64,000 nt of DNA from positions 1 through 64,000 of the forward strand of contig SVTY01000008.1 in NCBI GenBank assembly GCA_015063535.1, in the 5' to 3' direction. Shown in pieces: positions 1-64,000 of this stretch (position 1 is its first letter; the number at the start of each line of letters is the position of its first letter). Position numbers and translations under genes: made by a program. The notes beneath the pieces were generated by a model, which was given only the letters and a program-made list of their open reading frames with translations, had not been told where the DNA came from and did no database searches. Source of the DNA: Oscillospiraceae bacterium (GTDB lineage: Bacteria; Bacillota; Clostridia; Oscillospirales; CAG-272).

Positions 1-27
1 TTCTTGAATCTTTTCATTAAATTCCAT
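1..27 (-). CDS. N-terminal fragment of a gene running off the left edge
   Basis: A minus-strand ATG at 27 opens a frame that stays open to base 1 and encodes MEFNEKIQE. A TATAAT box (97-102, minus) lies upstream with a weak TTTACT -35 (120-125), and an AGGG stretch precedes the start. The N-terminus resembles the first residues of many XRE-type helix-turn-helix regulators, but nine residues cannot establish this. The rest of the gene is outside the window. Confidence 0.3.
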
Positions 28-224
28 ATCAAACCCTATATATATTTCTATTTCATTATATTTTCACAGACAAATTCAAGTTTATAGATTGGTTAGATTA
101 TACCATAAAAACGGCGAAAAGTAAATAGGACGGCAGAGTTTTTACAAATTGAACAGCCCTTTTTGATTAACGCAAATCGTGCTTGATTGTAGGAGGTACT
201 TAGCTTTGTATTTTTTAGAATGAA

Positions 225-365
225 TTGAAGCCTTCAGCTTCATGATTTGAAATCTGCGATTTCATGAATTGAATTGCCCTGTTCCTTCAATGCCGTAGGC
301 AGTTCATGCACCGCAGGTGCAATTCATGGCGTAAGCCAATTCATGCCCGTAAGGGCAATTCATTG
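225..365. repeat. Hairpin array 1 (five-base ATTCA linker)
   Basis: Small perfect hairpins of different sequence are strung together: 226-242, 248-264, 291-301, 307-321, 327-338 and 344-357. The last four are separated by exactly five bases, GTTCA then ATTCA three times. Each hairpin starts with T and ends with A and has a 3-5 base loop such as GTA, GCA or GTAA. The array lies between the start of the left-edge gene and the 3' end of rpsI. Bases 121-224 show no other recognisable feature. Arrays near 35.3 kb and 63.5 kb have the same architecture with a CATCA linker. Confidence 0.75.
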
Positions 366-381
366 TTCTCCAAGAGATAAC

Positions 382-413
382 AAAAAACGTCCAGCATAAG
401 CTGAACGTTTTTT
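382..413 (-). terminator. Terminator downstream of rpsI
   Basis: Read on the minus strand after rpsI, ACGTTCAGC pairs with GCTGGACGT across a four-base loop and is followed by TTTTTT. It lies between the arms of a 16-bp perfect inverted repeat (365-380 with 438-453), and a further 7-bp hairpin sits at 420-436. Confidence 0.75.
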
Positions 414-437
414 GCAAGTTTCGACCAAAGGTCGAAC

Positions 438-839
438 TTATCTCTTGGAGAACTGAGGTGCACGACGTGCTGCCTTGAGTCCGTACTTCTTTCTTTCCTT
501 CATACGAGGGTCACGAGTCAAGAAGCCTGCTGCCTTCAGAGCGGGCTTGTAGTTCTCGTCAGCCTGTACGAGCGCACGTGCCAATCCGTGGCGGATCGCA
601 CCTGCCTGTCCCGACAATCCGCCGCCGTTTACGGTTGCGATAATGTCGAACTTGCCCTCGGTAGCGGTTGCGCCAAAGGGCTGGTTGACGATCAGCTTCA
701 AGGTCTCAAGACCGAAGTACTCGTCAATATCCTTCTTGTTGATGGTAATTACACCGGTACCGGGAACGATGCGAACCCGTGCGATGGATTTCTTTCTTCT
801 GCCTGTGCCGTAAAAATAGGGCTTAGAGCTTGTATACAT
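438..839 (-). CDS. rpsI: 30S ribosomal protein S9
   Basis: Component of the 30S subunit whose C-terminal tail reaches the P-site tRNA. The 133-residue product has the family length, the N-terminal [14 protein letters not shown] block and the invariant basic tail ending in RAPQFSKR. It follows rplM by 14 bp, the universal rplM-rpsI pair, and is expected to be co-transcribed from the promoter upstream of rplM. Its last 15 coding bases are repeated as an inverted copy at 366-380, so the 3' end of the message can fold back on its trailer. Confidence 0.98.
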
Positions 840-853
840 TCCTGCGTCCTCCC

Positions 854-1285
854 TTACTTAACTTCGATTGCCACGGGCTTCTGTGCCGCATGGGTGTGCT
901 CTGCGCCTGCAAAGACCTTCAGTCTGGTTGCAGACTTTGCGCCGATGCTGTTGTGAGGAAGCATTCCCTTCACAGCCAGCTCCATTGCAAGCTCGGGCTT
1001 GGTTGCCATCAGGGTCTTGTACTGAACTTCCTTCAGACCGCCGATGTAACCGGTGTGACGGCGATAATACTTCTGCTCCAGCTTTCTGCCGGTCAGAACT
1101 GCTTTTTCCGCATTGATGATGATAACAAATTCACCGCAATCCACATGAGGGGTGAACTCGGGACGGTGCTTACCGCGAAGAATGGTTGCTGCTGCTGCTG
1201 CGACACGACCCAAGGGCTTGCCTGCGGCATCCAGAACGTACCACTTACGCTCTACCGTCTCAACTTTTGCCATGTAAGTTGACAT
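854..1285 (-). CDS. rplM: 50S ribosomal protein L13
   Basis: Early-assembling 23S rRNA-binding protein of the 50S subunit, 143 residues as usual. Family hallmarks include [16 protein letters not shown] near the start, the H-x5[12 protein letters not shown] stretch, and [10 protein letters not shown]. The start at 1285 (MSTYMAK) is chosen over an upstream ATG at 1357 because a GGAGGA SD sits 8 bases before it and the family N-terminus matches. A consensus promoter lies at 1329-1357. First gene of the rplM-rpsI operon. Confidence 0.98.
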
Positions 1286-1328
1286 TGCATTTTCCTCCAA
1301 AATAGTTAATAATTTATCATGCTTGCCT

Positions 1329-1357
1329 ATTATACCACGATTCCATCCGCTTGTCAA
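1329..1357 (-). promoter_or_regulatory. Promoter of rplM-rpsI
   Basis: Minus-strand TTGACA (1352-1357) and TATAAT (1329-1334) with a 17-base spacer, a full sigma-A consensus, about 45 bases before the rplM start. Confidence 0.85.
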
Positions 1358-1544
1358 GTGTTTTTTGAAAAAAATTCAAAAAATTTAATTTAGATATATA
1401 AAACCTCTCGTTTTCTCTTAAAATCGCCCCATTTTCTCGCTCTTTCTTTTTCTTGAATTTATTTTTTTCAAACGAAAGCGGTCATATCTTTGCCAATTTC
1501 GGCATAAGGTTTAACAAAAGAAAAAAACGGAGGTCAAAGAACCC

Positions 1545-2498
1545 ATGAACAACTGCTATCTTCCCGAGGGAATGCTGCTTCACTCCCCCGAAAACAAAGA
1601 ATATATTTCCTCTCCTGCGGGGCTGGAACGTGCCATGCGGGAGGGAAAGATCTTGGAATCCACCGTCCTGCTCTGCGACAGCGATCTGCGGCTGCATGTT
1701 GACCTGTACGGCATACGGGGCATCATCGAACGTCGGGATGCGGTATATTGCCGACGGGGTGAGGAACTGAAGGATATTGCCATCATTACCCGTGTGGGAA
1801 AGCCTGTCTGCTTCAAGGTCATAGGCTTTTCCAAGTTAAACGGAGAGACGGTCGCTCTGCTTTCCCGACGAGCCGCCCAAGAGGAATGTATACGGAATTA
1901 TTTGGCAGATCTGATCCCCGGGGATCTGGTTCGGGCAAAGGTCACTCATATGGAAAGCTTCGGTGCCTTTGTAGACATCGGCTGCGGCGTTGCCTCTTTG
2001 CTCTCGGTAGACAGCATTTCTGTCTCCCGCATATCGCACCCCTCCGACCGCCTTTCGGTGGGCGACAGCATCTATACCGTGATAAAAGCCATTGACCGCC
2101 AACAGGAGCGGATCTTTGTGAGCATGCGGGAGCTGCTCGGCACGTGGGAGGAAAATGCCGCCCTGTTTCAGGTGGGGCAAACGGTTGCGGGAATCGTTCG
2201 CAGTATTGAAAGCTATGGCGTATTCATTGAACTGGCTCCCAACTTGGCGGGGCTTGCCGAGCTTCGGGAAGGAACCGACGACCACAGCATTGCCCAAGTG
2301 GGAAGCTGTGTTGCCGTATACATAAAAAACATCATTCCCAACCGCATGAAGATCAAGCTGGTACTGATCGACACCTACAAGGGAGAGCCGCCGCATGCCA
2401 CTACCCGCTATTTCATTGATTGCGAAAACACCGCACACATGGACACGTGGCGATATTCCCCGCTCGCTTCCCAAAAAGTCATAGAAACGATCTTTTAA
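1545..2498 (+). CDS. S1-domain RNA-binding protein (RpsA-like)
   Basis: A 317-residue protein with an N-terminal region (about 1-115) like the degenerate first domain of ribosomal protein S1, followed by two S1/OB folds at roughly 124-196 (GDLVRAKVTHMESFGAFVDI) and 208-280 (GQTVAGIVRSIESYGVFIEL). Such short S1 proteins are common in Clostridia and bind single-stranded RNA, probably aiding translation initiation. A GGAGG SD precedes the ATG. It is monocistronic and ends at a bidirectional terminator. Whether it substitutes for a true ribosomal S1 cannot be judged here. Confidence 0.85.
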   Translation: MNNCYLPEGMLLHSPENKEYISSPAGLERAMREGKILESTVLLCDSDLRLHVDLYGIRGIIERRDAVYCRRGEELKDIAIITRVGKPVCFKVIGFSKLNGETVALLSRRAAQEECIRNYLADLIPGDLVRAKVTHMESFGAFVDIGCGVASLLSVDSISVSRISHPSDRLSVGDSIYTVIKAIDRQQERIFVSMRELLGTWEENAALFQVGQTVAGIVRSIESYGVFIELAPNLAGLAELREGTDDHSIAQVGSCVAVYIKNIIPNRMKIKLVLIDTYKGEPPHATTRYFIDCENTAHMDTWRYSPLASQKVIETIF

Positions 2499-2506
2499 GC
2501 GCAAAG

Positions 2507-2532
2507 CAGCCCGAGGCGGTCGCCTCGGGCTG
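2507..2532. terminator. Bidirectional terminator between convergent genes
   Basis: A 12-bp perfect stem CAGCCCGAGGCG/CGCCTCGGGCTG with a two-base spacer separates the converging S1-protein and LRR-protein genes. Confidence 0.8.
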
Positions 2533-2537
2533 TTCTT

Positions 2538-4250
2538 TCAGTCATCTTCATATAAGACATATTTCTTCGTCATGTCAGAATAATAATAACACGTACAAAA
2601 TTGAAGATCGGAGCCGCCCATTAACCCTTTGAGCTCCCATTCACTACCCTTGTAGTAAATGACGGTCGGTTCTTGAAACGCATCGTCCGCAAAATTTGAC
2701 GACACAAAGCCTGCCGGAAGATAAACTTTGGAAGCACCTGAGAATGCGTGGGAGTCGATCCACTCAATACTCTCCGGCAAAATTACCTCCAAGCCGTAGC
2801 AGTGACCGAATGCGAAATTTTCAATATGCGTAACGCCCTCCCCAAGCGTTACCTTTTTCAAATCCCCGCCTGCAAAGGCACTACGACCGATTGTTTTACA
2901 TGCTCCCGAAATCTCCACAATTTCTAACTCCATGCAACCTCCAAAGGCTGATTCCCCCCAGTCGGTAACATTCCCCAAAATAATTACCTTGTTGAAACTG
3001 GTTCCTACAAACGCCTCATTCCCGATCTCGGTAACACTTTTGGGAATCGTTAATGTAGGCGGCAATATCAGATCGGAAATTTTCCAATCTCCCCCCGCAA
3101 AAAAAGCACGGTTTCCGATAATCGTAACCCCTTCTTCCAGCGTGATTTTTGTTAAATTACCGCAATTCTGAAAGGCATAGTCTCCAATTCGCTTACAGTT
3201 TCCTGAAACAGTAACGCTTTTAAGCATGGAATTGTCCGCAAAAGCTCCGTGCATACTTAAAAGCTCTCCTTCTGAAAGTGATTCCGAACCAAAGCTCCAA
3301 TTTTCAATATTTCCTAAAATTGTAATATCGGTAAACCCTGTATCTTGAAAAGCCTCTACTCCTATTTTGGTAACCCCTTTCGGAATAATCAATTTATGCT
3401 CTTTTTCAAAGATCTCTAACCCGGTGCCGCTATATTGAAACGCATACGGTCCAATCTCTGTCACACTTTCTGAAATTGAAACATCCTTTAAATCTTTACA
3501 ACTTCTAAAAGCTGCTTCACCAATCCGTGTCACTCCTTCCGGAATGGCAATACTCTTCAAGGACCTGCAATTGTCAAAAGTATATTTTTTGATCTCCTTG
3601 ATATTAGACGGAAGCGTTATCTCTTCTAACGACATGCAATTCAAAAATGCATGTGTCTCAATATCGGTAACGCTTGACGGAATGTTGATTTCAAGCAAAC
3701 GAACACACTCTAAAAAAGCCGAAGTGCTTATTTTTGTAATCCCATCGGGTAGCTTTATCCGCTCTAAATAAGGACAGTATGCGAAGGTTTGCTCTTCGAT
3801 CTCGGTCACACCGTTGGGAATCGTAATTTGTTTTAAGTTTCTACAGAACGAAAACGCACTATGTCCGATTTCAAGTAAGCTATCGGGAAGAACGATCTCG
3901 GAAATTGTACTATCAGCAAAAGTGTGGTCTCTGATAATCGTCACTCCCTCCGGCACGATGAGCTTGTTTATCCCGTCCCAGCTTGTTTCCGATTCCCGTC
4001 TGATCTCCGTCACAAGCAATCCGTTATATTCGCTGGGGATCTCCATCGTATCGCTAATGGTAGCGGTAGGAGACAAGCCGACGACTGCACATTCTCCGCT
4101 ACCCATAGTCTGAATCACAAAATCGGACGGCGGAAGCTCAACCGACTCTCCTTGTGTAGAATCATCCTTTTCATCACAAGCGGTAAACAGGCACAAGACA
4201 GCAAACAAGATAAAAAAACAAGAAAAAAATTTTTTTACATTTTGCTTCAT
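2538..4250 (-). CDS. BspA-type leucine-rich repeat lipoprotein
   Basis: A 570-residue secreted protein. The N-terminus has a basic start, a hydrophobic core and a lipobox LFTAC, so Cys25 is the likely lipid anchor. The body is a run of LRR_5/BspA repeats of about 23 residues (for example IPNGVTEIEEQTFAYCPYLE, IPEGVTRIGEAAFRSCKDLK), forming an extended solenoid typical of surface proteins of gut Firmicutes and Treponema. It starts 38 bp after the pcrA stop and may be co-transcribed with it. Related to the LRR protein at 6803-8980, with which it flanks pcrA. The ligand is unknown. Confidence 0.9.
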   Translation of the reverse strand: MKQNVKKFFSCFFILFAVLCLFTACDEKDDSTQGESVELPPSDFVIQTMGSGECAVVGLSPTATISDTMEIPSEYNGLLVTEIRRESETSWDGINKLIVPEGVTIIRDHTFADSTISEIVLPDSLLEIGHSAFSFCRNLKQITIPNGVTEIEEQTFAYCPYLERIKLPDGITKISTSAFLECVRLLEINIPSSVTDIETHAFLNCMSLEEITLPSNIKEIKKYTFDNCRSLKSIAIPEGVTRIGEAAFRSCKDLKDVSISESVTEIGPYAFQYSGTGLEIFEKEHKLIIPKGVTKIGVEAFQDTGFTDITILGNIENWSFGSESLSEGELLSMHGAFADNSMLKSVTVSGNCKRIGDYAFQNCGNLTKITLEEGVTIIGNRAFFAGGDWKISDLILPPTLTIPKSVTEIGNEAFVGTSFNKVIILGNVTDWGESAFGGCMELEIVEISGACKTIGRSAFAGGDLKKVTLGEGVTHIENFAFGHCYGLEVILPESIEWIDSHAFSGASKVYLPAGFVSSNFADDAFQEPTVIYYKGSEWELKGLMGGSDLQFCTCYYYSDMTKKYVLYEDD

Positions 4251-4288
4251 GGTAAGCTCCTTTTTATAAAAAATTTTCTTTTAAAAAA

Positions 4289-6706
4289 TTATTTCACCTT
4301 CGTAAGCCTTGCGTAATTCCCCATCAGCTTTTTGGTTCCGAAGCGATCGAATGCCACCTCATACAGCACATCGGAGCCCATTGGGGTGACCGACATGATC
4401 TCTCCCTCGCCGAAGGTCAGGTGCACTACCCGATCCCCCTCCCGAAGCAATACCTTGGGCGATTGGACACTCGACTTCCGCTCAAAGGGCTTCATCAGCG
4501 TAAAGCCTCCGTCGGAAGCGGAAGAAGCCGTCACGGAATCATCATCCGCATGGAAATAGGTGCGGGGCATGCGCTCGGTCGCAAAGTGCTGGGGAATCTC
4601 CTCACGGACAAGCTCGCTCGGAATCTCCTCCACAAAGCGTGATACGGGATTGGCAGAGGTTCGTCCGTACAGCATACGGGAGCGTGTCCGAAGGATATAC
4701 AACCGATCCTTGGCACGGGTGATCGCCACATAGGCAAGCCGCCGCTCCTCCTCCATTTCCTCGGGGCCGCCCAAAATCGTTTGCATTCCCGGGAAAATTC
4801 CGTCCTCCATGCCCGGCAAAAATACGGTGGGAAATTCCAGCCCCTTGGCGGAGTGAATGGTCATCATGACTGCCGCATCCGCCGCCTCGTCATATTTGTC
4901 GATTTCCGCTACCAAGGCATTTTCTTCCAAGAATCCGAGGAGGGTCGGCTCGTCGTTGTTCTTTTCATACTCGATCACACCCGAAATAAATTCCTCTAAG
5001 TTCTCCAGCCGCTCCTTTTCCTCTTCGCCCGCATCAAGGAGCATCTGCCGATAGCCCGTCGCCGTTAATACGGTCTTGACGAACGCCTCCAGTGTCATAT
5101 CGGTTTGCAGCATCGCACGCAAGGAGCCGATCATTCCCGCAAACTCCTGCAACCGCTTTGCCGAACGTGCCAGTGCCGCATAGCGGTCGGCATGCCGCAT
5201 TACCTCATAGACAGAGCAGCCCTGCTCATCGGCGATCTGCTCGATCCCGCTGACCGTGGCAGCTCCGATCTTCCGCTTCGGCTCGTTGATGATACGCCGA
5301 AACCGCTCCCTGTCCGATGGGTTGTTGATAAACTGCAAATATGCCACAATGTCCCGAATTTCCTTGCGGTCATTGAAGCGTAAGCCGCCAAGCATCCGAT
5401 ACGGCACGCCGCTCTTGGCGAAGGTACGCTCAATCACCTGAGATTGTGCGTTTGTTCGGTACAAAATAGCGCAATCCCGATACTGAGCCTTCCCCTTTGC
5501 CACCAAATTCTGTATTTCGGAGACCAAGTATCTTGCCTCTTCGTTCTGGTCGTTGCAGACCTTCAAAACAATCTTTTCCCCGCCCGGTCGGGTCGTCCAG
5601 AGTGTTTTCCCCTTCCGTCCGATGTTATGAGAGATCACACGGTTTGCCGCATCCAAAATCACCTCGGTGGAGCGGTAATTCTGCTCCAGCCGAATCGTTT
5701 TCGTGTTTTTGAACTTTTTATCAAAGCTCAGGATATTCTCAATCACCGCCCCACGGAAGCGGTAAATGCTTTGGTCATCGTCTCCCACCACCATCACATT
5801 GTTGTGACAGCCCGAAAGGAGTGCCGTCAGCCGAAGCTGGGCGGGGTTGGTATCCTGAAACTCATCCACCGAAGCATAGCGGAATTTTCTCTGATAGTAA
5901 TCCCGAACCTCCTCGTCTTGCTCCAAAAGCAGAACGGTCTGCATGATAAGATCGTCAAAATCCAAGGCATTCGAACGCTTCAGACGCTCCTGATACGCCT
6001 TATAGACCTTGGCAAGCTGCTTCATCCGAAAATCCTTGCCGCCGTATTCCCGTTCGAACAGCTCCGGCGTCAGCAAATGATCCTTGGCACGCCCGATCTC
6101 ATACATCACCGTTTTTACAGGCAAGGAACGCTCCTCGATATTCAAGGATTTTATGATCTCCGTGATGGCATTTTTGGAATCCGTGGTATCATAAATGGTA
6201 AACCCCGGCTCATAGCCGAGACGTTCGCCGTATGTACGCAGAATACGCACGCAGACCGAATGGAAGGTACCCGCCCAAATGGATGCGGCGGTATTCTCCT
6301 CGGGGAGTGCCGCCTGCAAGCGGGTCTTGATCTCATTGGCGGCTTTGTTGGTAAAGGTGATGGCAAGCACCTGCCAAGGCGGACAAGGGGCGGAAATAAA
6401 TTCGGGCAAGATCTCCTTTATCGCCTCTATCGGTAGCGTTGCCGCCCCCTCCAGCTCCCGCACCCGCTCCTCGGTCACGCCGAACGGAACGTAGTCGCTG
6501 TAATAGGCATTGCCGTATTGAATTTGAAACACGATCCGATGGACGAGAACCGTCGTTTTTCCGCTTCCCGCCCCCGCAAGGATCAATAGCGGCCCCTCGG
6601 TGGAAAATACCGCCTCCCGCTGCTGCGGATTCAAAAAGGCATACGCCCGATCAAATAAAGCTCTCTTTGCCGCTAAATAGCGACCCTGAAGATTGTTTTG
6701 CATCAT
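4289..6706 (-). CDS. pcrA: UvrD/PcrA-type ATP-dependent DNA helicase
   Basis: 3'-5' superfamily 1A helicase used in repair and in clearing replication blocks. Motifs in order: Q motif LNPQQREAV, Walker A GAGSGKTT (45-52), DEFQDTN (motif II), GDDDQSIYRFRGA (III), LEQNYRST (IV), TIHSAKGLEFPTVFLPG (V), AYVAITRAKDRLY (VI), and a C-terminal Tudor-like segment GDRVVHLTFGEGEI. At 805 residues it is longer than the usual 720-750. About 40 extra residues (65-107) sit between motifs I and Ia. A promoter with its -35 inside the preceding terminator hairpin drives it. Two ATGs in tandem begin the frame. Confidence 0.95.
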   Translation of the reverse strand: MMQNNLQGRYLAAKRALFDRAYAFLNPQQREAVFSTEGPLLILAGAGSGKTTVLVHRIVFQIQYGNAYYSDYVPFGVTEERVRELEGAATLPIEAIKEILPEFISAPCPPWQVLAITFTNKAANEIKTRLQAALPEENTAASIWAGTFHSVCVRILRTYGERLGYEPGFTIYDTTDSKNAITEIIKSLNIEERSLPVKTVMYEIGRAKDHLLTPELFEREYGGKDFRMKQLAKVYKAYQERLKRSNALDFDDLIMQTVLLLEQDEEVRDYYQRKFRYASVDEFQDTNPAQLRLTALLSGCHNNVMVVGDDDQSIYRFRGAVIENILSFDKKFKNTKTIRLEQNYRSTEVILDAANRVISHNIGRKGKTLWTTRPGGEKIVLKVCNDQNEEARYLVSEIQNLVAKGKAQYRDCAILYRTNAQSQVIERTFAKSGVPYRMLGGLRFNDRKEIRDIVAYLQFINNPSDRERFRRIINEPKRKIGAATVSGIEQIADEQGCSVYEVMRHADRYAALARSAKRLQEFAGMIGSLRAMLQTDMTLEAFVKTVLTATGYRQMLLDAGEEEKERLENLEEFISGVIEYEKNNDEPTLLGFLEENALVAEIDKYDEAADAAVMMTIHSAKGLEFPTVFLPGMEDGIFPGMQTILGGPEEMEEERRLAYVAITRAKDRLYILRTRSRMLYGRTSANPVSRFVEEIPSELVREEIPQHFATERMPRTYFHADDDSVTASSASDGGFTLMKPFERKSSVQSPKVLLREGDRVVHLTFGEGEIMSVTPMGSDVLYEVAFDRFGTKKLMGNYARLTKVK

Positions 6707-6749
6707 TCAAATATCCGTTTCCTTCGATAATATCGGTTCATACCTATAT

Positions 6750-6778
6750 TATACAACAAGTCGGGCTTTTTTTCAAGC
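6750..6778 (-). promoter_or_regulatory. Promoter of pcrA overlapping a terminator hairpin
   Basis: Minus-strand TTGAAA (6773-6778), 17-base spacer, TATAAT (6750-6755). The -35 and most of the spacer lie inside the hairpin at 6762-6785. Confidence 0.75.
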
Positions 6779-6785
6779 CCGACCT
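6762..6785 (-). terminator. Hairpin after the upstream LRR gene
   Basis: GTCGGGCTT (6762-6770) pairs with AAGCCCGAC (6777-6785). On the minus strand it is followed by TTGTTGT, a weak U-tract, so termination may be partial. Confidence 0.55.
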
Positions 6786-6802
6786 GCGTTTTTTATGATA
6801 TT

Positions 6803-8980
6803 TTATTCTTCTGTGCTTTGGGGCGGCACATACTCCCATGAGCAGCCCACAAAAGCGTTGTGATCAATATCCTTTGCCGATTTCGGAATCGTCAGCTTCG
6901 GCAACGCTCTGCAATTTTCGAAAGCTCTCTCCCCAATCGCCAGCAGACCGTCGGGAAGCGTGATATCCCTCAGTGTGTTACAATTGGAAAACGCATTTGC
7001 ACCAATCTGCGTCAAGCCCTTCGGCAGGTTTATTTTGGTAACGCCCCGATCAGTCAAATTTGCAAACACACCGTCGTAGATTACCTTGGTATCGGCATGA
7101 ATGTGGTACTCCGTAAATTGCTGGGTCAATTCACCGATACCACTTGTGAAATACTCAACCCGTCCATCGTCATATACATTCACATCAAAGCGTTTTGCCA
7201 AAATGAGATACGGGTTGCTTGCGTTACCAAGATAGCCCAGTCCCTCGTCGCTAATGGTATACTCTAAACTGATGCAATCACCGAACGCATTCTTGCCGAT
7301 CGTGTTGATCCCATTCGGAATTTGAAGACTCTCGATCCGATAACAGCCGTCAAAGGCATCGGGCGCAATATCATATGCCACCTCACCCAACAGCTCGGGC
7401 AAGACCACCTCTTGCGTATTCTCGAAATATGCCAACAGCATTGCCCGCTCCTCGTTGGGATTGCGGTAATACGCAAGCTCGTTGCTCACCTTGACGTATG
7501 AGTCAAAATCTTTCGGTGACGAAACCGTCTCAATGCGATTCACGTCCCAGCTCTTCAAAATCCAGTCCTCAACCGTCAGCGATTCGGGGATTACCACCTC
7601 CATCAATCTAGTGTAGTCCCGAAATACGCCGGGATTCAAACCTTTCACATAATCCGACAGCACCACTGTAAATATAGGTGCATTGGGTGCAAACAGGTGG
7701 TTGCCAAGGGTATAGGTATGTACCCACCCGTTCTCATCCGTAAATTCGGAGAAAACGACAGAACACTCATCACCCCAATACCGCTCCAAGCACAACTCCT
7801 TCTTTTCTTCATCAAAAGAAAAAGCAAGCTTCTTTTCCTCGTCCAAAAGCATACTCCGATTCGTACTAACAGCATTGCTGTCAAACGGATAGCTTGCCGA
7901 CGAATAATTCCAAACCTTGATCGGCCAACACCCGGAAAAAGCCCCGTCTCCGATGGTAGTCACCGTATTGGGGATTCGAACCCACAGCATGGTGGAACAC
8001 CCCATAAATGCGTTGTTTTTTATCGTCGTCACGCCTTCCGGAATGCTCACGGTAAGCAAACGTGTGCAGTTCTGAAACGCTCCAAACTCAATTGTCCTCA
8101 AGCCTCCGAGATCAGAAAACTCTACCTGTGTCAATTTTTCACAATTGGCAAAAGCCATTTGCCCGATCGTTTCGACCGACGACGGAATCTTGACCGACTC
8201 CAAGCCCGAAGCATTAAAGCCGCTCAGTGTTTTCAAGTTAGCGGGCAGCTCTATGCTCTTCAAGCTGTAACACTGGGAAAACGCTCCGTTTTCAATCGTT
8301 TCCAAAGTGCTGGGCATTTGGAAGGTCACTGTCTCTAAAGCCATACAATAGCTGAAAGAGCCGCTGATTTTCGTCACACCTGACGGAATATTGATCGACT
8401 TCAGCGAACGACAGCCAAAGAACATCTCGTGTCCCAGCTCGGTAAGGCTGTTCGGCAGTGTGATCTGCTCCAAGCTCTCGCACTTATAAAACATTCTTTG
8501 CGGCAATGTTTCCAAAGAAAATCCATCGCCGAAGGTGACCTCGGTCAGTGCCGTACAGCCGGACAAGCTCATTTGACCGTTAAAAGCTTTCGTCAGTCCG
8601 CCCGGAATATTGACTTTTTTCAGAGCGGTGCAATTGTACAAGCCACCGAAAACCTGCATGCTGTCGGGCAATTCCAAGGTTTCCAAGGTAGTGCTTCCCG
8701 AAAATGCACCGTTTTGCAACGCAATCACGGGTGACCCGTTCACCTCGGCGGGGATCACGATGTTGGCAGTCGTCGTGGTTTGATCCTTTGCTACCGCATA
8801 TCCCGATAACTCAAGAGCAGAACCATCAGAATTGGTTCCATGATAACCGTGGTAAACATACAGCACCCCCTGCTCATCCACATAATCCTCTGTGTTCTTT
8901 TTCGAGCACCCAGCCATCATGCCGAGGAATAATACGGACACAATCAAAGTACTCAAAATCCTAATTACAAATTTTTTCAT
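6803..8980 (-). CDS. BspA-type leucine-rich repeat lipoprotein
   Basis: A 725-residue secreted protein beginning MKKFVIRIL with a lipobox MMAGC (Cys25). It carries many LRR_5/BspA repeats (such as IPSGVTKISGSFSYCMALET, IPEGVTTIKNNAFMGCSTML), interrupted around the middle by non-repeat segments. The start at 8980 is supported by an AAGGAG SD and by the signal peptide. The frame is open to 9109, but that extension would mask the signal sequence. A promoter lies at 9018-9046. Probably displayed on the cell surface. The second LRR lipoprotein of the window. Confidence 0.9.
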   Translation of the reverse strand: MKKFVIRILSTLIVSVLFLGMMAGCSKKNTEDYVDEQGVLYVYHGYHGTNSDGSALELSGYAVAKDQTTTTANIVIPAEVNGSPVIALQNGAFSGSTTLETLELPDSMQVFGGLYNCTALKKVNIPGGLTKAFNGQMSLSGCTALTEVTFGDGFSLETLPQRMFYKCESLEQITLPNSLTELGHEMFFGCRSLKSINIPSGVTKISGSFSYCMALETVTFQMPSTLETIENGAFSQCYSLKSIELPANLKTLSGFNASGLESVKIPSSVETIGQMAFANCEKLTQVEFSDLGGLRTIEFGAFQNCTRLLTVSIPEGVTTIKNNAFMGCSTMLWVRIPNTVTTIGDGAFSGCWPIKVWNYSSASYPFDSNAVSTNRSMLLDEEKKLAFSFDEEKKELCLERYWGDECSVVFSEFTDENGWVHTYTLGNHLFAPNAPIFTVVLSDYVKGLNPGVFRDYTRLMEVVIPESLTVEDWILKSWDVNRIETVSSPKDFDSYVKVSNELAYYRNPNEERAMLLAYFENTQEVVLPELLGEVAYDIAPDAFDGCYRIESLQIPNGINTIGKNAFGDCISLEYTISDEGLGYLGNASNPYLILAKRFDVNVYDDGRVEYFTSGIGELTQQFTEYHIHADTKVIYDGVFANLTDRGVTKINLPKGLTQIGANAFSNCNTLRDITLPDGLLAIGERAFENCRALPKLTIPKSAKDIDHNAFVGCSWEYVPPQSTEE

Positions 8981-9017
8981 GTTTTTTCTCCTTTTTGGAA
9001 TATTTTTGGTACAAGAA

Positions 9018-9046
9018 ATTATATCATAAATTTTCCGAAAAATCAA
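9018..9046 (-). promoter_or_regulatory. Promoter of the LRR lipoprotein gene
   Basis: Minus-strand TTGATT (9041-9046), 17 bases, TATAAT (9018-9023), 38 bases before the start codon. Confidence 0.75.
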
Positions 9047-9073
9047 TCCTTCTCTTAAAAAAAGCAGAAAAAA

Positions 9074-9098
9074 GAGGGAGAAAATCTCATTCTCCCTC
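9074..9098 (-). terminator. Terminator of the HD-deoD-membrane protein operon
   Basis: GAGGGAGAA/TTCTCCCTC stem with a seven-base loop, followed on the minus strand by TTTTTT. It overlaps the last codons of the gene it terminates. Confidence 0.8.
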
Positions 9099-9908
9099 CG
9101 TATCATCATGTCGAAGCAATCGGGCGATCCGCTCCGCCTGCTCCTCTCTGGTCTTGCGGTTCAGCTCCTCATACCGCCGCTCCGCCTCGGTCGCATAGGT
9201 CTGCTCATCTGCCGCCGGCACCTCCGTCTCCTTCTCTTGTACAGAAACAGACCGACGGGCAAACGGATCCATCCCCAAGCGTCGCTCGGTCGGACGGGTC
9301 AGCACCGCCGCAACGACCGTGCCGATATATAAAATACCACCGATCACCAACGGCTCGGCAAAGGTCAGATTCAGCAACACCGCATAATGCATGATCGAAT
9401 CGTAATACCAAGCCAAGAGCCTCGGAAACAGCAACAGCGGTAGGATCAGTGCCTCATAGATCAGTGTGAGTACCCGATTGGGAAACACGGTCATGTACAA
9501 AATTCTGCTGTTATCCTCCGCATGCGGCATGCGGAAATAGCGAAAAGCCCCAACTGCCGACCATACCGCCATTCCCACGCCGACGGCATACAGCACCACG
9601 CCCGCAAGAATCGTAATCAGCACCGCCCACGAAAAGGAGACCGTTGCTTTGGCATACCCTCCTCCCCCGAACAAGACCTCTCTGACACTGGGAGAGCCGT
9701 TTCCGCCCTCCCAAGCATTGGCGATCAGCTCCGCACAGGAAACCACGTCATTCGTTCCCGTCGCCGCCGTGGTGTAGCGAAAGCAAGGGATAAACAGTGT
9801 TGCCAAGGTAAGTGCCGACACGAAGATCGGAAGCAGATACCGTATCCGTATCCACAGCCTCGTCCGCCGAAGCCTTTCCTGTTTTTTCTGTTTTGTTTTT
9901 GTACTCAT
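9087..9908 (-). CDS. Membrane protein of unknown function
   Basis: A 273-residue protein with about four hydrophobic segments (near 24-43, 93-122, 150-173 and 180-208) and a charged cytoplasmic tail (about 225-273) rich in E, R and K. I do not recognise a family. Its ATG overlaps the deoD stop by four bases (ATGA), so translation is coupled to deoD, and it is the last gene of a three-gene operon ending at a strong terminator. The coupling suggests co-expression with nucleoside salvage but does not define a function. Confidence 0.75.
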   Translation of the reverse strand: MSTKTKQKKQERLRRTRLWIRIRYLLPIFVSALTLATLFIPCFRYTTAATGTNDVVSCAELIANAWEGGNGSPSVREVLFGGGGYAKATVSFSWAVLITILAGVVLYAVGVGMAVWSAVGAFRYFRMPHAEDNSRILYMTVFPNRVLTLIYEALILPLLLFPRLLAWYYDSIMHYAVLLNLTFAEPLVIGGILYIGTVVAAVLTRPTERRLGMDPFARRSVSVQEKETEVPAADEQTYATEAERRYEELNRKTREEQAERIARLLRHDDTEGE

Positions 9909-10651
9909 ATCTGTCCGTTATCTCTCCTCCCCTGCTTTGCCGCAAGCTCCAGTGCCAATGTCATCATGTCCGTAAAGGATTCCTGACGCTCCTGTGCCGT
10001 CGTCGCTTCTCCCGTCACCAAGGAATCGGAGACGGTACAGATGGCAAGCGCACGCTTGCCCGCTCTTGCCGCATTCATATACAGAGCCGCCGCTTCCATT
10101 TCGACCGCCAAAACGCCCATATTCGCCCAACGCAAGGTCGCCTCGGCATCGTCATCGTAAAAGGTATCGGAGGACAGCAGATTGCCGACATGGTAAGAAA
10201 GCCCCTTTTCCTTTGCCAAATCCACCGCCGTCTCCAACAGCGAAAAGTCGGCAATGGGAGCATAGCTTCCCCGCAAGCCGAACTGTGAACCGTAGGCAGA
10301 ATTGGTACATGCCCCCATGCCAAGCACCAGCTCCCGCAGACCGACCTTTTCGGTCAAGGCTCCGGCAGAGCCGATGCGGATGATATTTTCCACAGCAAAA
10401 AAGTGATACAGCTCATAGCTGTAAATTCCGATCGACGGCATTCCCATGCCGCTTGCCATGACCGAAACGGGAACGCCGTTCCACGTGCCCGTGTATCCCT
10501 GTACACCTCGCACATTGTTGAACAGTACCGCATCCTTCAAAAAGGTCTTAGCCACAAATTCCGCACGCAACGGATCCCCCGGCATCAAGACCGTTTTTGC
10601 GATCTGCTTGGGTTCGGCATGGATATGTGGGGTAGGATAAGGCTTCGTCAT
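9905..10651 (-). CDS. deoD: Purine nucleoside phosphorylase, DeoD type
   Basis: Hexameric-type PNP that phosphorolyses purine (deoxy)nucleosides to base and (deoxy)ribose-1-phosphate. The 248-residue length and motifs match the family: MPGDPLRAEFVAKTFL near the N-terminus, NNVRGVQGYTG, ASGMGMPSIGIYSYEL, EMEAAALY (ribose-binding Met-Glu) and ICTVSDSLVTGE with the catalytic Asp. The start at 10651 (MTKPYPTPHIHAEP) has a GGAG SD. An upstream frame to 10732 is out of character for the family. Second gene of an operon with the HD protein (20-bp gap) and the membrane protein (overlap). Confidence 0.96.
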   Translation of the reverse strand: MTKPYPTPHIHAEPKQIAKTVLMPGDPLRAEFVAKTFLKDAVLFNNVRGVQGYTGTWNGVPVSVMASGMGMPSIGIYSYELYHFFAVENIIRIGSAGALTEKVGLRELVLGMGACTNSAYGSQFGLRGSYAPIADFSLLETAVDLAKEKGLSYHVGNLLSSDTFYDDDAEATLRWANMGVLAVEMEAAALYMNAARAGKRALAICTVSDSLVTGEATTAQERQESFTDMMTLALELAAKQGRRDNGQI

Positions 10652-10671
10652 TGATTCTCCTCCGTTTCGGA

Positions 10672-11262
10672 TCAAGCTTTGGGAAGAGCGCTTCCCTCCA
10701 TGTAATAGGATGCCTCCATATCGGCAACGCACAAAGCAAACGCCAAGGGGAACATTTCTAACGCACGTCCCACCTGATTGGCGTCCTCAGGTCCCGAAAA
10801 GCCCATATGATAGCGGATAGCAAATGCCTCCTCTCGGGTCAGCTTCATAAAGCCAGACAGGATATATACCGATTTTTCTCCGTGACCGTAAGGAAGCGTA
10901 TCCTCAATGGTATAATACGGCACGCTTTCCCATACGCCGTTTTTCTTGACGTTCCGCATTTCGGTCTTGTAAAAATTGGTCTTGCACACATCGTGCAGCA
11001 ACGAAACGATCGCCAAGGATTCCTCGGTAAAGGTAAAGCCGTACCGATCCCGAAAACGGGGACGCTTGGCAAAATCGCACAGGCATTCGTATACGTTCAG
11101 ACTATGCTCCAAAAGCCCTCCCTCATACGCACCGTGAAAGCGGGTGCTGGCGGGGGCTGTGAAAAAATCGGTCTTTTCGGTCAGGTAGTCCAAAAAGGCA
11201 TCGGATCCCTCCCGATGAATGCACGCACGGTAGATCTCCTTGAATTTTTCTTGATTTGTCAT
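10672..11262 (-). CDS. HD-domain hydrolase-like protein
   Basis: A 196-residue protein with HD-superfamily motifs: GGLLEHSLNVYECL, then SLLHDVCK (the HD pair) and a distal histidine in YHMGF. Such proteins are often metal-dependent phosphohydrolases acting on nucleotides or modified nucleic acids. Being first in an operon with deoD fits a nucleotide role, but the substrate is unknown. The start MTNQEKFKEIY at 11262 follows a GAGGAG SD. The longer frame to 11412 runs through the promoter and is rejected. Confidence 0.85.
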   Translation of the reverse strand: MTNQEKFKEIYRACIHREGSDAFLDYLTEKTDFFTAPASTRFHGAYEGGLLEHSLNVYECLCDFAKRPRFRDRYGFTFTEESLAIVSLLHDVCKTNFYKTEMRNVKKNGVWESVPYYTIEDTLPYGHGEKSVYILSGFMKLTREEAFAIRYHMGFSGPEDANQVGRALEMFPLAFALCVADMEASYYMEGSALPKA

Positions 11263-11307
11263 ATTGCTCCTCTTATGTTTGATATCAAATATTTCTTCCG
11301 TAGTATC

Positions 11308-11336
11308 ATTGTACCATATTTCACTCAAAAAATCAA
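11308..11336 (-). promoter_or_regulatory. Promoter of the HD-deoD operon
   Basis: Minus-strand TTGATT (11331-11336), 17-base spacer, TACAAT (11308-11313). Confidence 0.7.
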
Positions 11337-11388
11337 CCGATGAAGAAAAAAACTCCGAAAAATTCTTCTTCTCTTTTTCGCAAAAAAG

Positions 11389-11426
11389 CTCCTCCTTTTT
11401 CCATGAGGTCACAGAAAAAGGAGGAG
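11389..11426 (-). terminator. Terminator of the ABC (GldFG-like) operon
   Basis: A 13-bp stem (11389-11401 with 11414-11426) followed on the minus strand by TTTTTT, just after the permease stop codon. Confidence 0.8.
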
Positions 11427-11433
11427 GTAGCGA

Positions 11434-13749
11434 TTATGCTTTTTTGCGCTTATACCAAACGATCGTTCCGACCGCAAGGATCGCCAAGGGGATCAAGCCG
11501 ATGGCTGCCACCCCGTATACCGTGATGGCTTTTTCGCTCACCGTCATATAGGAGACCTCATACACGGTCGCCTCCGGTGCCGTCAAGGCAGAACGGTAGG
11601 TCAGATCGGTCCATCCCATTGCCAAGTACAGGCAAAAATCATTGTACAGCTGTGTATCCTTGTAGCTCGTGATCGCAGCAAGGTAGGAGCCGGCACCCGT
11701 GAACCAAAAGAGTCGGGCACCTGTCTTCTCATCCTCCGAAACGGCGGCGACCGTCCGCACTGCCTGTTCCTCATATGCTTCGCCAAGGAACGCCTTCTCG
11801 GAGGTGGTCAGCAAGGCGGTCAAGGTCTTGTCGGAGGCGGGGTCAAGGATCAGATGGTTTCCGTTCGTTATTGCGGGAGCCAAGCTGCTCTGCCCTGCGG
11901 CGTTTGCCATGGACGGATGCTCGGTATTCAGCAACACATCCACCGTATACACAGGCTCCTTTTTAGTTTGCTCCTGCTCCGAGCCGTCCCCTTCTTCGGT
12001 ATTGCCGTCGGCTTCCGATTCTGTATCCGTATCGGATTCCGATTCTTCTTCAACGATCACTTCGACCTCCTCACCGACCGTTCCTTTTTGGGCAGAAAGT
12101 CCGTACCGTTGCATCAGTCCCATCAGATTGGGCATATCCAAATGACTCTCCTCGGTCAAGACCGACATCACGCCGCCTCTTGCCAGATATGCCTCCAGCT
12201 TTGCCACATCCTCGGAGGAGTAATCTGCGGTAGGAGCCGCTGCCAAAACAGCCGCCGCATCGTCGGGGATCGCCTCGACGTCCTTCAGGTCCAATGCCTT
12301 ATATTCTACGTTATAGGTGGACAGCAAACTGCTCATCAAGGTGCCCGAAAGATCGTTTTCGCCGTTTCCGACCAAGCGATAGGTCACGGGGATCAGATCG
12401 GCGGAAACATATTCAATGATTGAGGTCAGGATCGCTTCCCCTTGGAAATAGCGGGAGGTATCGTGGACAAGATAGTACCAATACTGCTGAAATTGCGAGT
12501 TCTGCTGACTGTACAGCTCCAAATAGTACAGATATTGGTTGTATTCATAGTAAGACATCTTTGCCTGCGCGCTTGCGGAAAAATATGTTTGTAGGAAGTG
12601 AAGCAGTGTAGAATTGGTATTGTAATAGTAAAACAGACTGTAATAGTCAATCACCTCGGTGCGGGCGTCGCTTCGAATCACCATACAGTAAGGCAAACCG
12701 CTTCCCGTGACCGTTTGCACAGTTAAGCCACTTTCCGCCAACAGCTCTCCGCTGTCCTCCGCCTTCATGCGGGTCAAGGTCAACTTTGAGCTATGTCCGC
12801 ACAGCTCCTCCAAGAAATATTCGAATCGGGTATCTCCCCCCGTCCCTTCGATCAGATACAGCGTTACCTCCGTATCCAAGTCCTTCAAGAAGGTTTTGCT
12901 ATCCTCGGACAGGGTAAAGATTTTTTCCTTGGTCAAATCGGTACGGGTCCATGCGCCGGGCAGAAGCATCATGCCCGTATTCACCAGAACGGCGAGAACC
13001 ACCGCTACTGCGACAACGGCGATTTTGCGAGGCTTTTTCTCACCCCGTGTCTGCGCCAGCCGTCTCATAAAAGCAATGGCAGAGAGATATCCAAATACAA
13101 GGATCACGGTTCCGTACAGCACTGCCGTTTTCCATTCCAGCACTGCCAAAACGGTCGGCAGATATGCGCCGAACAGCGAAATTGCCGCCACAATATTCTT
13201 CCACGGCAAGGGCAAAAGCTGTGCTATACAGCACAGGGCGATCAGCAGACCGATCCCTCCGTAGCATAGGCAAAAAACTGCCACGCGCGGACGAATGACC
13301 AATGTCAGAAAGGTGCAAACGGCAAAAATTGCGTTACCGAGCAGGAAAAAGATCAGCAAGCCCACATAAGCGGACACATAATTCACATCTGCAAAAAAGC
13401 CGAACACGATGGGAAGCAACGCCAAGATAAGCGTCACCGCACCGATCGCCGAAACGCCAACCCAATATTTTCCCCAGAAAATATCCCGTCCTGAAAGCGG
13501 AAGCATCCGAAGAAGCCCGTCTCCGCTTTCCTTGCGGTCGGCAGAAAAGAGCTTGACCGCCACAAGAGGGATCACAAGAGCCAACGCCATTCCCAAATAG
13601 TACAGCGAATACTCTACCTCGGAAAAACCGAAATGAAAATTATAGACCGTTGTAAAAATTCCCGAAAGCAAAACAAAGACCGCAAGCCCCACATATCCCA
13701 CAAGGCTTCGGCACAACGCCTTCCATTCTCTTTGAAATACTGCGCTCAT
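11434..13749 (-). CDS. Fused ABC-2 permease and GldG-like auxiliary protein
   Basis: A 771-residue protein. Residues 1-235 form an ABC-2 type permease with about six membrane segments (GldF-like). A further membrane segment near 245-270 leads into a large extracytoplasmic domain resembling GldG/ABC_transp_aux (TKEKIFTLSEDSKTFLKDL and following). An acidic, Ser/Glu-rich linker lies at about 545-590, and a C-terminal membrane anchor ends in WYKRKKA. In gliding Bacteroidetes GldF and GldG are separate. Fused forms occur in other bacteria with unknown substrates. It overlaps the ATPase gene upstream by four bases. Confidence 0.85.
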   Translation of the reverse strand: MSAVFQREWKALCRSLVGYVGLAVFVLLSGIFTTVYNFHFGFSEVEYSLYYLGMALALVIPLVAVKLFSADRKESGDGLLRMLPLSGRDIFWGKYWVGVSAIGAVTLILALLPIVFGFFADVNYVSAYVGLLIFFLLGNAIFAVCTFLTLVIRPRVAVFCLCYGGIGLLIALCCIAQLLPLPWKNIVAAISLFGAYLPTVLAVLEWKTAVLYGTVILVFGYLSAIAFMRRLAQTRGEKKPRKIAVVAVAVVLAVLVNTGMMLLPGAWTRTDLTKEKIFTLSEDSKTFLKDLDTEVTLYLIEGTGGDTRFEYFLEELCGHSSKLTLTRMKAEDSGELLAESGLTVQTVTGSGLPYCMVIRSDARTEVIDYYSLFYYYNTNSTLLHFLQTYFSASAQAKMSYYEYNQYLYYLELYSQQNSQFQQYWYYLVHDTSRYFQGEAILTSIIEYVSADLIPVTYRLVGNGENDLSGTLMSSLLSTYNVEYKALDLKDVEAIPDDAAAVLAAAPTADYSSEDVAKLEAYLARGGVMSVLTEESHLDMPNLMGLMQRYGLSAQKGTVGEEVEVIVEEESESDTDTESEADGNTEEGDGSEQEQTKKEPVYTVDVLLNTEHPSMANAAGQSSLAPAITNGNHLILDPASDKTLTALLTTSEKAFLGEAYEEQAVRTVAAVSEDEKTGARLFWFTGAGSYLAAITSYKDTQLYNDFCLYLAMGWTDLTYRSALTAPEATVYEVSYMTVSEKAITVYGVAAIGLIPLAILAVGTIVWYKRKKA

Positions 13750-14564
13750 TCCTCTGCCTCCTTCTCTGCTTCACGGTCGAACTCTGCCCCGTCGGGAACC
13801 GTCGATACCGCCGTCAAGGAGCGATACAGCTCTTCCAAGGATACCGCCTCGGCACGATCGGCAAGCGTATGCTCCAGCGCATCAAAGGTATCTGCAACCA
13901 ATTGCCGTCCGTCCGAAAGGATCATCACATCCTGACACAAGCTACGTGCCGTAGCAAAGTCACGGGTAGCCAAAAGAACGGTCTTGATACCGCCCAGCAT
14001 CCGAATCAGCCCCTCCAGCTCCTGTCTCTGCTCTGCCGAGCAAACAGGGATCGGTTCGTCCAACAAAAGAACATCGGGATTTCCCAACAATGCCGCCGCC
14101 AAAAGCAGCTTCTTCTTTTCATACTCGGTCAGGTTCTTCGTCAGTCGGTTTTGCACCGATTCCAGCCCGACAAGATCTATCGCTTCCTTGATCTGCCGAT
14201 AGCGCTTATCCGTCTCGACCTTGCGTGTCTGCCCGACAAAATTCAACAGCTCGCTCACGGTCATATCCGAATAGACGGTCGTACTCTGCGGCACATATCC
14301 GATCTTTCGTTTTGTCGAAATTGGCTCTTTTGCAATATCCGTACCGCCGATCTCGATCCGACCCGAATCGGGAGCTACTCCCCCCGCGATCAGCTCCAGC
14401 AGTGTGGTTTTTCCCGCTCCCCTCGGGCCCAAGATTCCATGGATCCCTCCCTTGGCGACCGTTATAGAAATTTGATCCAATACCGTTTTTTCGTCATATA
14501 CCTTGCTGATCTCAACTGCGCAGACCATGCTTGTCCGCACTTCGTTTTCCATCTGCTCTGTCAA
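13746..14564 (-). CDS. ABC transporter ATP-binding protein with degenerate motifs
   Basis: A 272-residue ATPase subunit for the permease downstream (ATGA overlap). Walker A GPRGAGKTT (46-54), Q-loop GYVPQ and Walker B DVLLLDEP (164-171) are intact. The LSGGQ signature is replaced by LTEYE (145-149), and the switch histidine by Arg201 (LLATRDFA). The TTG start at 14564 is preferred because GGAGG lies eight bases before it, while the ATG at 14552 is too far from any SD. The changes suggest slow or regulated ATP hydrolysis. Relatives of the GldA/NatA type usually keep the histidine. Confidence 0.88.
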   Translation of the reverse strand: MTEQMENEVRTSMVCAVEISKVYDEKTVLDQISITVAKGGIHGILGPRGAGKTTLLELIAGGVAPDSGRIEIGGTDIAKEPISTKRKIGYVPQSTTVYSDMTVSELLNFVGQTRKVETDKRYRQIKEAIDLVGLESVQNRLTKNLTEYEKKKLLLAAALLGNPDVLLLDEPIPVCSAEQRQELEGLIRMLGGIKTVLLATRDFATARSLCQDVMILSDGRQLVADTFDALEHTLADRAEAVSLEELYRSLTAVSTVPDGAEFDREAEKEAEE

Positions 14565-14601
14565 TGCTTTTTCCTCCTTTTTTTTATTTCATATGAATGT
14601 A

Positions 14602-16047
14602 TCACTGTACTCCGATTTTCTTTGGTGGGGATTCCTTCTCAACTCTGCTTTCGACGTCCTTTTCCGAGCGCACCAATTTTCGGTAGTAATATACCAAAAA
14701 CACAACATCAAAAAGGATCACCAACAGCCACGAGATCGGATAAGACAAATAGATCCATGAGATCTCCCGAGGTGCGACCAAAAAGATCGTCTTGACCCAT
14801 ACGATCCGAAACACGCAAACACCGAACAAGGAGATCACCATGGTTGTAACCGATTTTCCCATTCCTCGGAGTGCCCCTGCAAGCACTTCTTGCCCCCCAC
14901 ACAAAAAATAGCTTGGCAAAATAATGAACAAGCGAGCAATAGCAACCGCCGTTACCATCGCATTTCCCGGGGCATACAGTCCGACAAAAAATTCTCGGAA
15001 CAGCAGAATGATCCCGCCGACAGCCACGCCCAGCACCGTGACCGAGCACAGACATAAAACGGTGATCTTCTTGATGTTTTTATAGGTCTTTGCACCAACA
15101 TTTTGCCCGACAAAGGTCAAGGATGCCTGATACACGGCATTCATGGCGATATAAACAAAGTTCTCTAAATTTGAGGCGGCGGTATTCCCCGCAATGATCG
15201 TATCGCCGAAGCTGTTAATTGCCGCTTGAATTATCACGCTCGATAACGCAAACAGAGAGCTCTGAATGCCGGAGGGGATCCCAATATACAGCATTCTCTT
15301 GATCAGCAGACGATGGAACCGAAGCTTACGGAAGGAAAATTTGAGACAGCCCTCCGAGCGTGCCATAAAGACAAGGATCATGACTGCGGACAAATATTGA
15401 GAAGCGATCGTTGCGATGGCAACGCCCTCCACGCCAAAGCCAAAGCCTGCGACCATCACCAGATTCAGAATCACGTTCAACAGCCCGGAGCTTAAAAGAA
15501 AGATCAACGGATGCTTGGTGTCTCCCGTAGAACGAACCATCGAGGCACAGTAATTGTAGACCATGGAAGCGGGGGCACCGCAAAAAATGATACGAATGTA
15601 TAAAACAGAATATTCGATCACACTGTCTGGCGTGTCCATCATCCGCAAAAACTGCGGTGCGAAGATGATCCCGACCGCCGCCACAAGAACCCCGAGGATC
15701 CCCGCAAGCAGCACAGCACTGTGTATGATCTTATTCACACGCTGATACTTCAGCGCCCCCATGGAATTCGCCACGACCACACCGGCACCGACAGACAGCC
15801 CCATGAACAATCCAACAATAAGTCCATGAAAAACGCTGGTGCTTCCCACCGCCGCCAGTGCCAATTCTCCCTTAAAATACCCGACCACCGCCAAATCCGC
15901 CGCATTGTAAAAGCTTTGTAGCAAGCCCGTAAAAATCAGCGGGATCACAAACAGCACGATCTTTTTGAGGAACGGCCCTTCGGTCATATTCATATTGCTC
16001 ACACTCCGCTTTTGCGGCGACAGGCTCTTTTCCGATCCTTTGTCCAT
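14602..16047 (-). CDS. MATE family efflux transporter
   Basis: A 481-residue integral membrane protein with about twelve hydrophobic segments in two homologous halves, as in MATE cation-drug antiporters. Typical stretches include PLIFTGLLQSFYNAADLAVVGYF near the start and GIPSGIQSSLFALSSVIIQAA in the second half. It would export small cationic or organic compounds using a sodium or proton gradient. The start has a GGGAGG SD and a promoter lies at 16095-16122. It ends 37 bp before the ABC ATPase gene, which may be read through from it. Confidence 0.93.
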   Translation of the reverse strand: MDKGSEKSLSPQKRSVSNMNMTEGPFLKKIVLFVIPLIFTGLLQSFYNAADLAVVGYFKGELALAAVGSTSVFHGLIVGLFMGLSVGAGVVVANSMGALKYQRVNKIIHSAVLLAGILGVLVAAVGIIFAPQFLRMMDTPDSVIEYSVLYIRIIFCGAPASMVYNYCASMVRSTGDTKHPLIFLLSSGLLNVILNLVMVAGFGFGVEGVAIATIASQYLSAVMILVFMARSEGCLKFSFRKLRFHRLLIKRMLYIGIPSGIQSSLFALSSVIIQAAINSFGDTIIAGNTAASNLENFVYIAMNAVYQASLTFVGQNVGAKTYKNIKKITVLCLCSVTVLGVAVGGIILLFREFFVGLYAPGNAMVTAVAIARLFIILPSYFLCGGQEVLAGALRGMGKSVTTMVISLFGVCVFRIVWVKTIFLVAPREISWIYLSYPISWLLVILFDVVFLVYYYRKLVRSEKDVESRVEKESPPKKIGVQ

Positions 16048-16094
16048 TCTGCGCCTCCCGATCGCCCGACTTTTCCATGCGGCGACCTTGTGTT

Positions 16095-16122
16095 AATTAT
16101 ATCACTTCCTGCGAGAAAGTCA
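16095..16122 (-). promoter_or_regulatory. Promoter of the MATE transporter gene
   Basis: Minus-strand TTGACT (16117-16122), 16 bases, TATAAT (16095-16100). Confidence 0.7.
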
Positions 16123-16247
16123 AGGGCTTTTTCGATTTTAAAGGGGAAAGAAAGCCAAAAAGCCGCTGTAAAAAATCACTACACCCGCCTTGGCTCCGCC
16201 GAAGCACTCTTAAATGCCCGCAAATAAAAAAATAACAGTCTCCCACA

Positions 16248-16276
16248 TTGACAAACCTCGGATTCTGTGTTATAAT
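16248..16276 (+). promoter_or_regulatory. Promoter of the hisS operon
   Basis: Perfect TTGACA (16248-16253) and TATAAT (16271-16276) with a 17-base spacer, 44 bases before the hisS start. No T-box leader is visible in this short 5' region. Confidence 0.85.
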
Positions 16277-16320
16277 GTAGGGTATGAATCAAGTTATGTC
16301 TTTGGAAAGGAACTCAAACA

Positions 16321-17622
16321 ATGTGCGCACAATTGCTTTCGACTCAACCTTATAAGGGAACACGGGATTTTTACCCCGATGAAATGCGGCTCCGCAACTG
16401 GTTTTTCGGCAAGATCCGTCAGACACTGGAAACCTCGGCGTTCGAGGAATACGACGGCCCGATGCTCGAATCCTTGGAGCTGTACGCCGCCAAAAGCGGC
16501 GAAGAGATCGCCAATAAACAAACCTATAACTTCATTGACCGCGGCAATCGCAGTTTGGCGATCCGTCCCGAAATGACTCCCACCGTTGCCCGTATGGTGG
16601 CAGGAAGGATGAACGAGCTTTCCTTCCCGCTCCGCTGGTTCTCCATTCCCAACATGTACCGCTATGAAGCCACACAGCGGGGACGACTGAGAGAATTTTG
16701 GCAGTTGAATGTGGATATTTTCGGCTGTGATACCTTTGAGGCAGATCTGGAGATCATCGTCAGTGCCATCCGCATTTTGAAGTCCTTCGGTGCCGATCCC
16801 TCCATGTTCACGGTGCGGATCAACAACCGCCGCTTTTTCAACGACGTCATCGCCGCCATTGCGGGAACCGATGCAGAGGAGAGCCGCAAGGTCTCCAAGG
16901 TCATCGACCGCAAGAATAAGGTCACCAGAGAGTCCTACGAAAACGATCTGACAAGCTTGGGGCTAAGCAAGGAGCAGATCTGCCGTATTGACGAGCTGTA
17001 TCATATGAATGTCACCGAAGCAACTGCGATCTGCCCCGAATCGGTAGGAGCACAGGAGCTTCGCCTGCTGTTTGAGGCACTGGAAAAGATCGGGCTTTCG
17101 GAATACTGTGTCTTTGATTTCGGTATCATCCGAGGCTTGGACTACTATACGGGAACCGTGTTTGAGGTGTTCGACAACGCCCCCGAAAACAACCGAGCCA
17201 TGTTCGGCGGCGGACGGTATGACAATTTGGTGGGCTTGTTCGTCAAGAATGCCTCTGTGACGGGTGTCGGCTACGGCATGGGTGACGTGACCTTGGAGAA
17301 TTTTTTGGTCACTCACGGTCTGATCCCCGACAGCTTCGGCTCTGAGGTGAAGGTGCTGGTCACCAAATTTGACGATGTGCCGTATGAAGCCTATCTCTCT
17401 TTGGTGGATCGTCTGCGGAATGCGGGAATCGTTTCCTCGGTGTATCTAGGCTCCAAAAAATTCGGAAAGCAGATCGAATACGCCGTAAAGGGTCAGTATA
17501 CGCACGTTCTCATCATGGGCGGCAGTGAGCTGGAGGCTGGCGTCGTCAAGCTGAAGGATCTGGAGACACGGGAAGAAGCGACCGTACCGACAGACAAGCT
17601 GGAAGCTTTTTTCGCTCATTGA
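16321..17622 (+). CDS. hisS: Histidyl-tRNA synthetase
   Basis: Class II aminoacyl-tRNA synthetase charging tRNA-His, 433 residues. Motif 1 region YKGTRDFYPDEMRLRNW, motif 2 RYEATQRGRLREFWQLN, histidine-A motif RGLDYYTGTVFEV and motif 3 GGGRYDNLVG are all present, with the C-terminal anticodon-binding domain (EVKVLVTKF and following). AAGGAA precedes the ATG. First gene of a plus-strand run: DJ-1 protein, cyclo-ligase, CPBP protease, MltG-like protein and spoIIR follow. Confidence 0.97.
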   Translation: MCAQLLSTQPYKGTRDFYPDEMRLRNWFFGKIRQTLETSAFEEYDGPMLESLELYAAKSGEEIANKQTYNFIDRGNRSLAIRPEMTPTVARMVAGRMNELSFPLRWFSIPNMYRYEATQRGRLREFWQLNVDIFGCDTFEADLEIIVSAIRILKSFGADPSMFTVRINNRRFFNDVIAAIAGTDAEESRKVSKVIDRKNKVTRESYENDLTSLGLSKEQICRIDELYHMNVTEATAICPESVGAQELRLLFEALEKIGLSEYCVFDFGIIRGLDYYTGTVFEVFDNAPENNRAMFGGGRYDNLVGLFVKNASVTGVGYGMGDVTLENFLVTHGLIPDSFGSEVKVLVTKFDDVPYEAYLSLVDRLRNAGIVSSVYLGSKKFGKQIEYAVKGQYTHVLIMGGSELEAGVVKLKDLETREEATVPTDKLEAFFAH

Positions 17623-17655
17623 TCCAAACCAATACCAAAGAAAGGCAATTTTGCT

Positions 17656-18204
17656 ATGATCTATATGTTCCTTGCGGAGGGCTTTGAAGAGGTTGAGGCT
17701 CTCTGCCCTCTCGATCTGATGCGCCGAGCCGGACTTTCCGTTACCACTGTGGGAATCGGCGGAGCTATGATTACTGGCGCACACGGCATCACCGTTCGGT
17801 CGGATATGTCCGATACGGAGTTTTCCGCCCTCTCCGCCCCTTCGGCTGAGCTGATCTTTCTTCCCGGCGGAATGCCCGGAACCAACCATCTTGCCGCCTC
17901 CTCGGCGGTAAACAAAGCCATCCTGCGTGCCAACGAGCAGGATGCGTATATCGCCGCCATCTGCGCAGCCCCCTCTATTCTCGGAGACATGGGCTTGCTC
18001 AAGGGGAAAGAGGCGATCTGCTATCCCGGCTTTGAGGATCACCTGATCGGTGCGGTGCTCTCGGACAAGCGGGTGGCAGTCGATGGAAAAATTCTGACTG
18101 CCGCAGGTATGGGCGTTGCTTTGGAGTTTGGCTTGACCATCGTTTCGATCCTCTGCGGCGAAGAAAAAGCACGGGAGCTGGCACATGCCGTTCTCGCCTG
18201 TTGA
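17656..18204 (+). CDS. DJ-1/PfpI family protein
   Basis: A 182-residue DJ-1/ThiJ/PfpI fold protein. Visible hallmarks are FLAEGFEEVEA near the N-terminus (conserved Glu), FLPGGMPGTNHL, and the nucleophile elbow AAICAAPSIL with the reactive Cys, followed by GKEAICYPGFE. Relatives act as glyoxalase III/deglycase, chaperone or redox-protective enzymes, and the exact activity cannot be read here. Its 3' end overlaps the cyclo-ligase gene by 20 bases, indicating an operon. Confidence 0.92.
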   Translation: MIYMFLAEGFEEVEALCPLDLMRRAGLSVTTVGIGGAMITGAHGITVRSDMSDTEFSALSAPSAELIFLPGGMPGTNHLAASSAVNKAILRANEQDAYIAAICAAPSILGDMGLLKGKEAICYPGFEDHLIGAVLSDKRVAVDGKILTAAGMGVALEFGLTIVSILCGEEKARELAHAVLAC

Positions 18205-18805
18205 GTCGGAGGAGCAGCGGCTGAAGCGGCAAAAGAAAGCCCTTCGGGCGCATTACCGTATGCTTCGAAAGCAGATCTCTCCCGAAAGCCGCAACCTGCT
18301 AGACTCTGCCCTTTTGGCAAATCTTGCGGGGCATTCCCTGTTTCAGCGTGCCGAAAAAATCCTGTTCTATTACCCTGTCAAGGGAGAACCCAATCTGCTT
18401 CCCTTGGTCAAATATGCGCTTCAATTGAAAAAGACCGTGGCATTTCCCCGTTCCGATACCGAGACCTATACCCTGTCCTTTCACAGGATCTCGGAGCTGA
18501 AGGAGCTGTCTCTCGGCGCATACGATATTCCTGAGCCTCCCGAAGCGCATCCGATGCTGACCGATTTTTCGGATGCTCTCTGTATCGTTCCCGCTCTTGC
18601 GTTTGATCGCTTCGGCTATCGGCTCGGACAGGGCAAAGGCTTCTATGACCGCTTTTTAGCAACCTTCAACGGTACCTCGGTAGGCCTTTTGTACGGTCGC
18701 TTTTTGACCGATCAATTGCCGCATGACCAATACGACCGATCGGTCGATCTGATGATTACGGAAAAGGGGGACATCCTTCCTTATGAAGAAAAACCATTCA
18801 AATAA
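18185..18805 (+). CDS. 5-formyltetrahydrofolate cyclo-ligase
   Basis: Converts 5-formyl-THF to 5,10-methenyl-THF with ATP hydrolysis. The 206-residue length fits, and the signature GYRLGQGKGFYDRFL (substrate and ATP site) is clear, preceded by PALAFDRFG. The N-terminal R-x-xxR basic helix (KKALRAHYRMLRKQIS) is also typical. It overlaps the DJ-1 gene upstream and the CPBP gene downstream (23 bases), so all three are probably translated from one message. Confidence 0.95.
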   Translation: MPFSPVESEEQRLKRQKKALRAHYRMLRKQISPESRNLLDSALLANLAGHSLFQRAEKILFYYPVKGEPNLLPLVKYALQLKKTVAFPRSDTETYTLSFHRISELKELSLGAYDIPEPPEAHPMLTDFSDALCIVPALAFDRFGYRLGQGKGFYDRFLATFNGTSVGLLYGRFLTDQLPHDQYDRSVDLMITEKGDILPYEEKPFK

Positions 18806-19808
18806 GAACCGTCCCATATCCCAAAAGCCCCATGACGGACATACCGAGCATACCACCGCAAAAGAGCGATATGCCCGCCTGATCCGCAACAGAACCTTTA
18901 TTTTGCACCCCTCGGTTTTGGTTCTCACCACCTATATCCTGCTTCTCCTCTCCAAGATCATTGATATTGCCTTAATCAATCGAGAGAACGAATATTACAG
19001 CGTGGTCATTTTGCAAATGATGATCTTTATTCTTCCCGGTGCGATCTGGTGCAAATTCAGCGGAGAAAATTATGTTTCGAGATTGCGTCTGCGCATGGTC
19101 AAGGCGGACTCTGTTCTGCTCATTCTTTCCGCCGCTCTGCTGATGGCTTCGGGCGGCATGCTGTTGGGTGCGCTCTTCAGCGGTCCGGACAGCCTTTCTT
19201 CCGGCTTCTCGCTCTATGACACCTTCATTTCCAAGGATAGCGGAACCATCCCCAACACCATCTATCTGGTCATGGCGTATGCGGTTCTTCCCGCGATCTG
19301 CGAGGAATTTGTCTATCGGGGCATTCTTTGCTGTGAGTATGAGCGTGGCGGCGTTCTTCGTCCCATACTTGTCAGCGCTGTCTTTTTTGCGTTGTTGCAT
19401 TTCAATCTCCGCCATTTGCCTGTCTATCTGTTTGCCGGTATTATTCTTGCCATGACCCTTTATGCCACCCGCTCTCTGTTCGGAGCGATCCTTGCCCATT
19501 TTCTTTATAATATTTTCGGGCTTTTCGGGCAACCCTATATGAGTAACCTGTATCAAAACACGGGAAGCACCGAGCTGTTCTTCTTTTTAGTCACGGCTGT
19601 CTGTATCATTTCCGCCGCTGTCTTTTGCGGAGAAGCGGCACGGCTGTATCGGCTGTATCTGTACAAAGCCTACTCCGCCGACTACCGAAAGCCTGTCATC
19701 AAGAACCCGTCGGTTCTTCGGGATTCCTATCTGGATATCCTGCGTCAGCCCTCCGCCATTGCTTGCTTTGTCGTGTACATAATTGCGCTGATCATTTCGT
19801 GGTTTTGA
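18783..19808 (+). CDS. CPBP family intramembrane metalloprotease
   Basis: A 341-residue membrane protein with about eight hydrophobic segments. The Abi/CPBP signature is present: EEFVYRGIL (glutamate pair and Arg), FFALLHFNLRHLP (His) and ILAHFLYN (His/Asn). Bacterial relatives include CAAX-type proteases and bacteriocin self-immunity proteins. The substrate is unknown. An N-terminal basic, Asn/His-rich tail of about 35 residues precedes the first membrane segment. The start overlaps the cyclo-ligase end. Confidence 0.92.
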   Translation: MKKNHSNKNRPISQKPHDGHTEHTTAKERYARLIRNRTFILHPSVLVLTTYILLLLSKIIDIALINRENEYYSVVILQMMIFILPGAIWCKFSGENYVSRLRLRMVKADSVLLILSAALLMASGGMLLGALFSGPDSLSSGFSLYDTFISKDSGTIPNTIYLVMAYAVLPAICEEFVYRGILCCEYERGGVLRPILVSAVFFALLHFNLRHLPVYLFAGIILAMTLYATRSLFGAILAHFLYNIFGLFGQPYMSNLYQNTGSTELFFFLVTAVCIISAAVFCGEAARLYRLYLYKAYSADYRKPVIKNPSVLRDSYLDILRQPSAIACFVVYIIALIISWF

Positions 19809-19841
19809 CACGGCATGACACGATCGTTTGCGGAGGATGGT

Positions 19842-20231
19842 ATGACCACACAAGACGGATATAGCCCCAAAGAAAACGAAAGCGAGCCTGTTCCTTCGGC
19901 AAAGCTGTATCGCTTTGCCTTTGCCAAGGTATTGGTGATCGTTCTTTCCGCCCTGCTTTGTGCAGGTGCGGTCATTTCCGTTGCCAACGACATGTATGCA
20001 TTTGTCAAGCCGACCGAGGAGGTGACCCTGACTGTGGAGATCCCGCTTTCGCTTTCGGAGTTAGCCGTTCGGCTGGAGCAGCTTGGCGTGGTGGCAAATC
20101 CATCCGTTTTTGAGCTGTATGTGCGCTCCAAAAACAAGGTTACCCTTGTTGAAGCCTTCAGCGGTCAGGTGGCGTTGAATACTGCCATGAGCTATCGGGA
20201 GCTTTTGGCAGCATTTTCCTCCGACACATAA
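19842..20231 (+). CDS. Short MltG/YceG-like membrane protein lacking the catalytic domain
   Basis: A 129-residue protein with a single membrane segment (about 24-45) followed by an extracytoplasmic segment (VTLTVEIPLSLSELAVRLEQ ... VFELYVRSKN) like the N-terminal LysM-like part of endolytic transglycosylase MltG/YceG. The catalytic glutamate domain is absent. The start at 19842 has GGAGG five bases upstream. An ATG at 19815 in the same frame has no SD. Such stubs are seen in Clostridia near sporulation or cell-envelope genes. A role as a structural or regulatory remnant is inference. Confidence 0.75.
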   Translation: MTTQDGYSPKENESEPVPSAKLYRFAFAKVLVIVLSALLCAGAVISVANDMYAFVKPTEEVTLTVEIPLSLSELAVRLEQLGVVANPSVFELYVRSKNKVTLVEAFSGQVALNTAMSYRELLAAFSSDT

Positions 20232-20249
20232 GTTTAAAAAAAAATGAAT

Positions 20250-20317
20250 AAAAAGCTCCCATTCGGGGAATGATGGTTTCGATCATTGCATCATTTCACA
20301 CACGAAAGGAGCTTTTT
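20250..20317 (+). promoter_or_regulatory. Inverted repeat enclosing the spoIIR ribosome-binding site
   Basis: AAAAAGCTCC (20250-20259) is perfectly complementary to GGAGCTTTTT (20308-20317), which contains the SD of spoIIR two bases before its ATG. Smaller hairpins lie within the loop. Base-pairing would hide the SD. Confidence 0.55.
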
Positions 20318-20318
20318 T

Positions 20319-20933
20319 ATGTCTCAAAAGCTAATGGCTGTCGCCGTCACACTTTGCCTGTTATTCACGGTTCTTTCCCTTCTGCCGATTCACGGAGAGG
20401 ATGCGCTATACGCCAATGTGCTCCGTCTTCATGTCCTTGCCAATTCGGACACCGAGGAGGATCAGGCTCTAAAGCTCAAGGTTCGGGATGCCGTGCTGAA
20501 GGCAAGCGAACCGATCCTTGCCGATGCGTCCTCCCGTGACGAAGCACTGCGGCGTGTCTCGTCTCATCTTCCGTTGCTGGAAGCCGCCGCCAAGGAGGCG
20601 ATCCTTGCGGCGGGACGAACCGACTCGGTTCACTTGGAGCTGGGAGAAGAGGTCTATCCCACACGAAGCTATGAGAGCTTTTGCTTTCCCTCCGGCAGCT
20701 ATACGTCCCTGCGGGTCATCATCGGGGAGGGCGAAGGACAAAATTGGTGGTGTGTGCTGTTTCCGCCCATGTGCCTTTCCGCCGCATCGAAGCCCAACGG
20801 CCAAGCACAGGAGGATGCCTATATTTCCGTCGGCTTAACGGGCGAACAATACCGCATGATAACCCAGACCGATCAACCGACATATTCGGTTCGGTTCCGT
20901 CTATTGGAGGTCATTGAGGAATCTCTGCGGTAA
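20319..20933 (+). CDS. spoIIR: Stage II sporulation protein R
   Basis: Forespore-secreted signalling protein that, in Bacillus, triggers SpoIIGA to process pro-sigma-E in the mother cell. The 204-residue product has a signal peptide (MSQKLMAVAVTLCLLFTVLS), the family signature LRLHVLANSDTEEDQALKLK, and the conserved WWCVLFPPMC segment. The start at 20319 follows AAAGGAG. The SD lies in a 10-bp stem that could delay translation. It closes the plus-strand hisS cluster. Confidence 0.96.
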   Translation: MSQKLMAVAVTLCLLFTVLSLLPIHGEDALYANVLRLHVLANSDTEEDQALKLKVRDAVLKASEPILADASSRDEALRRVSSHLPLLEAAAKEAILAAGRTDSVHLELGEEVYPTRSYESFCFPSGSYTSLRVIIGEGEGQNWWCVLFPPMCLSAASKPNGQAQEDAYISVGLTGEQYRMITQTDQPTYSVRFRLLEVIEESLR

Positions 20934-20970
20934 AGAACGAGCGTTCTCCTCCGAAACGGTCAAACCGTCA

Positions 20971-21031
20971 AAAAGCGGCAATCCGTATGCTTCGCCGATC
21001 TTCTCGGTGAGCCATCCGTTTTGCCGCTTTT
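20971..21031. terminator. Long inverted repeat between convergent spoIIR and DUF1836 genes
   Basis: AAAAGCGGCAA (20971-20981) pairs with TTGCCGCTTTT (21021-21031) across a 39-base loop. The A and T runs at the ends would give a U-tract in either direction. Confidence 0.6.
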
Positions 21032-21034
21032 CTG

Positions 21035-21778
21035 TCATTCCTCTTGGGCTTGTTCCACAACGGTGTCGGATTCTTCCTGCTCCGACTCCTCTTTTTTCTT
21101 CTTCTTTTCCTTTTTGGCTTTCTCTTTCTCTTTATCTTTTTCTTTATCTTTTTCTTTATCTTTATCTTTTTCTTTATCCTTCTCTTTTTCCTTATCCTTC
21201 TCTTTTTTCTCCTCCGGCTCCTCGGGCTGAGGATACTTCACGTCAATGATCGCCTGTGCGGTTTGCCGCAAAAAAGCACTCAAAGACAGCAAGGAGCCGA
21301 TCACTAGCATAAACTCCGTCTCATTCTCCACATCCAGCTCATTGCGCCGCATCAGCTCATTTAGAATTTCCTCCGTATAGGTGCGGTTTTCCCGTTTGAT
21401 GGACATATACCGCTCATACACCTCCGCCAAGGCTTCTCCGTCGAAGCCCTCCAGAGAATAGGCGCCGTCCAGCATCCGTTTGATCTCGCCGATGGATAAG
21501 GTATTTTTCAGGGTGTAGACCGTCAGGATCTGAACGATCTGCTCCCGATTGTATTTTTTGCCCTTCACGGGAGCGATCAAGCCATCCTTGGAATAATTGT
21601 TGACCATCGTTTTTGTCAACTGCCGATCCCAATACCGCTCCGAGCCTGTCTTCAGCTTTTCGGAAACAAGATTCAAGATCTGATCCATATACAGATCAAT
21701 GGCGGGGATCTCGGTCACAGAAAGCTCCTCCTCCCGTACCGCATCCCTTGCGATCTCATAGAGTTCTTCACGAGTCAT
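21035..21778 (-). CDS. DUF1836-type putative DNA-binding protein with a charged repeat tail
   Basis: A 247-residue protein. Residues 1-170 match the DUF1836 pattern (DLYMDQILNLVSEKL, YWDRQLTKTMVNNYSKDGLI, YNREQIVQILTVYTLKNTLS), a MerR-like helix-turn-helix family of Clostridia linked to regulation. The last 60-65 residues are a low-complexity EK/DK tail encoded by imperfect hexanucleotide repeats (21109-21202), likely disordered. The start at 21778 has an AAGGAG SD. The promoter is at 21810-21838. Confidence 0.85.
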   Translation of the reverse strand: MTREELYEIARDAVREEELSVTEIPAIDLYMDQILNLVSEKLKTGSERYWDRQLTKTMVNNYSKDGLIAPVKGKKYNREQIVQILTVYTLKNTLSIGEIKRMLDGAYSLEGFDGEALAEVYERYMSIKRENRTYTEEILNELMRRNELDVENETEFMLVIGSLLSLSAFLRQTAQAIIDVKYPQPEEPEEKKEKDKEKEKDKEKDKDKEKDKEKDKEKEKAKKEKKKKKEESEQEESDTVVEQAQEE

Positions 21779-21809
21779 GATTCTTCTCCTTGATTTGGTA
21801 TTTAATACT

Positions 21810-21838
21810 ATCATACACCATAATCAAAATGATGTCAA
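21810..21838 (-). promoter_or_regulatory. Promoter of the DUF1836 gene
   Basis: Minus-strand TTGACA (21833-21838), 17 bases, TATGAT (21810-21815). Confidence 0.7.
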
Positions 21839-21878
21839 GATTTTTTTAAAAAATTCTTGCTGTTTTTTATAATTCCTA

Positions 21879-21906
21879 TTGAAATATTTCAAAAATATGC
21901 TATAAT
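21879..21906 (+). promoter_or_regulatory. Promoter of the structured RNA
   Basis: TTGAAA (21879-21884), 16 bases, TATAAT (21901-21906), immediately upstream of a folded, terminator-ended sequence with no reading frame. Confidence 0.7.
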
Positions 21907-21911
21907 GTATT

Positions 21912-22024
21912 TATCATCGGATTCGGTTTGGAGTTTTACTCAGCCGGTGAACCGCAAGGGACAGGTGTACGATCGCGTTAGTACAGTTCCGAATTACTGA
22001 CGCGCGATGACGGCCTGTTTTTAT
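21912..22024 (+). ncRNA. Candidate structured non-coding RNA with pseudoknot and intrinsic terminator
   Basis: Downstream of a promoter lies about 110 bases with dense pairing and no open frame. Stems: GAGT/ACTC (21931-21934, 21938-21941), CGG/CCG (21945-21947, 21952-21954), ACAGG/CCTGT (21961-21965, 22014-22018), and ATCGCG/CGCGAT (21972-21977, 22003-22008) extended by TTAGTA/TACTGA. The 11-base loop of the last stem contains CCGAAT (21989-21994), complementary over six bases to ATTCGG (21921-21926), giving a pseudoknot. The outer stem ends in TTTTT. It could be a leader with a riboswitch or attenuator for the orphan gene at 22115, or a free small RNA. I could not match it to a known class. 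Confidence 0.6.
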
Positions 22025-22034
22025 TGATTTTCAT

Positions 22035-22070
22035 ACAACCGCAATCCTCGTAAAAAAGAATTGCGGTTGT
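22035..22070. repeat. Perfect 11-bp inverted repeat
   Basis: ACAACCGCAAT (22035-22045) and ATTGCGGTTGT (22060-22070) form a strong hairpin between the RNA terminator and the next gene. No long T-run follows on the plus strand, so a simple terminator is uncertain. Confidence 0.6.
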
Positions 22071-22114
22071 ACTGTTTTGGGTGTGCCGATTTTAAATTGT
22101 TTGAGGGAGCTATC

Positions 22115-22570
22115 ATGTTTCAAAAAATCATATCAACAACAAAAGATGCTAAAGCAATGTTTGATCCATGGAAAGGCATGTATGTTAAAAAAATTTTCAA
22201 TATAGGCGACTTCAACTTCTATGAATATCCCCTTTTCATTTGTTCGGATCAATTGGTTTACTGCTTATTTTTCGGTGATAGATCAATATCACTTCAAGGC
22301 TATAAAACAGAGGAATTTGAAGAAAATATTGTCAACGGATTGTTTCAAAATCCACAAGACAAATCAGAATTTTGCTACCTTCATCCGAATTGTGAAATGA
22401 TTGAATCCTCCATTTCTGACATACAAATAAACTCCATGATCTCAAACGAAAGAAATAAGCCTATGCGAATAAATTTCGTTTTTGACAATCAAAACTCTCT
22501 GTGCATTCGATGTTCCGATGTTGTTCCGGGAGCTATGGATTCATGGATTGAATACTCGTCCATTCATTGA
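22115..22570 (+). CDS. Hypothetical protein, AT-rich orphan
   Basis: A 151-residue soluble-looking protein with no signal peptide or membrane segment. I do not recognise a family. It is rich in F, Y, N and I and its codons are much more AT-rich than flanking genes, which suggests recent acquisition. The start at 22115 (MFQKIISTTKDAK) has GAGGGAG upstream. The frame is open to 22061 but that reading would run through the hairpin. Upstream are a structured RNA and an inverted repeat. Size and isolation are compatible with an immunity-type or accessory protein, but this is a guess. Confidence 0.6.
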   Translation: MFQKIISTTKDAKAMFDPWKGMYVKKIFNIGDFNFYEYPLFICSDQLVYCLFFGDRSISLQGYKTEEFEENIVNGLFQNPQDKSEFCYLHPNCEMIESSISDIQINSMISNERNKPMRINFVFDNQNSLCIRCSDVVPGAMDSWIEYSSIH

Positions 22571-22595
22571 CATATTATATAATTTGTGATATAAT
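22567..22595 (+). promoter_or_regulatory. Promoter of the small membrane protein gene
   Basis: TTGACA (22567-22572), 17 bases, TATAAT (22590-22595), overlapping the end of the preceding gene. Confidence 0.8.
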
Positions 22596-22631
22596 ATTTA
22601 CAAACACATACAACCAAGAATCGGAGGAGCT

Positions 22632-23177
22632 ATGGAACATTCGACAAGCTATGAACGGATTATCCCCTTGCGTGCGGTCGGAGCAATGCGCCTCAGGCGC
22701 ATTTTGCTGATCGCTTCTTACCTGTTGATCGGGATCGGGGGAGTGCTGTGGGTGCTTCGAAGCATGAACCCCTATGTTCTGCTTCTGACCCTGTTGGGAC
22801 TTGGCATATGGATCCTGCTGACGAAAAATTTTTTATACATCGAATACGAATATTCCTTCTTTGGCGGACGGTTTTCCCTTTCCAAAATATACGGAAAGCG
22901 GAGCCGACGGCTGATAGCGGAATTCGACTCGGAGCAATTGTTGCTTGTGGATTATGACTCCGAGGAGGGACAACGCTCCGCCCAACGCTACCGACCAAGC
23001 ACCACGGTCAGTGCCCTGTCCTCGCCCAAGCTCGCCTCTGCCCTGCTTCTGCTTTGGGAGGAGGAGGACAAAACCCGCCACCTTGTCCGTGTCGAGTCCG
23101 ATGAACGGCTGGAGCAGCTGCTCCGCCGTGCCAATCCCAGAGCCTGCTCGTATGCCTTCAAGCGAGGACAGCGATAA
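22632..23177 (+). CDS. Small two-span membrane protein
   Basis: A 181-residue protein with two adjacent membrane segments (about 23-43 and 47-66) followed by a cytoplasmic region FLYIEYEYSFFGGRFSLSKIYGKRSRRL that resembles the bPH-like part of clostridial DUF6106-type proteins. The family call is tentative. It has a strong SD (GGAGGAGC), its own consensus promoter, and ends at a terminator facing the methyltransferase gene. Confidence 0.75.
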   Translation: MEHSTSYERIIPLRAVGAMRLRRILLIASYLLIGIGGVLWVLRSMNPYVLLLTLLGLGIWILLTKNFLYIEYEYSFFGGRFSLSKIYGKRSRRLIAEFDSEQLLLVDYDSEEGQRSAQRYRPSTTVSALSSPKLASALLLLWEEEDKTRHLVRVESDERLEQLLRRANPRACSYAFKRGQR

Positions 23178-23189
23178 CTTTTATACAGG

Positions 23190-23218
23190 AAAAGCCGACG
23201 GTTTTGCCGTCGGCTTTT
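23190..23218. terminator. Bidirectional terminator between convergent genes
   Basis: AAAAGCCGACGG and CCGTCGGCTTTT pair perfectly around a TTTTG loop. Confidence 0.85.
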
Positions 23219-23221
23219 GGA

Positions 23222-24349
23222 TTATCTGTTTTTCGGCTTAAAATATTGATACAGACGGCAGGGGATCATTCCGTTGTACAGCTTTCGGATCTTATCGGCT
23301 CTCCGTCCGTACAGGCGTTCGAAATCCTCTGCCGAGGTAAGAACATAGATCTGCCACGGATCAAAGGAGGCAAACGTCCGCCCCATCGCCCGATACAGCA
23401 CCTCCACCTCTCTGCGTGTCATCAAACGTTCTCCGTAGGGGGGATTGCATAGGATCGTTCCTCGTCTGTCGGGCTTTTGGATCGTCACGGCATCCTTTTC
23501 AAAGAAGCGGATCCGATCGCCCACGCCGGCTCGGTCGGCACTCTGCTTTGCCGTTTCCAGCACCGTCGGGTCAATATCAGAGCCCCAGACCTCAAAGGTC
23601 GCATCGTGACGGATCTCCGCCATCGCTCTTGCCCGCTCTTCCTTCCAAATTGCTTGCGGAAATCGTTCAAACTCCTCCGCCGCAAAATGCCGTTCCAGCC
23701 CAGGTGCCTGACCGATCGCAAGCATCGCCGCTTCGATAGCAATGGTTCCCGATCCGCAAAACGGGTCCCAAAACAGAACCGTATCTCTCGGACGGGCGAT
23801 CATCGCCATCGCCGCCGCCAAGGTCTCCCGCAAGGGTGCCTCGCCCGCCACAGGACGGTATCCCCGTTTGTGAAGTGCCGTGCCTGAGGTGTCGATCATC
23901 AGGGTCGCCACATCCTTGAACAGGAAAAACTCCACACGGTATTTTACACCCTCCTCAGAAAATTGCCGAATCCCATAGACCGAGGATAGCCGCTCTACAA
24001 TGGCTTTTTTGATGATGCTTTGGCAATCGGGTACCGAAAAGAGTTTGCTTCGAATGGCATGTCCCGTTACGGGAAAGGCATCCGTCTTGCCGATCCATTC
24101 CTCCCACGGAAGCGCACGCACGCCCTCAAATAACGCATCAAAGCTTTCCGCCGAAAACGCCCCTATCCGCAGATAGACCCGCTCGGCGCACCGCAAGCGC
24201 AGATTGGCAACGATCGGCGCACGCGCATCCCCTTCAAAGGTGATCCGTCCGTCCATCGTCTCAATCCGCTTGTAGCCAAGCGCATCAATTTCCTCCCCCA
24301 ACAGCTTTTCCAAGCCAAATAAGCAGGTCGCAACCAACTGTACCGTCAT
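23222..24349 (-). CDS. THUMP-domain class I rRNA/RNA methyltransferase (RlmL/YpsC-like)
   Basis: A 375-residue SAM-dependent methyltransferase. An N-terminal ferredoxin-like/THUMP region (LVATCLFGLEKLLGEEIDALGYK) binds RNA. The catalytic part has DPFCGSGTIAIEAAM (SAM loop, about 200) and NPPYGERL (the N/D-P-P-Y motif of N-methyltransferases). Relatives methylate G2445 of 23S rRNA (RlmL N-terminal half). The fused RlmK half of gamma-proteobacterial enzymes is missing, as usual in Firmicutes. The promoter overlaps the 3' end of the upstream gene. Confidence 0.92.
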   Translation of the reverse strand: MTVQLVATCLFGLEKLLGEEIDALGYKRIETMDGRITFEGDARAPIVANLRLRCAERVYLRIGAFSAESFDALFEGVRALPWEEWIGKTDAFPVTGHAIRSKLFSVPDCQSIIKKAIVERLSSVYGIRQFSEEGVKYRVEFFLFKDVATLMIDTSGTALHKRGYRPVAGEAPLRETLAAAMAMIARPRDTVLFWDPFCGSGTIAIEAAMLAIGQAPGLERHFAAEEFERFPQAIWKEERARAMAEIRHDATFEVWGSDIDPTVLETAKQSADRAGVGDRIRFFEKDAVTIQKPDRRGTILCNPPYGERLMTRREVEVLYRAMGRTFASFDPWQIYVLTSAEDFERLYGRRADKIRKLYNGMIPCRLYQYFKPKNR

Positions 24350-24394
24350 CGTTCAACATCCTTTTTACAGATTCGCCAACAGGCGCTTACTCAT

Positions 24395-24423
24395 ATTATA
24401 CTGCGAAATGCTCTGTTTGTCAA
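24395..24423 (-). promoter_or_regulatory. Promoter of the RNA methyltransferase gene
   Basis: Minus-strand TTGACA (24418-24423), 17 bases, TATAAT (24395-24400). The -35 lies within the last codons of the upstream gene. Confidence 0.75.
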
Positions 24424-24917
24424 GAGACCTCCGCCGAACTTCTGACAGAAGTGCGCCGCCGCACGATCGGAGCGGCAAACGAGACTGTGCCGACAGCCGT
24501 CTCGACAGCCGAATCCGTCCAAGCCTCTCCCACATCCTCCTTTTGATAAAGCACAAGCCGTTTTTCATGCAGATCGGACACACTCAGCTTTGCCGTTACC
24601 ACCGATCCCCATGCACGCCCTTCCTTTTCGTATAGAGTAGGAAGCTGCGGACATCGGTATGTATGTGCCGACTCCGACTGCCCCTTTACATAAAACTCAT
24701 ATACCGCAGAACGGCGACCTGTCCCCGACACACCGGGCAAGCCCTGTGCCTCGGCAAGGATCAGGGTTCCAGCCGGGGTGGCATAAAATTCGATCCGCCC
24801 ACGCACATTCGGATGACGCTCTCCGCCTGACAACTCCGCTGAGGCAAAGGGGAGTCTTCCTTTCCCGAGATGGTGATACAGTGCCTCCTGCTTTTCCATA
24901 AATGATAAAGTGTTCAT
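24420..24917 (-). CDS. Divergent Cu/Zn-superoxide-dismutase-fold protein, metal ligands lost
   Basis: A 165-residue protein that follows the layout of the clostridial Cu/Zn-SOD-like family: HPNVRGRIEFYATPAGTLILAE (strands 1-2), a middle strand where FHIH would normally lie (here YEFYVKG), a CPQLPTL segment in place of HAGDLPPL, and LVLYQKEDVGEAW where the family has VIIH. Almost all Cu and Zn ligands are therefore missing, so dismutase activity is unlikely. AAGGAG precedes the ATG at 24917. Family placement rests on pattern alone. Confidence 0.6.
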   Translation of the reverse strand: MNTLSFMEKQEALYHHLGKGRLPFASAELSGGERHPNVRGRIEFYATPAGTLILAEAQGLPGVSGTGRRSAVYEFYVKGQSESAHTYRCPQLPTLYEKEGRAWGSVVTAKLSVSDLHEKRLVLYQKEDVGEAWTDSAVETAVGTVSFAAPIVRRRTSVRSSAEVS

Positions 24918-25005
24918 TTGTTCTCCTTTTTACACAGATATCGTTTTTTTCGGACATTCACTGAATATTATATGCGTTCTGGGGCATACACTTTCCGCTT
25001 TTTGC

Positions 25006-25034
25006 TTGACAGAACGAAAAAAATTTGATATAAT
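25006..25034 (+). promoter_or_regulatory. Promoter of holB-ricT
   Basis: Perfect TTGACA (25006-25011) and TATAAT (25029-25034) with 17-base spacer. Confidence 0.85.
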
Positions 25035-25083
25035 AAGAATAGGTATGTCAAATATTCGCATATCAATTCGGGGGAGGCGCAGA

Positions 25084-26124
25084 ATGGAACAACGCAAAGA
25101 GACCTTGACTGCTCTTGTGGGCAATACGGCGTTACGCCACCGTCTGGGCAAGGATATTGCCGAAGGAACCCTTCCCCATGCTCTGATCTTGGAGGGACCC
25201 TGCGGCTCGGGAAAGCATACGGTCGCCACGCTGTGCGCCGCCGCTCTGAGCTGTACCAACCGAACGGCTGCGGGCTTTCCGCTTCCGTGTATGGAATGCG
25301 CCGCCTGCAAAAAGATACTGGAAAAAAAATCCGCAGACATGATCCTTCTCGGATGTGACGGAAAAGCCTCCATCGGTGTGGATACGGTTCGGTTTCTTCG
25401 GGAGGATGTTCGCATCGTCCCCAACGATTCCGAGCATAAGGTCTATATCATTGAGGATGCGGACAAGATGACGGAGCAAGCGCAGAATGCGCTCCTGCTG
25501 ACCTTGGAGGAGCCACCCTCCTATACCCGATTCTTTTTGCTCTGTGAAAATGCATCTATGCTGCTGGAGACCATCCGAAGCCGTGCGCCTGTTCTTCGCA
25601 CCGAACCGATCCCGACCGATGACATGGAACGGTATCTGTGTGCCAACGACCGCCGTGCGGCGCAGATGAAGCTCGCTGACCCGAAGGGCTTTGCGGAGCT
25701 TTTGCTTGCCTCGAAAAACGGGATCGGACAAGCGTTGTGCTATCTGGAGCCAAAGGCATTTGCCCCTGTTCGTCAGCTTCGTGCTCTTGCCTCCGATTTT
25801 GTTTATGCGGCGATCCATGACCGAACCGCACGCACTCTTCTCCCTCTGCTCTCCCGTTTTTCCCAAAAGCGGGATATCCTGCGTGAACAGTTGTTTGCCG
25901 TACTGGAAGCCCTCACCGATCTGATCCTGCTCAAAAAAAGCGACTCGGCTCCCCTGACCTTTTATGCGGATCGGGAGCAGGCGATCGAGCTTTGTGACGG
26001 CACCTCTCTGTCGTTTCTTTATACCCTTCAGCAAGCACTGCGGCAGGCAATGGACGAAAACGCCGCCAACGCCAACGTGCGGCTGTGTCTGATCAAAATG
26101 GCTGTCACCGCCGAGCTGCTCTGA
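25084..26124 (+). CDS. holB: DNA polymerase III subunit delta prime
   Basis: Clamp-loader subunit, 346 residues. It has an AAA+ fold with P-loop EGPCGSGKHT, a zinc-type cluster (C-x13-C-x2-C-x2-C around PLPCMECAACKK), the helix VYIIEDADKMTEQAQNALLLTLEEPP typical of HolB/DnaX, and LLETIRSRA (the SRC-like sensor, here SRA). The start at 25084 has GGGGGAGG before it. An in-frame ATG at 25045 lies at the expected transcription start and is rejected. It pairs with ricT, as in Bacillus (holB-yaaT). Confidence 0.93.
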   Translation: MEQRKETLTALVGNTALRHRLGKDIAEGTLPHALILEGPCGSGKHTVATLCAAALSCTNRTAAGFPLPCMECAACKKILEKKSADMILLGCDGKASIGVDTVRFLREDVRIVPNDSEHKVYIIEDADKMTEQAQNALLLTLEEPPSYTRFFLLCENASMLLETIRSRAPVLRTEPIPTDDMERYLCANDRRAAQMKLADPKGFAELLLASKNGIGQALCYLEPKAFAPVRQLRALASDFVYAAIHDRTARTLLPLLSRFSQKRDILREQLFAVLEALTDLILLKKSDSAPLTFYADREQAIELCDGTSLSFLYTLQQALRQAMDENAANANVRLCLIKMAVTAELL

Positions 26125-26164
26125 CCTTTATTTCTCACATATACTTTTTCGGAAAGGAATTATT

Positions 26165-27577
26165 ATGGAAAACGAAAAGAAAACCGAGACCGCCGCAGGC
26201 GAGTCTTCCCAAAATAAAAAGCATCGCCCCAACCGTCGGCGAGGGTATTTTATCGAGCCGAATGCGCCGTCCTCGGGCAATGCGCCCAAGCAAGCGTCCT
26301 CCGCCAACGGAGAGGTAAAAAAGCAAGGAGGTACCGCAGCTGCTTCCAACCATCCCAATCAAACGAATAATAATAACAATGCAAACAACGGAACCGGCGG
26401 GAACGGCAACGGCGGAAATAAAAAGCGTCGCCGCCGCAATCGCTCCAAAAATCACGCAAATCCTGCCGACAGCGCAGAGCGCAATCCCGCAACGAGTGCC
26501 TCCGCTCCTTTGAAAAAGGAAGACATCAAATCGGGCAAAGCCTCGGAGGAACGGAAGAACGGAGACGGCGGAAAAGGACGTCACGGCAGACGCCGTCCGC
26601 AGGATCGCCAAGCGACTGCCTCCAACAAACCCGAAGCAACGGCAACGACCGAAAACGAATATGAGGAGGTACGCTTCCCCGCAGAGGAGCCAAGCGCACC
26701 TTCGACACCCGCCGTCAAGTCCCCCGAAAAGCCCGTCCCCAAGGTAGAGGTCGTAGGAATCCGCTTTAAAAGTTCGGGCAAGGTTTACTACTTTTCTCCC
26801 GGAGGAAAGCGGCTTCGTCGGGGTGAGCATGCCATCGTGGAGACCGCAAGAGGGCAGGAATACGGAGAGGTGACCATGGGCAACAATATGGTCAAGCAAA
26901 CCGATATCGTTCCGCCCCTTCGCTCCATTCTCCGTGTGGCTACGGCTGCCGATCAGGAGCATCATAAGGAAAACAAGCAAAAGGAAGAAGAAGCCTTTCG
27001 GATGTGCAACGAAAAGATTCGGGAGCACGGCTTGGATATGAAGCTCATTGATGCCCAATATACCTTTGATAACTCCAAGTTGCTCTTTTACTTCACTTCG
27101 GCAGGACGGGTAGATTTCCGTGATCTGGTCAAGGATCTTGCCGCCGTTTTCCGCACCCGCATCGAGCTGAGGCAGATCGGCATTCGGGATGAAGCAAAGC
27201 TGATGGGCGGTATGGGTATGTGCGGCAGATCGCTTTGCTGTACCCTGTTCCTCTCGGATTTCGGACAGGTTTCCATCAAGATGGCAAAGGAGCAAAATCT
27301 TTCCTTAAACTCAGCAAAAATTTCGGGGATCTGCGGCAGATTGATGTGCTGTCTGCGCTATGAGCATGAGACCTATGAATATGAGATCAAGAGAACGCCT
27401 CCCGTCGATTCGCTGGTTCGTACCGCTGACGGCGACGGTGTGGTGACCGAGATCCATCCCTTGGCAGGCACCGTCAAGGTTCGCCTGCAAGCAAGCCCTG
27501 ACACCGCTCCCAAGCTTTATCATCGGGACGATGTGGTCATGCTCCGAAAGAAATCCGCCAACCCGCACTCCAAATAA
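26165..27577 (+). CDS. ricT: PSP1-domain protein RicT (YaaT)
   Basis: Part of the Ric complex (RicA/F/T, YmcA-YlbF-YaaT) that in Bacillus binds Fe-S clusters and stimulates RNase Y processing and Spo0A phosphorelay. The C-terminal half carries the PSP1 domain and the conserved Cys sites CGRSLCCTLFLSDFGQ and CGRLMCCLRYE. About 190 N-terminal residues form a low-complexity basic, Asn/Gly/Lys-rich extension, much longer than in Bacillus (which is near 275 residues in total). Spaced 40 bp after holB. The gene ends at a strong terminator. Confidence 0.93.
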   Translation: MENEKKTETAAGESSQNKKHRPNRRRGYFIEPNAPSSGNAPKQASSANGEVKKQGGTAAASNHPNQTNNNNNANNGTGGNGNGGNKKRRRRNRSKNHANPADSAERNPATSASAPLKKEDIKSGKASEERKNGDGGKGRHGRRRPQDRQATASNKPEATATTENEYEEVRFPAEEPSAPSTPAVKSPEKPVPKVEVVGIRFKSSGKVYYFSPGGKRLRRGEHAIVETARGQEYGEVTMGNNMVKQTDIVPPLRSILRVATAADQEHHKENKQKEEEAFRMCNEKIREHGLDMKLIDAQYTFDNSKLLFYFTSAGRVDFRDLVKDLAAVFRTRIELRQIGIRDEAKLMGGMGMCGRSLCCTLFLSDFGQVSIKMAKEQNLSLNSAKISGICGRLMCCLRYEHETYEYEIKRTPPVDSLVRTADGDGVVTEIHPLAGTVKVRLQASPDTAPKLYHRDDVVMLRKKSANPHSK

Positions 27578-27588
27578 CCGTCAAACCA

Positions 27589-27617
27589 AAGGGGCTATGC
27601 CGCAAGCATAGCCCCTT
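27589..27617 (+). terminator. Terminator of holB-ricT
   Basis: AAGGGGCTATGC/GCATAGCCCCTT stem with a five-base loop followed by TCTCTGTTTT. Confidence 0.8.
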
Positions 27618-27687
27618 CTCTGTTTTCCCCCAAAAACGAATTGTAAAAGAAAAACCAATATTTTCTTGAAAAAATTTAAAAAAACAG

Positions 27688-27716
27688 TTGACAAAGGGCA
27701 TATTCTGTGGTATAAT
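27688..27716 (+). promoter_or_regulatory. Promoter of the tRNA pair
   Basis: Perfect TTGACA (27688-27693), 17 bases, TATAAT (27711-27716). Confidence 0.85.
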
Positions 27717-27747
27717 ATTCAAGCGTTCGAAAAAAACGCTTTTTTAT

Positions 27748-27824
27748 GGCGGGATAGCTCAGTTGGCTAGAGCAACCGGTTCATACCCGGTAGGTCATGG
27801 GTTCAAGTCCAATTCCCGCTACCA
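27748..27824 (+). tRNA. tRNA-Met (CAU), elongator type
   Basis: 77 bases including an encoded CCA. Acceptor GGCGGGA pairs with TCCCGCT (one G-U at the end). The anticodon stem ACCGG/CCGGT holds the loop TTCATAC, anticodon CAU. The D-arm GCTC..GAGC and T-loop GTTCAAGTC are clear. The absence of the three G-C pairs next to the anticodon loop argues against an initiator tRNA. Confidence 0.93.
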
Positions 27825-27899
27825 GGCCCGTTGGTCAAGCGGCTAAGACACCGCCCTTTCACGGCGGTAACGGGAGTTCGATTCTCCCACGGGTCACCA
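27825..27899 (+). tRNA. tRNA-Glu (UUC)
   Basis: 75 bases including CCA, directly abutting tRNA-Met. Acceptor GGCCCGT/ACGGGTC, anticodon stem CCGCC/GGCGG with loop CTTTCAC, anticodon UUC, T-loop GTTCGATTC. Co-transcribed with tRNA-Met and followed by a terminator. Confidence 0.95.
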
Positions 27900-27900
27900 A

Positions 27901-27934
27901 AAAAGGACAGAGTTCGTAAGAATCCTGTCCTTTT
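27901..27934 (+). terminator. Terminator of the tRNA operon
   Basis: AAAAGGACAG/CTGTCCTTTT stem, U-tract TTTTTTCTTTT. Confidence 0.85.
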
Positions 27935-27960
27935 TTCTTTTCGCTTTTCAGCAAACAACA

Positions 27961-27990
27961 AAGGAGCCGAACCGTTTCGTTCCGCTCCTT
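27961..27990 (-). terminator. Terminator of the winged-helix regulator gene
   Basis: AAGGAGCCGAAC pairs with GTTCCGCTCCTT with one mismatch, 18 bp past the stop codon of the minus-strand gene. Confidence 0.6.
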
Positions 27991-28007
27991 TTCTGTTTTT
28001 GCAGATA

Positions 28008-28673
28008 TCATTGACCGTCAGCCGTGCTTGTTTTCTTCGTCAGCCAGACAAGGCGGGCATTCAGTGAATATCCCTTCCCTCTGACCGTACGGATCAAGCG
28101 AATGCCAAACGGCTCCTCCAGACTTTTTCTCAAATGGTGGACATACACATCTACAATGTTCCCTTTTTGAGTCTCGAACAGCTCAAAAAGCTCTTCTCTG
28201 TCAACGGTCTCGCCGCCTGCCTGTGCAAGAAGCAGCAACAGCTGCCAGCCTCGGTCGGTCAGCTCGATCTGTCGGTTTCTGTATAAAACCGTCCTGTTCT
28301 TTTCGGACAAAATGTAGAGCGTCGGCTCACCGCACTCCGTTCTTTCCTCTGCTTGCGGCGCATGAGAGCTCCCCTCAAAAAACGAACGTACCTCAGACAG
28401 CGAAACAGGCCATTCCCAACAGGTGCCTATATCGACCTCCTCCCGTTCCATGCCGTCGGTAAACAAGGTCACGACCTGACAAGAGGAATCGCCCGGCATG
28501 CAATAGCCGAGCTTGGCATCCATCACGATCCGATCATAGCCCCGCACATCCATGGGAGGAGCCTCCGATACCGTGACCGAGCAACCGCACCAATCCGCTT
28601 CCATCTTCAAAAAATTCACAATATTCTCTTGCTTCGAAATGATCGCCACTCTGTTTCTTTGCCTATCTGCCAT
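28008..28673 (-). CDS. OmpR-type winged-helix regulator with degenerate receiver
   Basis: A 221-residue protein. The C-terminal 95 residues form a Trans_reg_C winged helix (NRQIELTDRGWQLLLLLAQAGGETVDREEL ... VYVHHLRKSLE ... IRTVRGKGYSL). The N-terminal part has the size of a receiver domain, and IVMDAK could align with the phospho-acceptor Asp. The acidic pocket at strand 1 is replaced by IISKQ, and no sensor kinase gene is adjacent. It may act without phosphorylation. It starts 9 bp after the dusB stop and is probably co-transcribed with dusB. Confidence 0.85.
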   Translation of the reverse strand: MADRQRNRVAIISKQENIVNFLKMEADWCGCSVTVSEAPPMDVRGYDRIVMDAKLGYCMPGDSSCQVVTLFTDGMEREEVDIGTCWEWPVSLSEVRSFFEGSSHAPQAEERTECGEPTLYILSEKNRTVLYRNRQIELTDRGWQLLLLLAQAGGETVDREELFELFETQKGNIVDVYVHHLRKSLEEPFGIRLIRTVRGKGYSLNARLVWLTKKTSTADGQ

Positions 28674-28682
28674 CTGTTATCC

Positions 28683-29717
28683 TCAATTGAAAGTTGCCTC
28701 ATTTTGGGCAATCAGCCCCAGCATGATCCGCCGAATATCCTCGGGAGCCTCGGCTGTCATGATCCGTCCTCTTGCCGCCGCGGCACCTCGGATGCCGCTC
28801 AGGTACCATGCCATGTGCTTTTTCGCCTCGGCAAGTCCCACTCGGTCGCCCTTGTGCCGTAGCATACCGTCCAAATGCTCCATGGCTGTCCGAATCCGCT
28901 CCTCCAAGGTGGGGGGCGTGTAGGTCTGCCCCTCCATCGCCGCAACGGTCTCGGCAAACAGCCACGGATTACCCATGGCACCCCGACCGATCATCACACC
29001 GTCACAGCCCGTCTGCGCCATCATATGTATCGCATCCTCGGCAGAGGAAATGTCGCCGTTGCCGATCACGGGAACCTGCACCGCCCGCTTGGTTCGTTCG
29101 ATCACCTCAAGGTCGATCCCCGGGGCGTACAGCTGCTCTCGGGTTCTTGCATGAACGCAGATCAGGTCTGCTCCCGCCTGCTCCAATCGCTTGGCAAGCT
29201 CGGGCGCATTGACCGTGGCGGCATCCCATCCGGCACGTATCTTCACCGTCACGGGCAACCGTACCGCACGCCGAACCGCCGCTACGATATCGGCGGCAAG
29301 CTCGGGCGTTTTCATCAGCGCGCTGCCCTCTCCGTTTCCCGTGATCTTTCGCACAGGGCATCCCATATTGATATCAATGGCGGTAGGCGCCGTATCCGAG
29401 CAACAGCCCCGATAGTCTCCCGATTCCAGCATTCTTGCCGCCTCCGCCATGAAGGCAGGCTCACTGCCGAAAAGCTGTACCGCCATCGGGCTTTCCGCCC
29501 GTGTTACCGCCGCCAGAGGAGCACTCCCCGACAGAACCGATTCCTTTCGCTTTCCGTTTTGCTCATAGCAAAGCGCCTTGGCAGATACCATTTCACTGAC
29601 GGTATATTCCGCACCAAGATGCCGACAAAGCAATCGGAAGGTACGGTCGGTCACCCCTGCCATCGGCGCCAGCATCAAGCCGTATTTCAGCGCAACGGCT
29701 CCAATCGTTACACCCAT
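28683..29717 (-). CDS. dusB: tRNA-dihydrouridine synthase (DusB type)
   Basis: Flavoenzyme that reduces uridine to dihydrouridine in tRNA. Motifs: MLAPMAGVTDRTFRLLC (FMN binding), QLFGSEP, DINMGCPVRKITGNGEGSALM with the catalytic Cys, TVKIRAGWD, CVHARTREQLY and GCDGVMIGRGAMGNPWLF. The length of 344 residues is slightly above average. Between the Mrp ATPase gene (13-bp gap) and the winged-helix gene, all on the minus strand. Confidence 0.95.
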   Translation of the reverse strand: MGVTIGAVALKYGLMLAPMAGVTDRTFRLLCRHLGAEYTVSEMVSAKALCYEQNGKRKESVLSGSAPLAAVTRAESPMAVQLFGSEPAFMAEAARMLESGDYRGCCSDTAPTAIDINMGCPVRKITGNGEGSALMKTPELAADIVAAVRRAVRLPVTVKIRAGWDAATVNAPELAKRLEQAGADLICVHARTREQLYAPGIDLEVIERTKRAVQVPVIGNGDISSAEDAIHMMAQTGCDGVMIGRGAMGNPWLFAETVAAMEGQTYTPPTLEERIRTAMEHLDGMLRHKGDRVGLAEAKKHMAWYLSGIRGAAAARGRIMTAEAPEDIRRIMLGLIAQNEATFN

Positions 29718-29730
29718 CGTTTGATCCGCT

Positions 29731-30564
29731 TTACTGCTTGGTTCGGTTGACCAAGACCTCGGCGGCGCTTTCCAGATAGGTGTTGTCCATCAGCTCGATC
29801 CAGCCCTTATCCACCAATGCGGTCAGCTTCGGATCCATCGGGATCTGTGCCAACAGATCATAGCCGAATTTTTCGGCGATCTCCTCGATGTGGCTCTCGC
29901 CGAACACCTTGATCTCTTTTCCGCAATCGGGACACTTAACATAGCTCATATTTTCAATCAAGCCGTACACGGGAATATTCATCATCTGTGCCATGTTTGC
30001 CGCCTTGGAAACGATCATGGAGACCAGCTCCTGCGGACTGCTGACGATCACGATGCCGTCGATCGGGATCGACTGAAATACCGTTAGCGGCACATCTCCC
30101 GTTCCGGGAGGACAGTCGATCAGCATATAGTCGATGTCATTCCAGATCGTATCGGTCCAGAACTGCTTGACCGCCCCCGCAATGACGGGGCCTCTCCAAA
30201 CCACGGGCTTGGTCTCATCCTCCAGCATCAGATTCACCGACATAATATCAATGCCTGAGGTGGTCGTCGGAGGGATCATGCCGTGGTCGTCGCCCTCTAC
30301 ACCCTGCTTCAAGCCGAACGCCTTCGGGATCGACGGACCTGTAATGTCGGCATCCAAAATTGCCGTCTTATAGCCAAGCCGCTGTAGATTGACCGCCAGC
30401 ATGGAGGTAACCAGAGATTTTCCGACCCCGCCCTTTCCGCTGACGACCGCAATAATATGCTTGACACTGCTTAATTCGTGAGGCTGTTCCTTCAGGCTGT
30501 TCTGTTCCTTGGAGGAGCAGGACGCCGAGCAAGTAGAACAGTTATGGGTACATTCTTCTGCCAT
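29731..30564 (-). CDS. Mrp/NBP35-family Fe-S carrier ATPase
   Basis: A 277-residue P-loop ATPase of the ApbC/Mrp family that stores or transfers [4Fe-4S] clusters. The N-terminal Cys-rich tail CTHNCSTCSASC resembles the Cys motif of NBP35, followed by the deviant Walker A SGKGGVGKSLVTSML, DADITGPSIPKAFG, LIDCPPGTGDVPLTV, and a pair of Cys in VKCPDCGKEI. The start at 30564 is chosen because AAAGG lies nine bases upstream. The in-frame ATG at 30573 touches the SD. Confidence 0.94.
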   Translation of the reverse strand: MAEECTHNCSTCSASCSSKEQNSLKEQPHELSSVKHIIAVVSGKGGVGKSLVTSMLAVNLQRLGYKTAILDADITGPSIPKAFGLKQGVEGDDHGMIPPTTTSGIDIMSVNLMLEDETKPVVWRGPVIAGAVKQFWTDTIWNDIDYMLIDCPPGTGDVPLTVFQSIPIDGIVIVSSPQELVSMIVSKAANMAQMMNIPVYGLIENMSYVKCPDCGKEIKVFGESHIEEIAEKFGYDLLAQIPMDPKLTALVDKGWIELMDNTYLESAAEVLVNRTKQ

Positions 30565-30693
30565 GTTTATCATCCTTTCGTTTTTGGGAACACTGTCCGC
30601 ATTATTTCAATCTTGTACTATTATACACCTTTTTTCCCTCAAATGCAAGGGGTTTGCGTTTTTTCGAAGAATTTTTCCGAAATCCTCGAAAAA

Positions 30694-30724
30694 AGAGAGC
30701 AGGAGACGTGGCTTCCTGCTCTCT
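30694..30724 (-). terminator. Terminator of nrdR
   Basis: AGAGAGCAGGA and TCCTGCTCTCT pair across a nine-base loop. T-runs lie at both ends, so it can work for nrdR on the minus strand. Confidence 0.8.
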
Positions 30725-30728
30725 TTTT

Positions 30729-31175
30729 TTATTCATCGCCCTTCAATTGCTTCAGCTCGGCAAGGAAGGTCTCGATGTCCTTAAATTCCCGATACACAGA
30801 GGCGAACCGCACATACGCCACCTCATCTCTCTGCTTCAGGTGCTTCATCACCAGCTCTCCGATCTCTCCCGTGGTAATTTCGGGAGACAGAGAATTTTGT
30901 ATCTCGTTTTCGATCTCCGTAGCGATCTCTTCGGCATTGACAGGACGCTTCTGACACGCCTTCAGCAATCCGGTCAGCAGCTTGCTTCGGTCAAACAGCT
31001 CCTTGCTTCCGTTCTTTTTCACCACGATGATCGGAACCGTTTCCAATATCTCAAAGGTCGTAAACCGCTTCTGACATGCGGGACATTCTCTTCTTCGGCG
31101 GATGCTGTTTCCCTCCTCCACAGGACGGGAATCGATCACCTTACTGTCGCTAAATCCACAGGCAGGACATTTCAT
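30729..31175 (-). CDS. nrdR: Transcriptional repressor NrdR
   Basis: Zinc-ribbon/ATP-cone repressor of ribonucleotide reductase genes. MKCPACGFSDSKVIDSRP and RRRRECPACQKRFTTFE form the four-Cys zinc ribbon, followed by the ATP cone (IVVKKNGSKELFDRSKLLTGLLKAC in parts). At 148 residues it is typical. The family start MKCP (31175) is used. A TTG at 31193 in the same frame has a better-spaced AAAGG and would add six residues, so the true start is open. No nrd genes are in the window. Confidence 0.95.
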   Translation of the reverse strand: MKCPACGFSDSKVIDSRPVEEGNSIRRRRECPACQKRFTTFEILETVPIIVVKKNGSKELFDRSKLLTGLLKACQKRPVNAEEIATEIENEIQNSLSPEITTGEIGELVMKHLKQRDEVAYVRFASVYREFKDIETFLAELKQLKGDE

Positions 31176-31335
31176 CTTGTTTCGCTTCTGCAATCGCAGC
31201 CTTTCTTTGGTTTATTCTACCTTTATTATACCATAAAAATCCACCAAAGTAAAGAGCTTCTCGGAAAAAACTCGGAATTTCCGACCGTCTTCCCGATCGG
31301 CGGCAAAATCTGCCCCCATTCCCAAGGATCCTCTA

Positions 31336-31364
31336 TTGATTTTTTGCTCCGTTTATACTATAAT
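31336..31364 (+). promoter_or_regulatory. Promoter of the 84-residue membrane protein gene
   Basis: TTGATT (31336-31341), 17 bases, TATAAT (31359-31364). Confidence 0.75.
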
Positions 31365-31393
31365 GGAGGTATATTGAAACAATCGGAGGTAGT

Positions 31394-31648
31394 ATGAAAC
31401 AACGCAACCGTACATATGCATATTCCCTCGGTCGGAACGCCTTGCTTTGTCTGACCTACGGACTGTACGCCATTCTCTGTCAGCTTTGCCTGATCCTGCT
31501 TCATGCTCTGCAAGCCGACCCCACCGTTTCCGCCGATGTCCTGCGGCATGTTTTTCTTCCCTATTTGGAATATCCGCTCATGAGCCTTACCGTGTTGTTG
31601 GGCGGTACTGTCCTGCTTGAGCTGGTCGCCAAGCAAGAAACGCCGTAA
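31394..31648 (+). CDS. Small membrane protein of unknown function
   Basis: An 84-residue protein with two hydrophobic segments (about 15-38 and 60-78) joined by a short loop with the sequence ADPTVSADVLRHVF. It has a good SD (GGAGG) and its own promoter, so it is likely real despite its size. It converges on the ABC permease gene with three bases between stop codons. I recognise no family. Confidence 0.65.
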   Translation: MKQRNRTYAYSLGRNALLCLTYGLYAILCQLCLILLHALQADPTVSADVLRHVFLPYLEYPLMSLTVLLGGTVLLELVAKQETP

Positions 31649-31651
31649 TGC

Positions 31652-32551
31652 CTATACGATCTGCTTTGCCCTTCGCAGATTCAGCAGAATATACACGGCA
31701 AGGAGCAACGCAACGCTTCCTCCCAAGATGGCAAACATCACCCATTCCTCGACCTTGGTATCAAAGAAATACAAATTGCAATCAATGGAATCCCTGATAA
31801 GCTCCACGATCTCTTGCGGAACGCCCTCCTCCTTCATCGCCTCAAGCGCACCTCGCATGGCATGGTTCCGAAGCAAGGAGGTTCCATAGGTTCCCGGCAG
31901 AAAAGAGATCACCCGTTGCAAGCCCTCGGGAAATTGGGAGATCGGCATATAGGCACCGCAAAGAAAGCCGTAGCCCGAGCTGACGATCGTTCCCACTGCG
32001 GAAATTTGCCCCTGTGAGGACAGGAAAAAGTTAATGATGGAGGACAGAACCGTTCCGAACATCACAAGCAAAAACACATCAAGGAGCAGCAAAAGCACGT
32101 CGGCAACCGACAGATACCATCCCATCACGCCGAGATAGACAAATCCGCCGCCCACGGCAACCAAGGCGATCAGCACGGTCACCGCCAAGGTCGAAAGATA
32201 GTAGCTCAGGGCGGGAAGGTGCGGCGGCACGGGAGACAAGCCGATATCCCTTGCGGCTCCCGTCAATTTGTCCTGCACCATCAGCATGTTCGAGCAGAAC
32301 GCCACCGTGACACAGCTAACCGCCAACAGGGAGGAAATGAGCTGTCCGCCCACCACAGCATCTATAATATCCTCCGACAGCAAAAAATTCCCCGGCAACG
32401 CCATCCCAAAGCTGTCCCGATACACCTTTTCCAAAAAGGTGATGTACAGCACCAGCAAAATGGCGGGCGTGATCAAAGAGGTAAAAAATAAGCCCTTGTC
32501 CTTAAAAAACAGCTTTACATTCCGTTTGATCCAAATTCTCAAGCTCTTCAT
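31652..32551 (-). CDS. ABC-2 type transporter permease
   Basis: A 299-residue permease with six membrane segments and the ABC-2 layout: N-terminal cytoplasmic KRNVKLFFKDKGLFFTSL, a large extracytoplasmic loop (VYRDSFGMALPGNFLLSEDI), then GYGFLCGAYMPISQFPEGLQ, typical of NodJ/DrrB-like exporters. Its ATG overlaps the ATPase stop by one base (TAATG), so it is partner to the upstream ATPase and under control of the TetR gene. Substrate unknown, possibly a drug or lipid. Confidence 0.92.
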   Translation of the reverse strand: MKSLRIWIKRNVKLFFKDKGLFFTSLITPAILLVLYITFLEKVYRDSFGMALPGNFLLSEDIIDAVVGGQLISSLLAVSCVTVAFCSNMLMVQDKLTGAARDIGLSPVPPHLPALSYYLSTLAVTVLIALVAVGGGFVYLGVMGWYLSVADVLLLLLDVFLLVMFGTVLSSIINFFLSSQGQISAVGTIVSSGYGFLCGAYMPISQFPEGLQRVISFLPGTYGTSLLRNHAMRGALEAMKEEGVPQEIVELIRDSIDCNLYFFDTKVEEWVMFAILGGSVALLLAVYILLNLRRAKQIV

Positions 32552-33489
32552 TACGTTTCTCCTCCCGCCTCTTCCGACAGCGTTTTTCCCGTGACCGACA
32601 AAAAGACATCATCCATCCGTCCCTTGACGATCTCATAATCCCGAAAGATGTGCGGATGCGCTACGATCAGATCGGTCGCCGCCTTCGTATGCGCCACACC
32701 GATCCGCCAGCCGTCGGGAATCGATTCGACCCGATCCGAAGGCACACCCAAGGAGCGAACCTCCTCCTCTGTCACACCGTACAGCAAAATAAAATCTCCC
32801 GTATAGCGATTTTTTAATTCTAACGGAGTTCCCTCTGCTACCACGGAGCCGCTTTCAAGAATGACCACATGATCCGCCTCTGCCGCTTCCTCCATGTAGT
32901 GGGTCGTCAGAAATACCGTCAAGCCCTCTGTCCGTTGCAGACGGGAGATGACCTGCCAGACCGATCTTCTGGTCTGGGGATCCAAGCCTGTTGTCGGCTC
33001 ATCCAAGATCAGAATTTGCGGTCTGTGGATCAAGGCTCTCGCAATATCGATCCGCCGTTGCTGCCCACCCGACAGCTTTCCCAGCGGTCGGGACAGCAAG
33101 CTGTCCAGCTCCAAAAGCTCCGACAGCTCGGTCAACCGCCGGGCAAGCTCCTTTCCGTAGATCCCGTACAGGGCGGCACGGCTCTCCAGATTATCCCGCA
33201 CCGTCAGCGCACGGTCCAGCACCGATTGCTGAAATACCACGCCAAGGCTTCGCTTGATCTGCTCGCCGTGCGTGGTCGGAGAGACGCCTCCGATCAGAAT
33301 TTCTCCGCTGTCCTTCTTGAGCTGTCCGCACAGCATGGCAATCGTCGTGCTTTTTCCTGCGCCATTCACGCCGAGAAAGGCAAACAGCTCGCCCCGCTTG
33401 ACCGAAAAGCTGACTCGATCCACCGCCTGAATGGTGCCAAATCGCTTACTCAAGCCTTGAATCTCAATGGCATATGTTGCTTGATTCAT
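32551..33489 (-). CDS. ABC transporter ATP-binding protein (DrrA type)
   Basis: A 312-residue ATPase with complete motifs: Walker A GVNGAGKSTT, Q-loop GVVFQQ, signature LSGGQQRR, Walker B ILILDEPTTGLDP, H-loop TTHYMEEAAEADH, plus a C-terminal extension of about 80 residues as in DrrA-like exporters. The start at 33489 follows GGAGGAG, and its ATG overlaps the TetR stop (ATGA), so regulator, ATPase and permease form one translationally coupled operon. Contrast with the degenerate ATPase at 13746-14564. Confidence 0.94.
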   Translation of the reverse strand: MNQATYAIEIQGLSKRFGTIQAVDRVSFSVKRGELFAFLGVNGAGKSTTIAMLCGQLKKDSGEILIGGVSPTTHGEQIKRSLGVVFQQSVLDRALTVRDNLESRAALYGIYGKELARRLTELSELLELDSLLSRPLGKLSGGQQRRIDIARALIHRPQILILDEPTTGLDPQTRRSVWQVISRLQRTEGLTVFLTTHYMEEAAEADHVVILESGSVVAEGTPLELKNRYTGDFILLYGVTEEEVRSLGVPSDRVESIPDGWRIGVAHTKAATDLIVAHPHIFRDYEIVKGRMDDVFLSVTGKTLSEEAGGET

Positions 33490-34058
33490 ACGTTTTTCTC
33501 CTCCTTTTTGCTCCATTGCTCCTTTAATCCCGCAAACACCTCGCTGCTCATCGCACCGATCGTTTCTTCGTCGTACTCAATCATGCCCGTCACGATCATC
33601 GAAGCGATACCGTGCACGAAGATCCACATGGCATACAGCATTTTTTCGGGTGTCTCGGTGGAGCTTCCCATGGCTCGTTGAACGGCGGGAAGCACCTGCG
33701 CCAGCATGGGATCGACGGTGGGAATGCCCTCTACCGTTCCGGGCGGAGTCATAAAAAACAGCCGAAAGAGCTGTGGCTCGTCCTTGGCAAACCGAATATA
33801 TGCCCGTCCTACGCCCTTAAACGGAATAGGCTCGGCAAGACCTTGCCGAATATAGTCCGAATATCGCTCGATCGCCCTTGCCACCGCCACCTCTCGAATC
33901 TCCTTCATGCCCGAAAAATGTCGAAACAGGGGCATGGTGGAGCATCCCAGTCTCTTGGCAAGAGTACGGGCATTCAAGGAATCGTATCCGCTCTCCCGCA
34001 ACAGCGTAAAGGCGCACCGAACGATCTCCTCTTTTGTCAGCTTTTCCTTAGGCGGCAC
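33486..34058 (-). CDS. TetR-family repressor (WHG-type C-terminus)
   Basis: A 190-residue regulator. The N-terminal helix-turn-helix spans about 8-50 (IVRCAFTLLRESGYDSLNAR ... LAKRLGCSTMPLFRHFSGM). The C-terminal region YIRFAKDEPQLFRLFFMTP matches the TetR_C WHG type that binds hydrophobic ligands. Start codon GTG at 34058 with AAAGGAGG seven bases upstream. A palindrome lies between its -10 and GTG, consistent with autoregulation. It leads an operon with the ABC exporter. Confidence 0.94.
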   Translation of the reverse strand: MPPKEKLTKEEIVRCAFTLLRESGYDSLNARTLAKRLGCSTMPLFRHFSGMKEIREVAVARAIERYSDYIRQGLAEPIPFKGVGRAYIRFAKDEPQLFRLFFMTPPGTVEGIPTVDPMLAQVLPAVQRAMGSSTETPEKMLYAMWIFVHGIASMIVTGMIEYDEETIGAMSSEVFAGLKEQWSKKEEKNV

Positions 34059-34073
34059 AGTCTCGCCTCCTTT

Positions 34074-34091
34074 AAATAACGTTTGTTATTT
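34074..34091. promoter_or_regulatory. Probable TetR operator
   Basis: A perfect inverted repeat AAATAAC-N4-GTTATTT sits directly downstream of the -10 of the TetR gene promoter, a classic position for autorepression. It is about 75 bases from the -35 of the divergent serine hydrolase gene. Confidence 0.65.
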
Positions 34092-34092
34092 T

Positions 34093-34121
34093 ATTATAGC
34101 ACCCTTTTTTCCTTTTGTCAA
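34093..34121 (-). promoter_or_regulatory. Promoter of the TetR-ABC operon
   Basis: Minus-strand TTGACA (34116-34121), 17 bases, TATAAT (34093-34098). Confidence 0.85.
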
Positions 34122-34161
34122 GAGCCATTTTTCTTTTTGTTTGACGAAATTTGAAAAACTG

Positions 34162-34190
34162 TTGACTTTCCTCCGAAAAAGGTATATAAT
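34162..34190 (+). promoter_or_regulatory. Promoter of the serine hydrolase gene
   Basis: TTGACT (34162-34167), 17 bases, TATAAT (34185-34190). Confidence 0.8.
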
Positions 34191-34221
34191 GGTGGCAGAA
34201 TGAAAAAATCGGAGGTTTTTT

Positions 34222-35229
34222 ATGACACACGTAGAATCGACCGTTGCCAAGCTGTTCGCAGAAGAACGCCTTCGGAATGTTGCCATCCGTGCAGGCATCG
34301 GAGAGCGACCGCTCCTGACCTATTTCAAAAGCACTTCGCAGGAGCTGAATGAATCGACCCTGTTTGACATGGCTTCGGTGACGAAAATTCTGTCCGTCAC
34401 ACAGCTCATGCTCATAGCACTCGACCGTGGCTTGATCGCCTTGGACACGCCTGTTTCCCGATATTTTGAAAACGGCGGCGAGCTGACCGTTAAGCATCTG
34501 CTGACCCATACCATGGGGATCGGTCACAAAAATCTCCGCAAGGACGGTACCACCTATGAAACCGTCGGAGAGTATATTCTTTCGCTCCCCTCCGATATCC
34601 CGATCGGAAGTGATGTGCTGTATAGCTGTCCCGCCTTTATCCTGTTGGGCAAAATTCTGGAGCAGATCTTCGGAAAGCCGCTGAACCTCCTGTTTTCCCA
34701 ACTGGTTGCCGATCCCTTGGGCATGAGTCGGAGCTCCTTCCTGCCCACCGACCGTCAAAACATCGTCAATGCCAATCAGACCGATGATCTGTTGGGCGTT
34801 GTGAACGATTACAACTGTCGGCATCTGGGCGGTGTTGCGGGAAATGCGGGCGTGTTCTCCTGCGTTGCCGATCTCGACCGCTTTTGTCATATGCTTCTGA
34901 ATCACGGCGCTCCCCTGTACTCTGAGCAGACCTTTTCCCTTTCGATCCAAAACCATACCCCCGATATGTCCGACGCACGGGGCTTGGGGTATCTTTACGT
35001 GGACGAACGCTACAAGCAAACGGGTGAGCTTTTCCCCACAGGAAGCTTCGGTCACTGCGGACACACAGGACAGCTTCTCTTTGTTGATCCCGCCGGTGGT
35101 CTGTATGTCATCATCCTGACCGATGCCACTCGGTGCAACGTGGCGAAATACGGACATGACGAATATCACCTCGTCAAGGAAATGCGAGAGCTTCTCTGCA
35201 ACGCCGTCAAAGCCGACCTCGGACTATAA
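34222..35229 (+). CDS. Serine hydrolase of the class C beta-lactamase/PBP fold
   Basis: A 335-residue protein with SxxK motif S52-V-T-K55 (MASVTKILSVTQL), the second motif as Y134-S-C (normally Y-x-N), and GHCGHTGQLLFVDP as the third (HTG in place of KTG). It lacks a signal peptide, so it is likely cytoplasmic and more probably an esterase or peptidase than a beta-lactamase. Divergent from the TetR operon. Has a GGAGG SD, its own promoter and a strong terminator. Confidence 0.9.
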   Translation: MTHVESTVAKLFAEERLRNVAIRAGIGERPLLTYFKSTSQELNESTLFDMASVTKILSVTQLMLIALDRGLIALDTPVSRYFENGGELTVKHLLTHTMGIGHKNLRKDGTTYETVGEYILSLPSDIPIGSDVLYSCPAFILLGKILEQIFGKPLNLLFSQLVADPLGMSRSSFLPTDRQNIVNANQTDDLLGVVNDYNCRHLGGVAGNAGVFSCVADLDRFCHMLLNHGAPLYSEQTFSLSIQNHTPDMSDARGLGYLYVDERYKQTGELFPTGSFGHCGHTGQLLFVDPAGGLYVIILTDATRCNVAKYGHDEYHLVKEMRELLCNAVKADLGL

Positions 35230-35280
35230 AATCACTCCTTGCGGGTTCTTGAAAGAAAACGATCCCCGGAAGAATGGGTG

Positions 35281-35327
35281 AAAAAGAGAGAACAAATCGG
35301 TTTATAGCCGAGATGTCCTCTCTTTTT
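35281..35327 (+). terminator. Terminator of the serine hydrolase gene
   Basis: AAAAAGAGAG and CTCTCTTTTT pair, with an inner CGG/CCG stem. Confidence 0.8.
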
Positions 35328-35330
35328 CTG

Positions 35331-35540
35331 TTAGTGATGTTTTTGCTAACGCAAAAGTGATGTTATGCTACGCATAATGATGTTGCTCGCCAAGGCTCAC
35401 AGTGATGTGATGTTTGCCCACTGTGCCGAAGGCACAACATCATTCACGCAGTGAACATCACAAGGCGAAGCCGTCATCACTTGCCTGCAAGGGCAAACAT
35501 CGTTTAGCGTGATTTGTCCGTTAAGGACATCACGCTAAAA
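35331..35540. repeat. Hairpin array 2 (CATCA/TGATG linker)
   Basis: A row of different small hairpins between convergent genes: 35341-35356, 35363-35377, 35422-35436, 35443-35455, 35464-35472 and 35481-35496. They are separated by TGATG in the left part and its complement CATCA in the right part, so the array is present in two opposed orientations. It ends in a larger hairpin, TTTAGCGTGAT/ATCACGCTAAA (35503-35513 with 35529-35539), that could terminate the sulP message. Bases 35230-35280 show nothing else. Confidence 0.75.
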
Positions 35541-35558
35541 TGGGGGGATCGTTTTCTT

Positions 35559-37214
35559 TTATTGACGTTCTCCGACGGTTCGTGCCATGGCAAGCGCTTC
35601 GTCGATGTTGGCAAGGAAATGTTCCTCTCCCACCGCTTCCACAAAGCCCGCATGCTTCATGACCTCCATGGGTTGTTCGTTTACATGAGACAGCAACAGA
35701 ACCATTCCCCGTGCCGTACAGGTGCGGTGCAAGGCTTCCAGACTGCGCATAGCGGAGCCGTCGATCGACGGTACGTTCCGCATCCGCAGGATCATCACTC
35801 GGTCGCCCTCCTTGAAGGGAAAGCCCGAAAATTTCTCGGAATCGGCAAAGAACATAGGGCCATCGATCTCAAACACCGCCGTATGCTCGGGGATGTCCTT
35901 CAGCCGTCCGCCGTCGGTCTTTGAATGCTCGTCTGCCGCCGACCAGGCACGCACATGGGTCACGTCCGCCATTCGCTTCATGAACAGCACCACCGCTACG
36001 ATCATGCCCACGGCAATGGCGACCACCAGATCAAAGATCACCGTCAGCACAAAGGTCAGCACCAGCACGAGGATATCGCTTTTGGGCGCACGGCGGCAAA
36101 TGCGGACGAACTGCCGCCACTCGCTCATATTATACGCCACCATAAAGAGGATGGCGGCAATGATGGGCATGGGGATCCATGCGGCATAGGGCATCAGAAG
36201 CACCAAAATGAGCAACAGAACCACCGCATGGACAATGCCCGAAACAGGCGAGCGTCCGCCGTTCTTGACATTGGCGGCGGTACGGGCGATGGCACCCGTG
36301 GCGGGAATGCCGCCGAACAGTCCTGAACAGATGTTCCCCGCTCCCTGTGCGATCAGCTCGGTATTGGAATCGTGGCGGTCGCCGATCATGCCGTCGGACA
36401 CCACGCAGGAAAGCAGAGATTCAATGGCGGCAAGAATGGCGATGGTAAAGGCACTGGGCAACAGGGCTTTGATCATCTCCCAGTCCACATGCGGAAAGGA
36501 AAAGGTGGGAAGCTGTCGGGAAATGGTATAGAGATCGCCGATGGTATTGACCTCCAAGGGAAGCAGCTTGACCATCAACACGCCGACCACCACAGCGACC
36601 AGTGAGCCGGGAATCTTGTTGAGGTATTTGATCCTCTGCCATACAATGAGGATCGCCAAGCCGACCAGTCCCACGACCAACGCCTGCCAATTCAGCGTGG
36701 TAAAGGAGCGGACGATGGCGACCGCCTTTTCGGAGGTCTCCACGGCGTGGGTACCGGGGGCAAAGGTCAGACCGAGAAAATCCTTGACCTGTCCGATGAC
36801 GATGGTCACGGCGATCCCTGCGGTAAAGCCTGTGGTAATGGTATAGGGGATGTATTTGATGAGAGAGCCGAGACGGCAAAGCCCCATCAAAATCAGGAGC
36901 AGCCCAGCCATCAGAGTGGCAAGCACCAGCCCCTCTATGCCGAACTGCGCCACGATGCCCGCCACGATGGTGGCAAAGGCGGCGGTCGGCCCCGAAATAT
37001 TGACACGGCTTCCGCCGAGCAGGGCGATGACAAAGCCCGCTACGATAGCGGTATACAGCCCCTTTTCGGGAGAAACGCCCGATGCGATGGCAAGGGCGAT
37101 GGACAGCGGCAGAGCGATGATGGCAACGATAACGCCCGCCACCAGATCGCTTGCCAGCTTCTTGCCGTTGTAGTCCTTAAGTGCGGTAATGATCTTGGGT
37201 TGAAACAGTTTCAT
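35559..37214 (-). CDS. SulP family anion transporter with STAS domain
   Basis: A 551-residue membrane protein. The N-terminal transport domain has about 10-14 membrane helices and typical SulP stretches (DLVAGVIVAIIALPLSIALAIASG, GGSRVNISGPTAAF, GLFGGIPATGAIARTAANVK). A cytoplasmic STAS domain occupies about 430-551 (HTAVFEIDGPMFFAD, MRNVPSIDGSAMRSLE). It may move sulfate, bicarbonate or another anion. Its position next to cysK makes sulfate attractive but unproven. The start at 37214 (MKLFQPK) is preferred to an upstream ATG at 37346. Promoter at 37264-37292. Confidence 0.93.
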   Translation of the reverse strand: MKLFQPKIITALKDYNGKKLASDLVAGVIVAIIALPLSIALAIASGVSPEKGLYTAIVAGFVIALLGGSRVNISGPTAAFATIVAGIVAQFGIEGLVLATLMAGLLLILMGLCRLGSLIKYIPYTITTGFTAGIAVTIVIGQVKDFLGLTFAPGTHAVETSEKAVAIVRSFTTLNWQALVVGLVGLAILIVWQRIKYLNKIPGSLVAVVVGVLMVKLLPLEVNTIGDLYTISRQLPTFSFPHVDWEMIKALLPSAFTIAILAAIESLLSCVVSDGMIGDRHDSNTELIAQGAGNICSGLFGGIPATGAIARTAANVKNGGRSPVSGIVHAVVLLLILVLLMPYAAWIPMPIIAAILFMVAYNMSEWRQFVRICRRAPKSDILVLVLTFVLTVIFDLVVAIAVGMIVAVVLFMKRMADVTHVRAWSAADEHSKTDGGRLKDIPEHTAVFEIDGPMFFADSEKFSGFPFKEGDRVMILRMRNVPSIDGSAMRSLEALHRTCTARGMVLLLSHVNEQPMEVMKHAGFVEAVGEEHFLANIDEALAMARTVGERQ

Positions 37215-37263
37215 GATCTTCCTCGATGATACAATAAAATGCGATTCCGAAGAACCGCTCAAT

Positions 37264-37292
37264 ATTATACAACTTTCCTTGTGCAAATGCAA
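37264..37292 (-). promoter_or_regulatory. Promoter of the SulP gene
   Basis: Minus-strand TTGCAT (37287-37292), 17 bases, TATAAT (37264-37269). Confidence 0.65.
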
Positions 37293-37347
37293 TAGGTTTG
37301 GCAAATCTTTTTTGGAGAAAACGACAATTTTTTGTATAAAAAGCAAG

Positions 37348-37368
37348 GCGGGCGAACTGCGTTCGCCC
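37348..37368 (-). terminator. Terminator between cysK and the SulP gene
   Basis: CGGGCGAA/TTCGCCCG stem with five-base loop, followed on the minus strand by CCTTGCTTTTT. Confidence 0.7.
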
Positions 37369-37397
37369 GTTTAATCCGTTTCAAATTGCATTATTTT

Positions 37398-37425
37398 CGG
37401 ACAGTCGAGGACGCCTGTCCCTACA
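37398..37425. repeat. Half copy of the 119-bp inverted-repeat element
   Basis: 28 bases match the left terminal arm of the four complete elements further right (with A at arm position 11), but no interior or right arm follows. It is preceded by the usual TCAAAT-type leader and followed by a split copy of the poly-pyrimidine palindrome. Confidence 0.75.
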
Positions 37426-37440
37426 ATAAAATTAAAAAAT

Positions 37441-37601
37441 ATTTTTTGCAATGTTTTCTTTTGCTTACTTTTCTTTTTTAAAAGCTTTGAGCACGACTGC
37501 TGCCCAAAGGCAGATAAAAGGAGTGCGAAAAGGGAAAAAGCAACGAGCATCACAACCGGCAGGGCGTGAGGCGACTATGCTTTTGACCGCCAGTAAGACG
37601 C
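37441..37601. repeat. Poly-pyrimidine palindrome family, copy split by 107 bp
   Basis: The left part (37441-37484, ending TTTTAAAAG) and right part (37592-37601, AGTAAGACGC) match the ends of continuous copies at 53488-53560 and 56521-56583. About 107 bp of unrelated sequence (37485-37591) lies between them. Between sulP and cysK nothing else is recognised. Confidence 0.55.
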
Positions 37602-37613
37602 ACCCTCACTCCT

Positions 37614-38540
37614 CTAACTAAACAACGGTGTGGAGAAATAGCGTTCGGCGGTATCGGGCAGGACGGTGACGACGGTTTTTCCCTTGCCCAGCTTTTTTGC
37701 CAGCTTCAAGGCGGCGGCGACGTTTGTGCCGCTACTGATGCCGCACATAATGCCCTCCTTGCTTGCCAAGTCCTTGGCGGTTTGCAGGGCTTCCTCGTCC
37801 TTGATGATGCACACATCATCGTAAATATTCTGATTCAGAATGGCGGGGATCACACCGTCACCGATACCCATTTGCACGTGCGTACCGATGGAGCCGCCCG
37901 ACAGGATCGCCGCATTTTCGGGTTCCACTGCCCAAATGAGCATATCGGGATTTTCTGCCTTGAGGGTCTCCCCGATCCCCGTAATGGTTCCGCCCGTGCC
38001 GATGCCCGAGCAAAAGCCGTGGATGGGGCCATTCACCTGCTCAAGGATCTCTCTGCCCGTGGCACTCCGCTGAATGGCGGGATTGGCGGGGTTCTCAAAC
38101 TGCTGAGGCACGAACACCCTCGGATCAGCCTCCTTCATCCGCAACGCCATTGCCAAGCACTCCTCGATACAAAGCCCGATGTTGCCGTCGTCGTGGACAA
38201 GGATCACCTCAGCGCCGTAATGCTCCACCAGCTTCCGCCGCTCCTCGCTGACCGAATCGGGCATGATGATCTTCACCCGATAGCCCTTCACCGCACCCAC
38301 CAAAGCCAGTCCGATGCCCTGATTGCCACTGGTCGGCTCAACGATGACGGTATCGGGAGACAGCAAGCCCTGCTCCTCTGCCACACGCAGCATGTTGAAG
38401 GCAGTCCGTGTTTTGATGGAGCCGCCCACGTTCAAGCCCTCGAACTTGACAAGGATCTCGGCATCCTCCGAATCTGTCATATGATGCAAACGGATCATAG
38501 GCGTATTGCCCATGGCGTCCAATATGGTATCACAAATCAT
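37614..38540 (-). CDS. cysK: Cysteine synthase
   Basis: PLP-dependent O-acetylserine sulfhydrylase, 308 residues. The active-site lysine lies in NVGGSIKTRTAFNML (family S-x-K), followed by PTSGNQGIGLA (substrate loop), and GTGGTITGIGE binds the PLP phosphate. Close relatives such as cystathionine beta-synthase-like enzymes differ in length. AAAGGAG precedes the ATG. Its promoter has its -35 in the loop of the preceding terminator. Confidence 0.95.
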   Translation of the reverse strand: MICDTILDAMGNTPMIRLHHMTDSEDAEILVKFEGLNVGGSIKTRTAFNMLRVAEEQGLLSPDTVIVEPTSGNQGIGLALVGAVKGYRVKIIMPDSVSEERRKLVEHYGAEVILVHDDGNIGLCIEECLAMALRMKEADPRVFVPQQFENPANPAIQRSATGREILEQVNGPIHGFCSGIGTGGTITGIGETLKAENPDMLIWAVEPENAAILSGGSIGTHVQMGIGDGVIPAILNQNIYDDVCIIKDEEALQTAKDLASKEGIMCGISSGTNVAAALKLAKKLGKGKTVVTVLPDTAERYFSTPLFS

Positions 38541-38576
38541 AGCTTTCTCCTTTGAGGTCTGACACTATACCTTATC

Positions 38577-38605
38577 ATTATATCAAACCCCGAGGCGATT
38601 GTCAA
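38577..38605 (-). promoter_or_regulatory. Promoter of cysK embedded in a terminator
   Basis: Minus-strand TTGACA (38600-38605), 17 bases, TATAAT (38577-38582). The -35 is in the loop of the hairpin at 38588-38616. I see no T-box or S-box leader. Confidence 0.8.
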
Positions 38606-38616
38606 CCGCCTCGGGG
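38588..38616 (-). terminator. Terminator of the glycyl radical enzyme operon
   Basis: CCCCGAGGCG/CGCCTCGGGG, 10-bp stem and nine-base loop. The following minus-strand bases TTTGATATAAT give only a short U-tract. Confidence 0.65.
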
Positions 38617-38650
38617 CAATTTTCATGATAAAACGTGGGGAGAATCGGTT

Positions 38651-40867
38651 TTACATCCCTTCCAGGAAGCGATCCACCACCAGCTGACGGAATTTGGGAG
38701 ACAGAGAGGCGAAATACGCCGTAAAGCCCGTGACCCGCACCACAAGGTCAGGGTGAAGATTGGGGTTCTCATTTGCCTCCAACAGCTTCTCGCCGTCCAG
38801 AATGTTGATGTTGATGAGCGTTCCTCCCTGCTCGAAGTGCGCACGGATAAGCTGTAACACCACGTCAATGCCCCCCTCCTCCTCGGTGAGCTTGGGATCA
38901 AACTCCAGCTGAAGGGGTGCCGTGTTACCGTAGCCGCACTGCACCGATGCGATGCCCTCGGATTGCGCCGTTACCGCTCCGTCCTTACGGAAATGCGGAT
39001 TCGGATTGGCTCCGTGGGACAGAGGCTCTGCTCGGCGGCGACCGTTGGGCATGGTGCCGACCGCCGCTCCGTATTCGATGCTTCTCGCCCAAGAGAACCA
39101 CCCGGGAATAAGCTGTCTACCCTTCGGCATGGGCTGTGCCTTCACCGCCCGCGCAAAGGTCTCGGTCAGCCGCTTTGCCCAAGCGTCGGCAAGACTGCCG
39201 CCGCTACAATATTTGGGAACGGATGCCATGATGTCATGCACACGCTGATCGGCAAAATCGGTATCCAGTGCCTCATACAACACGCCCCAATCCAGCTTTT
39301 TCTCCCGCTCGATGCGCTGCTCGATGGCTGCCAGAGAATCGGCGACCACGGCAAGTCCGGCTCCGTCCACGCCCACGGTGAACAGCTCGGCGCACTCGGA
39401 GGCGTCCTTGCCCTCCTCAAGGCAATGGTGGAACATCAGATTCATCACAAGCTCGGGGGTCACCGCATGTACATGATCCAAGTGGTGATTGACCCCCTTG
39501 GCGATCACGTCCAGTGCGATCTGCAAATGCATCTCAAACAAGCCGTACAGTGACTCCACCGATGGTTCGGGAACATAGCGAAGCTCCTCCAATGCAACCT
39601 CCAGCACCTTGGCAATGTTGACCTTCACCGTGTCGTTCATGGGAAATTCCCTGCCCGGCACGCACATCCAGTTACAGCCCACGGCGATCCTCTCCCTTGC
39701 TACCGACCGATCCACGCCGTTTCGCATGTAGCCCTCGCACAGGGTCTTGTCACAGCAGAAGCGGGGAAAGCCGTTCTTGTTGCGGAAGAGGCACGCCACC
39801 GCATGGCGCAAAAAGGCGGGGTCGCAGTTGTCATGCACCCGAACGGTCAGATTGCAGGAGATGTTGATGGCATCCGCCCCGTCCAAGATCAGATAGGACA
39901 GATGGTTTGTGAGGTCACGGTCGTTTTCGTCCACGCCCGATATCTGATAGTAGTGGGGGTCGATGAGAAGCAGATTGGCAATGAGGAACTTTGCCGTTTC
40001 ATCGTCCAGCCGTCCCGCCGCCACGTCCGCCTCGTAATAGGGGAGCAGAAGCGTATCCAACTGAAAGCCCGCTCCGTCCCGTGTATAGATACGGGCGGCG
40101 CAGTTGAAGAACGCCACCCACTGGCACGCCTCATGAAAGGTCTTGGGTGCCCCCATGCGTACATTCTCACAGACACACAGCATGGTCTGTAAGGACTCCC
40201 TCAGCTCGGGGCGTTCCTCGGCGGGGATCATTTCCCGAATCGCTTCGATGTGGCGGTCGATAAACGCCACGATGGCAAGCACCACTCGCTCCTCGGCATC
40301 GTAAAATGCCTGTTTGTCGGGATTGACCGTTCGGTAATAGCGGATCTTTTCCAAAAGTCCGCCAAAGCCGAGAGAGAGCCCGATGCGGTAGTCGCAGGCA
40401 AAATGGGCATCGCCGTCAATACCCGTGGTCAGATTGTATTTCTTTTGCAGTGGCTTCAGCTCGTCATAGGGGTAGGTCTTTTCATCCCACCGCTTGCTCC
40501 ACTGTGCCGTCACGCCCGACGACATGAAATTGCGGAGCCTTTCGTTTTTCTTGATCCAATCGGGCATATAGTGGATATCGCCCCGATAGTTCACCAGCAT
40601 ATCCCGCCATCTGCCGCAGAGCATCTCCATGGGGTCTACATAGGCGGGGTGCGCCCCGATGACCCGACAGAAATTCTCGCACATACCGTCGAGTCCGTAA
40701 AAGCTGCCGTTCTCGCTGTTGTAGCAGGGCTCCACATAGTAGCCATCGGGCAGCGGCACGGTTCCGAAATCGTCCAGATCGGTATAGCCGTTCTGCGCTC
40801 GCTTTTGCAGGGTATGTTCAATTTTTGTGCGGCGCATTGCCGCCAAGCGATCCTTGTAGGTCAGCAT
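38651..40867 (-). CDS. Glycyl radical enzyme of unknown specificity
   Basis: A 738-residue pyruvate-formate-lyase-superfamily enzyme. The C-terminal glycyl loop is RVTGFTAYF (Gly714). The thiyl Cys is expected at Cys398 in VGCNWMCVPGREF. Known dehydratases and lyases carry Cys-x-Glu here. This one has Trp400 instead of Glu and a second Cys at 402, and it also lacks the Cys-Cys pair of PFL. The start at 40867 has GGAGG twelve bases upstream. An ATG at 40837 is also possible. It overlaps the activase gene and is the last gene of an operon with four Gfo/Idh/MocA proteins. Substrate unknown. Confidence 0.92.
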   Translation of the reverse strand: MLTYKDRLAAMRRTKIEHTLQKRAQNGYTDLDDFGTVPLPDGYYVEPCYNSENGSFYGLDGMCENFCRVIGAHPAYVDPMEMLCGRWRDMLVNYRGDIHYMPDWIKKNERLRNFMSSGVTAQWSKRWDEKTYPYDELKPLQKKYNLTTGIDGDAHFACDYRIGLSLGFGGLLEKIRYYRTVNPDKQAFYDAEERVVLAIVAFIDRHIEAIREMIPAEERPELRESLQTMLCVCENVRMGAPKTFHEACQWVAFFNCAARIYTRDGAGFQLDTLLLPYYEADVAAGRLDDETAKFLIANLLLIDPHYYQISGVDENDRDLTNHLSYLILDGADAINISCNLTVRVHDNCDPAFLRHAVACLFRNKNGFPRFCCDKTLCEGYMRNGVDRSVARERIAVGCNWMCVPGREFPMNDTVKVNIAKVLEVALEELRYVPEPSVESLYGLFEMHLQIALDVIAKGVNHHLDHVHAVTPELVMNLMFHHCLEEGKDASECAELFTVGVDGAGLAVVADSLAAIEQRIEREKKLDWGVLYEALDTDFADQRVHDIMASVPKYCSGGSLADAWAKRLTETFARAVKAQPMPKGRQLIPGWFSWARSIEYGAAVGTMPNGRRRAEPLSHGANPNPHFRKDGAVTAQSEGIASVQCGYGNTAPLQLEFDPKLTEEEGGIDVVLQLIRAHFEQGGTLININILDGEKLLEANENPNLHPDLVVRVTGFTAYFASLSPKFRQLVVDRFLEGM

Positions 40868-41627
40868 AAGTACGCAATTCCTCCATTTTTTCTTTTGTGG
40901 GAACCGAAAATGCGGGGCGGCAAAGACCCAGTGCCTCTGCCTTGGACTGCCCCAACGGATGATAGGGCAACAGCTCGTAGCCCCGAAGATGCCGAAGAGT
41001 ACGCAAGAAGTCCGCCGTTTCCGCAATATTTTTCTGTGTGTCGTTGACCCCGGGAATGATGGGCGTGCGGATCAGCATGGGCACACCGAGAGCATCCGCC
41101 CTTCGCAGATTCTCCAGAATGCGACGGTTGCTCACCCCCGTGTAGGTGCGGTGAAGCCCGTCATCCATCACCTTGATATCCGCCATCAGCAGGTCGATCC
41201 CCGACAAAAGCTCCTCGTCATAGCGGATCATACTGCTTTCGATGGCAACCGAAATTCCTTCCCTACGGCACGCCTCGATCAGCTCCCTCGTAAAGGCGGG
41301 CTGAGCCAATGGCTCTCCCCCCGATACCGTCACGCCGCCTATCTGTCCGTAATAGGCCCTGTCACGCAGAACCTCCTCCATGACCTCCTCTGCGCACATT
41401 TCCCGACCGCACATCACCCGTGCGCCCGAATAACAGCCCTCGGCGCATTTGCCGCACCCGATACACCGTTCGGGATAGAACAGCTCCTGCGGCTCATAGG
41501 AGATACATTCGGGATTGTGGCACCAAGCGCAACGAAGCGGACAGCCCTTGAGAAAGACCACGGTACGGATACCCGGTCCGTCATGGGTGGAAAACCGCTC
41601 GATATCGGCGACCAGTCCCTTGATCAT
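40818..41627 (-). CDS. Glycyl radical enzyme activating protein (radical SAM)
   Basis: A 269-residue radical SAM enzyme that would install the glycyl radical on its neighbour. The SAM cluster motif is C29-x3-C33-x2-C36 in LKGCPLRCAWCHNPE, preceded by the family STHDGPGIRTVVF. An inserted ferredoxin-like segment has one complete C-x2-C-x2-C-x3-C set (Cys55, 58, 61, 65) and two further Cys (73, 78), so it carries fewer Cys than dehydratase activases with two extra clusters. GGVTVSGGEPL and IESS are also present. ATGA overlap with the upstream oxidoreductase and overlap with the GRE gene. Confidence 0.95.
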   Translation of the reverse strand: MIKGLVADIERFSTHDGPGIRTVVFLKGCPLRCAWCHNPECISYEPQELFYPERCIGCGKCAEGCYSGARVMCGREMCAEEVMEEVLRDRAYYGQIGGVTVSGGEPLAQPAFTRELIEACRREGISVAIESSMIRYDEELLSGIDLLMADIKVMDDGLHRTYTGVSNRRILENLRRADALGVPMLIRTPIIPGVNDTQKNIAETADFLRTLRHLRGYELLPYHPLGQSKAEALGLCRPAFSVPTKEKMEELRTYADLQGSLGGNAPHKN

Positions 41628-42730
41628 ACCCGCTCCACCGCCTCGGCATGTCGGCTCTTATCGGAGCGTCTTGCCGCCTCGATCATGGCGATAACGTCCG
41701 CATTGAAATCGGCGGTAAGCGTCGGATGCACAGGCTTTCCCTCCAAGCGGTGGGCGGCATACTGCCAAGGCATGTTGGCATAGACCTCCTGTGCAGACAG
41801 ACTGACGGTGGGCAGCTCCTTGCCCGTCATGTCTACCGCCGCCACGAACGATTCGCCGTCGGGCGTGCCGTCGCACCAGATCACACCGTCGGAGCAGACC
41901 AGCTCAGGTCCTGTGGGCATCCGACGGCGGGGGGTCGTCCATGTCCCCTCACAGACCGAAAAGCCCTCCTCATAGCGGGCGACCGCAACCAGATTGTCCT
42001 CCACGTCTCCGTAAGGCGTTCCCAAGTTTTGCGAGAGCGACATCATATCGTCAGGCACTCTGCCGAACAGCCAACGGGTAAAATAACAGCCATAGCAAAG
42101 AATATCCAAGTAGGCACCGCCGCCGAATTCCTCCCGATACCACCAGGTACGGCTTCTTTCCTCATCGGTCATGTCCTCCGCATTGGCAGCAACGCCTCTG
42201 TGCCGTGCGCCCTTTCCGAGAGGCCCCGTGTGACCGTTCAGATAGCGAAGCTTCTTCAGCTCGCCGCACACACCGCTGTCAAGCGTCGCCTTCATTTCCC
42301 TCACGTATTTTCTCCATGCCACGGGCCAGTTGACGAACACCCGCACGCCAAATTCCTCCCGCAGAGAGGCAATGGCACGGGCTTCCTCCACCGTGGTCGC
42401 CATGGGCTTTTCCACGATCACGTCGATCCCTCGGCGTGCCACCTCACGGGCGACCTCCGCCTTGTTGCAGTTCTCGCACAAAATATACGCCACGTCGGGC
42501 TTGACCGTATCCAGCATCTCCCGATAATCGGCAAAGGAGGTGGTATGGTAGGTGTTGACGATATTGTTCAGATTCCATGCTCTCGTATACCGCTTCTCGG
42601 TCTGCTCGGGAATGGCGGCAGGCGTGTCTGCCACGCCGCACAGCTCGGTATCGGGCTGACCGTCGATATACAGGGCGATCTCATTGGCATGCATGTGGGC
42701 AGTTCCCACGATCACGGCTCGGATGCTCAT
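41624..42730 (-). CDS. Gfo/Idh/MocA oxidoreductase, atypical nucleotide loop (fourth in operon)
   Basis: A 368-residue protein of the Gfo/Idh/MocA family. The catalytic-domain motif VEKPMATT (Glu-Lys-Pro) is present. The usual G-x-G-x-x-G dinucleotide loop is replaced by VIVGTAHMHANEI. NWPVAWRKYV and WWYREEFGGGAYLDILCYG closely parallel the protein at 43890-44978, so these two are a paralogous pair. Starts with a GGAGATCGT-spaced SD and overlaps the neighbours on both sides by four bases. Likely to oxidise or reduce a sugar or polyol using NAD(P). Confidence 0.9.
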   Translation of the reverse strand: MSIRAVIVGTAHMHANEIALYIDGQPDTELCGVADTPAAIPEQTEKRYTRAWNLNNIVNTYHTTSFADYREMLDTVKPDVAYILCENCNKAEVAREVARRGIDVIVEKPMATTVEEARAIASLREEFGVRVFVNWPVAWRKYVREMKATLDSGVCGELKKLRYLNGHTGPLGKGARHRGVAANAEDMTDEERSRTWWYREEFGGGAYLDILCYGCYFTRWLFGRVPDDMMSLSQNLGTPYGDVEDNLVAVARYEEGFSVCEGTWTTPRRRMPTGPELVCSDGVIWCDGTPDGESFVAAVDMTGKELPTVSLSAQEVYANMPWQYAAHRLEGKPVHPTLTADFNADVIAMIEAARRSDKSRHAEAVERV

Positions 42731-43845
42731 ACGATCTCCTCCGCACGGATCTCACGCCCCTGCTCTGCCGAACGGTAGAACGCCTCGATGATCTTGGCGA
42801 CCTCCAGATTCTGATGCTTCTTGATGAGAAATTCTTCCTTGCCCGCAAGGGTGTTGATGATATTGCGGTACATGTAGCGGTGCTGCTCGAAGGGAACGCC
42901 CCGATAGGCACCGTTGTCGAACCACTTCATGTCGCACTCGCTCTGATACCGCCCGATGTTCTTGTACAGACGCTCCTTGTTCACCGACAAGCCGCCCTTG
43001 TCGCCGCAGATCACCATGTCAAGGTTGGTGGTGGGCAGATTCAACGCCCAAGAGAACTTGAAGTTGACGCTCATGCCACCCTCCATGCGCAGAAAGCCCG
43101 TGGAAAATTCCTCCACGTTGAACTCCCGATAATCATAAGGACGGGGTGTGAAGGCTCCGCTGTATGCGCCGCTCTCGGCAAGGCTCAGATGGATGTCCTC
43201 GCCCTGATTGGCAAGCTTCGTGTAGGCACTGCCCGACACACTGACCATCTTCTTGTCGCCCACCAGCCACAAAAGCGAGTCGATCAGATGCACGCCAAGG
43301 TCGCAGAAGGGGCCGCCGAAGTTGTGCTCCTTCATATGGAAGAAGCCCCACGTGGGAATGCCGATCCGACGGATAAATTCGATGTCGGAGAAGTACACGT
43401 CGCCCAGCTCGCCGCTCTCGATCAGTGCCTTGGAGTGCTGCATGTAATTTCTCCACCGCATACACTGGCAGGGGAACAGGATCTTGCCGCATGCCTCTGC
43501 GGTATCCCACATCTCCTTGGCGTCGGCATAGGTCAGGGCGATGGGCTTTTCGCAGGCAACGTGCGCCCCTGCCTGCAACGCCTTGATCGTCCACTCCTTG
43601 TGGTACATGTTGGGCGTGCAGACCGCCACAAAATCGGGCTTCAGCTCGTCCAGCATTTTCTGGGGATCCTTGTAGTAGTTGGGTACCGCATGGCGGCGGG
43701 CGGTCTCTGCCGCTACCTCCTCACGGATATCGGCAACGCCGACCACCTCAACAAGTCCCTCTTCTCTCAACACATTCAGGGCGGGAAAATGAGCACTGTT
43801 GGCGATCATTCCCGTTCCGATAATGGCAACTCTCAATTTTTTCAT
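42727..43845 (-). CDS. Gfo/Idh/MocA oxidoreductase (third in operon)
   Basis: A 372-residue dehydrogenase with a regular Rossmann loop VAIIGTGMIANSAHFPAL, catalytic CEKPIALT, and the substrate-domain motif GGPFCDLGVHLIDSLLWL with the conserved Asp-x3-His. This resembles inositol- or glycoside-dehydrogenase-type members. Its stop overlaps the next gene by four bases. A 44-bp gap separates it from the gene upstream. NAD(P)-dependent oxidation of a sugar is expected. The exact substrate cannot be read. Confidence 0.93.
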   Translation of the reverse strand: MKKLRVAIIGTGMIANSAHFPALNVLREEGLVEVVGVADIREEVAAETARRHAVPNYYKDPQKMLDELKPDFVAVCTPNMYHKEWTIKALQAGAHVACEKPIALTYADAKEMWDTAEACGKILFPCQCMRWRNYMQHSKALIESGELGDVYFSDIEFIRRIGIPTWGFFHMKEHNFGGPFCDLGVHLIDSLLWLVGDKKMVSVSGSAYTKLANQGEDIHLSLAESGAYSGAFTPRPYDYREFNVEEFSTGFLRMEGGMSVNFKFSWALNLPTTNLDMVICGDKGGLSVNKERLYKNIGRYQSECDMKWFDNGAYRGVPFEQHRYMYRNIINTLAGKEEFLIKKHQNLEVAKIIEAFYRSAEQGREIRAEEIV

Positions 43846-43889
43846 GGTTGTTTCTCCTTTTCTTCACCGATTCTTCCTATATTCCGATA

Positions 43890-44978
43890 TTACAGAACCA
43901 AGCGCCGTACCGTTTCGGTCACGCCCGTCTTGGCGGACCGTGCGCCGGCATCCAATGCCGCCACGATCCGCAGATTCAGCTCCTCGCAAAGCAGCGGGTG
44001 CGGCTCTCTGCCCTCCGCCAAGCACCCGACCACGCTCTCGGCGGACAGGGCAGGAACGTCTGGCTTGGGAAGCTCGATGACCTCGGTGGGAGCGATCCAT
44101 CCGTGGCTTCTTCCCTCATAGAGCTTCAGCACGTTGCTGTGGCGGTCGCAAACGATCACACCGTCGGTGCCGTACAGCACGGGGCCGCTGGGGATCTCGG
44201 CAGGGTTATAGGTCGACCAAGAGCCCTCCAAAAGTCCCACGCCCTTGCCGAAATCCAGCAGCATGGCACTGTAATCCTCTACATCGGAAAAGTCGGTGGC
44301 AAACTGCTTGGCAAGGCAGGCAACACGGTCAGCCGACTGCCCGAACATCCACGTGGACAGTGCCGCTCCGTAGCAGGCATAGTCCAAGATCGAGCCGCCG
44401 CCCCGATGGGCTTGATACCACCAGCTGGCAAGAAGCTCCTCCTTGGGGGGAAGCTGTCCGTCCTTGGAATAGGAGAAGGGTCCCCATGTGGCAGGACTTC
44501 GGTAGACACACCGCATCAGCGTGCCGATCCGTCCCTCGTCCAGCATCTGCTTGGCAAGGGTAAAGCTGGGGAACCAAGCAATGGGCCAGTTGGTCAGCAT
44601 CCGCACGCCGTTCTCCTTGGCGCATGTGACCATTGCTGCCCCGTCCTCAAAGGTGGGTGCCATGGGCTTTTCGTCAATGACGTGAACTCCCCTCGAAAGC
44701 AAGGCACAGCAGACCTCCTTACGGGAGGCGTTGTCCGACGTCACTACGGCAAAATCCAATCCCGCATCCGCCAGATCGACCCAATTGTCAAATTTCTTGG
44801 CTTCGGGAAATTTCTCCGCCATTTTGGCGCAATGCTTCTCCAAGTGTTCCTCCGAATAGGGAGGAACCTCGGCAAAGCCCACCACCTCAAACACATCGGG
44901 TCTCTGCGCCAGCAGACGCATCAGCGCACTGATGTGGGGATGGGCAAAGCTGAAAATACCTGTCTTTAATTTTTTCAT
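43890..44978 (-). CDS. Gfo/Idh/MocA oxidoreductase, atypical nucleotide loop (second in operon)
   Basis: A 362-residue family member with DEKPMAPT as the catalytic motif. Its N-terminus TGIFSFAHPHISALM lacks the Gly-rich dinucleotide loop, and, as in the protein at 41624-42730, places two His near this position. NWPIAWFPSF and WWYQAHRGGGSILDYACYG are shared with that paralogue. The start at 44978 has GAGGAG; the frame is open to 44999 but overlaps the upstream stop. The pair may form a hetero-oligomer or bind a cofactor differently. Confidence 0.9.
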   Translation of the reverse strand: MKKLKTGIFSFAHPHISALMRLLAQRPDVFEVVGFAEVPPYSEEHLEKHCAKMAEKFPEAKKFDNWVDLADAGLDFAVVTSDNASRKEVCCALLSRGVHVIDEKPMAPTFEDGAAMVTCAKENGVRMLTNWPIAWFPSFTLAKQMLDEGRIGTLMRCVYRSPATWGPFSYSKDGQLPPKEELLASWWYQAHRGGGSILDYACYGAALSTWMFGQSADRVACLAKQFATDFSDVEDYSAMLLDFGKGVGLLEGSWSTYNPAEIPSGPVLYGTDGVIVCDRHSNVLKLYEGRSHGWIAPTEVIELPKPDVPALSAESVVGCLAEGREPHPLLCEELNLRIVAALDAGARSAKTGVTETVRRLVL

Positions 44979-44995
44979 CGCTTCTCTCCTCTTTC

Positions 44996-46102
44996 TCAAA
45001 AAGTGGTTTCCAACTCAACGGTGGCACCGCCGGCAATGGCTTCGGGAATCTTACACATGATCTCCAGCACGTGACGGGCATGCTCGGGAGTCAGCACAGG
45101 CTCACGATCCTCCTCCACGGCATCAATCAGGTCACGCAGACAGCAGCACTGGCTGATGAGCTTCTTCGGCTTCGTCTCCCAGCTCATGGGCTCTACCCAG
45201 CCGCGAATGCCCCGCTCGGGACAGTCCATATAGACCTCGGGCATGGGATTCTGCATATATCCCTTGGAAAAGGCAAGTGTTCCCTCACTGCCGAAGATCT
45301 CCAGCTGAGGCGCCTTGGACGCCTTCTGCGAAAATCCCGTATCCACAAAGCCGATCTTGCCGTTGGCGAAGGTGATGGAGATAAAATACTCATCGGGGAT
45401 CTTGTTTGCCTCGATGGGCTTGCCGTTGTACTTGCCCGAACGGACCCGACGGTTGGGGGTGGTGACGGCGGCAAGACAGCTGATCTTCTTGGCGGGGCCG
45501 AACATGGAGGTGACGATCTGCAAGCCGTGCACGCCCATATCCACGAGAGCCCCCGCTCCGTCCTCAAAGAACCATGTGGGATCGGCATCCCGATATTGGA
45601 AGTATTCGGGGCCGCCGTGAGCCAGATTGCACTTGATGTAGGCAGGCTCACCGATCACGCCGTCACGGATCATCTGACGGGCGACTGCCAGATCGTAGCG
45701 CATGGGGTGGATGGGAGCGCAGACGAATTTCACGCCCATCCTCTTTGCCAGCTCGATCTGCTCGGTCATCAGCTCCACCGAGGGAGCGGCGGGCTTTTGG
45801 GAGACCAGATGCTTCCCTGCTCCGAGAATCGCCATATTGATCTGATGGTGTGCCTGAATGGAGGCGGCGTCGATGGCGATATCGAAGTCGCACTGTGCCA
45901 GCAGCTCCTCCACCGAAGAATACCAAGCGGGAACGCCGAATTTCTTCGCCGCCTTCTGCGCCCGCTCAGGGACGATATCGCAGACGGCAACGCATTCCGC
46001 ATTTGCCTCCTTTGCGATGTTGGGCAGATATTGCCCGTTGGCAAACATACCGCAGCCGATGACGGCTACCTTCCATTTTTTCTGACCCTGTTGCATTGTC
46101 AT
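44996..46102 (-). CDS. Gfo/Idh/MocA oxidoreductase (first in operon)
   Basis: A 368-residue dehydrogenase, first gene of the glycyl-radical operon. VAVIGCGMFANGQYLP gives a standard Rossmann loop. The catalytic Glu-Lys-Pro appears as SQKPAAPS, Gln replacing Glu. GAGALVDMGVHGLQIV holds the Asp-x3-His. The start at 46102 (MTMQQGQKKW) follows AAGGAG; an ATG at 46096 is also possible. A promoter with two 13-bp direct repeats upstream controls the operon. Confidence 0.92.
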   Translation of the reverse strand: MTMQQGQKKWKVAVIGCGMFANGQYLPNIAKEANAECVAVCDIVPERAQKAAKKFGVPAWYSSVEELLAQCDFDIAIDAASIQAHHQINMAILGAGKHLVSQKPAAPSVELMTEQIELAKRMGVKFVCAPIHPMRYDLAVARQMIRDGVIGEPAYIKCNLAHGGPEYFQYRDADPTWFFEDGAGALVDMGVHGLQIVTSMFGPAKKISCLAAVTTPNRRVRSGKYNGKPIEANKIPDEYFISITFANGKIGFVDTGFSQKASKAPQLEIFGSEGTLAFSKGYMQNPMPEVYMDCPERGIRGWVEPMSWETKPKKLISQCCCLRDLIDAVEEDREPVLTPEHARHVLEIMCKIPEAIAGGATVELETTF

Positions 46103-46165
46103 ACTCCTGTCTCCTTTTTCATTCTTTTTTCGGTTCGGAAGCGCATCCGACCGATTCTTACTTTC

Positions 46166-46193
46166 ATTATACCATAAAAGCAGGAAAAAACAA
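46166..46193 (-). promoter_or_regulatory. Promoter of the Gfo-activase-GRE operon
   Basis: Minus-strand TATAAT (46166-46171) with a poor -35 TTGTTT (46188-46193), 16-base spacer. The weak -35 fits an activator-dependent promoter. Confidence 0.7.
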
Positions 46194-46194
46194 T

Positions 46195-46228
46195 GCACAA
46201 TATGAACCAATTATAGCACAATATGAAC
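46195..46228 (-). promoter_or_regulatory. Tandem activator-type binding sites
   Basis: GCACAATATGAAC occurs at 46195-46207 and again at 46216-46228, a 21-bp offset (two helical turns), directly abutting the -35. Such direct repeats are typical for AraC/XylS-family activators. No such regulator gene is in the window. Confidence 0.65.
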
Positions 46229-46300
46229 ATTTTCGAGATTTTTTTGTTTTTTCTTATTCTGCGGGGAATCCCACTATGTTCGCATATCTCTCATTGTAAG

Positions 46301-46376
46301 GCGGCGGCTTGCTGCCGCCGTTCTATTCCGTTTCAAATTTCAATCTTTTTCGGCGGGAGCAAGCCCCCGCCCTACG
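46301..46376. repeat. Two short GC-rich hairpin repeats upstream of the operon
   Basis: A hairpin around GGCGGC..GCCGCC (46301-46320) is followed by a TTTCAAATTTCAATCTTTTT leader and a copy of the CGGCGGGAGCAAGCCCCCGC repeat (46351-46376), also found at 53443 and 63485. The rest of 46229-46438 shows nothing else. Confidence 0.7.
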
Positions 46377-46438
46377 AGTTTGGTGATTTCTCCTCACAAC
46401 GAATTCTCTATGGAACGCTCCTTTTGTTTTCGTGATAC

Positions 46439-46506
46439 AAAAAAAGTGTGCCGATATCCTTTATCGACACACGCAAGCCTCCGAATGACCGATGTCATTC
46501 GGAGGC
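46439..46506 (-). terminator. Tandem terminators of the GH38 gene
   Basis: On the minus strand, GCCTCCGAATGAC/GTCATTCGGAGGC (46477-46506) is followed by a second stem (46446-46456 with 46462-46472) and TTTTTTT. This separates the GH38 gene from the oxidoreductase operon. Confidence 0.85.
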
Positions 46507-46548
46507 TTTTCTGTATGAAACTTATGTGGAAGTACTTGCCGGAAAAGC

Positions 46549-49500
46549 TTATTTTGCAAACTTCAAGGTTACGATCTCAAAATTGGACAACGACAACGTT
46601 ACCCTGCCATCGGTCACCGTCAGCTCACGCTCCGGCTCCTCCAGCAGATTGCAAAGCCATGCCCGTCCGTATTCAGCGGGAACGCTTACCGTTACCGTAG
46701 ATTTGCAATCGTAGGCATCGTGGAAGCGCACCACCAGACCGTTATCGTCCTCCGCCTTTTTCACGGCGGTGATCACCGCATTGGGCACATCCACCGAGAC
46801 CAGGGAAAAGATCTCGGCAAGACTTCCCTTGCCTGCTCCCACCGATTGATAAAGCAGCGGTTGATTCAATGCCCATGCTTCGGTGATCACGCCCGCCTCC
46901 CGGAAGTCGCCCACATGGGGCATCAACGAATAGGTGAAGCGATGCTCGCCCTGGTCGGCATCGGGGTTGGGATCGGTACCGCACTTCAAAAGCGTAAGGC
47001 TCAGATCGCTTCCTCGGGCGCTGTATCCGTACTTGCAATCATTCAGCAGCGCTACACCGTAGCCAGACTCGGAGATATCCGCCCACTTGTGTCCGTAGAC
47101 CTCAAACTTCGCCTCGTCCCAAGAGGTATTCTCATGGGTCGCTCTGGTCACGTGACCGTACTGTATGTCATAGGTCGCGCTCATGGCATGGACATGCAGG
47201 GGGAAGGATGCCTTCAGCACCTGATGATGCTCGTGCCAGTCGATCACCGTCTCAAAGTCGATGCGGCTGCTTTCGGAATAGAGCCATAGCGTCTGGAGAA
47301 TGGTGGAATGCATATACTGCCGTTTGATCCGAAAGCCTGCTCGTGTTCCGTCGGTGACAGGGATCACCGTCGCCTTGTCGTTCAGCGGATAGGGCTTCAG
47401 ACGGTAGAACTCCTGAAGCTCCCAGTTATCGTATTGGTTGGGATTGTCCTCAAACACGGTCAGCACGTTGCCGCACCGTCCCGCCTTGAACACGCCTCTT
47501 CCCACTCGCTTGTCAAGCAATGTCTCGATCTGCCCCGCCTCATTCAAGGTCAGCACATAAAAATCATTTTCGGCGGTCATGCCCTGCACCGTCACACGGC
47601 TGTTGGGGGCGGTATCCTGCACCACCGTCCAACCGTAGGAGGGGACTACTTCTACCGTTTCCCGATAGGTGCCGTTGACCGACAGAGCGACCCGTCTTGC
47701 AAAGCCCGTGGGATTATAGATCAGCGTACCGCCCTCGGTATTCAGACGGGAGGCGATGGCAGACAGCTTTTGCGTTGCCACTCCGTCGGCATACTCGGCA
47801 ATAGCGGCGTAATCCTTGTCGGTGCCGTCATAGACCCACTTGATCGAGGAGCCGGGGAGAATGTCGTGGAACTGGTTGTGCAAGGTCTTGCGCCAGATGC
47901 GGTTCAGCCCCTCGGCGTCATAGTCGCCGCCAAAGGTCAGGTCGGTCACAGACAGCGCCTCGGCATTTGCCAGCAAAAATTCTGATTTGCGGTTGCCCCG
48001 CTTGACCTTTGCGACGGAGGTATAGGTTCCTCTGTGAAATTCCAAATACAGCTCACCGACCCATTTGGGAGTACAGTCGGTGCGATTGCAGGCTTCGTCA
48101 AAGCTACCCTTCACAGCTTGCAGATAGGGATACAGGAGACTCATTTCGGTCACAGGCATCTGCGGCAACCCCTTCGCCAAACGGCGCTGTACCTCCAGCA
48201 TCTCCTTGGTGGGACCTCCGCCGCCGTCGCCATAGCCGTAGGTCGTCATGATGCGGTCGGAATATTCTTTTTGCTGAAACCGCTCCCAGGTTCCCTTAAT
48301 CTCGGAGGGGTTCAGCTTGCCGCAATATGTGGTTCCCTTGTGTTTTGCTCCCGGCTCACCGCCATATCCTTGGGTGGTGATAAAGGAGGTAAAGATCTCG
48401 GAGCCGTCGATCCCCTCCCACAGGAAGGCATCCTTGGGCATCAAATTGGTATCATTCCAGCTGATCTTGGAGGTAACAAAATATTCCACTCCGCTCTTGT
48501 TCAGGATCTGAGGCATGGCGGCGGAATAGCCGAACACATCGGGCAGAAACAGCACACGACTCTCTTTACCGAACTCCTTGCGGAAGAATTTTTTGCCGTG
48601 CAGGATCTGGCGCACCAGACTCTCGCCCGAGGTCAGATTGCAGTCCGCCTCTAAGTACATCGCTCCCTCCGGCTCCCATCTGCCCTCCTTGACCAACTCC
48701 TTCAGCTCCTCGTATTTTTCGGGAGCCTCTTCCTTCAGATACCGATACAACTCGGGCTGAGACAGGGTGAATTTGTATTCGGGGTAACGGTCCATCAGCA
48801 TCTTGGCTGTGGCGAAGCTCCGCTGGATCTTCTCACGGGTCTGCGCTCTGTGCCACAGCCACTCCACGTCGATGTGGGTATGTCCCACGCAATGCACCAC
48901 AGGCTTTCCCTCGGTAGTGCAGAGCTTGCCGTAGAACTCGGATGCCATAAAGTCAATGGCGTCCTTGACCGACGCTTGACAGGTTTCGCCGTCGGGGTCA
49001 CGCAGATCGACGAGACGGGCAGCATCCGACAGCACCGACATCATTCGGATCCAATCGGAATCCGCCTCGGACAACAGCTCGCAGACCTCATAAGGAACCT
49101 TCACATCATAATACAGCTGCTCGACCTGCTTGTTCAGCGCAAGCAGCTCCATGCTGTAAAAGGAAGGGCTTCGGCGTGTGCCTGTGTAAATATAATTGTA
49201 CAGCTCATACTCGGTCTCCGGCTCTAAAAAAGCCTCGGTGTGATTGTTGTCTATGCCTTGGATCATCCTGCCGTTTAAGTACAGCAATCCCTGTCCGTGT
49301 CCGTCAAAGCCCTCGTTGATCCTTAGGATCAGCTCCTCTCCCTCCTGCACAGCAGGGGTTCGGAAGGATGCACGGAGCCAAAAATGGGCATCCGTTCCCT
49401 GCAAGGGCATGTCGGAGGTATAAGGCATCCAGCCATCGGCAGGTGGCGTGTTGCCCGTTTTGTAGTCACAGGGCTGATATTCCACCCCGGACAGATTACA

Positions 49501-49566
49501 AAGATGACGGTAGCGCATACGATCCAGACTTTTCAGAAAGGACTTTACACTGTTCTTTAGATTCAT
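46549..49566 (-). CDS. GH38 alpha-mannosidase
   Basis: A 1005-residue cytoplasmic retaining alpha-mannosidase. An N-terminal beta-rich domain precedes the catalytic part with metal and active-site motifs VGHTHIDVEWLWH (His229, Asp233 and neighbours), the nucleophile Asp343 in LFLPDVFGYSAAMP, and LHNQFHDILPGSS, then the long C-terminal beta domains. Such enzymes release mannose from N-glycans or phospholipid mannosides. No signal peptide. The start at 49566 has AAAGGAG. It has its own promoter and ends at tandem terminators before the oxidoreductase-GRE operon. Confidence 0.95.
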   Translation of the reverse strand: MNLKNSVKSFLKSLDRMRYRHLCNLSGVEYQPCDYKTGNTPPADGWMPYTSDMPLQGTDAHFWLRASFRTPAVQEGEELILRINEGFDGHGQGLLYLNGRMIQGIDNNHTEAFLEPETEYELYNYIYTGTRRSPSFYSMELLALNKQVEQLYYDVKVPYEVCELLSEADSDWIRMMSVLSDAARLVDLRDPDGETCQASVKDAIDFMASEFYGKLCTTEGKPVVHCVGHTHIDVEWLWHRAQTREKIQRSFATAKMLMDRYPEYKFTLSQPELYRYLKEEAPEKYEELKELVKEGRWEPEGAMYLEADCNLTSGESLVRQILHGKKFFRKEFGKESRVLFLPDVFGYSAAMPQILNKSGVEYFVTSKISWNDTNLMPKDAFLWEGIDGSEIFTSFITTQGYGGEPGAKHKGTTYCGKLNPSEIKGTWERFQQKEYSDRIMTTYGYGDGGGGPTKEMLEVQRRLAKGLPQMPVTEMSLLYPYLQAVKGSFDEACNRTDCTPKWVGELYLEFHRGTYTSVAKVKRGNRKSEFLLANAEALSVTDLTFGGDYDAEGLNRIWRKTLHNQFHDILPGSSIKWVYDGTDKDYAAIAEYADGVATQKLSAIASRLNTEGGTLIYNPTGFARRVALSVNGTYRETVEVVPSYGWTVVQDTAPNSRVTVQGMTAENDFYVLTLNEAGQIETLLDKRVGRGVFKAGRCGNVLTVFEDNPNQYDNWELQEFYRLKPYPLNDKATVIPVTDGTRAGFRIKRQYMHSTILQTLWLYSESSRIDFETVIDWHEHHQVLKASFPLHVHAMSATYDIQYGHVTRATHENTSWDEAKFEVYGHKWADISESGYGVALLNDCKYGYSARGSDLSLTLLKCGTDPNPDADQGEHRFTYSLMPHVGDFREAGVITEAWALNQPLLYQSVGAGKGSLAEIFSLVSVDVPNAVITAVKKAEDDNGLVVRFHDAYDCKSTVTVSVPAEYGRAWLCNLLEEPERELTVTDGRVTLSLSNFEIVTLKFAK

Positions 49567-49632
49567 GATCGTTCTCCTTTGAGATTCTTGATTTTGGGAT
49601 TCTGCACCCGATGCAATAAACACGCTATAAAC

Positions 49633-49661
49633 ATTATAGATGTTTTGAAAGAAAAAATCAA
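49633..49661 (-). promoter_or_regulatory. Promoter of the GH38 gene
   Basis: Minus-strand TTGATT (49656-49661), 17 bases, TATAAT (49633-49638). Confidence 0.75.
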
Positions 49662-49710
49662 TACTAAATTTGCAAAAAAAACATAAAAAATTTGTTCTGT
49701 TATCAAAAAA

Positions 49711-49729
49711 GGCGGAGCAAGCCCCGCCT
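49711..49729. repeat. Short GGCGGAGCAAGCCCCGCCT hairpin
   Basis: A shortened relative of the CGGCGGGAGCAAGC repeat. It lies after the stop codon of the lipoprotein gene and may also act as its terminator. Confidence 0.6.
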
Positions 49730-49742
49730 TACAGCATGGATA

Positions 49743-50246
49743 TTACCTCGTCACCCGTAAAAGACCGATCTCCTCCACTCTGCCGTCGTCGATCTCGAAG
49801 GTCAGCTCCTGATTGCCCGACACGTAAACGAGGTCGTCCTCGTCGCCCCTTTGAGGCTCACCGTAGGCGGTCTTGACTTTTTCAACCGTATCGCCAATAC
49901 AAATTCCCTTGTCGGTGCTTACCAAGTCGTCGTTCAGCTCGATCTGGTCGATGATCTCCTTGCCGTCGGACTTCATGGTATACAGCTCCAGCGAACCGAA
50001 GCGGTAGAACATGCGGGAGTTGCCCTCTCCGCAATCAAAGACCTCTTGGCTGAGCGTGGGCGTACCCAGTGCCGCAAGCACGGGAGCGGCATCCTTGCCC
50101 AGCTCCACCGCCGTACCGTTCACCGTTACGCCAAAGCCCGTGGCGGTTGTTCCCCCCTCGGTGCTTGCTCCGTCATTTTTTTTGGCACAGGCAACGGCGC
50201 AAACCGTCAGTGCCAAAACCAATATCAAAAGTATCGCTTTTTTCAT
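49743..50246 (-). CDS. Small lipoprotein of the Dlt-like cluster
   Basis: A 167-residue exported protein with signal peptide and lipobox AVAC (Cys20), followed by a Gly/Thr-rich linker and a domain (about 40-167) with two similar halves (GVTVNGTAVELGKDAAPVLA ... GICIGDTVEKVKTAYGEPQ) like small surface lipoproteins of Clostridia. Three bases separate its ATG from the upstream SGNH gene stop, so it is the last gene of the acylation operon. Function unknown. Confidence 0.8.
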   Translation of the reverse strand: MKKAILLILVLALTVCAVACAKKNDGASTEGGTTATGFGVTVNGTAVELGKDAAPVLAALGTPTLSQEVFDCGEGNSRMFYRFGSLELYTMKSDGKEIIDQIELNDDLVSTDKGICIGDTVEKVKTAYGEPQRGDEDDLVYVSGNQELTFEIDDGRVEEIGLLRVTR

Positions 50247-50249
50247 TTT

Positions 50250-51290
50250 TTATTTCTCTCCTTCTCTGTTTTCCTTATCGGTATGATACCGCTCCACTCT
50301 GCCCTGCCACCGCTCGGACAGCTCGGTATCGGCTCGGCGGTCGGCAATACCGTGTTCGCTCTGTAATATCTCTCCGAAATAGCTTGTCAGCTTCTCGGCA
50401 CCGTACACGTTCAAATGCACGCCGCCGTCATAGGTATCTCGGCTCCAGTCAATGCCGATCTCGCCGCACAGCGGAATGAAGTTGTAGTATCGCAAGCCGT
50501 TCTGCTCGGCGTAAGACACGATCTGCTCCTCCCATTCCTCATACCACCAGTATGCCCACGAATTGGTGGGCGCCTTCATCAAAATCAGCTCGGCTCCCTT
50601 TTCCTCGCACAAAAGACGCATCCGCTCCAAATAGTCCATCGCCGTCTTTGGCAGAGTATAGTCCGACAGTCTCGCACCCTCAATATCGGCAAGCTCGGCG
50701 GACATGGGAGCAACTCCCGTCTGCATCAGATAGCCGCTGTGAGACACGGCAGGCGGCTCGGAGAAGGCATAGCGGAAATCCTCTCCCTTCAGCTCGGTGA
50801 TGCGGGAATGGAACCGCAACAGCGGAAACACATAGTCCAGAAACTGCTCGTCCTCGGTCATAGAGGCTCGGATCGCCTGTACCTTGGAGGACGACCACTG
50901 CATACCGTCCAGCGTCATACGATTGAACGCCTCGCTCTGCGGCTCTCCGTATTTCAGCGCAAGGACATTAAAGACCACCGCCTTGGGGGTCTCCTTCTCC
51001 AGCATTTCCCGAAGCAGATAGTAGGAGTGCCACACAAGCTGCTGTCCGCTGCCCCGCACATAGGAGGAAATCCCATATTCCTCCCACAGCACGGCGGGAA
51101 TGATGCTCTCATAGACCTCGCAATCGCCCACGAACAGAACGTCATGTTCCCCCGCCTCGGCGTAATATTCCCCGATCAGCGCACCCTCGGGATTTTCCCG
51201 ATATTTCGGCATCAGCACCGCCTGACACAGCCCCAGCACAAGGGCAAGGACAAGGAGGGCGCAGACCGTAATCAAAATTCGTTTTTTCAT
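50250..51290 (-). CDS. SGNH-hydrolase/DltD-like protein
   Basis: A 346-residue protein with an N-terminal membrane anchor (KRILITVCALLVLALVLGL) and an extracytoplasmic domain of the SGNH/DltD kind. FVGDCEVYESI occupies the block I position (usually GDS, here Asp-Cys), and YDGGVHLNVYGAEKL is block V with Asp-x-x-His. In Dlt systems DltD assists transfer of D-Ala to teichoic acid. The missing Ser suggests altered chemistry (Cys or none). Between MBOAT and lipoprotein genes, gaps of 9 and 3 bp. Confidence 0.85.
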   Translation of the reverse strand: MKKRILITVCALLVLALVLGLCQAVLMPKYRENPEGALIGEYYAEAGEHDVLFVGDCEVYESIIPAVLWEEYGISSYVRGSGQQLVWHSYYLLREMLEKETPKAVVFNVLALKYGEPQSEAFNRMTLDGMQWSSSKVQAIRASMTEDEQFLDYVFPLLRFHSRITELKGEDFRYAFSEPPAVSHSGYLMQTGVAPMSAELADIEGARLSDYTLPKTAMDYLERMRLLCEEKGAELILMKAPTNSWAYWWYEEWEEQIVSYAEQNGLRYYNFIPLCGEIGIDWSRDTYDGGVHLNVYGAEKLTSYFGEILQSEHGIADRRADTELSERWQGRVERYHTDKENREGEK

Positions 51291-51299
51291 GCGTTATCC

Positions 51300-52886
51300 T
51301 TAAAATTGGTTATAGATAAACTGGCTGGCGTCATACCCTACGCCGTATGCGCCGAAGAGCAGGATCGCAAGGAGCAGTCCGCCGCACAGCACCCACGACA
51401 GCACAGGGCGGTCGTACAGCCGCTCCCGTATATCCATCCGCATCGTCAGCCTGCTGACGACAGCGACCGTCAGCACGCCCCCCGCAAGGATGATCCAATC
51501 GGCAAGCGTAAGCCCAAGGCTCATCATGCCCGACCCAAGCTCGCCCCAATTCCACACGGTGAGCATGCTCCCCCACAGACGGAAGGTCAGCCCCACATCC
51601 CGATAGCAGTCAAGGGAGCGAAACAGCCCCATGAGCAAAAAGGTACGCACCGCCATAAAGCCCCCGTAAGGGGAGGAGGCGGTAAGCCTCGGGAATTTCA
51701 CCCGAAAGCGGGCATAGAGCGGCTCCAGCTCCTGCGAGACGAGAATGACGGCGCAGTTGAGCAGACCCCACACGATAAAGTTCCACCCCGCACCGTGCCA
51801 AAGACCCGTCAGAAACCATGTGACGATGGTGGCAAGATAGACGGGAATACGCTTTCCCACGGTGTTGCCCAGCACTCGGCGGCTCCACTTGGAGAGCTTC
51901 ATCATAGGGCGTGTGACCGACAGCGGATAAAACACGTAATCGGTAAACCAGCTCCCCATGGTGATGTGCCACCGCCGCCAGTATTCCTTGGTGGAGCGGG
52001 ACGAAAAGGGATGGTCGAAGTTCTCCGCCAAGCGAATGCCAAGGCACTGCGCCACACCGACGGTGATGTCGATACCGCCCGTAAAGTCGGCGTAGATCTG
52101 CACCGAATAAAGCAGGATCAGCAAAATCACGTACACGCCCCGATATCCGTCGGGCGTGTCCAGCATAGTCTGCATGGCGACCAGTACCCTGTCGGCAATG
52201 ACCAGCTTCTTGAAGTAGCCCCACAGAATGCGCTGAAGCCCGTATGTAAAGCCACGGGCATCAAAGGCATGAGGGGCGTACAGCTGCGCCGCAAGGTCTC
52301 CGTGACGGGAGATCGGTCCCTGCACAAGCTGCGGAAAGAAGGACACAAACAACGCCAAGCGGAAGAAATTTTCCTCGGCTTGTGTTTTTCCCCGATAGAC
52401 GTCGATGAGGTAGCCCATGGTCTGAAAGATGTAAAAGGATATGCCCATGGGAAGGAGCAGGTCGGGGATACCCAACGGCTCCGCACCGAACGCCGTCAGC
52501 GCCGAATTGAGGTTGAACACCGCAAAGGCGGTGTATTTCAGAACGGCAAGAATGCCGAAATTCAGTACAAGCCCGCACAGAAGAACGCCAAAACGGCGTT
52601 TTTTTGCCTTCGCCTTGTATGCCTTCCTCGCTTCCTTGTCCATCGAATCCCGATGGGCGGCAAGATAGTCGCTCTCCCGCCCCGCCATCCTCGCCATAAG
52701 ACGGGCGACCGCATAGGCGGAGACGGTCGTGACGGCAATAAATATGAGGCACTGCCAGCCCGCAAAGGCGTAAAAGATATAGCTCGCCGCAAGGAGCAGT
52801 CCCCATTGCCACCGTTTCGGCACGAAATAATAGGCGACGAACAGCAGACAAAGAAAGGCGATAAAGCCGTAAGAGGTGAACAGCAT
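51300..52886 (-). CDS. MBOAT-family O-acyltransferase (DltB/AlgI-like)
   Basis: A 528-residue membrane protein with about eleven membrane segments. MBOAT hallmarks: LLPMGISFYIFQTMGYLIDVYRG, GPISRHGDL, RSTKEYWRRWHITMGSWFTDYVFYPL and the catalytic His in FLTGLWHGAGWNFIVWG. AlgI and DltB members move an acyl group across the membrane to a surface polymer. The neighbours (carrier protein, AMP ligase, SGNH protein) place it in an acylation pathway. Spacing of 8 bp to the carrier gene. Confidence 0.95.
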   Translation of the reverse strand: MLFTSYGFIAFLCLLFVAYYFVPKRWQWGLLLAASYIFYAFAGWQCLIFIAVTTVSAYAVARLMARMAGRESDYLAAHRDSMDKEARKAYKAKAKKRRFGVLLCGLVLNFGILAVLKYTAFAVFNLNSALTAFGAEPLGIPDLLLPMGISFYIFQTMGYLIDVYRGKTQAEENFFRLALFVSFFPQLVQGPISRHGDLAAQLYAPHAFDARGFTYGLQRILWGYFKKLVIADRVLVAMQTMLDTPDGYRGVYVILLILLYSVQIYADFTGGIDITVGVAQCLGIRLAENFDHPFSSRSTKEYWRRWHITMGSWFTDYVFYPLSVTRPMMKLSKWSRRVLGNTVGKRIPVYLATIVTWFLTGLWHGAGWNFIVWGLLNCAVILVSQELEPLYARFRVKFPRLTASSPYGGFMAVRTFLLMGLFRSLDCYRDVGLTFRLWGSMLTVWNWGELGSGMMSLGLTLADWIILAGGVLTVAVVSRLTMRMDIRERLYDRPVLSWVLCGGLLLAILLFGAYGVGYDASQFIYNQF

Positions 52887-52894
52887 ATCCCCTC

Positions 52895-53122
52895 TTATTC
52901 CTCGTCAAGACGCTCGATGAGCGCCCACAGAGCGGCGGCGGAGTTGAAGTTTTCGGGAACGATCTCCTCGGCGGGGATCGTCACGTCAAATTCCGAGTCG
53001 ATCTCGGTCACCAGCGTCACGATGTCCAACGAGTCGAGAATGCCGTCGTCTACCAAGTCCTCCGCCTCAGAAAAATCCACGTCGGGGTGGAGGGAGGTAA
53101 GGATTTCAAGAAGCTTTTCCAT
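52895..53122 (-). CDS. Acyl carrier protein (DltC-like)
   Basis: A 75-residue carrier protein with phosphopantetheine Ser31 in DDGILDSLDIVTLVTEI, the family DSL motif. It would receive an activated group from the AMP ligase and present it to the MBOAT. Good SD (AAGGAGAAACA). It is separated from the ligase gene upstream by 441 bp containing three repeat elements, an unusual break in an otherwise tight operon. Confidence 0.94.
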   Translation of the reverse strand: MEKLLEILTSLHPDVDFSEAEDLVDDGILDSLDIVTLVTEIDSEFDVTIPAEEIVPENFNSAAALWALIERLDEE

Positions 53123-53295
53123 GTTGTTTCTCCTTATTTACAGAGTGTATTTGTCACCAAAGAAACTTTTTGAAAAAAGTTTCTTTGGAATCTTCAAAAA
53201 CTTTCAAAAATATTTTTGCTATGTTTGCAGATATATCACGGTAGGAGCGACGTCCTGACGACCCGTTCCAATCCGATTCAAATTTCATCCTTCCT

Positions 53296-53414
53296 CGGAC
53301 AGTCGGGGACGCCTGTCCCTACAATCAATTGGGTGTGAAGCCGTTTTGTTTGTACAATGGGCGAACCGTCTATGTCTCTGCAAACCTGTAGGGACAGGCG
53401 TCCTCGACTGTCCG
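53296..53414 (+). repeat. 119-bp inverted-repeat element, copy 1
   Basis: 28-bp terminal arms (53296-53323 and 53387-53414) match with one difference, framing about 63 bp of non-coding interior that includes TTTTGTTTGTACAATGGGCG. Three further 119-bp copies lie at 58752, 61366 and 63340. The copy sits between the AMP-ligase and carrier protein genes, preceded by an ATTCAAATTTC leader shared with other copies. Confidence 0.9.
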
Positions 53415-53442
53415 TTTCCAGCCGATACAATTTGCAACCTTT

Positions 53443-53468
53443 CGGCGGGAGCAAGCCCCCGCCCTACG
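53443..53468. repeat. CGGCGGGAGCAAGC hairpin repeat
   Basis: Copy of the GC-rich hairpin also found at 46351 and 63485, following a CAATTTGCAACCTTT leader. Confidence 0.75.
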
Positions 53469-53487
53469 GGGTTGGCGGTTCTTTATC

Positions 53488-53560
53488 AAGATAAATTTTG
53501 CAAAGTTTTCTTTTGCAACCTTTTCTTTTTCAAAAGAAAAGTAAGACGCATCCTCGCATC
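53488..53560. repeat. Poly-pyrimidine palindrome repeat
   Basis: AAGATAAATTTTGCAAAG followed by a TTTTCTTTTT/AAAAGAAAAG palindrome and GTAAGACGCATCCTCGC. Related copies occur at 37441, 56521, 61541 and 63297. It directly follows the AMP-ligase gene and may terminate it in part. Confidence 0.7.
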
Positions 53561-53563
53561 CCC

Positions 53564-55072
53564 TTACAGCACCCCTGCCGCCTCCCGCAAACGGCGGCGG
53601 TCGATCTTGCCGTTATCGGTCAAGGGCATTGTCTCCAAGGGAATGACGGCGGCGGGGAGCATATACCTCGGCAGATATGCGGCAAGCTCAGCGGACAGAG
53701 CCTTCGTATCGGTATTGCCCACAGCAAACAGCACGATACGCTTTGCCTCGGCGTCATACACACAGCAGGCACGGCTCACGCCACCGCAACGCAGAGCGGC
53801 AGTTTCGATCTCACCAAGCTCAATACGGTGACCCATATGCTTGATCTGCGAATCCTTCCGACAGACGAACACCAGCTCGCCCCGCTCGTTGTACCGCCCA
53901 ATGTCGCCTGTGCGGTAGATCAACTCGGGATAGGCGGGATTCAGCGGATTCTGTACAAAGACCTCCGCCGTCCGTTCGGGATCGTTGTAGTAGCCCATGG
54001 TCAGACAGGTACCCCGCAGGCATATCTCTCCGCTCTCGCCCTGCTCTGCCCGACAGTCTCCGTCGGTCAGCAAAAGCACGTCGGTGTTATCGAAGGGACG
54101 ACCCACAGGGATCGGCTCCTCCTCCCCCAAGGAGCGGTCGGCACGCCAATAGCAGGACATGCCCGTTGCCTCGGTGGGACCGTACAGATTAAAAAATTCC
54201 GCATTTGGGAGAGCCTCCCGCCATAGGTCGTACTGCTTGCGGGGAAAGACCTCGGAGCCGAAGGCTACCTTGGTCAGATAGTGAGGCTTTGCCGCCTCGA
54301 ACGCTCCCAAGGAGGAAATCTGCGTCAGTGCCGAAACCACCCAGCAGACGGTATTGATCTTGTATTCGTTGAGATATTCAATGAGGCGCACGGGAAAGGA
54401 AAAGAGCATCTTCGGCACAAAATAGGTGGTCGCTCCCAGCTTCAGCGTGGGCATGATCTCCTTCAGCGGCGCATCGAAATACAGGGGCGTTTGGTTGGCA
54501 AACACCGTCTGCTCGGTAAAGCCCAACGCCGCCGTCAGCGCCTCGGTGTAGTCGATTACCGACCGATGGCACGCCACCACGCCCTTGGGCGTTCCCGTAG
54601 AGCCGGAGGTGAAAACGATATAAATGGGGTCGGTGTCACACTGGCGTCCCCGCACACGGGCAAGAGCCTCTCGGTCGATCGGCTCGGCGGCAATGTCGTC
54701 ATACAGCAGTACGCATGCCACCCCAAGGGTCTGCGCCCGCTTTTCGTTCTTTTTGTCGGTGATCAGCACACGGGGCTTGACGTTGTCAAGGATCGCTCCG
54801 ATCCGTCCGTCGGGCATCTTCTCATCCAGACACACATACATGCCGCCCGCATACAGCACGCCAAAAAAGGCGGTCACAGTGCGGGGGTGCTTGTCCATCA
54901 GGATCACCGCCGCCTCCCCCGAACAGCCTCTGCGGCAAAGAGCGGAGCCTACCGCCGCCGCCTGCCGCTGTACCTCTCCGAAGGTCATGCCCTCCTTCCC
55001 CGTGGAAAAAGCGAGCTTGTCCGAAAGACGGAGAGCGGTGTCCTCCAAGTAGGTCAGAATGTTCTTCCGCAT
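53564..55072 (-). CDS. AMP-dependent ligase (DltA-like)
   Basis: A 502-residue ANL-superfamily adenylating enzyme. ATP-binding loop IVFTSGSTGTPKGVV, NLYGPTEATGMSCYW, YRTGDIGRYNERGELV and the C-terminal catalytic Lys in MPLTDNGKIDRRRL all fit D-alanine-carrier ligases and free-standing NRPS adenylation domains. It would activate an amino acid and load the carrier protein. The amino acid is not certain. Start at 55072 with GGAGGGAG. Follows the transglutaminase-like gene by 11 bp. Confidence 0.93.
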   Translation of the reverse strand: MRKNILTYLEDTALRLSDKLAFSTGKEGMTFGEVQRQAAAVGSALCRRGCSGEAAVILMDKHPRTVTAFFGVLYAGGMYVCLDEKMPDGRIGAILDNVKPRVLITDKKNEKRAQTLGVACVLLYDDIAAEPIDREALARVRGRQCDTDPIYIVFTSGSTGTPKGVVACHRSVIDYTEALTAALGFTEQTVFANQTPLYFDAPLKEIMPTLKLGATTYFVPKMLFSFPVRLIEYLNEYKINTVCWVVSALTQISSLGAFEAAKPHYLTKVAFGSEVFPRKQYDLWREALPNAEFFNLYGPTEATGMSCYWRADRSLGEEEPIPVGRPFDNTDVLLLTDGDCRAEQGESGEICLRGTCLTMGYYNDPERTAEVFVQNPLNPAYPELIYRTGDIGRYNERGELVFVCRKDSQIKHMGHRIELGEIETAALRCGGVSRACCVYDAEAKRIVLFAVGNTDTKALSAELAAYLPRYMLPAAVIPLETMPLTDNGKIDRRRLREAAGVL

Positions 55073-55083
55073 GTCTCCCTCCG

Positions 55084-56109
55084 TCAGCCCTTTGCCATCT
55101 CGGGGAAGCCGTCCCACTTGTCGAATTTGTAAAATTCCGTGCCGCCTTGGGAGGTGCGGTAGCTCCGGAGCTTCGCCTCGTCGATCAGACAGGCGTTTTT
55201 GGTGTTGTCACCGAACTGCCCCGCCAGACGGGTGGCGTCATAATAATACCACTTCGGCTCCGCTTCGGTTCCCACGTTCACGATACACCAGAAATGGGTT
55301 CCCTTTTCGTTCGAGCTTGCCGCTCGCTGAATGCCCATATTTTCAATGCCGAAGTACTCAAAGAACGCCTTCGAAACCGAATAATAGGTGAAGCAATCCC
55401 CCTCCATCCGAGACATGCTCAGCGTGCGGATGGCTTCCTCAATCCAGTCGGATTCCCAGCCTGTCCGAATGCGAACGCCCTGCTTCTGCTGCTCCTGCTG
55501 AGCGGCGGCATTTGACATATCGCTGAAGTAGATGTTGGCTTCGTCCTTGCCCGCCGTCGGGTCGTTGACATAGGCGTAGATCTTCTGCACCAGCACCTCC
55601 TTGCTCATCTCGGCGGACAGCCCCAGCTCCTTCGCCTTGGCTTCCACCAACGCATTCAGCTTGGCGGGGGTGTACTCACCGCTCCTTATGACAAGGGTCA
55701 GCTCCAAGGTCTTCTTGTTGCCCGCTGCGTCGGTGGCGGTGTATCTGACGGTATATTCGCCCACGGCAGAGGCATTCACAGCGGAGGTATCCACAGCTAA
55801 GGCGACCTCTCCGCTGCCGCCGCTGACCGTCACAAAGCTCTTATAGGCAATGCTCTCTCCGAGATACCCCACCGCCTTGCCGTTCTCCAACATGCTCTCG
55901 TTGACACGAAGCACGAGACGGGCGGCTCCGCCCTCCTCCTCTTCGGCGGCAGGACGGTCGCCAAAGGCGAAGGTGACGATGATCGCCGCCGTTGCCACCA
56001 GCACGGCGACAGCCAGCACGATGATCGAGCATTTCAGGATCAGCCCCACAAGCCGCTTGTGCTTCTGATGCTGCTCCCGATAAAATTCCATATCGGATTT
56101 ATAAGACAC
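55084..56109 (-). CDS. Membrane-anchored transglutaminase-like protein
   Basis: A 341-residue protein with one N-terminal membrane segment (about 21-49), an Ig-like domain (about 64-142), and a transglutaminase-like domain with the triad Cys239 (RMEGDCFTYY), His272 (GTHFWCIVNV) and Asp291 (WYYYDATR). This fold gives cysteine peptidase or acyl-transfer activity on surface targets. GTG start at 56109 with GGGAGG eight bases upstream. First gene of the Dlt-like operon. Confidence 0.92.
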   Translation of the reverse strand: MSYKSDMEFYREQHQKHKRLVGLILKCSIIVLAVAVLVATAAIIVTFAFGDRPAAEEEEGGAARLVLRVNESMLENGKAVGYLGESIAYKSFVTVSGGSGEVALAVDTSAVNASAVGEYTVRYTATDAAGNKKTLELTLVIRSGEYTPAKLNALVEAKAKELGLSAEMSKEVLVQKIYAYVNDPTAGKDEANIYFSDMSNAAAQQEQQKQGVRIRTGWESDWIEEAIRTLSMSRMEGDCFTYYSVSKAFFEYFGIENMGIQRAASSNEKGTHFWCIVNVGTEAEPKWYYYDATRLAGQFGDNTKNACLIDEAKLRSYRTSQGGTEFYKFDKWDGFPEMAKG

Positions 56110-56162
56110 GGTACAGACCTCCCAAACATATGTTTCTCAAGCAGATAGATACAGATAATATT

Positions 56163-56191
56163 ATTATACACCAAAACCCTCGGTTTGTCAA
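56163..56191 (-). promoter_or_regulatory. Promoter of the Dlt-like operon
   Basis: Minus-strand TTGACA (56186-56191), 17 bases, TATAAT (56163-56168). Confidence 0.85.
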
Positions 56192-56204
56192 CGAGAAATT
56201 CTCG
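56192..56204. promoter_or_regulatory. Palindrome abutting the -35 of the Dlt-like operon
   Basis: CGAGAAATTCTCG is a perfect 13-bp palindrome directly upstream of the -35, a plausible regulator site. Confidence 0.45.
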
Positions 56205-56272
56205 GTTTTCCCATTTTTTTGAGAATTGCTGTCCGCCCCTCAAAAACCGAATTTCCTCTGCTCTGATTCGGA

Positions 56273-56311
56273 AGGCTGCGGAGCAGCAGAGAGACGGCGG
56301 AGCCGTGGGGA
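56273..56311. repeat. Two adjacent small hairpins with AGAGAG linker
   Basis: GCTGC-GGA-GCAGC and ACGGC-GGA-GCCGT are separated by AGAGAG, resembling a two-unit version of the hairpin arrays. Confidence 0.5.
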
Positions 56312-56317
56312 GATAAA

Positions 56318-56420
56318 CTCATTCTCATTCTCATTCTCATTCTCACTCTCATTCTCACTCTCATTATCATTACCACTATCACTATCATTATCATTATCAT
56401 TATCATTATCACTATCGGCT
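56318..56420. repeat. Hexanucleotide microsatellite
   Basis: About 100 bases of imperfect TCATTC/TCATTA/TCACTA hexamers. Non-coding and probably variable by slippage. The flanking 56205-56272 and 56421-56520 hold only A/T-rich inverted segments. Confidence 0.85.
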
Positions 56421-56520
56421 TTTTTGGGTTTTTCAAAAAACCGTTCGGTTTTTTAAAAAGCGGTCGGTTTTTCATTTGCTCAGTTTTCTTTTGCTTGCTT
56501 CACTTTTTCGCAAAACATTA

Positions 56521-56583
56521 AGAATTATTTTGCAAAGTTTTCTTTTGCCTACTTTTCTTTTTTAAAAGAAAAGTAGGACGCTT
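56521..56583. repeat. Poly-pyrimidine palindrome repeat
   Basis: TTTTGCAAAGTTTTCTTTTG followed by TACTTTTCTTTT/AAAAGAAAAGTA and GGACGC. A member of the family at 37441, 53488, 61541 and 63297. It ends 12 bases before the U32 promoter. Confidence 0.7.
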
Positions 56584-56594
56584 CCCTCCTCCCC

Positions 56595-56623
56595 TTGACA
56601 ATTTACGCAAACAGCGGTATAAT
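56595..56623 (+). promoter_or_regulatory. Promoter of the U32 protein gene
   Basis: Perfect TTGACA (56595-56600), 17 bases, TATAAT (56618-56623). Confidence 0.85.
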
Positions 56624-56656
56624 AAGTAGGATAACCGTCGATTCGAAGGAGGCACT

Positions 56657-58681
56657 ATGAACCAACCGAACCGCAAGCCCGAGCTGCTCTGTCCCGCAGG
56701 CTCACCGGAGGCGTTGCGAGCCGCCGTAACCGAGGGGGCGGATGCCGTTTACATGGGCAGTACGGCATTCAATGCCCGCATGAGCGCCAAAAATTTTACG
56801 CCCGACGAGCTACGGGAGGGCATTGCCCTTGCCCACGCCTTTGGCGCAAAGGTCTATCTCACCGCCAACACGCTCATTTACGATAAAGAAGCGGAGGAGC
56901 TTCTCCGCACGGCGGAGCAGGCGTATCTGTCGGGTGCCGATGCCCTCATCGTTGCCGATCTGGGTGCCGCCGAGCTGATCCGCCGCCGCATTCCCATCGC
57001 CCTGCACGCCTCCACGCAAGCCTCAGGGCATAATGCCGACGCCGCTCGCCGCCTTGCCGAGGCGGGCTTTAGCCGCATGGTGGCGGCACGGGAGATGAGC
57101 AAGCCCGAGCTTGCCGCTCTCTGCGCCGAATCTCCCATCGAGATCGAAGCCTTCGTCCACGGCGCACTCTGCGTCTGCCATTCGGGGCAATGCCTCTTTT
57201 CCTCTCTGGTGGGAGGACGGAGCGGCAATCGGGGCGAATGCGCTCAGCCCTGCCGTCTGCCCTTTGCCGTCGGCAAAGCCACCGCCTATCCCCTGTCGCT
57301 GAAGGACATGAGCCTTGCCTGTCACCTGCCCGAGCTTGCCCGCATGGGCGTGGCTTCGCTCAAGATCGAGGGGCGTATGAAATCCCCCGACTATGTGCGG
57401 CAGGTCACCCGCATCTTCCGACGGCTTCTCGACGAGGAACGGGGAGCGACCGAAACCGAGCTTGCCCATCTTGCCGCCGTCTTTTCCCGAGGAGGTCTGA
57501 CCGACGGCTACTTTACGGGCAAGATCACAAACGCCATGCTGGGCATCCGCTCCGAGGCGGACAAGGAGCGCACAAGAAGTGCCTCCGAGCAGACCGAAGC
57601 GACCCCCACTGACCGAAAAATTCCTCTGTCTCTCCGTGTTTCTCTGCACCGTGGACAGCCCATCACTCTCACGCTGACCGACAAGACCCACAGCGTCACG
57701 GTCATGGGGGAGACCCCTATGGAAGCCCGCACCGCTCCGCTGACCGTGGATATGCTTCGCCGCAGTATGACAAAGTTGGGCAATACGCCCTATGTGGCGA
57801 CAGACGTTACCGTCGAAGCCGATGAGGGGCTGATGCTCCCCGTCTCGGCACTGAACGCCCTGCGTCGCCGAGGGATCGAGGCACTGACCGCACAGGGGGC
57901 GACAAGAAGCGAAGCCGATTTTTCTTCCTTGTCGGATACCGACATAGCTCCGCCCAAAATTTTATCCGTTCCCTGCCGTTCGGCGGTCTTTTTCCGTGCC
58001 GATAGCATGCCTGCGGAGGCGGCGGAGTATTTTGACCGCATCTATCTGCCCCTGTCTCAGTACAGCGGACAGACCGACGGCGTTTTGCTTCCCGCCGTCA
58101 TCTTCCCCTCCGAGTGGGAGAGCGTCAAGACCGCCCTTCTTCGGGCGAAGGAGCTGGGAGCAAAGCACGCCCTGTTCGGGAATGTCGGACATCTGTCGCT
58201 TGTGCAGGAGGCGGGGCTTGTCCCCCACGGCGATCTTCGCCTGAATGTCACCAACCGCCAAACCGCCCGCTATTGGCAGGAGGCGGGGGTTACCGATCTC
58301 ATCCTGTCGCCCGAGCTGACTCTGCCCCGCCTGCGAGATATCGGCGGCGGCGCTGTCGTGTACGGCCTCATTCCGCTGATGGTAACCGAAAAGTGCGTGG
58401 GGCGGGCGGTCGCCGATTGCAAGACCTGCCGAGAGGATCGGGTGGTGCTGACCGACCGCCGAGGGGTTCGCTTCCCCGTGCTGCGGGAGGAACCGCACCG
58501 CAGTCTGATCTTCAATTCCGTGCCCGTCTACATGGCGGATAAGGAGGCGGAGCTTGCCCGCTTCGGCATCGTCCACCGTCATTTTCTCTTTACCGTCGAG
58601 ACAAAGGAGGAAACACGAGCCGTCCTCCGTGCCTATCGGGAAGGACAGCCCGCCAAGGGCGAGATACGGAGGATCAGGTAA
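56657..58681 (+). CDS. Peptidase U32 family protein (RlhA/YrrO-like)
   Basis: A 674-residue U32 protein. The N-terminal region has ELLCPAGSPEALRAAVTEGADAVYMG, ALIVADLGAAELIRR and the signature EAFVHGALCVCHSGQCLFSS followed by RSGNRGECAQPCRLPF with the conserved Cys that can hold an Fe-S cluster. The C-terminal part fits the DUF3656/collagenase-like extension. Relatives perform hydroxylation of rRNA or tRNA (RlhA, TrhP) in place of proteolysis. SD AAGGAGG. Confidence 0.94.
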   Translation: MNQPNRKPELLCPAGSPEALRAAVTEGADAVYMGSTAFNARMSAKNFTPDELREGIALAHAFGAKVYLTANTLIYDKEAEELLRTAEQAYLSGADALIVADLGAAELIRRRIPIALHASTQASGHNADAARRLAEAGFSRMVAAREMSKPELAALCAESPIEIEAFVHGALCVCHSGQCLFSSLVGGRSGNRGECAQPCRLPFAVGKATAYPLSLKDMSLACHLPELARMGVASLKIEGRMKSPDYVRQVTRIFRRLLDEERGATETELAHLAAVFSRGGLTDGYFTGKITNAMLGIRSEADKERTRSASEQTEATPTDRKIPLSLRVSLHRGQPITLTLTDKTHSVTVMGETPMEARTAPLTVDMLRRSMTKLGNTPYVATDVTVEADEGLMLPVSALNALRRRGIEALTAQGATRSEADFSSLSDTDIAPPKILSVPCRSAVFFRADSMPAEAAEYFDRIYLPLSQYSGQTDGVLLPAVIFPSEWESVKTALLRAKELGAKHALFGNVGHLSLVQEAGLVPHGDLRLNVTNRQTARYWQEAGVTDLILSPELTLPRLRDIGGGAVVYGLIPLMVTEKCVGRAVADCKTCREDRVVLTDRRGVRFPVLREEPHRSLIFNSVPVYMADKEAELARFGIVHRHFLFTVETKEETRAVLRAYREGQPAKGEIRRIR

Positions 58682-58751
58682 AACCCAAACGCCTATGTTT
58701 TCACTCACCTCGTTATAGGATAATTCAAGCCGATTCAAATTTCAACCTTTT

Positions 58752-58870
58752 CGGACAGTCGGGGACGCCTGTCCCTACAGGCTTGCAGAGACCTATACGG
58801 TTCGCCTATTGTACAAACAAAACGGCTTCACACCTAATGGATTGTAGGGACAGGCGTCCCCGACTGTCCG
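58752..58870 (-). repeat. 119-bp inverted-repeat element, copy 2
   Basis: Terminal arms are identical over 28 bp. The interior is the reverse complement of the other three copies, so the element is in the opposite orientation. Lies between the convergent U32 and P-loop ATPase genes. Confidence 0.9.
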
Positions 58871-58901
58871 TTCCCGTTCAAAATTGATTGTCTAAAAACA
58901 G

Positions 58902-58929
58902 AAAAGAGCAGAAATTTCTCTGCTCTTTT
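58902..58929. terminator. Bidirectional terminator between U32 and ATPase genes
   Basis: AAAAGAGCAGA and TCTGCTCTTTT stem with a six-base loop. Confidence 0.8.
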
Positions 58930-58946
58930 TCTATGCTCGGATAGGC

Positions 58947-59999
58947 TCAGACGATCCGCTGACAAAAGGAACGGGTAAATTTTCCCAAGGCGTCGAAGTC
59001 CATGCAGGCGCCATAGAGCCGCTCCAGCTCAAAGTGATACCGTCCCGCCTCGGCAAGTGCCTCCTGTGCCGACAGCATCAAGGCATCGTACAGACGGCGG
59101 TTCATCCGATATTCCGCCTTACACGCCCTCAGCCGCTCCTCGTCCGCAAACCGCTTCATGTTCAGCCGTCCGCCGCTCTCCTCGCTTCCCTCGCCCGACA
59201 GTGCGAAGCACACGCCGCTCTCCTCAAAAAATACTCCGTCGGGCAGGTCGGGCATCAGCGGAGAATAGGACACTCGCAAGCGGCATCCCTTCCGCTCTGC
59301 TTCTCCGATCACAAGAGAGAGGAAGAGTGAGCCAAGCCCATAGTAGTCCTCCACCCGATACAGCCGCTTTGCCAGCCGCTCCCACGTGTCCAGCCGCACC
59401 CTTCCCTTCATGCCCACGGAATCGACATGACAGGGCAAGAGCGCAAAGCCCTCGCCGTCGGGAACCGTCCGCAACAGCCGCCGCACCGCTCCCTCCGCCT
59501 TCTCGGCACGGAAGCAGGGCGCAGACAGAGATCGGTTGACCTCCTCGACCGCCATCGCCGCCGATAAAAAGCGATACGCCTTTTCGTAGCATCGACTCTT
59601 CAGCGCGCCGTAGGATACGATGTCGTTGTATCGCTCGGTCAGCGCCTCCGCATCCCAGAACGCCCCAAGATTCACGATCTCATCCCGCACCCCCGGCAAA
59701 GTCGGCTCCACCGTGTGCGGAGCGGTGGCATCCAGCACGGCGATCCGTCCGTCCAGCACGATCCCGTCCAGCGAATCGGGGTCGGAGGAGCAGCGGTAGG
59801 TCTCCACCGCCATGCCCCTCGCCGTTCCTGCGGCAGCGACCTGCTTCATAAAGCTGCTTTTTCCCGTGCCGGGGCCGCCCTTCAACAGATACCTGCGTGT
59901 CAGCTCTCTGCGCCCGAACACTCGGTCATAAAAGCTGACAAAGCCGCCTCCGCTGTTCGCCGCCGCAAACAGGGACATTCCTTGCTCAAACTCCTTCAT
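58947..59999 (-). CDS. P-loop ATPase of unknown function (PRK06851-like)
   Basis: A 350-residue protein with a single Walker A, LLKGGPGTGKSSFMKQ (near residue 42), and a possible Walker B GRIAVLDATAPHTVEPT. The C-terminal half repeats parts of the fold without a second P-loop. This arrangement is known in a family of Firmicutes nucleotide-kinase-like proteins of unknown role. The start at 59999 is preferred because AGGAGG is nine bases away; the ATG at 60005 is only three. Downstream of spoIIIAH by 82 bp. Confidence 0.8.
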   Translation of the reverse strand: MKEFEQGMSLFAAANSGGGFVSFYDRVFGRRELTRRYLLKGGPGTGKSSFMKQVAAAGTARGMAVETYRCSSDPDSLDGIVLDGRIAVLDATAPHTVEPTLPGVRDEIVNLGAFWDAEALTERYNDIVSYGALKSRCYEKAYRFLSAAMAVEEVNRSLSAPCFRAEKAEGAVRRLLRTVPDGEGFALLPCHVDSVGMKGRVRLDTWERLAKRLYRVEDYYGLGSLFLSLVIGEAERKGCRLRVSYSPLMPDLPDGVFFEESGVCFALSGEGSEESGGRLNMKRFADEERLRACKAEYRMNRRLYDALMLSAQEALAEAGRYHFELERLYGACMDFDALGKFTRSFCQRIV

Positions 60000-60087
60000 G
60001 GGCATATACCTCCTGCCATCGTTTTTTCTCGCAATACAGCATATGCCGACAGAGTCGGTTCGGTGCGCCCCTATGTAACATGCGGGC

Positions 60088-60666
60088 TTATCGCTCGATG
60101 ATGGTAATGTTCACGGGCAAAATTCCCGCCTCGCTGTAAACGATCTCGTTGATCTGAGAGATCTGCGCCACGCTCAGTCCGTCGCTCTTGACCACAATGC
60201 TGGCATCCTCTCCGCTGATGACCGCCACACATTCCTCAAAGCCCTTGGCAACGATCAGCGTCTCGATGTTCGCCTCGGTCGCCATGATGGTCGCCAGCTT
60301 GTTGATCTCGGCAAGTGCCTCGTTCTTGGCGGTCTCGGTAGAGGAAGCGTTGTCTACCACCGATTGCAGAACCTCGATCGCCTCGTCACGGGTGCGCTGA
60401 CGGCTGACCTGTACGCCCGAAAAATAAGCGTCCTCGTCGGCGGACACATCGGTGTCGGCAACACTGCCCGTGTCTACCACAGAGCCGCCCGACATACCTG
60501 CCGATTGGTCGTAGTCGAAGCCGTCATCCTTATCCTTGGCGAAGATGACCACGTTCACCGCCACGGCGGCAACGATCAGGATCACCGCCCCGAAAATAAT
60601 GAAATTTCGCTTTCCTACCTTGCGACCGAATTCCTTGATCTTTTCCTTGATGCTTTCTGCTTTCAT
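60088..60666 (-). CDS. spoIIIAH: Stage III sporulation protein AH
   Basis: Mother-cell partner of SpoIIQ in the channel linking mother cell and forespore. The 192-residue protein has one membrane segment (about 21-42), an acidic linker, and the YscJ/FliF-like domain (DEAIEVLQSVVDNASSTETAKNEALAEINKLATIMATEANIETLI in parts). Good SD GGAGG. Last of the spoIIIA genes. Confidence 0.95.
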   Translation of the reverse strand: MKAESIKEKIKEFGRKVGKRNFIIFGAVILIVAAVAVNVVIFAKDKDDGFDYDQSAGMSGGSVVDTGSVADTDVSADEDAYFSGVQVSRQRTRDEAIEVLQSVVDNASSTETAKNEALAEINKLATIMATEANIETLIVAKGFEECVAVISGEDASIVVKSDGLSVAQISQINEIVYSEAGILPVNITIIER

Positions 60667-60730
60667 CGTTCATTCCTCCGATTTTCTCGAATTTTTTATA
60701 CGGTACATGTATATGGGACATTCTCCCGAT

Positions 60731-61276
60731 TTATGACTGCTTGGCGGCGGCGACAAAAATTTTATTGGTTCCCACGTCAAAGGCGGCGGCGACCAGTGCC
60801 ACGATCCTGTCCCGTACGGCGGGGTCGTCGCCCCCTGTGCAGACAATGCCGATCCCGGCGATCTCGGGATTTTCATAGCAGATCAGCACCGCCCCCTCCG
60901 AAGAACCGCTGCCGATCAGCACCGTGCTGTTTTTGTAGCCGTTTCCCGTGCTTTGGGAATCGGTGGCGTAAACCGCCCGATAGCCCCCCTTCAGGGTCAC
61001 CACCGCCCGAACCGTCCCCGCTCCCTTGACTTGGGCGCAAAGAGCGCCCACCCGCTCCTCCACCTCCTCGGCGTACTTCTCGGGGTCAAGCTCGGGAGGT
61101 GCCTGCGCTTCGGCGGCTGCCGTCTCCTTGTCCGCCGCGCCCATACTGCCGAAGATCAGCAGTGCGGCGCCCAGTATCGCCCCTCCCAAAAGCAGAAGCA
61201 GCCGTTTGTCTCGCTTGGGGTCTCCTCTCTGCCGCCCCGACGGACGGCTTGGAACCATTCCTTCCTCGCTTGGCAT
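60731..61276 (-). CDS. spoIIIAG: Stage III sporulation protein AG
   Basis: Ring-forming component of the SpoIIIA-SpoIIQ channel. The 181-residue protein has a basic N-terminus, one membrane segment (about 26-45) and the ring-building domain (EVEERVGALCAQVKGAGTVRAV, GSGSSEGAVLICYENPEIAGIGIVCTGGDDPAVR in parts). GGAGG SD seven bases before ATG. Separated from spoIIIAF by 336 bp with repeats. Confidence 0.95.
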   Translation of the reverse strand: MPSEEGMVPSRPSGRQRGDPKRDKRLLLLLGGAILGAALLIFGSMGAADKETAAAEAQAPPELDPEKYAEEVEERVGALCAQVKGAGTVRAVVTLKGGYRAVYATDSQSTGNGYKNSTVLIGSGSSEGAVLICYENPEIAGIGIVCTGGDDPAVRDRIVALVAAAFDVGTNKIFVAAAKQS

Positions 61277-61365
61277 CGTGTTCCTCCTTTTTTCTTTTTA
61301 TTGTTTCTCTTTTTGCGGGCGACCGCAGATCGTCCATTCCAAGCCGATTCAAATTTCAACCTTTT

Positions 61366-61484
61366 CGGACAGCCGAGGACGTCTGTCCCTACAATCAATT
61401 GGGTGCGAAGCCGTTTTGTTTGTACAATGGTCGAATCGTCTATGTCTCTGCTACCCCGTAGGGACAGACGTCCTCGGCTGTCCG
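61366..61484 (+). repeat. 119-bp inverted-repeat element, copy 3 (compensated arms)
   Basis: Same length and orientation as copies at 53296 and 63340. Relative to the others, arm positions 8, 11 and 17 are changed, and the same three changes occur in both arms, so pairing is kept. It lies inside the spoIIIA operon between spoIIIAF and spoIIIAG, preceded by the GATTCAAATTTCAACCTTTT leader. Confidence 0.9.
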
Positions 61485-61540
61485 CATAACCGCACAATCA
61501 AATTTTCTCAAACCCCATGGCTACATCACCCATGTTTTTT

Positions 61541-61605
61541 TGTTTTGTTTTCTTTTGGTTACTTTTCTTTTTTAAAAGAAAAGTAACTCGCATCCTCGCA
61601 TCCTG
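61541..61605. repeat. Poly-pyrimidine palindrome repeat
   Basis: TACTTTTCTTTT/AAAAGAAAAGTA followed by ACTCGCATCCTCGCATCC, just downstream of the spoIIIAF stop. Confidence 0.7.
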
Positions 61606-61612
61606 CATCCCC

Positions 61613-62092
61613 CTACTCATATACGATCTCACACGGACAGCCGAGGGTATCGTTGACATAGGCAATGATCTCGGTGGGATCGGCGAAGATAGCTTCGGGA
61701 AAGAGGGTCACCCGCACCGACCGAACACGGCACGCCTCTCCTTGCTCAAGGATCACCGCCGCCGACACCGAGCCGTCGGGCAGATCAAAGCGTTTGGCAA
61801 GCTCCGCCGTCAGGGCATCCGCCGCCACCGTTGCGCTTCCGCTCCGCAGTGCCGCCTCAAAGACCGCCTCATAGTCCTCGCTCTGCTCCCCTCCGTCGCC
61901 CAAGGCACCGCCAAGCAGCTCTCCGTCGGACAGGGCTTCGATCACCCCCATCACAGGGCTTGCCAGCGTAGCGAGCAGGCACAGACCGCACAGAAGGCGC
62001 ACATATTTTTTCAAGTCGCCCTCGGGGCTGACCATGCCGATCACAGCCCCCAGCAGAGCCACCGCAAGCAATGCCGTCACATAGCCCCTCAT
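61613..62092 (-). CDS. spoIIIAF: Stage III sporulation protein AF
   Basis: Two-span membrane component of the channel, 159 residues. Begins MRGYVTALLAVALLGAVIGM followed by LKKYVRLLCGLCLLATLASP, the usual N-terminal hairpin, then an extracytoplasmic domain. The start at 62092 overlaps the spoIIIAE stop (ATGA), which makes the longer frame to 62182 unlikely. Confidence 0.94.
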   Translation of the reverse strand: MRGYVTALLAVALLGAVIGMVSPEGDLKKYVRLLCGLCLLATLASPVMGVIEALSDGELLGGALGDGGEQSEDYEAVFEAALRSGSATVAADALTAELAKRFDLPDGSVSAAVILEQGEACRVRSVRVTLFPEAIFADPTEIIAYVNDTLGCPCEIVYE

Positions 62093-63240
62093 GCCGCTGC
62101 CACCGTAGTCTTGACGAAGATCGTCAGCCCCAAAATAAACATCACCGAGCTCATCGCCACCACAGCGATCATACACCCCCACACCGAGCCAAGCTCCGAG
62201 AGCAGCTTGCCCTCCGTCTCACAGCCCAGCAGATCGGCAACGCCGCTCCCCAACAGAAAGGCAAGACGGGTCAGAAGCAAAGACAGAAGCGTGGGAAGCA
62301 AAAGCAACAGCAAAAAGACAATACCCCCGATGCCCACCACGCTTTTCAGATAGCCCACTCCCGATGCCACCGTCCGCAGTGTGTCGCCCACCGAGCCGCC
62401 CACAACGGGAATGATGTTGGAGGATACTACTCTCGCCGCCCGTGCAGCGGTGCTGTCGGCGGCAGCGGTCAGGGTCGTCTGAGAGCCGAGACTCGCCACA
62501 AGCAGGGTCATGATCATACCAAGGCTGAAGGTGTACAGCTTTTTTACCGTTCCTCCCATGCCCCGTAAGCCCGTCTCGGGAGACAGGGTGTTGCAGAGTG
62601 CCAAGGCGGTGCAGATGCCGCAAACGGGCAGGATCGTCTCGGCACAGAGCCGCTGACAGACGGTCAGAAAGACCGATAGGGTCGCCGTCCCTGCCGATGC
62701 GGTGGTCACATTGCCCCCCATCGCCCACAGCGTGCCCGCTATCGGGATCATGGCGCCCATCAGCGAGCAAAGGCGGTCAAAAAAGAGAGCCACACGTGCC
62801 AAATGCTCGCTCTGTAAATGCAGGATCGCCGCAAAAATAGCGGCGGTGGTGCAGAACCGAACGGCGGCAGACAGCGTGTCCGAGCCGAGAGACCGACGGA
62901 GCGTGCCAAAGATCGCCGCAAGGATCAGTAAGCCGCAGAGCTGTCCCAAAAGCCTTGCCGCATCCCGAAGCCCCGCCCCCGTCAGATCGCTCAACACGCC
63001 CAATAGGTAGTCGGGGCTGACCATCCGCTCCACCGCCGCCCCCGCTATCTGCGGGTCGGAGGAATCCAGCCCTTCGGGCAACAGTGCCTCCGCTTCCCCG
63101 TCCAATAGCTCCGACAGCGTGCCGAAGTCCTCGGGCATCGTCCCAAGCTCCCCTGTCTCGGCAATACAGACCGTACCGCCGAATACAAGAAGGACGGCAC
63201 AGAAAGCCAACAGCCATATATAGAACCGCCTCCTTCGCAT
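62089..63240 (-). CDS. spoIIIAE: Stage III sporulation protein AE
   Basis: Polytopic channel component, 383 residues, with signal-like N-terminus (RRRRFYIWLLAFCAVLLVFGG) and about seven later membrane segments. The segments GVLSDLTGAGLRDAARLLGQ and SSNIIPVVGGSVGDTLRTVA are typical of the family. AGGAGG precedes the ATG. Couples to spoIIIAF by overlap. A 381-bp repeat-filled gap separates it from spoIIIAD. Confidence 0.96.
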   Translation of the reverse strand: MRRRRFYIWLLAFCAVLLVFGGTVCIAETGELGTMPEDFGTLSELLDGEAEALLPEGLDSSDPQIAGAAVERMVSPDYLLGVLSDLTGAGLRDAARLLGQLCGLLILAAIFGTLRRSLGSDTLSAAVRFCTTAAIFAAILHLQSEHLARVALFFDRLCSLMGAMIPIAGTLWAMGGNVTTASAGTATLSVFLTVCQRLCAETILPVCGICTALALCNTLSPETGLRGMGGTVKKLYTFSLGMIMTLLVASLGSQTTLTAAADSTAARAARVVSSNIIPVVGGSVGDTLRTVASGVGYLKSVVGIGGIVFLLLLLLPTLLSLLLTRLAFLLGSGVADLLGCETEGKLLSELGSVWGCMIAVVAMSSVMFILGLTIFVKTTVAAA

Positions 63241-63296
63241 GTGATACCTCCTGAATCGAGAGAGTGTGCTTGATCTTTTTTTAACTTTAAAGATAA

Positions 63297-63339
63297 AGAT
63301 AAATTTTGCAATGTTTTCTTTTGCTTACTTTTCTTTTAC
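63297..63339. repeat. Truncated poly-pyrimidine repeat
   Basis: Matches the left half of the family (AAGATAAATTTTGCAATG ... TACTTTTCTTTT) and is cut at 63339, exactly where the 119-bp element begins. This suggests insertion of the latter. Confidence 0.7.
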
Positions 63340-63458
63340 GGACAGTCGGGGACGCCTGTCCCTACAATCAATTGGGTGCGAAGCCGTTTTGCTTGTACAA
63401 CGGGCGAGCTGTTTATGTCTCTGTAAACCCGTAGGGACAGGCGTCCCCGACTGTCCGT
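63340..63458 (+). repeat. 119-bp inverted-repeat element, copy 4
   Basis: Arms differ only at the innermost base. Inserted in the poly-pyrimidine repeat within the spoIIIA operon, between spoIIIAE and spoIIIAD. Confidence 0.9.
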
Positions 63459-63484
63459 TTCAATCAATTCAATTTTCATTCTTT

Positions 63485-63510
63485 CGGCGGGAGCAAGCCC
63501 CCGCCCTACG
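63485..63510. repeat. CGGCGGGAGCAAGC hairpin repeat
   Basis: Third copy, after a leader TTCAATTTTCATTCTTT. Confidence 0.75.
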
Positions 63511-63518
63511 GTGGACAT

Positions 63519-63620
63519 TTACGCCGTAGGCGTAACATCATTTGCCGAAGGCAAACATCATTGCCGTCAGGCAACATCATTTTGCGAAGCAAAACATCAT
63601 TTGCCGTCAGGCAACCATCA
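63519..63620. repeat. Hairpin array 3 (exact CATCA linker)
   Basis: Five different perfect hairpins (63519-63535, 63541-63555, 63561-63574, 63580-63594, 63600-63614) separated by exactly CATCA four times, with a terminal CCATCA. Loops are GTA, GAA or GTCA. It ends one base before the spoIIIAD stop codon. Same architecture as arrays at 225 and 35331. Confidence 0.85.
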
Positions 63621-63621
63621 C

Positions 63622-64000
63622 CTACTCCATCTCCAACAGGGTAGCGGCATAACCGATGATCTCAGCGACGAGGGGGAGGCAGAGGGCAAGGATCGCCGCT
63701 TTACCCGCCAGCTCCACGCCGTTTGCCACGGTACTTTCGCCCGAATCCCGACACAGGTCGGTACAGATCCTTGTCAGCAGAGCGATCCCCAAGGCACGGA
63801 GCATCACAGAGGCATAGGGGCGAACGCCGTCGGCATCCAAGAGGAGAGCCGCCTGTCCCAGCACCTCCGAGAGCTGAGCGACCACCGCTCCGAGGATCAG
63901 AACAACACCGCCGATCCGCAACAGCCCTGCCAGCTCGCTTTTCATCTGCTTCAGGAGCTGACCCGCCACCACACACAGGATCGCCAGAGCGCAGACCCGT
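63622..64000 (-). CDS. spoIIIAD: Stage III sporulation protein AD (5' end cut by window edge)
   Basis: Small two- to three-span channel protein. The visible 126 codons are open to base 64000 and contain LLRIGGVVLILGAVVAQL and a C-terminal LALCLPLVAEIIGYAATLLEME, as in SpoIIIAD. A GTG at 63972 in the same frame is probably internal, since the residues before it (RVCALAILCV) continue the first membrane segment. The remainder, and AA-AC, would lie to the right. Confidence 0.88.
   Translation of the reverse strand, partial: RVCALAILCVVAGQLLKQMKSELAGLLRIGGVVLILGAVVAQLSEVLGQAALLLDADGVRPYASVMLRALGIALLTRICTDLCRDSGESTVANGVELAGKAAILALCLPLVAEIIGYAATLLEME

Follow-up and report, generated by a model that had tools for sequence, protein, structure and literature searches.

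An operon pairing Gfo/Idh/MocA oxidoreductases with a glycyl radical enzyme that carries tryptophan in place of the usual active-site glutamate

The window (the whole stretch of 64,000 nucleotides that was analyzed) encodes a glycyl radical enzyme (GRE) which, paired as it is with sugar-oxidizing enzymes, is apparently of an undescribed kind. Its most distinctive feature, absent from the original prediction, is a change from Glu to Trp beside the catalytic Cys; GREs with this change are termed CxW GREs here. The conserved gene set, found in gut bacteria of plant-eating animals, points to an undescribed oxygen-free breakdown of plant sugars or their derivatives. The anaerobic route for a sugar, polyol or glycoside that had been predicted gained partial support from a GRE that fits none of the characterized families tested, a partnership with Gfo/Idh/MocA (Gfo) genes that is conserved in the core clade and a DgpA-like dehydrogenase (G2), and lost its proposed link to a GH38 mannosidase. 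GREs perform chemically difficult anaerobic reactions in the gut, and the assignment of further members has exposed new pathways.

Operon organization and flanking genes

Six co-directional genes on the minus strand (38651-46102), recognized by Pfam, encode four Gfo/Idh/MocA oxidoreductases in the order G4-G3-G2-G1, followed by a GRE activase and the GRE (Table 1). The intergenic gaps are 14, 44, -4, -4 and -50 bp, with the G3 start set at 44981 (the ATG was read at 44978), and the activase gene overlaps the start of the GRE gene by 50 bp; all parts of the tightly packed six-gene cluster predicted earlier were present. By this overlap and a score above the TIGR02494 cut-off, the activase qualifies as the dedicated radical SAM activase of the GRE superfamily. 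The 791-aa open reading frame of the GRE was judged too long because orthologues begin at the position of ATG 40867, and the start was corrected to that codon. For G4, ATG 46102 is a more likely start than that of the 404-aa open reading frame. Translation confirmed that 49566, where the predicted region had been ended, is the first ATG of the GH38 gene.

Table 1. Features of the operon and its upstream neighbor
Feature	Position	Strand	Evidence
GRE, CxW clade, 738 aa	38651..40867	-	Pfam PFL-like 2.4e-88, Gly_radical 9.6e-13; alignment, tree, AlphaFold2 model
Radical SAM GRE-activating enzyme	40818..41627	-	NCBIfam TIGR02494, 281 bits (cut-off 174); Pfam Radical_SAM and Fer4
G1, Gfo/Idh/MocA oxidoreductase	41624..42730	-	Pfam; family consensus
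G2, DgpA-like Gfo/Idh/MocA oxidoreductase, resembling the C-glycoside 3-dehydrogenase type	42727..43845	-	phmmer against PDB
G3, Gfo/Idh/MocA oxidoreductase	43890..44978	-	Pfam; comparison with G1
G4, Gfo/Idh/MocA oxidoreductase, first gene of the operon	44996..46102	-	Pfam; start codon and RBS-like AGGAG
Gap with terminator-like hairpins between GH38 and G4	46103..46548	.	Hairpin scan
GH38 family protein, neighbor	46549..49566	-	Pfam GH38 N, mid and C domains; PF01074 3.9e-86

The gap upstream of G4 probably holds the promoter and leader of the operon, and several relatives have an AraC-type gene, divergently oriented, upstream of G4. Terminator-like hairpins are located between GH38 and G4 at 46446-46472 (minus strand) and 46475-46508 (plus strand); with 12 terminator-like sites, the region shows no excess over shuffled sequence (mean 10.6). 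GH38 was not found beside the operon elsewhere, either by tblastn over 15 loci or by clustering over 55 loci. On account of the hairpins and this lack of recurrence, GH38 was ruled out as a part of the pathway, and the predicted link of the GRE operon to the mannosidase was dropped. CysK was rejected as well, as a full-consensus promoter-like site lies between the GRE gene and cysK in the window and no equally strong CysK match was present near other operon loci in the 15-locus comparison. A CysK-like gene lies near the GRE fragment of locus L030, and a weak match (30%) near L027.

No sugar kinase, PTS component, aldolase or iol gene was recognized among 19 window proteins in and around the operon. 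The earlier remark that the cluster has no transporter agrees with the window genes scanned; it does not extend to all relatives, since binding-protein-dependent ABC permease genes lie about 8 kb or less from the GRE gene in L119, L125 and L114, the last of which also has an SBP_bac_1 protein. The neighbors identified for CxW GREs are glycosidase-like and ABC permease genes.

The glycyl radical enzyme and the dehydrogenases

Alignment and signature place the catalytic residue of the window GRE at Cys398 (GCNW) and the radical residue at Gly714 (RVTGF), with Glu407 at Cys+9. All 57 CxW sequences, including three counted on account of the motif (oL013, oL068 and oL069), carry GC[NHSQ]W, and thus not the diol-dehydratase motif GCxE. 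Trp (W400) occupies the Cys+2 position of the general-base Glu in every one of the 54 aligned CxW sequences, in which E407 is likewise invariant, and both residues are absent from 16 canonical-type GREs; Gly714 is kept in 53 of the 54, the remaining one being cut at a contig end. The CxW clade comprises 54 of the 74 sequences in the tree, with support 1.0, and PflD and YbiW fall outside it; four sequences that were misread, masked or cut (oL015, L134, L120 and L028) were excluded from the tree. Because they are without the Glu base, CxW GREs should work differently from diol-dehydratase GREs.

The window GRE scored far under the cut-off of every NCBIfam GRE model matched, the best equivalog giving 190 bits against cut-offs of 994-1150 (CutC, HypD, HpsG/HpfG, the PflD-type PRK09983, the indoleacetate and HPA decarboxylases and PFL). 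For the other 46 CxW members, for which the best E-value per model was tabulated, the best equivalog E-value was 2.8e-78. These scores and the tree place the GRE outside the characterized families tested, in agreement with the original prediction. The label CutC-like is applied to L151 and L152 although both score below the CutC cut-off. The AlphaFold2 model (pLDDT 91.2) matched only GREs among the 50 PDB fold matches listed of 228, with a TM-score of about 0.8 and ~20% identity, and the top match was 1,2-propanediol dehydratase. By sequence, PflD (5.4e-47) leads PFL2 (7.4e-47) and glycerol dehydratase (3.3e-46) narrowly, and the loops after the catalytic Cys of the window GRE and PflD are alike (GCVELSIPGRTYGLHD and GCNWMCVPGREFPMND, respectively).

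Among the dehydrogenases, G2 matched DgpA1 (1.6e-52) and DgpA (1.9e-50) in the PDB, and it aligns with DgpA along almost the whole chain; the EKP Lys and the His of GxH (GVH), which we take to be catalytic, are in register. On sequence grounds G2 resembles a C-glycoside 3-dehydrogenase, which fits the predicted role of oxidation in preparing the substrate. The best PDB matches were DgpA1 for G4 (9.1e-23) and glucose-fructose oxidoreductase for G1 (1.4e-8). G1 retains the EKP lysine and has Tyr at the position of the His in G2 and G4, and G3 is a distant G1 paralogue (29% identity) with weak PDB matches; both appear too remote for assignment, and a specific link to 3-oxidation is suggested for G2 only.

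Conservation of the gene set

Neighborhoods were read for 56 CxW loci, of which the core clade comprises 31, window included, with GRE identity of at least 59%; 18 of the 69 listed GRE matches (38 + 31, window in both) fell outside this reading, for example on short contigs or as second copies per genome, and the counts exclude L030, whose GRE is partial, and L040, whose GRE is split over two frames. A same-strand Gfo gene lies within 5 kb of the GRE gene in 27 of the 31 core loci (a contig end truncates two of the four exceptions) versus one of 20 non-W control loci, and at least three Gfo genes lie within 8 kb in 20/31 versus 0/20, in a comparison biased in favor of the CxW loci because the Gfo and TIM-barrel profiles were built from genes near CxW GREs. 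The controls were picked from a ranking, not at random, five of the 20 have less than 2 kb on one side, and the Fisher tests applied to the counts assume independence even between related genomes.

More often than chance would give, the order G4-G3-G2-G1-(activase)-GRE recurs: 12 of the 31 core loci have it, the window among them, and in L116 no activase was recognized between G1 and GRE. Homologues without adjacent dehydrogenases, which by the original prediction's own test count against it, do exist: L101 and L103 have no same-strand Gfo gene within 5 kb (2/29 core loci with readable upstream sequence), and among the non-core CxW loci such a gene is present in 7/25 and missing in 18/25. The predicted Gfo-GRE partnership therefore holds strongly in the core clade only, because most distant CxW relatives are without an adjacent Gfo gene. 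G1 is the Gfo gene tied most tightly to the GRE. It was detected (E <= 1e-60) in 12 genomes of a 395-genome draw, all 12 of which carry a core GRE (two such draws were taken as one set because their size, tally denominators and listed handles agree), and the pairing is seen in loci whose other Gfo genes vary. Because the genome searches scored few candidates per genome (two, or five), absences may be overcounted.

Dozens of genomes from the class to which the window belongs contain CxW clade members. A draw of 299 genomes from the phylum (E <= 1e-90) yielded two matches beyond the window's genome, both GCxE, and hence, in that draw, no CxW GRE outside the class. Record titles, available for seven relatives, name the gut of roe deer, sheep or water buffalo in five cases.

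A gene for a TIM-barrel isomerase-like protein lies within 8 kb in 13 of the 56 CxW loci and in none of the 20 control loci, in rough counts that overlooked one such gene in L034, and in some CxW relatives it is fused to a Gfo gene. The window operon has no such gene; the closest counterpart in the rest of the genome shares just 33% identity. The best scores of the TIM-barrel protein, all below cut-off, were to hydroxypyruvate or 2-oxo-tetronate isomerase, not to a 3-keto-glycoside lyase.

Proposed pathway and comparison with known systems

The reading we prefer, at a probability of roughly 0.35, is that the operon carries out an anaerobic step in which a 3-keto sugar, or a derivative of one, would be produced by Gfo enzymes for the GRE to break a C-O bond adjacent to the ketone, with no need for Glu. 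The substrate would be a sugar, a glycoside or a sugar-derived cyclic compound, probably from plants and, as no sugar kinase is among the six genes, probably non-phosphorylated. G2, perhaps with G4, would oxidize a ring hydroxyl, most likely at C3, to the ketone, and the activated GRE would take a hydrogen next to the ketone and expel a beta C-O group, which could be the ring oxygen, a hydroxyl or a glycosidic group, with the Trp possibly stacking against the sugar ring. By chemical reasoning, the Glu base of diol-dehydratase-type GREs would be unneeded because the ketone already stabilizes and acidifies the radical. G1 and G3 would reduce the product or recycle hydride, giving a redox-balanced route. 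The Gfo neighborhood enrichment, the constancy of the G1-GRE pair, the G2-DgpA match, W400/E407, the TIM-barrel genes and the PflD similarity are consistent with this keto-sugar model; the missing TIM-barrel gene in the window operon, the isomerase-like best scores of the TIM-barrel protein, the Gfo-less core and non-core loci, the bias of the neighborhood comparison, the narrow PflD lead, the 1,2-propanediol dehydratase fold match and the remoteness of G1 and G3 argue against it.

A wider proposal, slightly less probable, is that the CxW clade constitutes a new functional GRE branch in which the Glu base has been moved or dispensed with, catalyzing base-free radical C-O or C-C cleavage of keto sugars made by dedicated Gfo partners. 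If true, the guts of herbivores would harbor a radical equivalent of the beta-elimination of 3-keto-glycosides.

Ring-opening of a non-phosphorylated 1,5-anhydro or deoxy sugar by the GRE, as by YbiW/PflD, after elimination and reduction of Gfo-made keto sugars, is unlikely. PflD is narrowly the closest solved GRE by sequence, with a similar loop, G1-G4 have weak similarity to 1,5-anhydrofructose reductase (2glx), and beta-elimination of 3-keto-glycosides gives 1,5-anhydro-hex-1-en-3-ulose according to excerpts of PMC7676230 and PMC8563793; nevertheless, the GCxE kept in YbiW and PflD is lost in the window family, both enzymes fall outside the CxW clade, and no kinase, PTS component or aldolase was recognized among the 19 window proteins. 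Cleavage of a C-C bond in a Gfo-made keto sugar or keto acid, in the manner of pyruvate formate-lyase (PFL), seems less probable still. In its favor, the TIM-barrel partner is similar to keto-acid isomerases, Gfo enzymes produce carbonyl compounds, and PFL also is without the general-base Glu; oL002, a GRE of the window's own genome taken for a PFL, reads ACCVS at the catalytic site. PFL chemistry employs an adjacent Cys-Cys pair, which the window GRE does not have, and its second Cys, Cys402, is Ala or Ser in several CxW members, so that PFL-like Cys-Cys chemistry was considered weak; the PFL model TIGR01255 gave 70 bits against a cut-off of 994.

Two further readings are the least probable, to an equal extent. 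Several Gfo enzymes might interconvert cyclitol isomers to an inosose that is dehydrated by the GRE, as the top NCBIfam match of G2 and G4 is inositol 2-dehydrogenase and AP_endonuc_2 proteins include the IolE fold; this was rejected on model scores far below cut-off (75-87 bits versus 355 for G2 and G4, and 19 bits versus 290 for the TIM-barrel protein against IolE), and G2 is close to DgpA with no other iol gene among the proteins scanned. Alternatively, the GRE might act on a non-sugar compound such as a plant aromatic acid or aglycone, with the Gfo enzymes merely freeing the aglycone from its glycoside. The pocket Trp could bind an aromatic ring, and GRE decarboxylases acting on aryl acetates exist, but the indoleacetate and HPA decarboxylase models gave only 96 and 79 bits, G1-GRE pairing persists while other Gfo genes vary, and those neighbors that were identified are glycosidase-like and ABC permease genes. 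Flavonoid C- and O-glycosides are DgpA-type substrates in the excerpts of PMC8563793 and PMC11239390, which also favors an aglycone.

A literature search pairing glycyl radical with MocA returned nothing but an Alzheimer review (PMC8639879), whose MoCA may be a cognitive test, and among the titles and abstract openings, drawn from few subscription journals, that dealt with active sites or similarity networks of GREs or with anhydro sugars, none was recognized as concerning the CxW clade. A simple signature, GC-x-W plus E at Cys+9, identifies the clade, and G1 is its consistent, testable partner gene. One solved member would widen the known GRE reaction types and could explain anaerobic use of oxidized or C-linked sugars by fiber-fed gut microbes.

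The whole-chain fold, the catalytic Cys and the radical Gly are shared with the diol dehydratase, choline TMA-lyase and hydroxyproline dehydratase GREs, which have Glu where the window GRE has Trp; the CutC and HypD cut-offs are far off. With YbiW/PflD of E. coli, which open the ring of 1,5-anhydrohexitol-6-phosphates, the GRE fold, an activase of its own and the proposed C-O cleavage are in common, whereas their motif is GCxE and that of the window GRE is GCNW. Their substrates are phosphorylated by PTS according to excerpts of PMC12441222, that of PflD being 1,5-anhydromannitol-6-phosphate (also PDB title 8id0), in contrast to the window, where the 19 proteins scanned yielded neither a kinase nor a PTS component. 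The levoglucosan pathway LgdA-LgdB1-LgdB2-LgdC, as outlined in excerpts of PMC7676230, has C3 oxidation by a dehydrogenase and sugar isomerase/epimerase-type partners in common with the proposed route; its four enzymes include no GRE, and G1-G4 reached only 34-86 bits against the LevoglcsnDh cut-off of 650. C-glycoside cleavage by DgpA/DgpBC of gut bacteria, in which the DgpBC lyase includes a TIM-barrel subunit (excerpt of PMC8563793), is paralleled by the nearly full-length likeness of G2 to DgpA and by the Gfo and TIM-barrel genes of some CxW relatives. None of the six operon genes was recognized as DgpB or DgpC, and the conserved partner in the window operon is the GRE, in place of the lyase complex.

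Layout of the gene cluster in the window

The cluster consists of six co-directional genes, assigned by Pfam and listed in the table, that encode four Gfo/Idh/MocA proteins (in the order G4-G3-G2-G1), an activase and the glycyl radical enzyme (GRE). The gaps between them are, in gene order, 14, 44, -4, -4 and -50 bp, calculated with a G3 start three bases upstream of the ATG that was read later. G4 starts at ATG 46102, preceded by an AGGAG-like site, and the GRE starts at ATG 40867 and is 738 aa long. A 791-aa reading frame for the GRE is over-extended into the activase gene.

Two long terminator-like hairpins separate the GH38 gene, which ends at 46549, from G4, and a promoter-like site of full consensus (TTGACA-17-TATAAT) is located between the GRE gene and cysK. 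Based on these signals, the operon most likely comprises exactly these six genes. In a 12-kb scan, promoter-like sites exceeded their frequency in shuffled sequence (12 versus 6.4, sd 2.6); terminator-like sites did not (12 versus a mean of 10.6).

Elsewhere in the window, two BspA-type leucine-rich-repeat proteins and a clustered set of MBOAT O-acyltransferase, weakly GDSL-like and AMP-binding genes were observed, the latter possibly a D-alanylation or acetylation set.

Features of the window and of related loci
Feature	Location	Strand	Basis
G4, G3, G2, G1 (all Gfo/Idh/MocA), radical SAM activase, GRE	window 46102-38651	minus	Pfam
BspA-type leucine-rich-repeat proteins, UvrD-like helicase gene between	window 2538-4250 and 6803-9109		
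MBOAT O-acyltransferase, weakly GDSL-like and AMP-binding genes	window 49743-55117	minus	
AP_endonuc_2 TIM barrel-Gfo/Idh/MocA fusion, near CxW GREs	L127:5683-7611; also L129, L121, L040		Pfam on L127, others by clustering
Gfo423 family	L031:6546-7799 and relatives		
GRE in two frames	L040:2266-3708		
Two canonical-type GREs	L167:8126-14539 (G827)		
Right-handed beta-helix proteins, near GCQW-type GREs	L160:11283-13355; L162:1625-3373		

A GRE clade with Trp in place of Glu

The window GRE carries Trp at Cys+2 instead of the general-base Glu. GC[NHSQ]W was found in 57/57 sequences of this type (CxW), and GCxE in YbiW, PflD and HypD. In the alignment, D33, W400, E407, E472 and N686 were invariant in 54 CxW sequences and absent in 16 canonical-type GREs, two of which also lack the Glu (Val and Gln). 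As the control GREs GCNQ, GCSH and GCVF are likewise without Glu, although the GCVF and GCSH readings may be misplaced pattern matches, Glu loss as read from these loops is not unique to the CxW clade. The combination of the Trp with a Glu at Cys+9 occurred only in this clade among the GREs examined. Within the same order, L170, L171, L180, L186 and L187 seemingly lack the Glu in differing ways (GCNQ, GCVF, GCSH).

The 54 CxW sequences formed a single clade in a tree of 74 GREs, with a support of 1.0, or 0.88 once the three deepest (GCQW) sequences were excluded. The window GRE scored below the cut-offs of NCBIfam equivalogs (best 190 bits, cut-offs about 1000) and subfamily models (best 254 bits, cut-off 678); for the remaining 46 CxW members, only best E-values were tabulated. 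Its nearest solved GREs by sequence were PflD, Archaeoglobus PFL2 and glycerol dehydratase, near one another. The AlphaFold2 model (pLDDT 91.2) resembles many solved GREs to a similar degree, at an identity near 20%; the top match was 1,2-propanediol dehydratase.

GRE matches at E <= 1e-60 were present in 30/391 genomes of the class draw and 29/395 of the family draw. Within the genus of the window, a GRE with 70% identity or more occurred in 3/30 genomes, the window's own genome included, and the gene is therefore patchy there. Seven loci at 70-81% identity, all metagenome-assembled, came from a scan of genome contigs; for five of them, the gut of roe deer, sheep or water buffalo was named as the source.

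Gene neighborhoods and partner proteins

Neighborhoods were read for 53 GREs and three deeper relatives. The order G4-G3-G2-G1-(activase)-GRE was found in 12 of the 31 core loci (window included, GRE at least 59% identical to the window GRE); other variants retained G1 and a G2-like gene together with a TIM-barrel gene and another Gfo gene, Gfo423. A divergent AraC-type gene was often located upstream. Same-strand Gfo genes within 5 kb were present at 27/31 core, 7/25 non-core CxW and 1/20 other GRE loci. For at least three within 8 kb, the corresponding counts were 20/31, 0/25 and 0/20, and for any Gfo gene within 8 kb on either strand 27/31, 12/25 and 4/20. The comparison is biased toward a positive result by profiles built from CxW neighbors. 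The G1 genome search does not depend on these profiles: at E <= 1e-60, G1 was found in 12/395 family genomes, all among the 17 with a core GRE. Of the other five, three have another Gfo gene (F14) at the place of G1 and two have none.

The four core loci without a Gfo gene in these counts were L028 and L117, which have no readable upstream sequence, and L101 and L103, which have no Gfo neighbors and adjoin rhamnosidase-like genes (Pfam on L101, clustering for L103).

DgpA and DgpA1 match G2 across nearly the full length and G4 more weakly, and G1 and G3 are distant from every solved Gfo protein. G1 and G3 have Tyr at the position of His in G2 and G4, as does glucose-fructose oxidoreductase. 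TIM-barrel genes lay within 8 kb of 13/56 CxW loci and 0/20 controls; their best models, hydroxypyruvate or 2-oxo-tetronate isomerase, scored below cut-off. TIM and Gfo domains are fused in L121, L127 and L129 (profiles on all three, Pfam on L127). The TIM-Gfo423-G2-like module was also found unlinked to a GRE in G638, G764, G367 and G139, and without a GRE within the extent of its contig in G550. The usual EKP lysine is absent from Gfo423 (consensus saVP), which suggests an altered or non-redox function.

Several further loci were observed. An unlinked locus of the window's own genome (L153, G000:C16) encodes an FAD oxidoreductase 68% identical to the one adjoining the CxW GRE of L097, along with TIM-, Gfo- and AraC-like genes. 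The two-frame GRE of L040 (46% and 35% identity) has an activase gene and a TIM-Gfo fusion as neighbors, and the beta-helix protein of L160 contains an L-rhamnose mutarotase domain. The two GREs of L167 (GCVE with a PflD-like loop, GCLE with a YbiW-like loop) adjoin genes resembling sugar kinase by their first residues, a possible anhydroglycolysis cluster.

Proposed chemistry

In GREs of the diol dehydratase type, the Glu removes a proton from the substrate hydroxyl. If the substrate already carried a ketone adjacent to the radical carbon, its hydroxyl would be acidic and the radical stable, so that the Glu could be dispensable. In our preferred reading, every chemical step of which is inferred, a Gfo enzyme would place this ketone by oxidation, the GRE would carry out radical C-O cleavage on the oxidized substrate, and a different Gfo enzyme would reduce the product.

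The sequences are already public, and the GRE and Gfo superfamilies are already known. A literature search for glycyl radical enzymes together with MocA, mostly over non-subscription papers, gave a single, seemingly unrelated review, and within the same range no recognized description of the CxW clade was found in literature on GRE active sites, similarity networks and anhydro sugars. Known 3-keto pathways proceed by oxidation at C3 followed by elimination (PMC7676230, PMC8563793).
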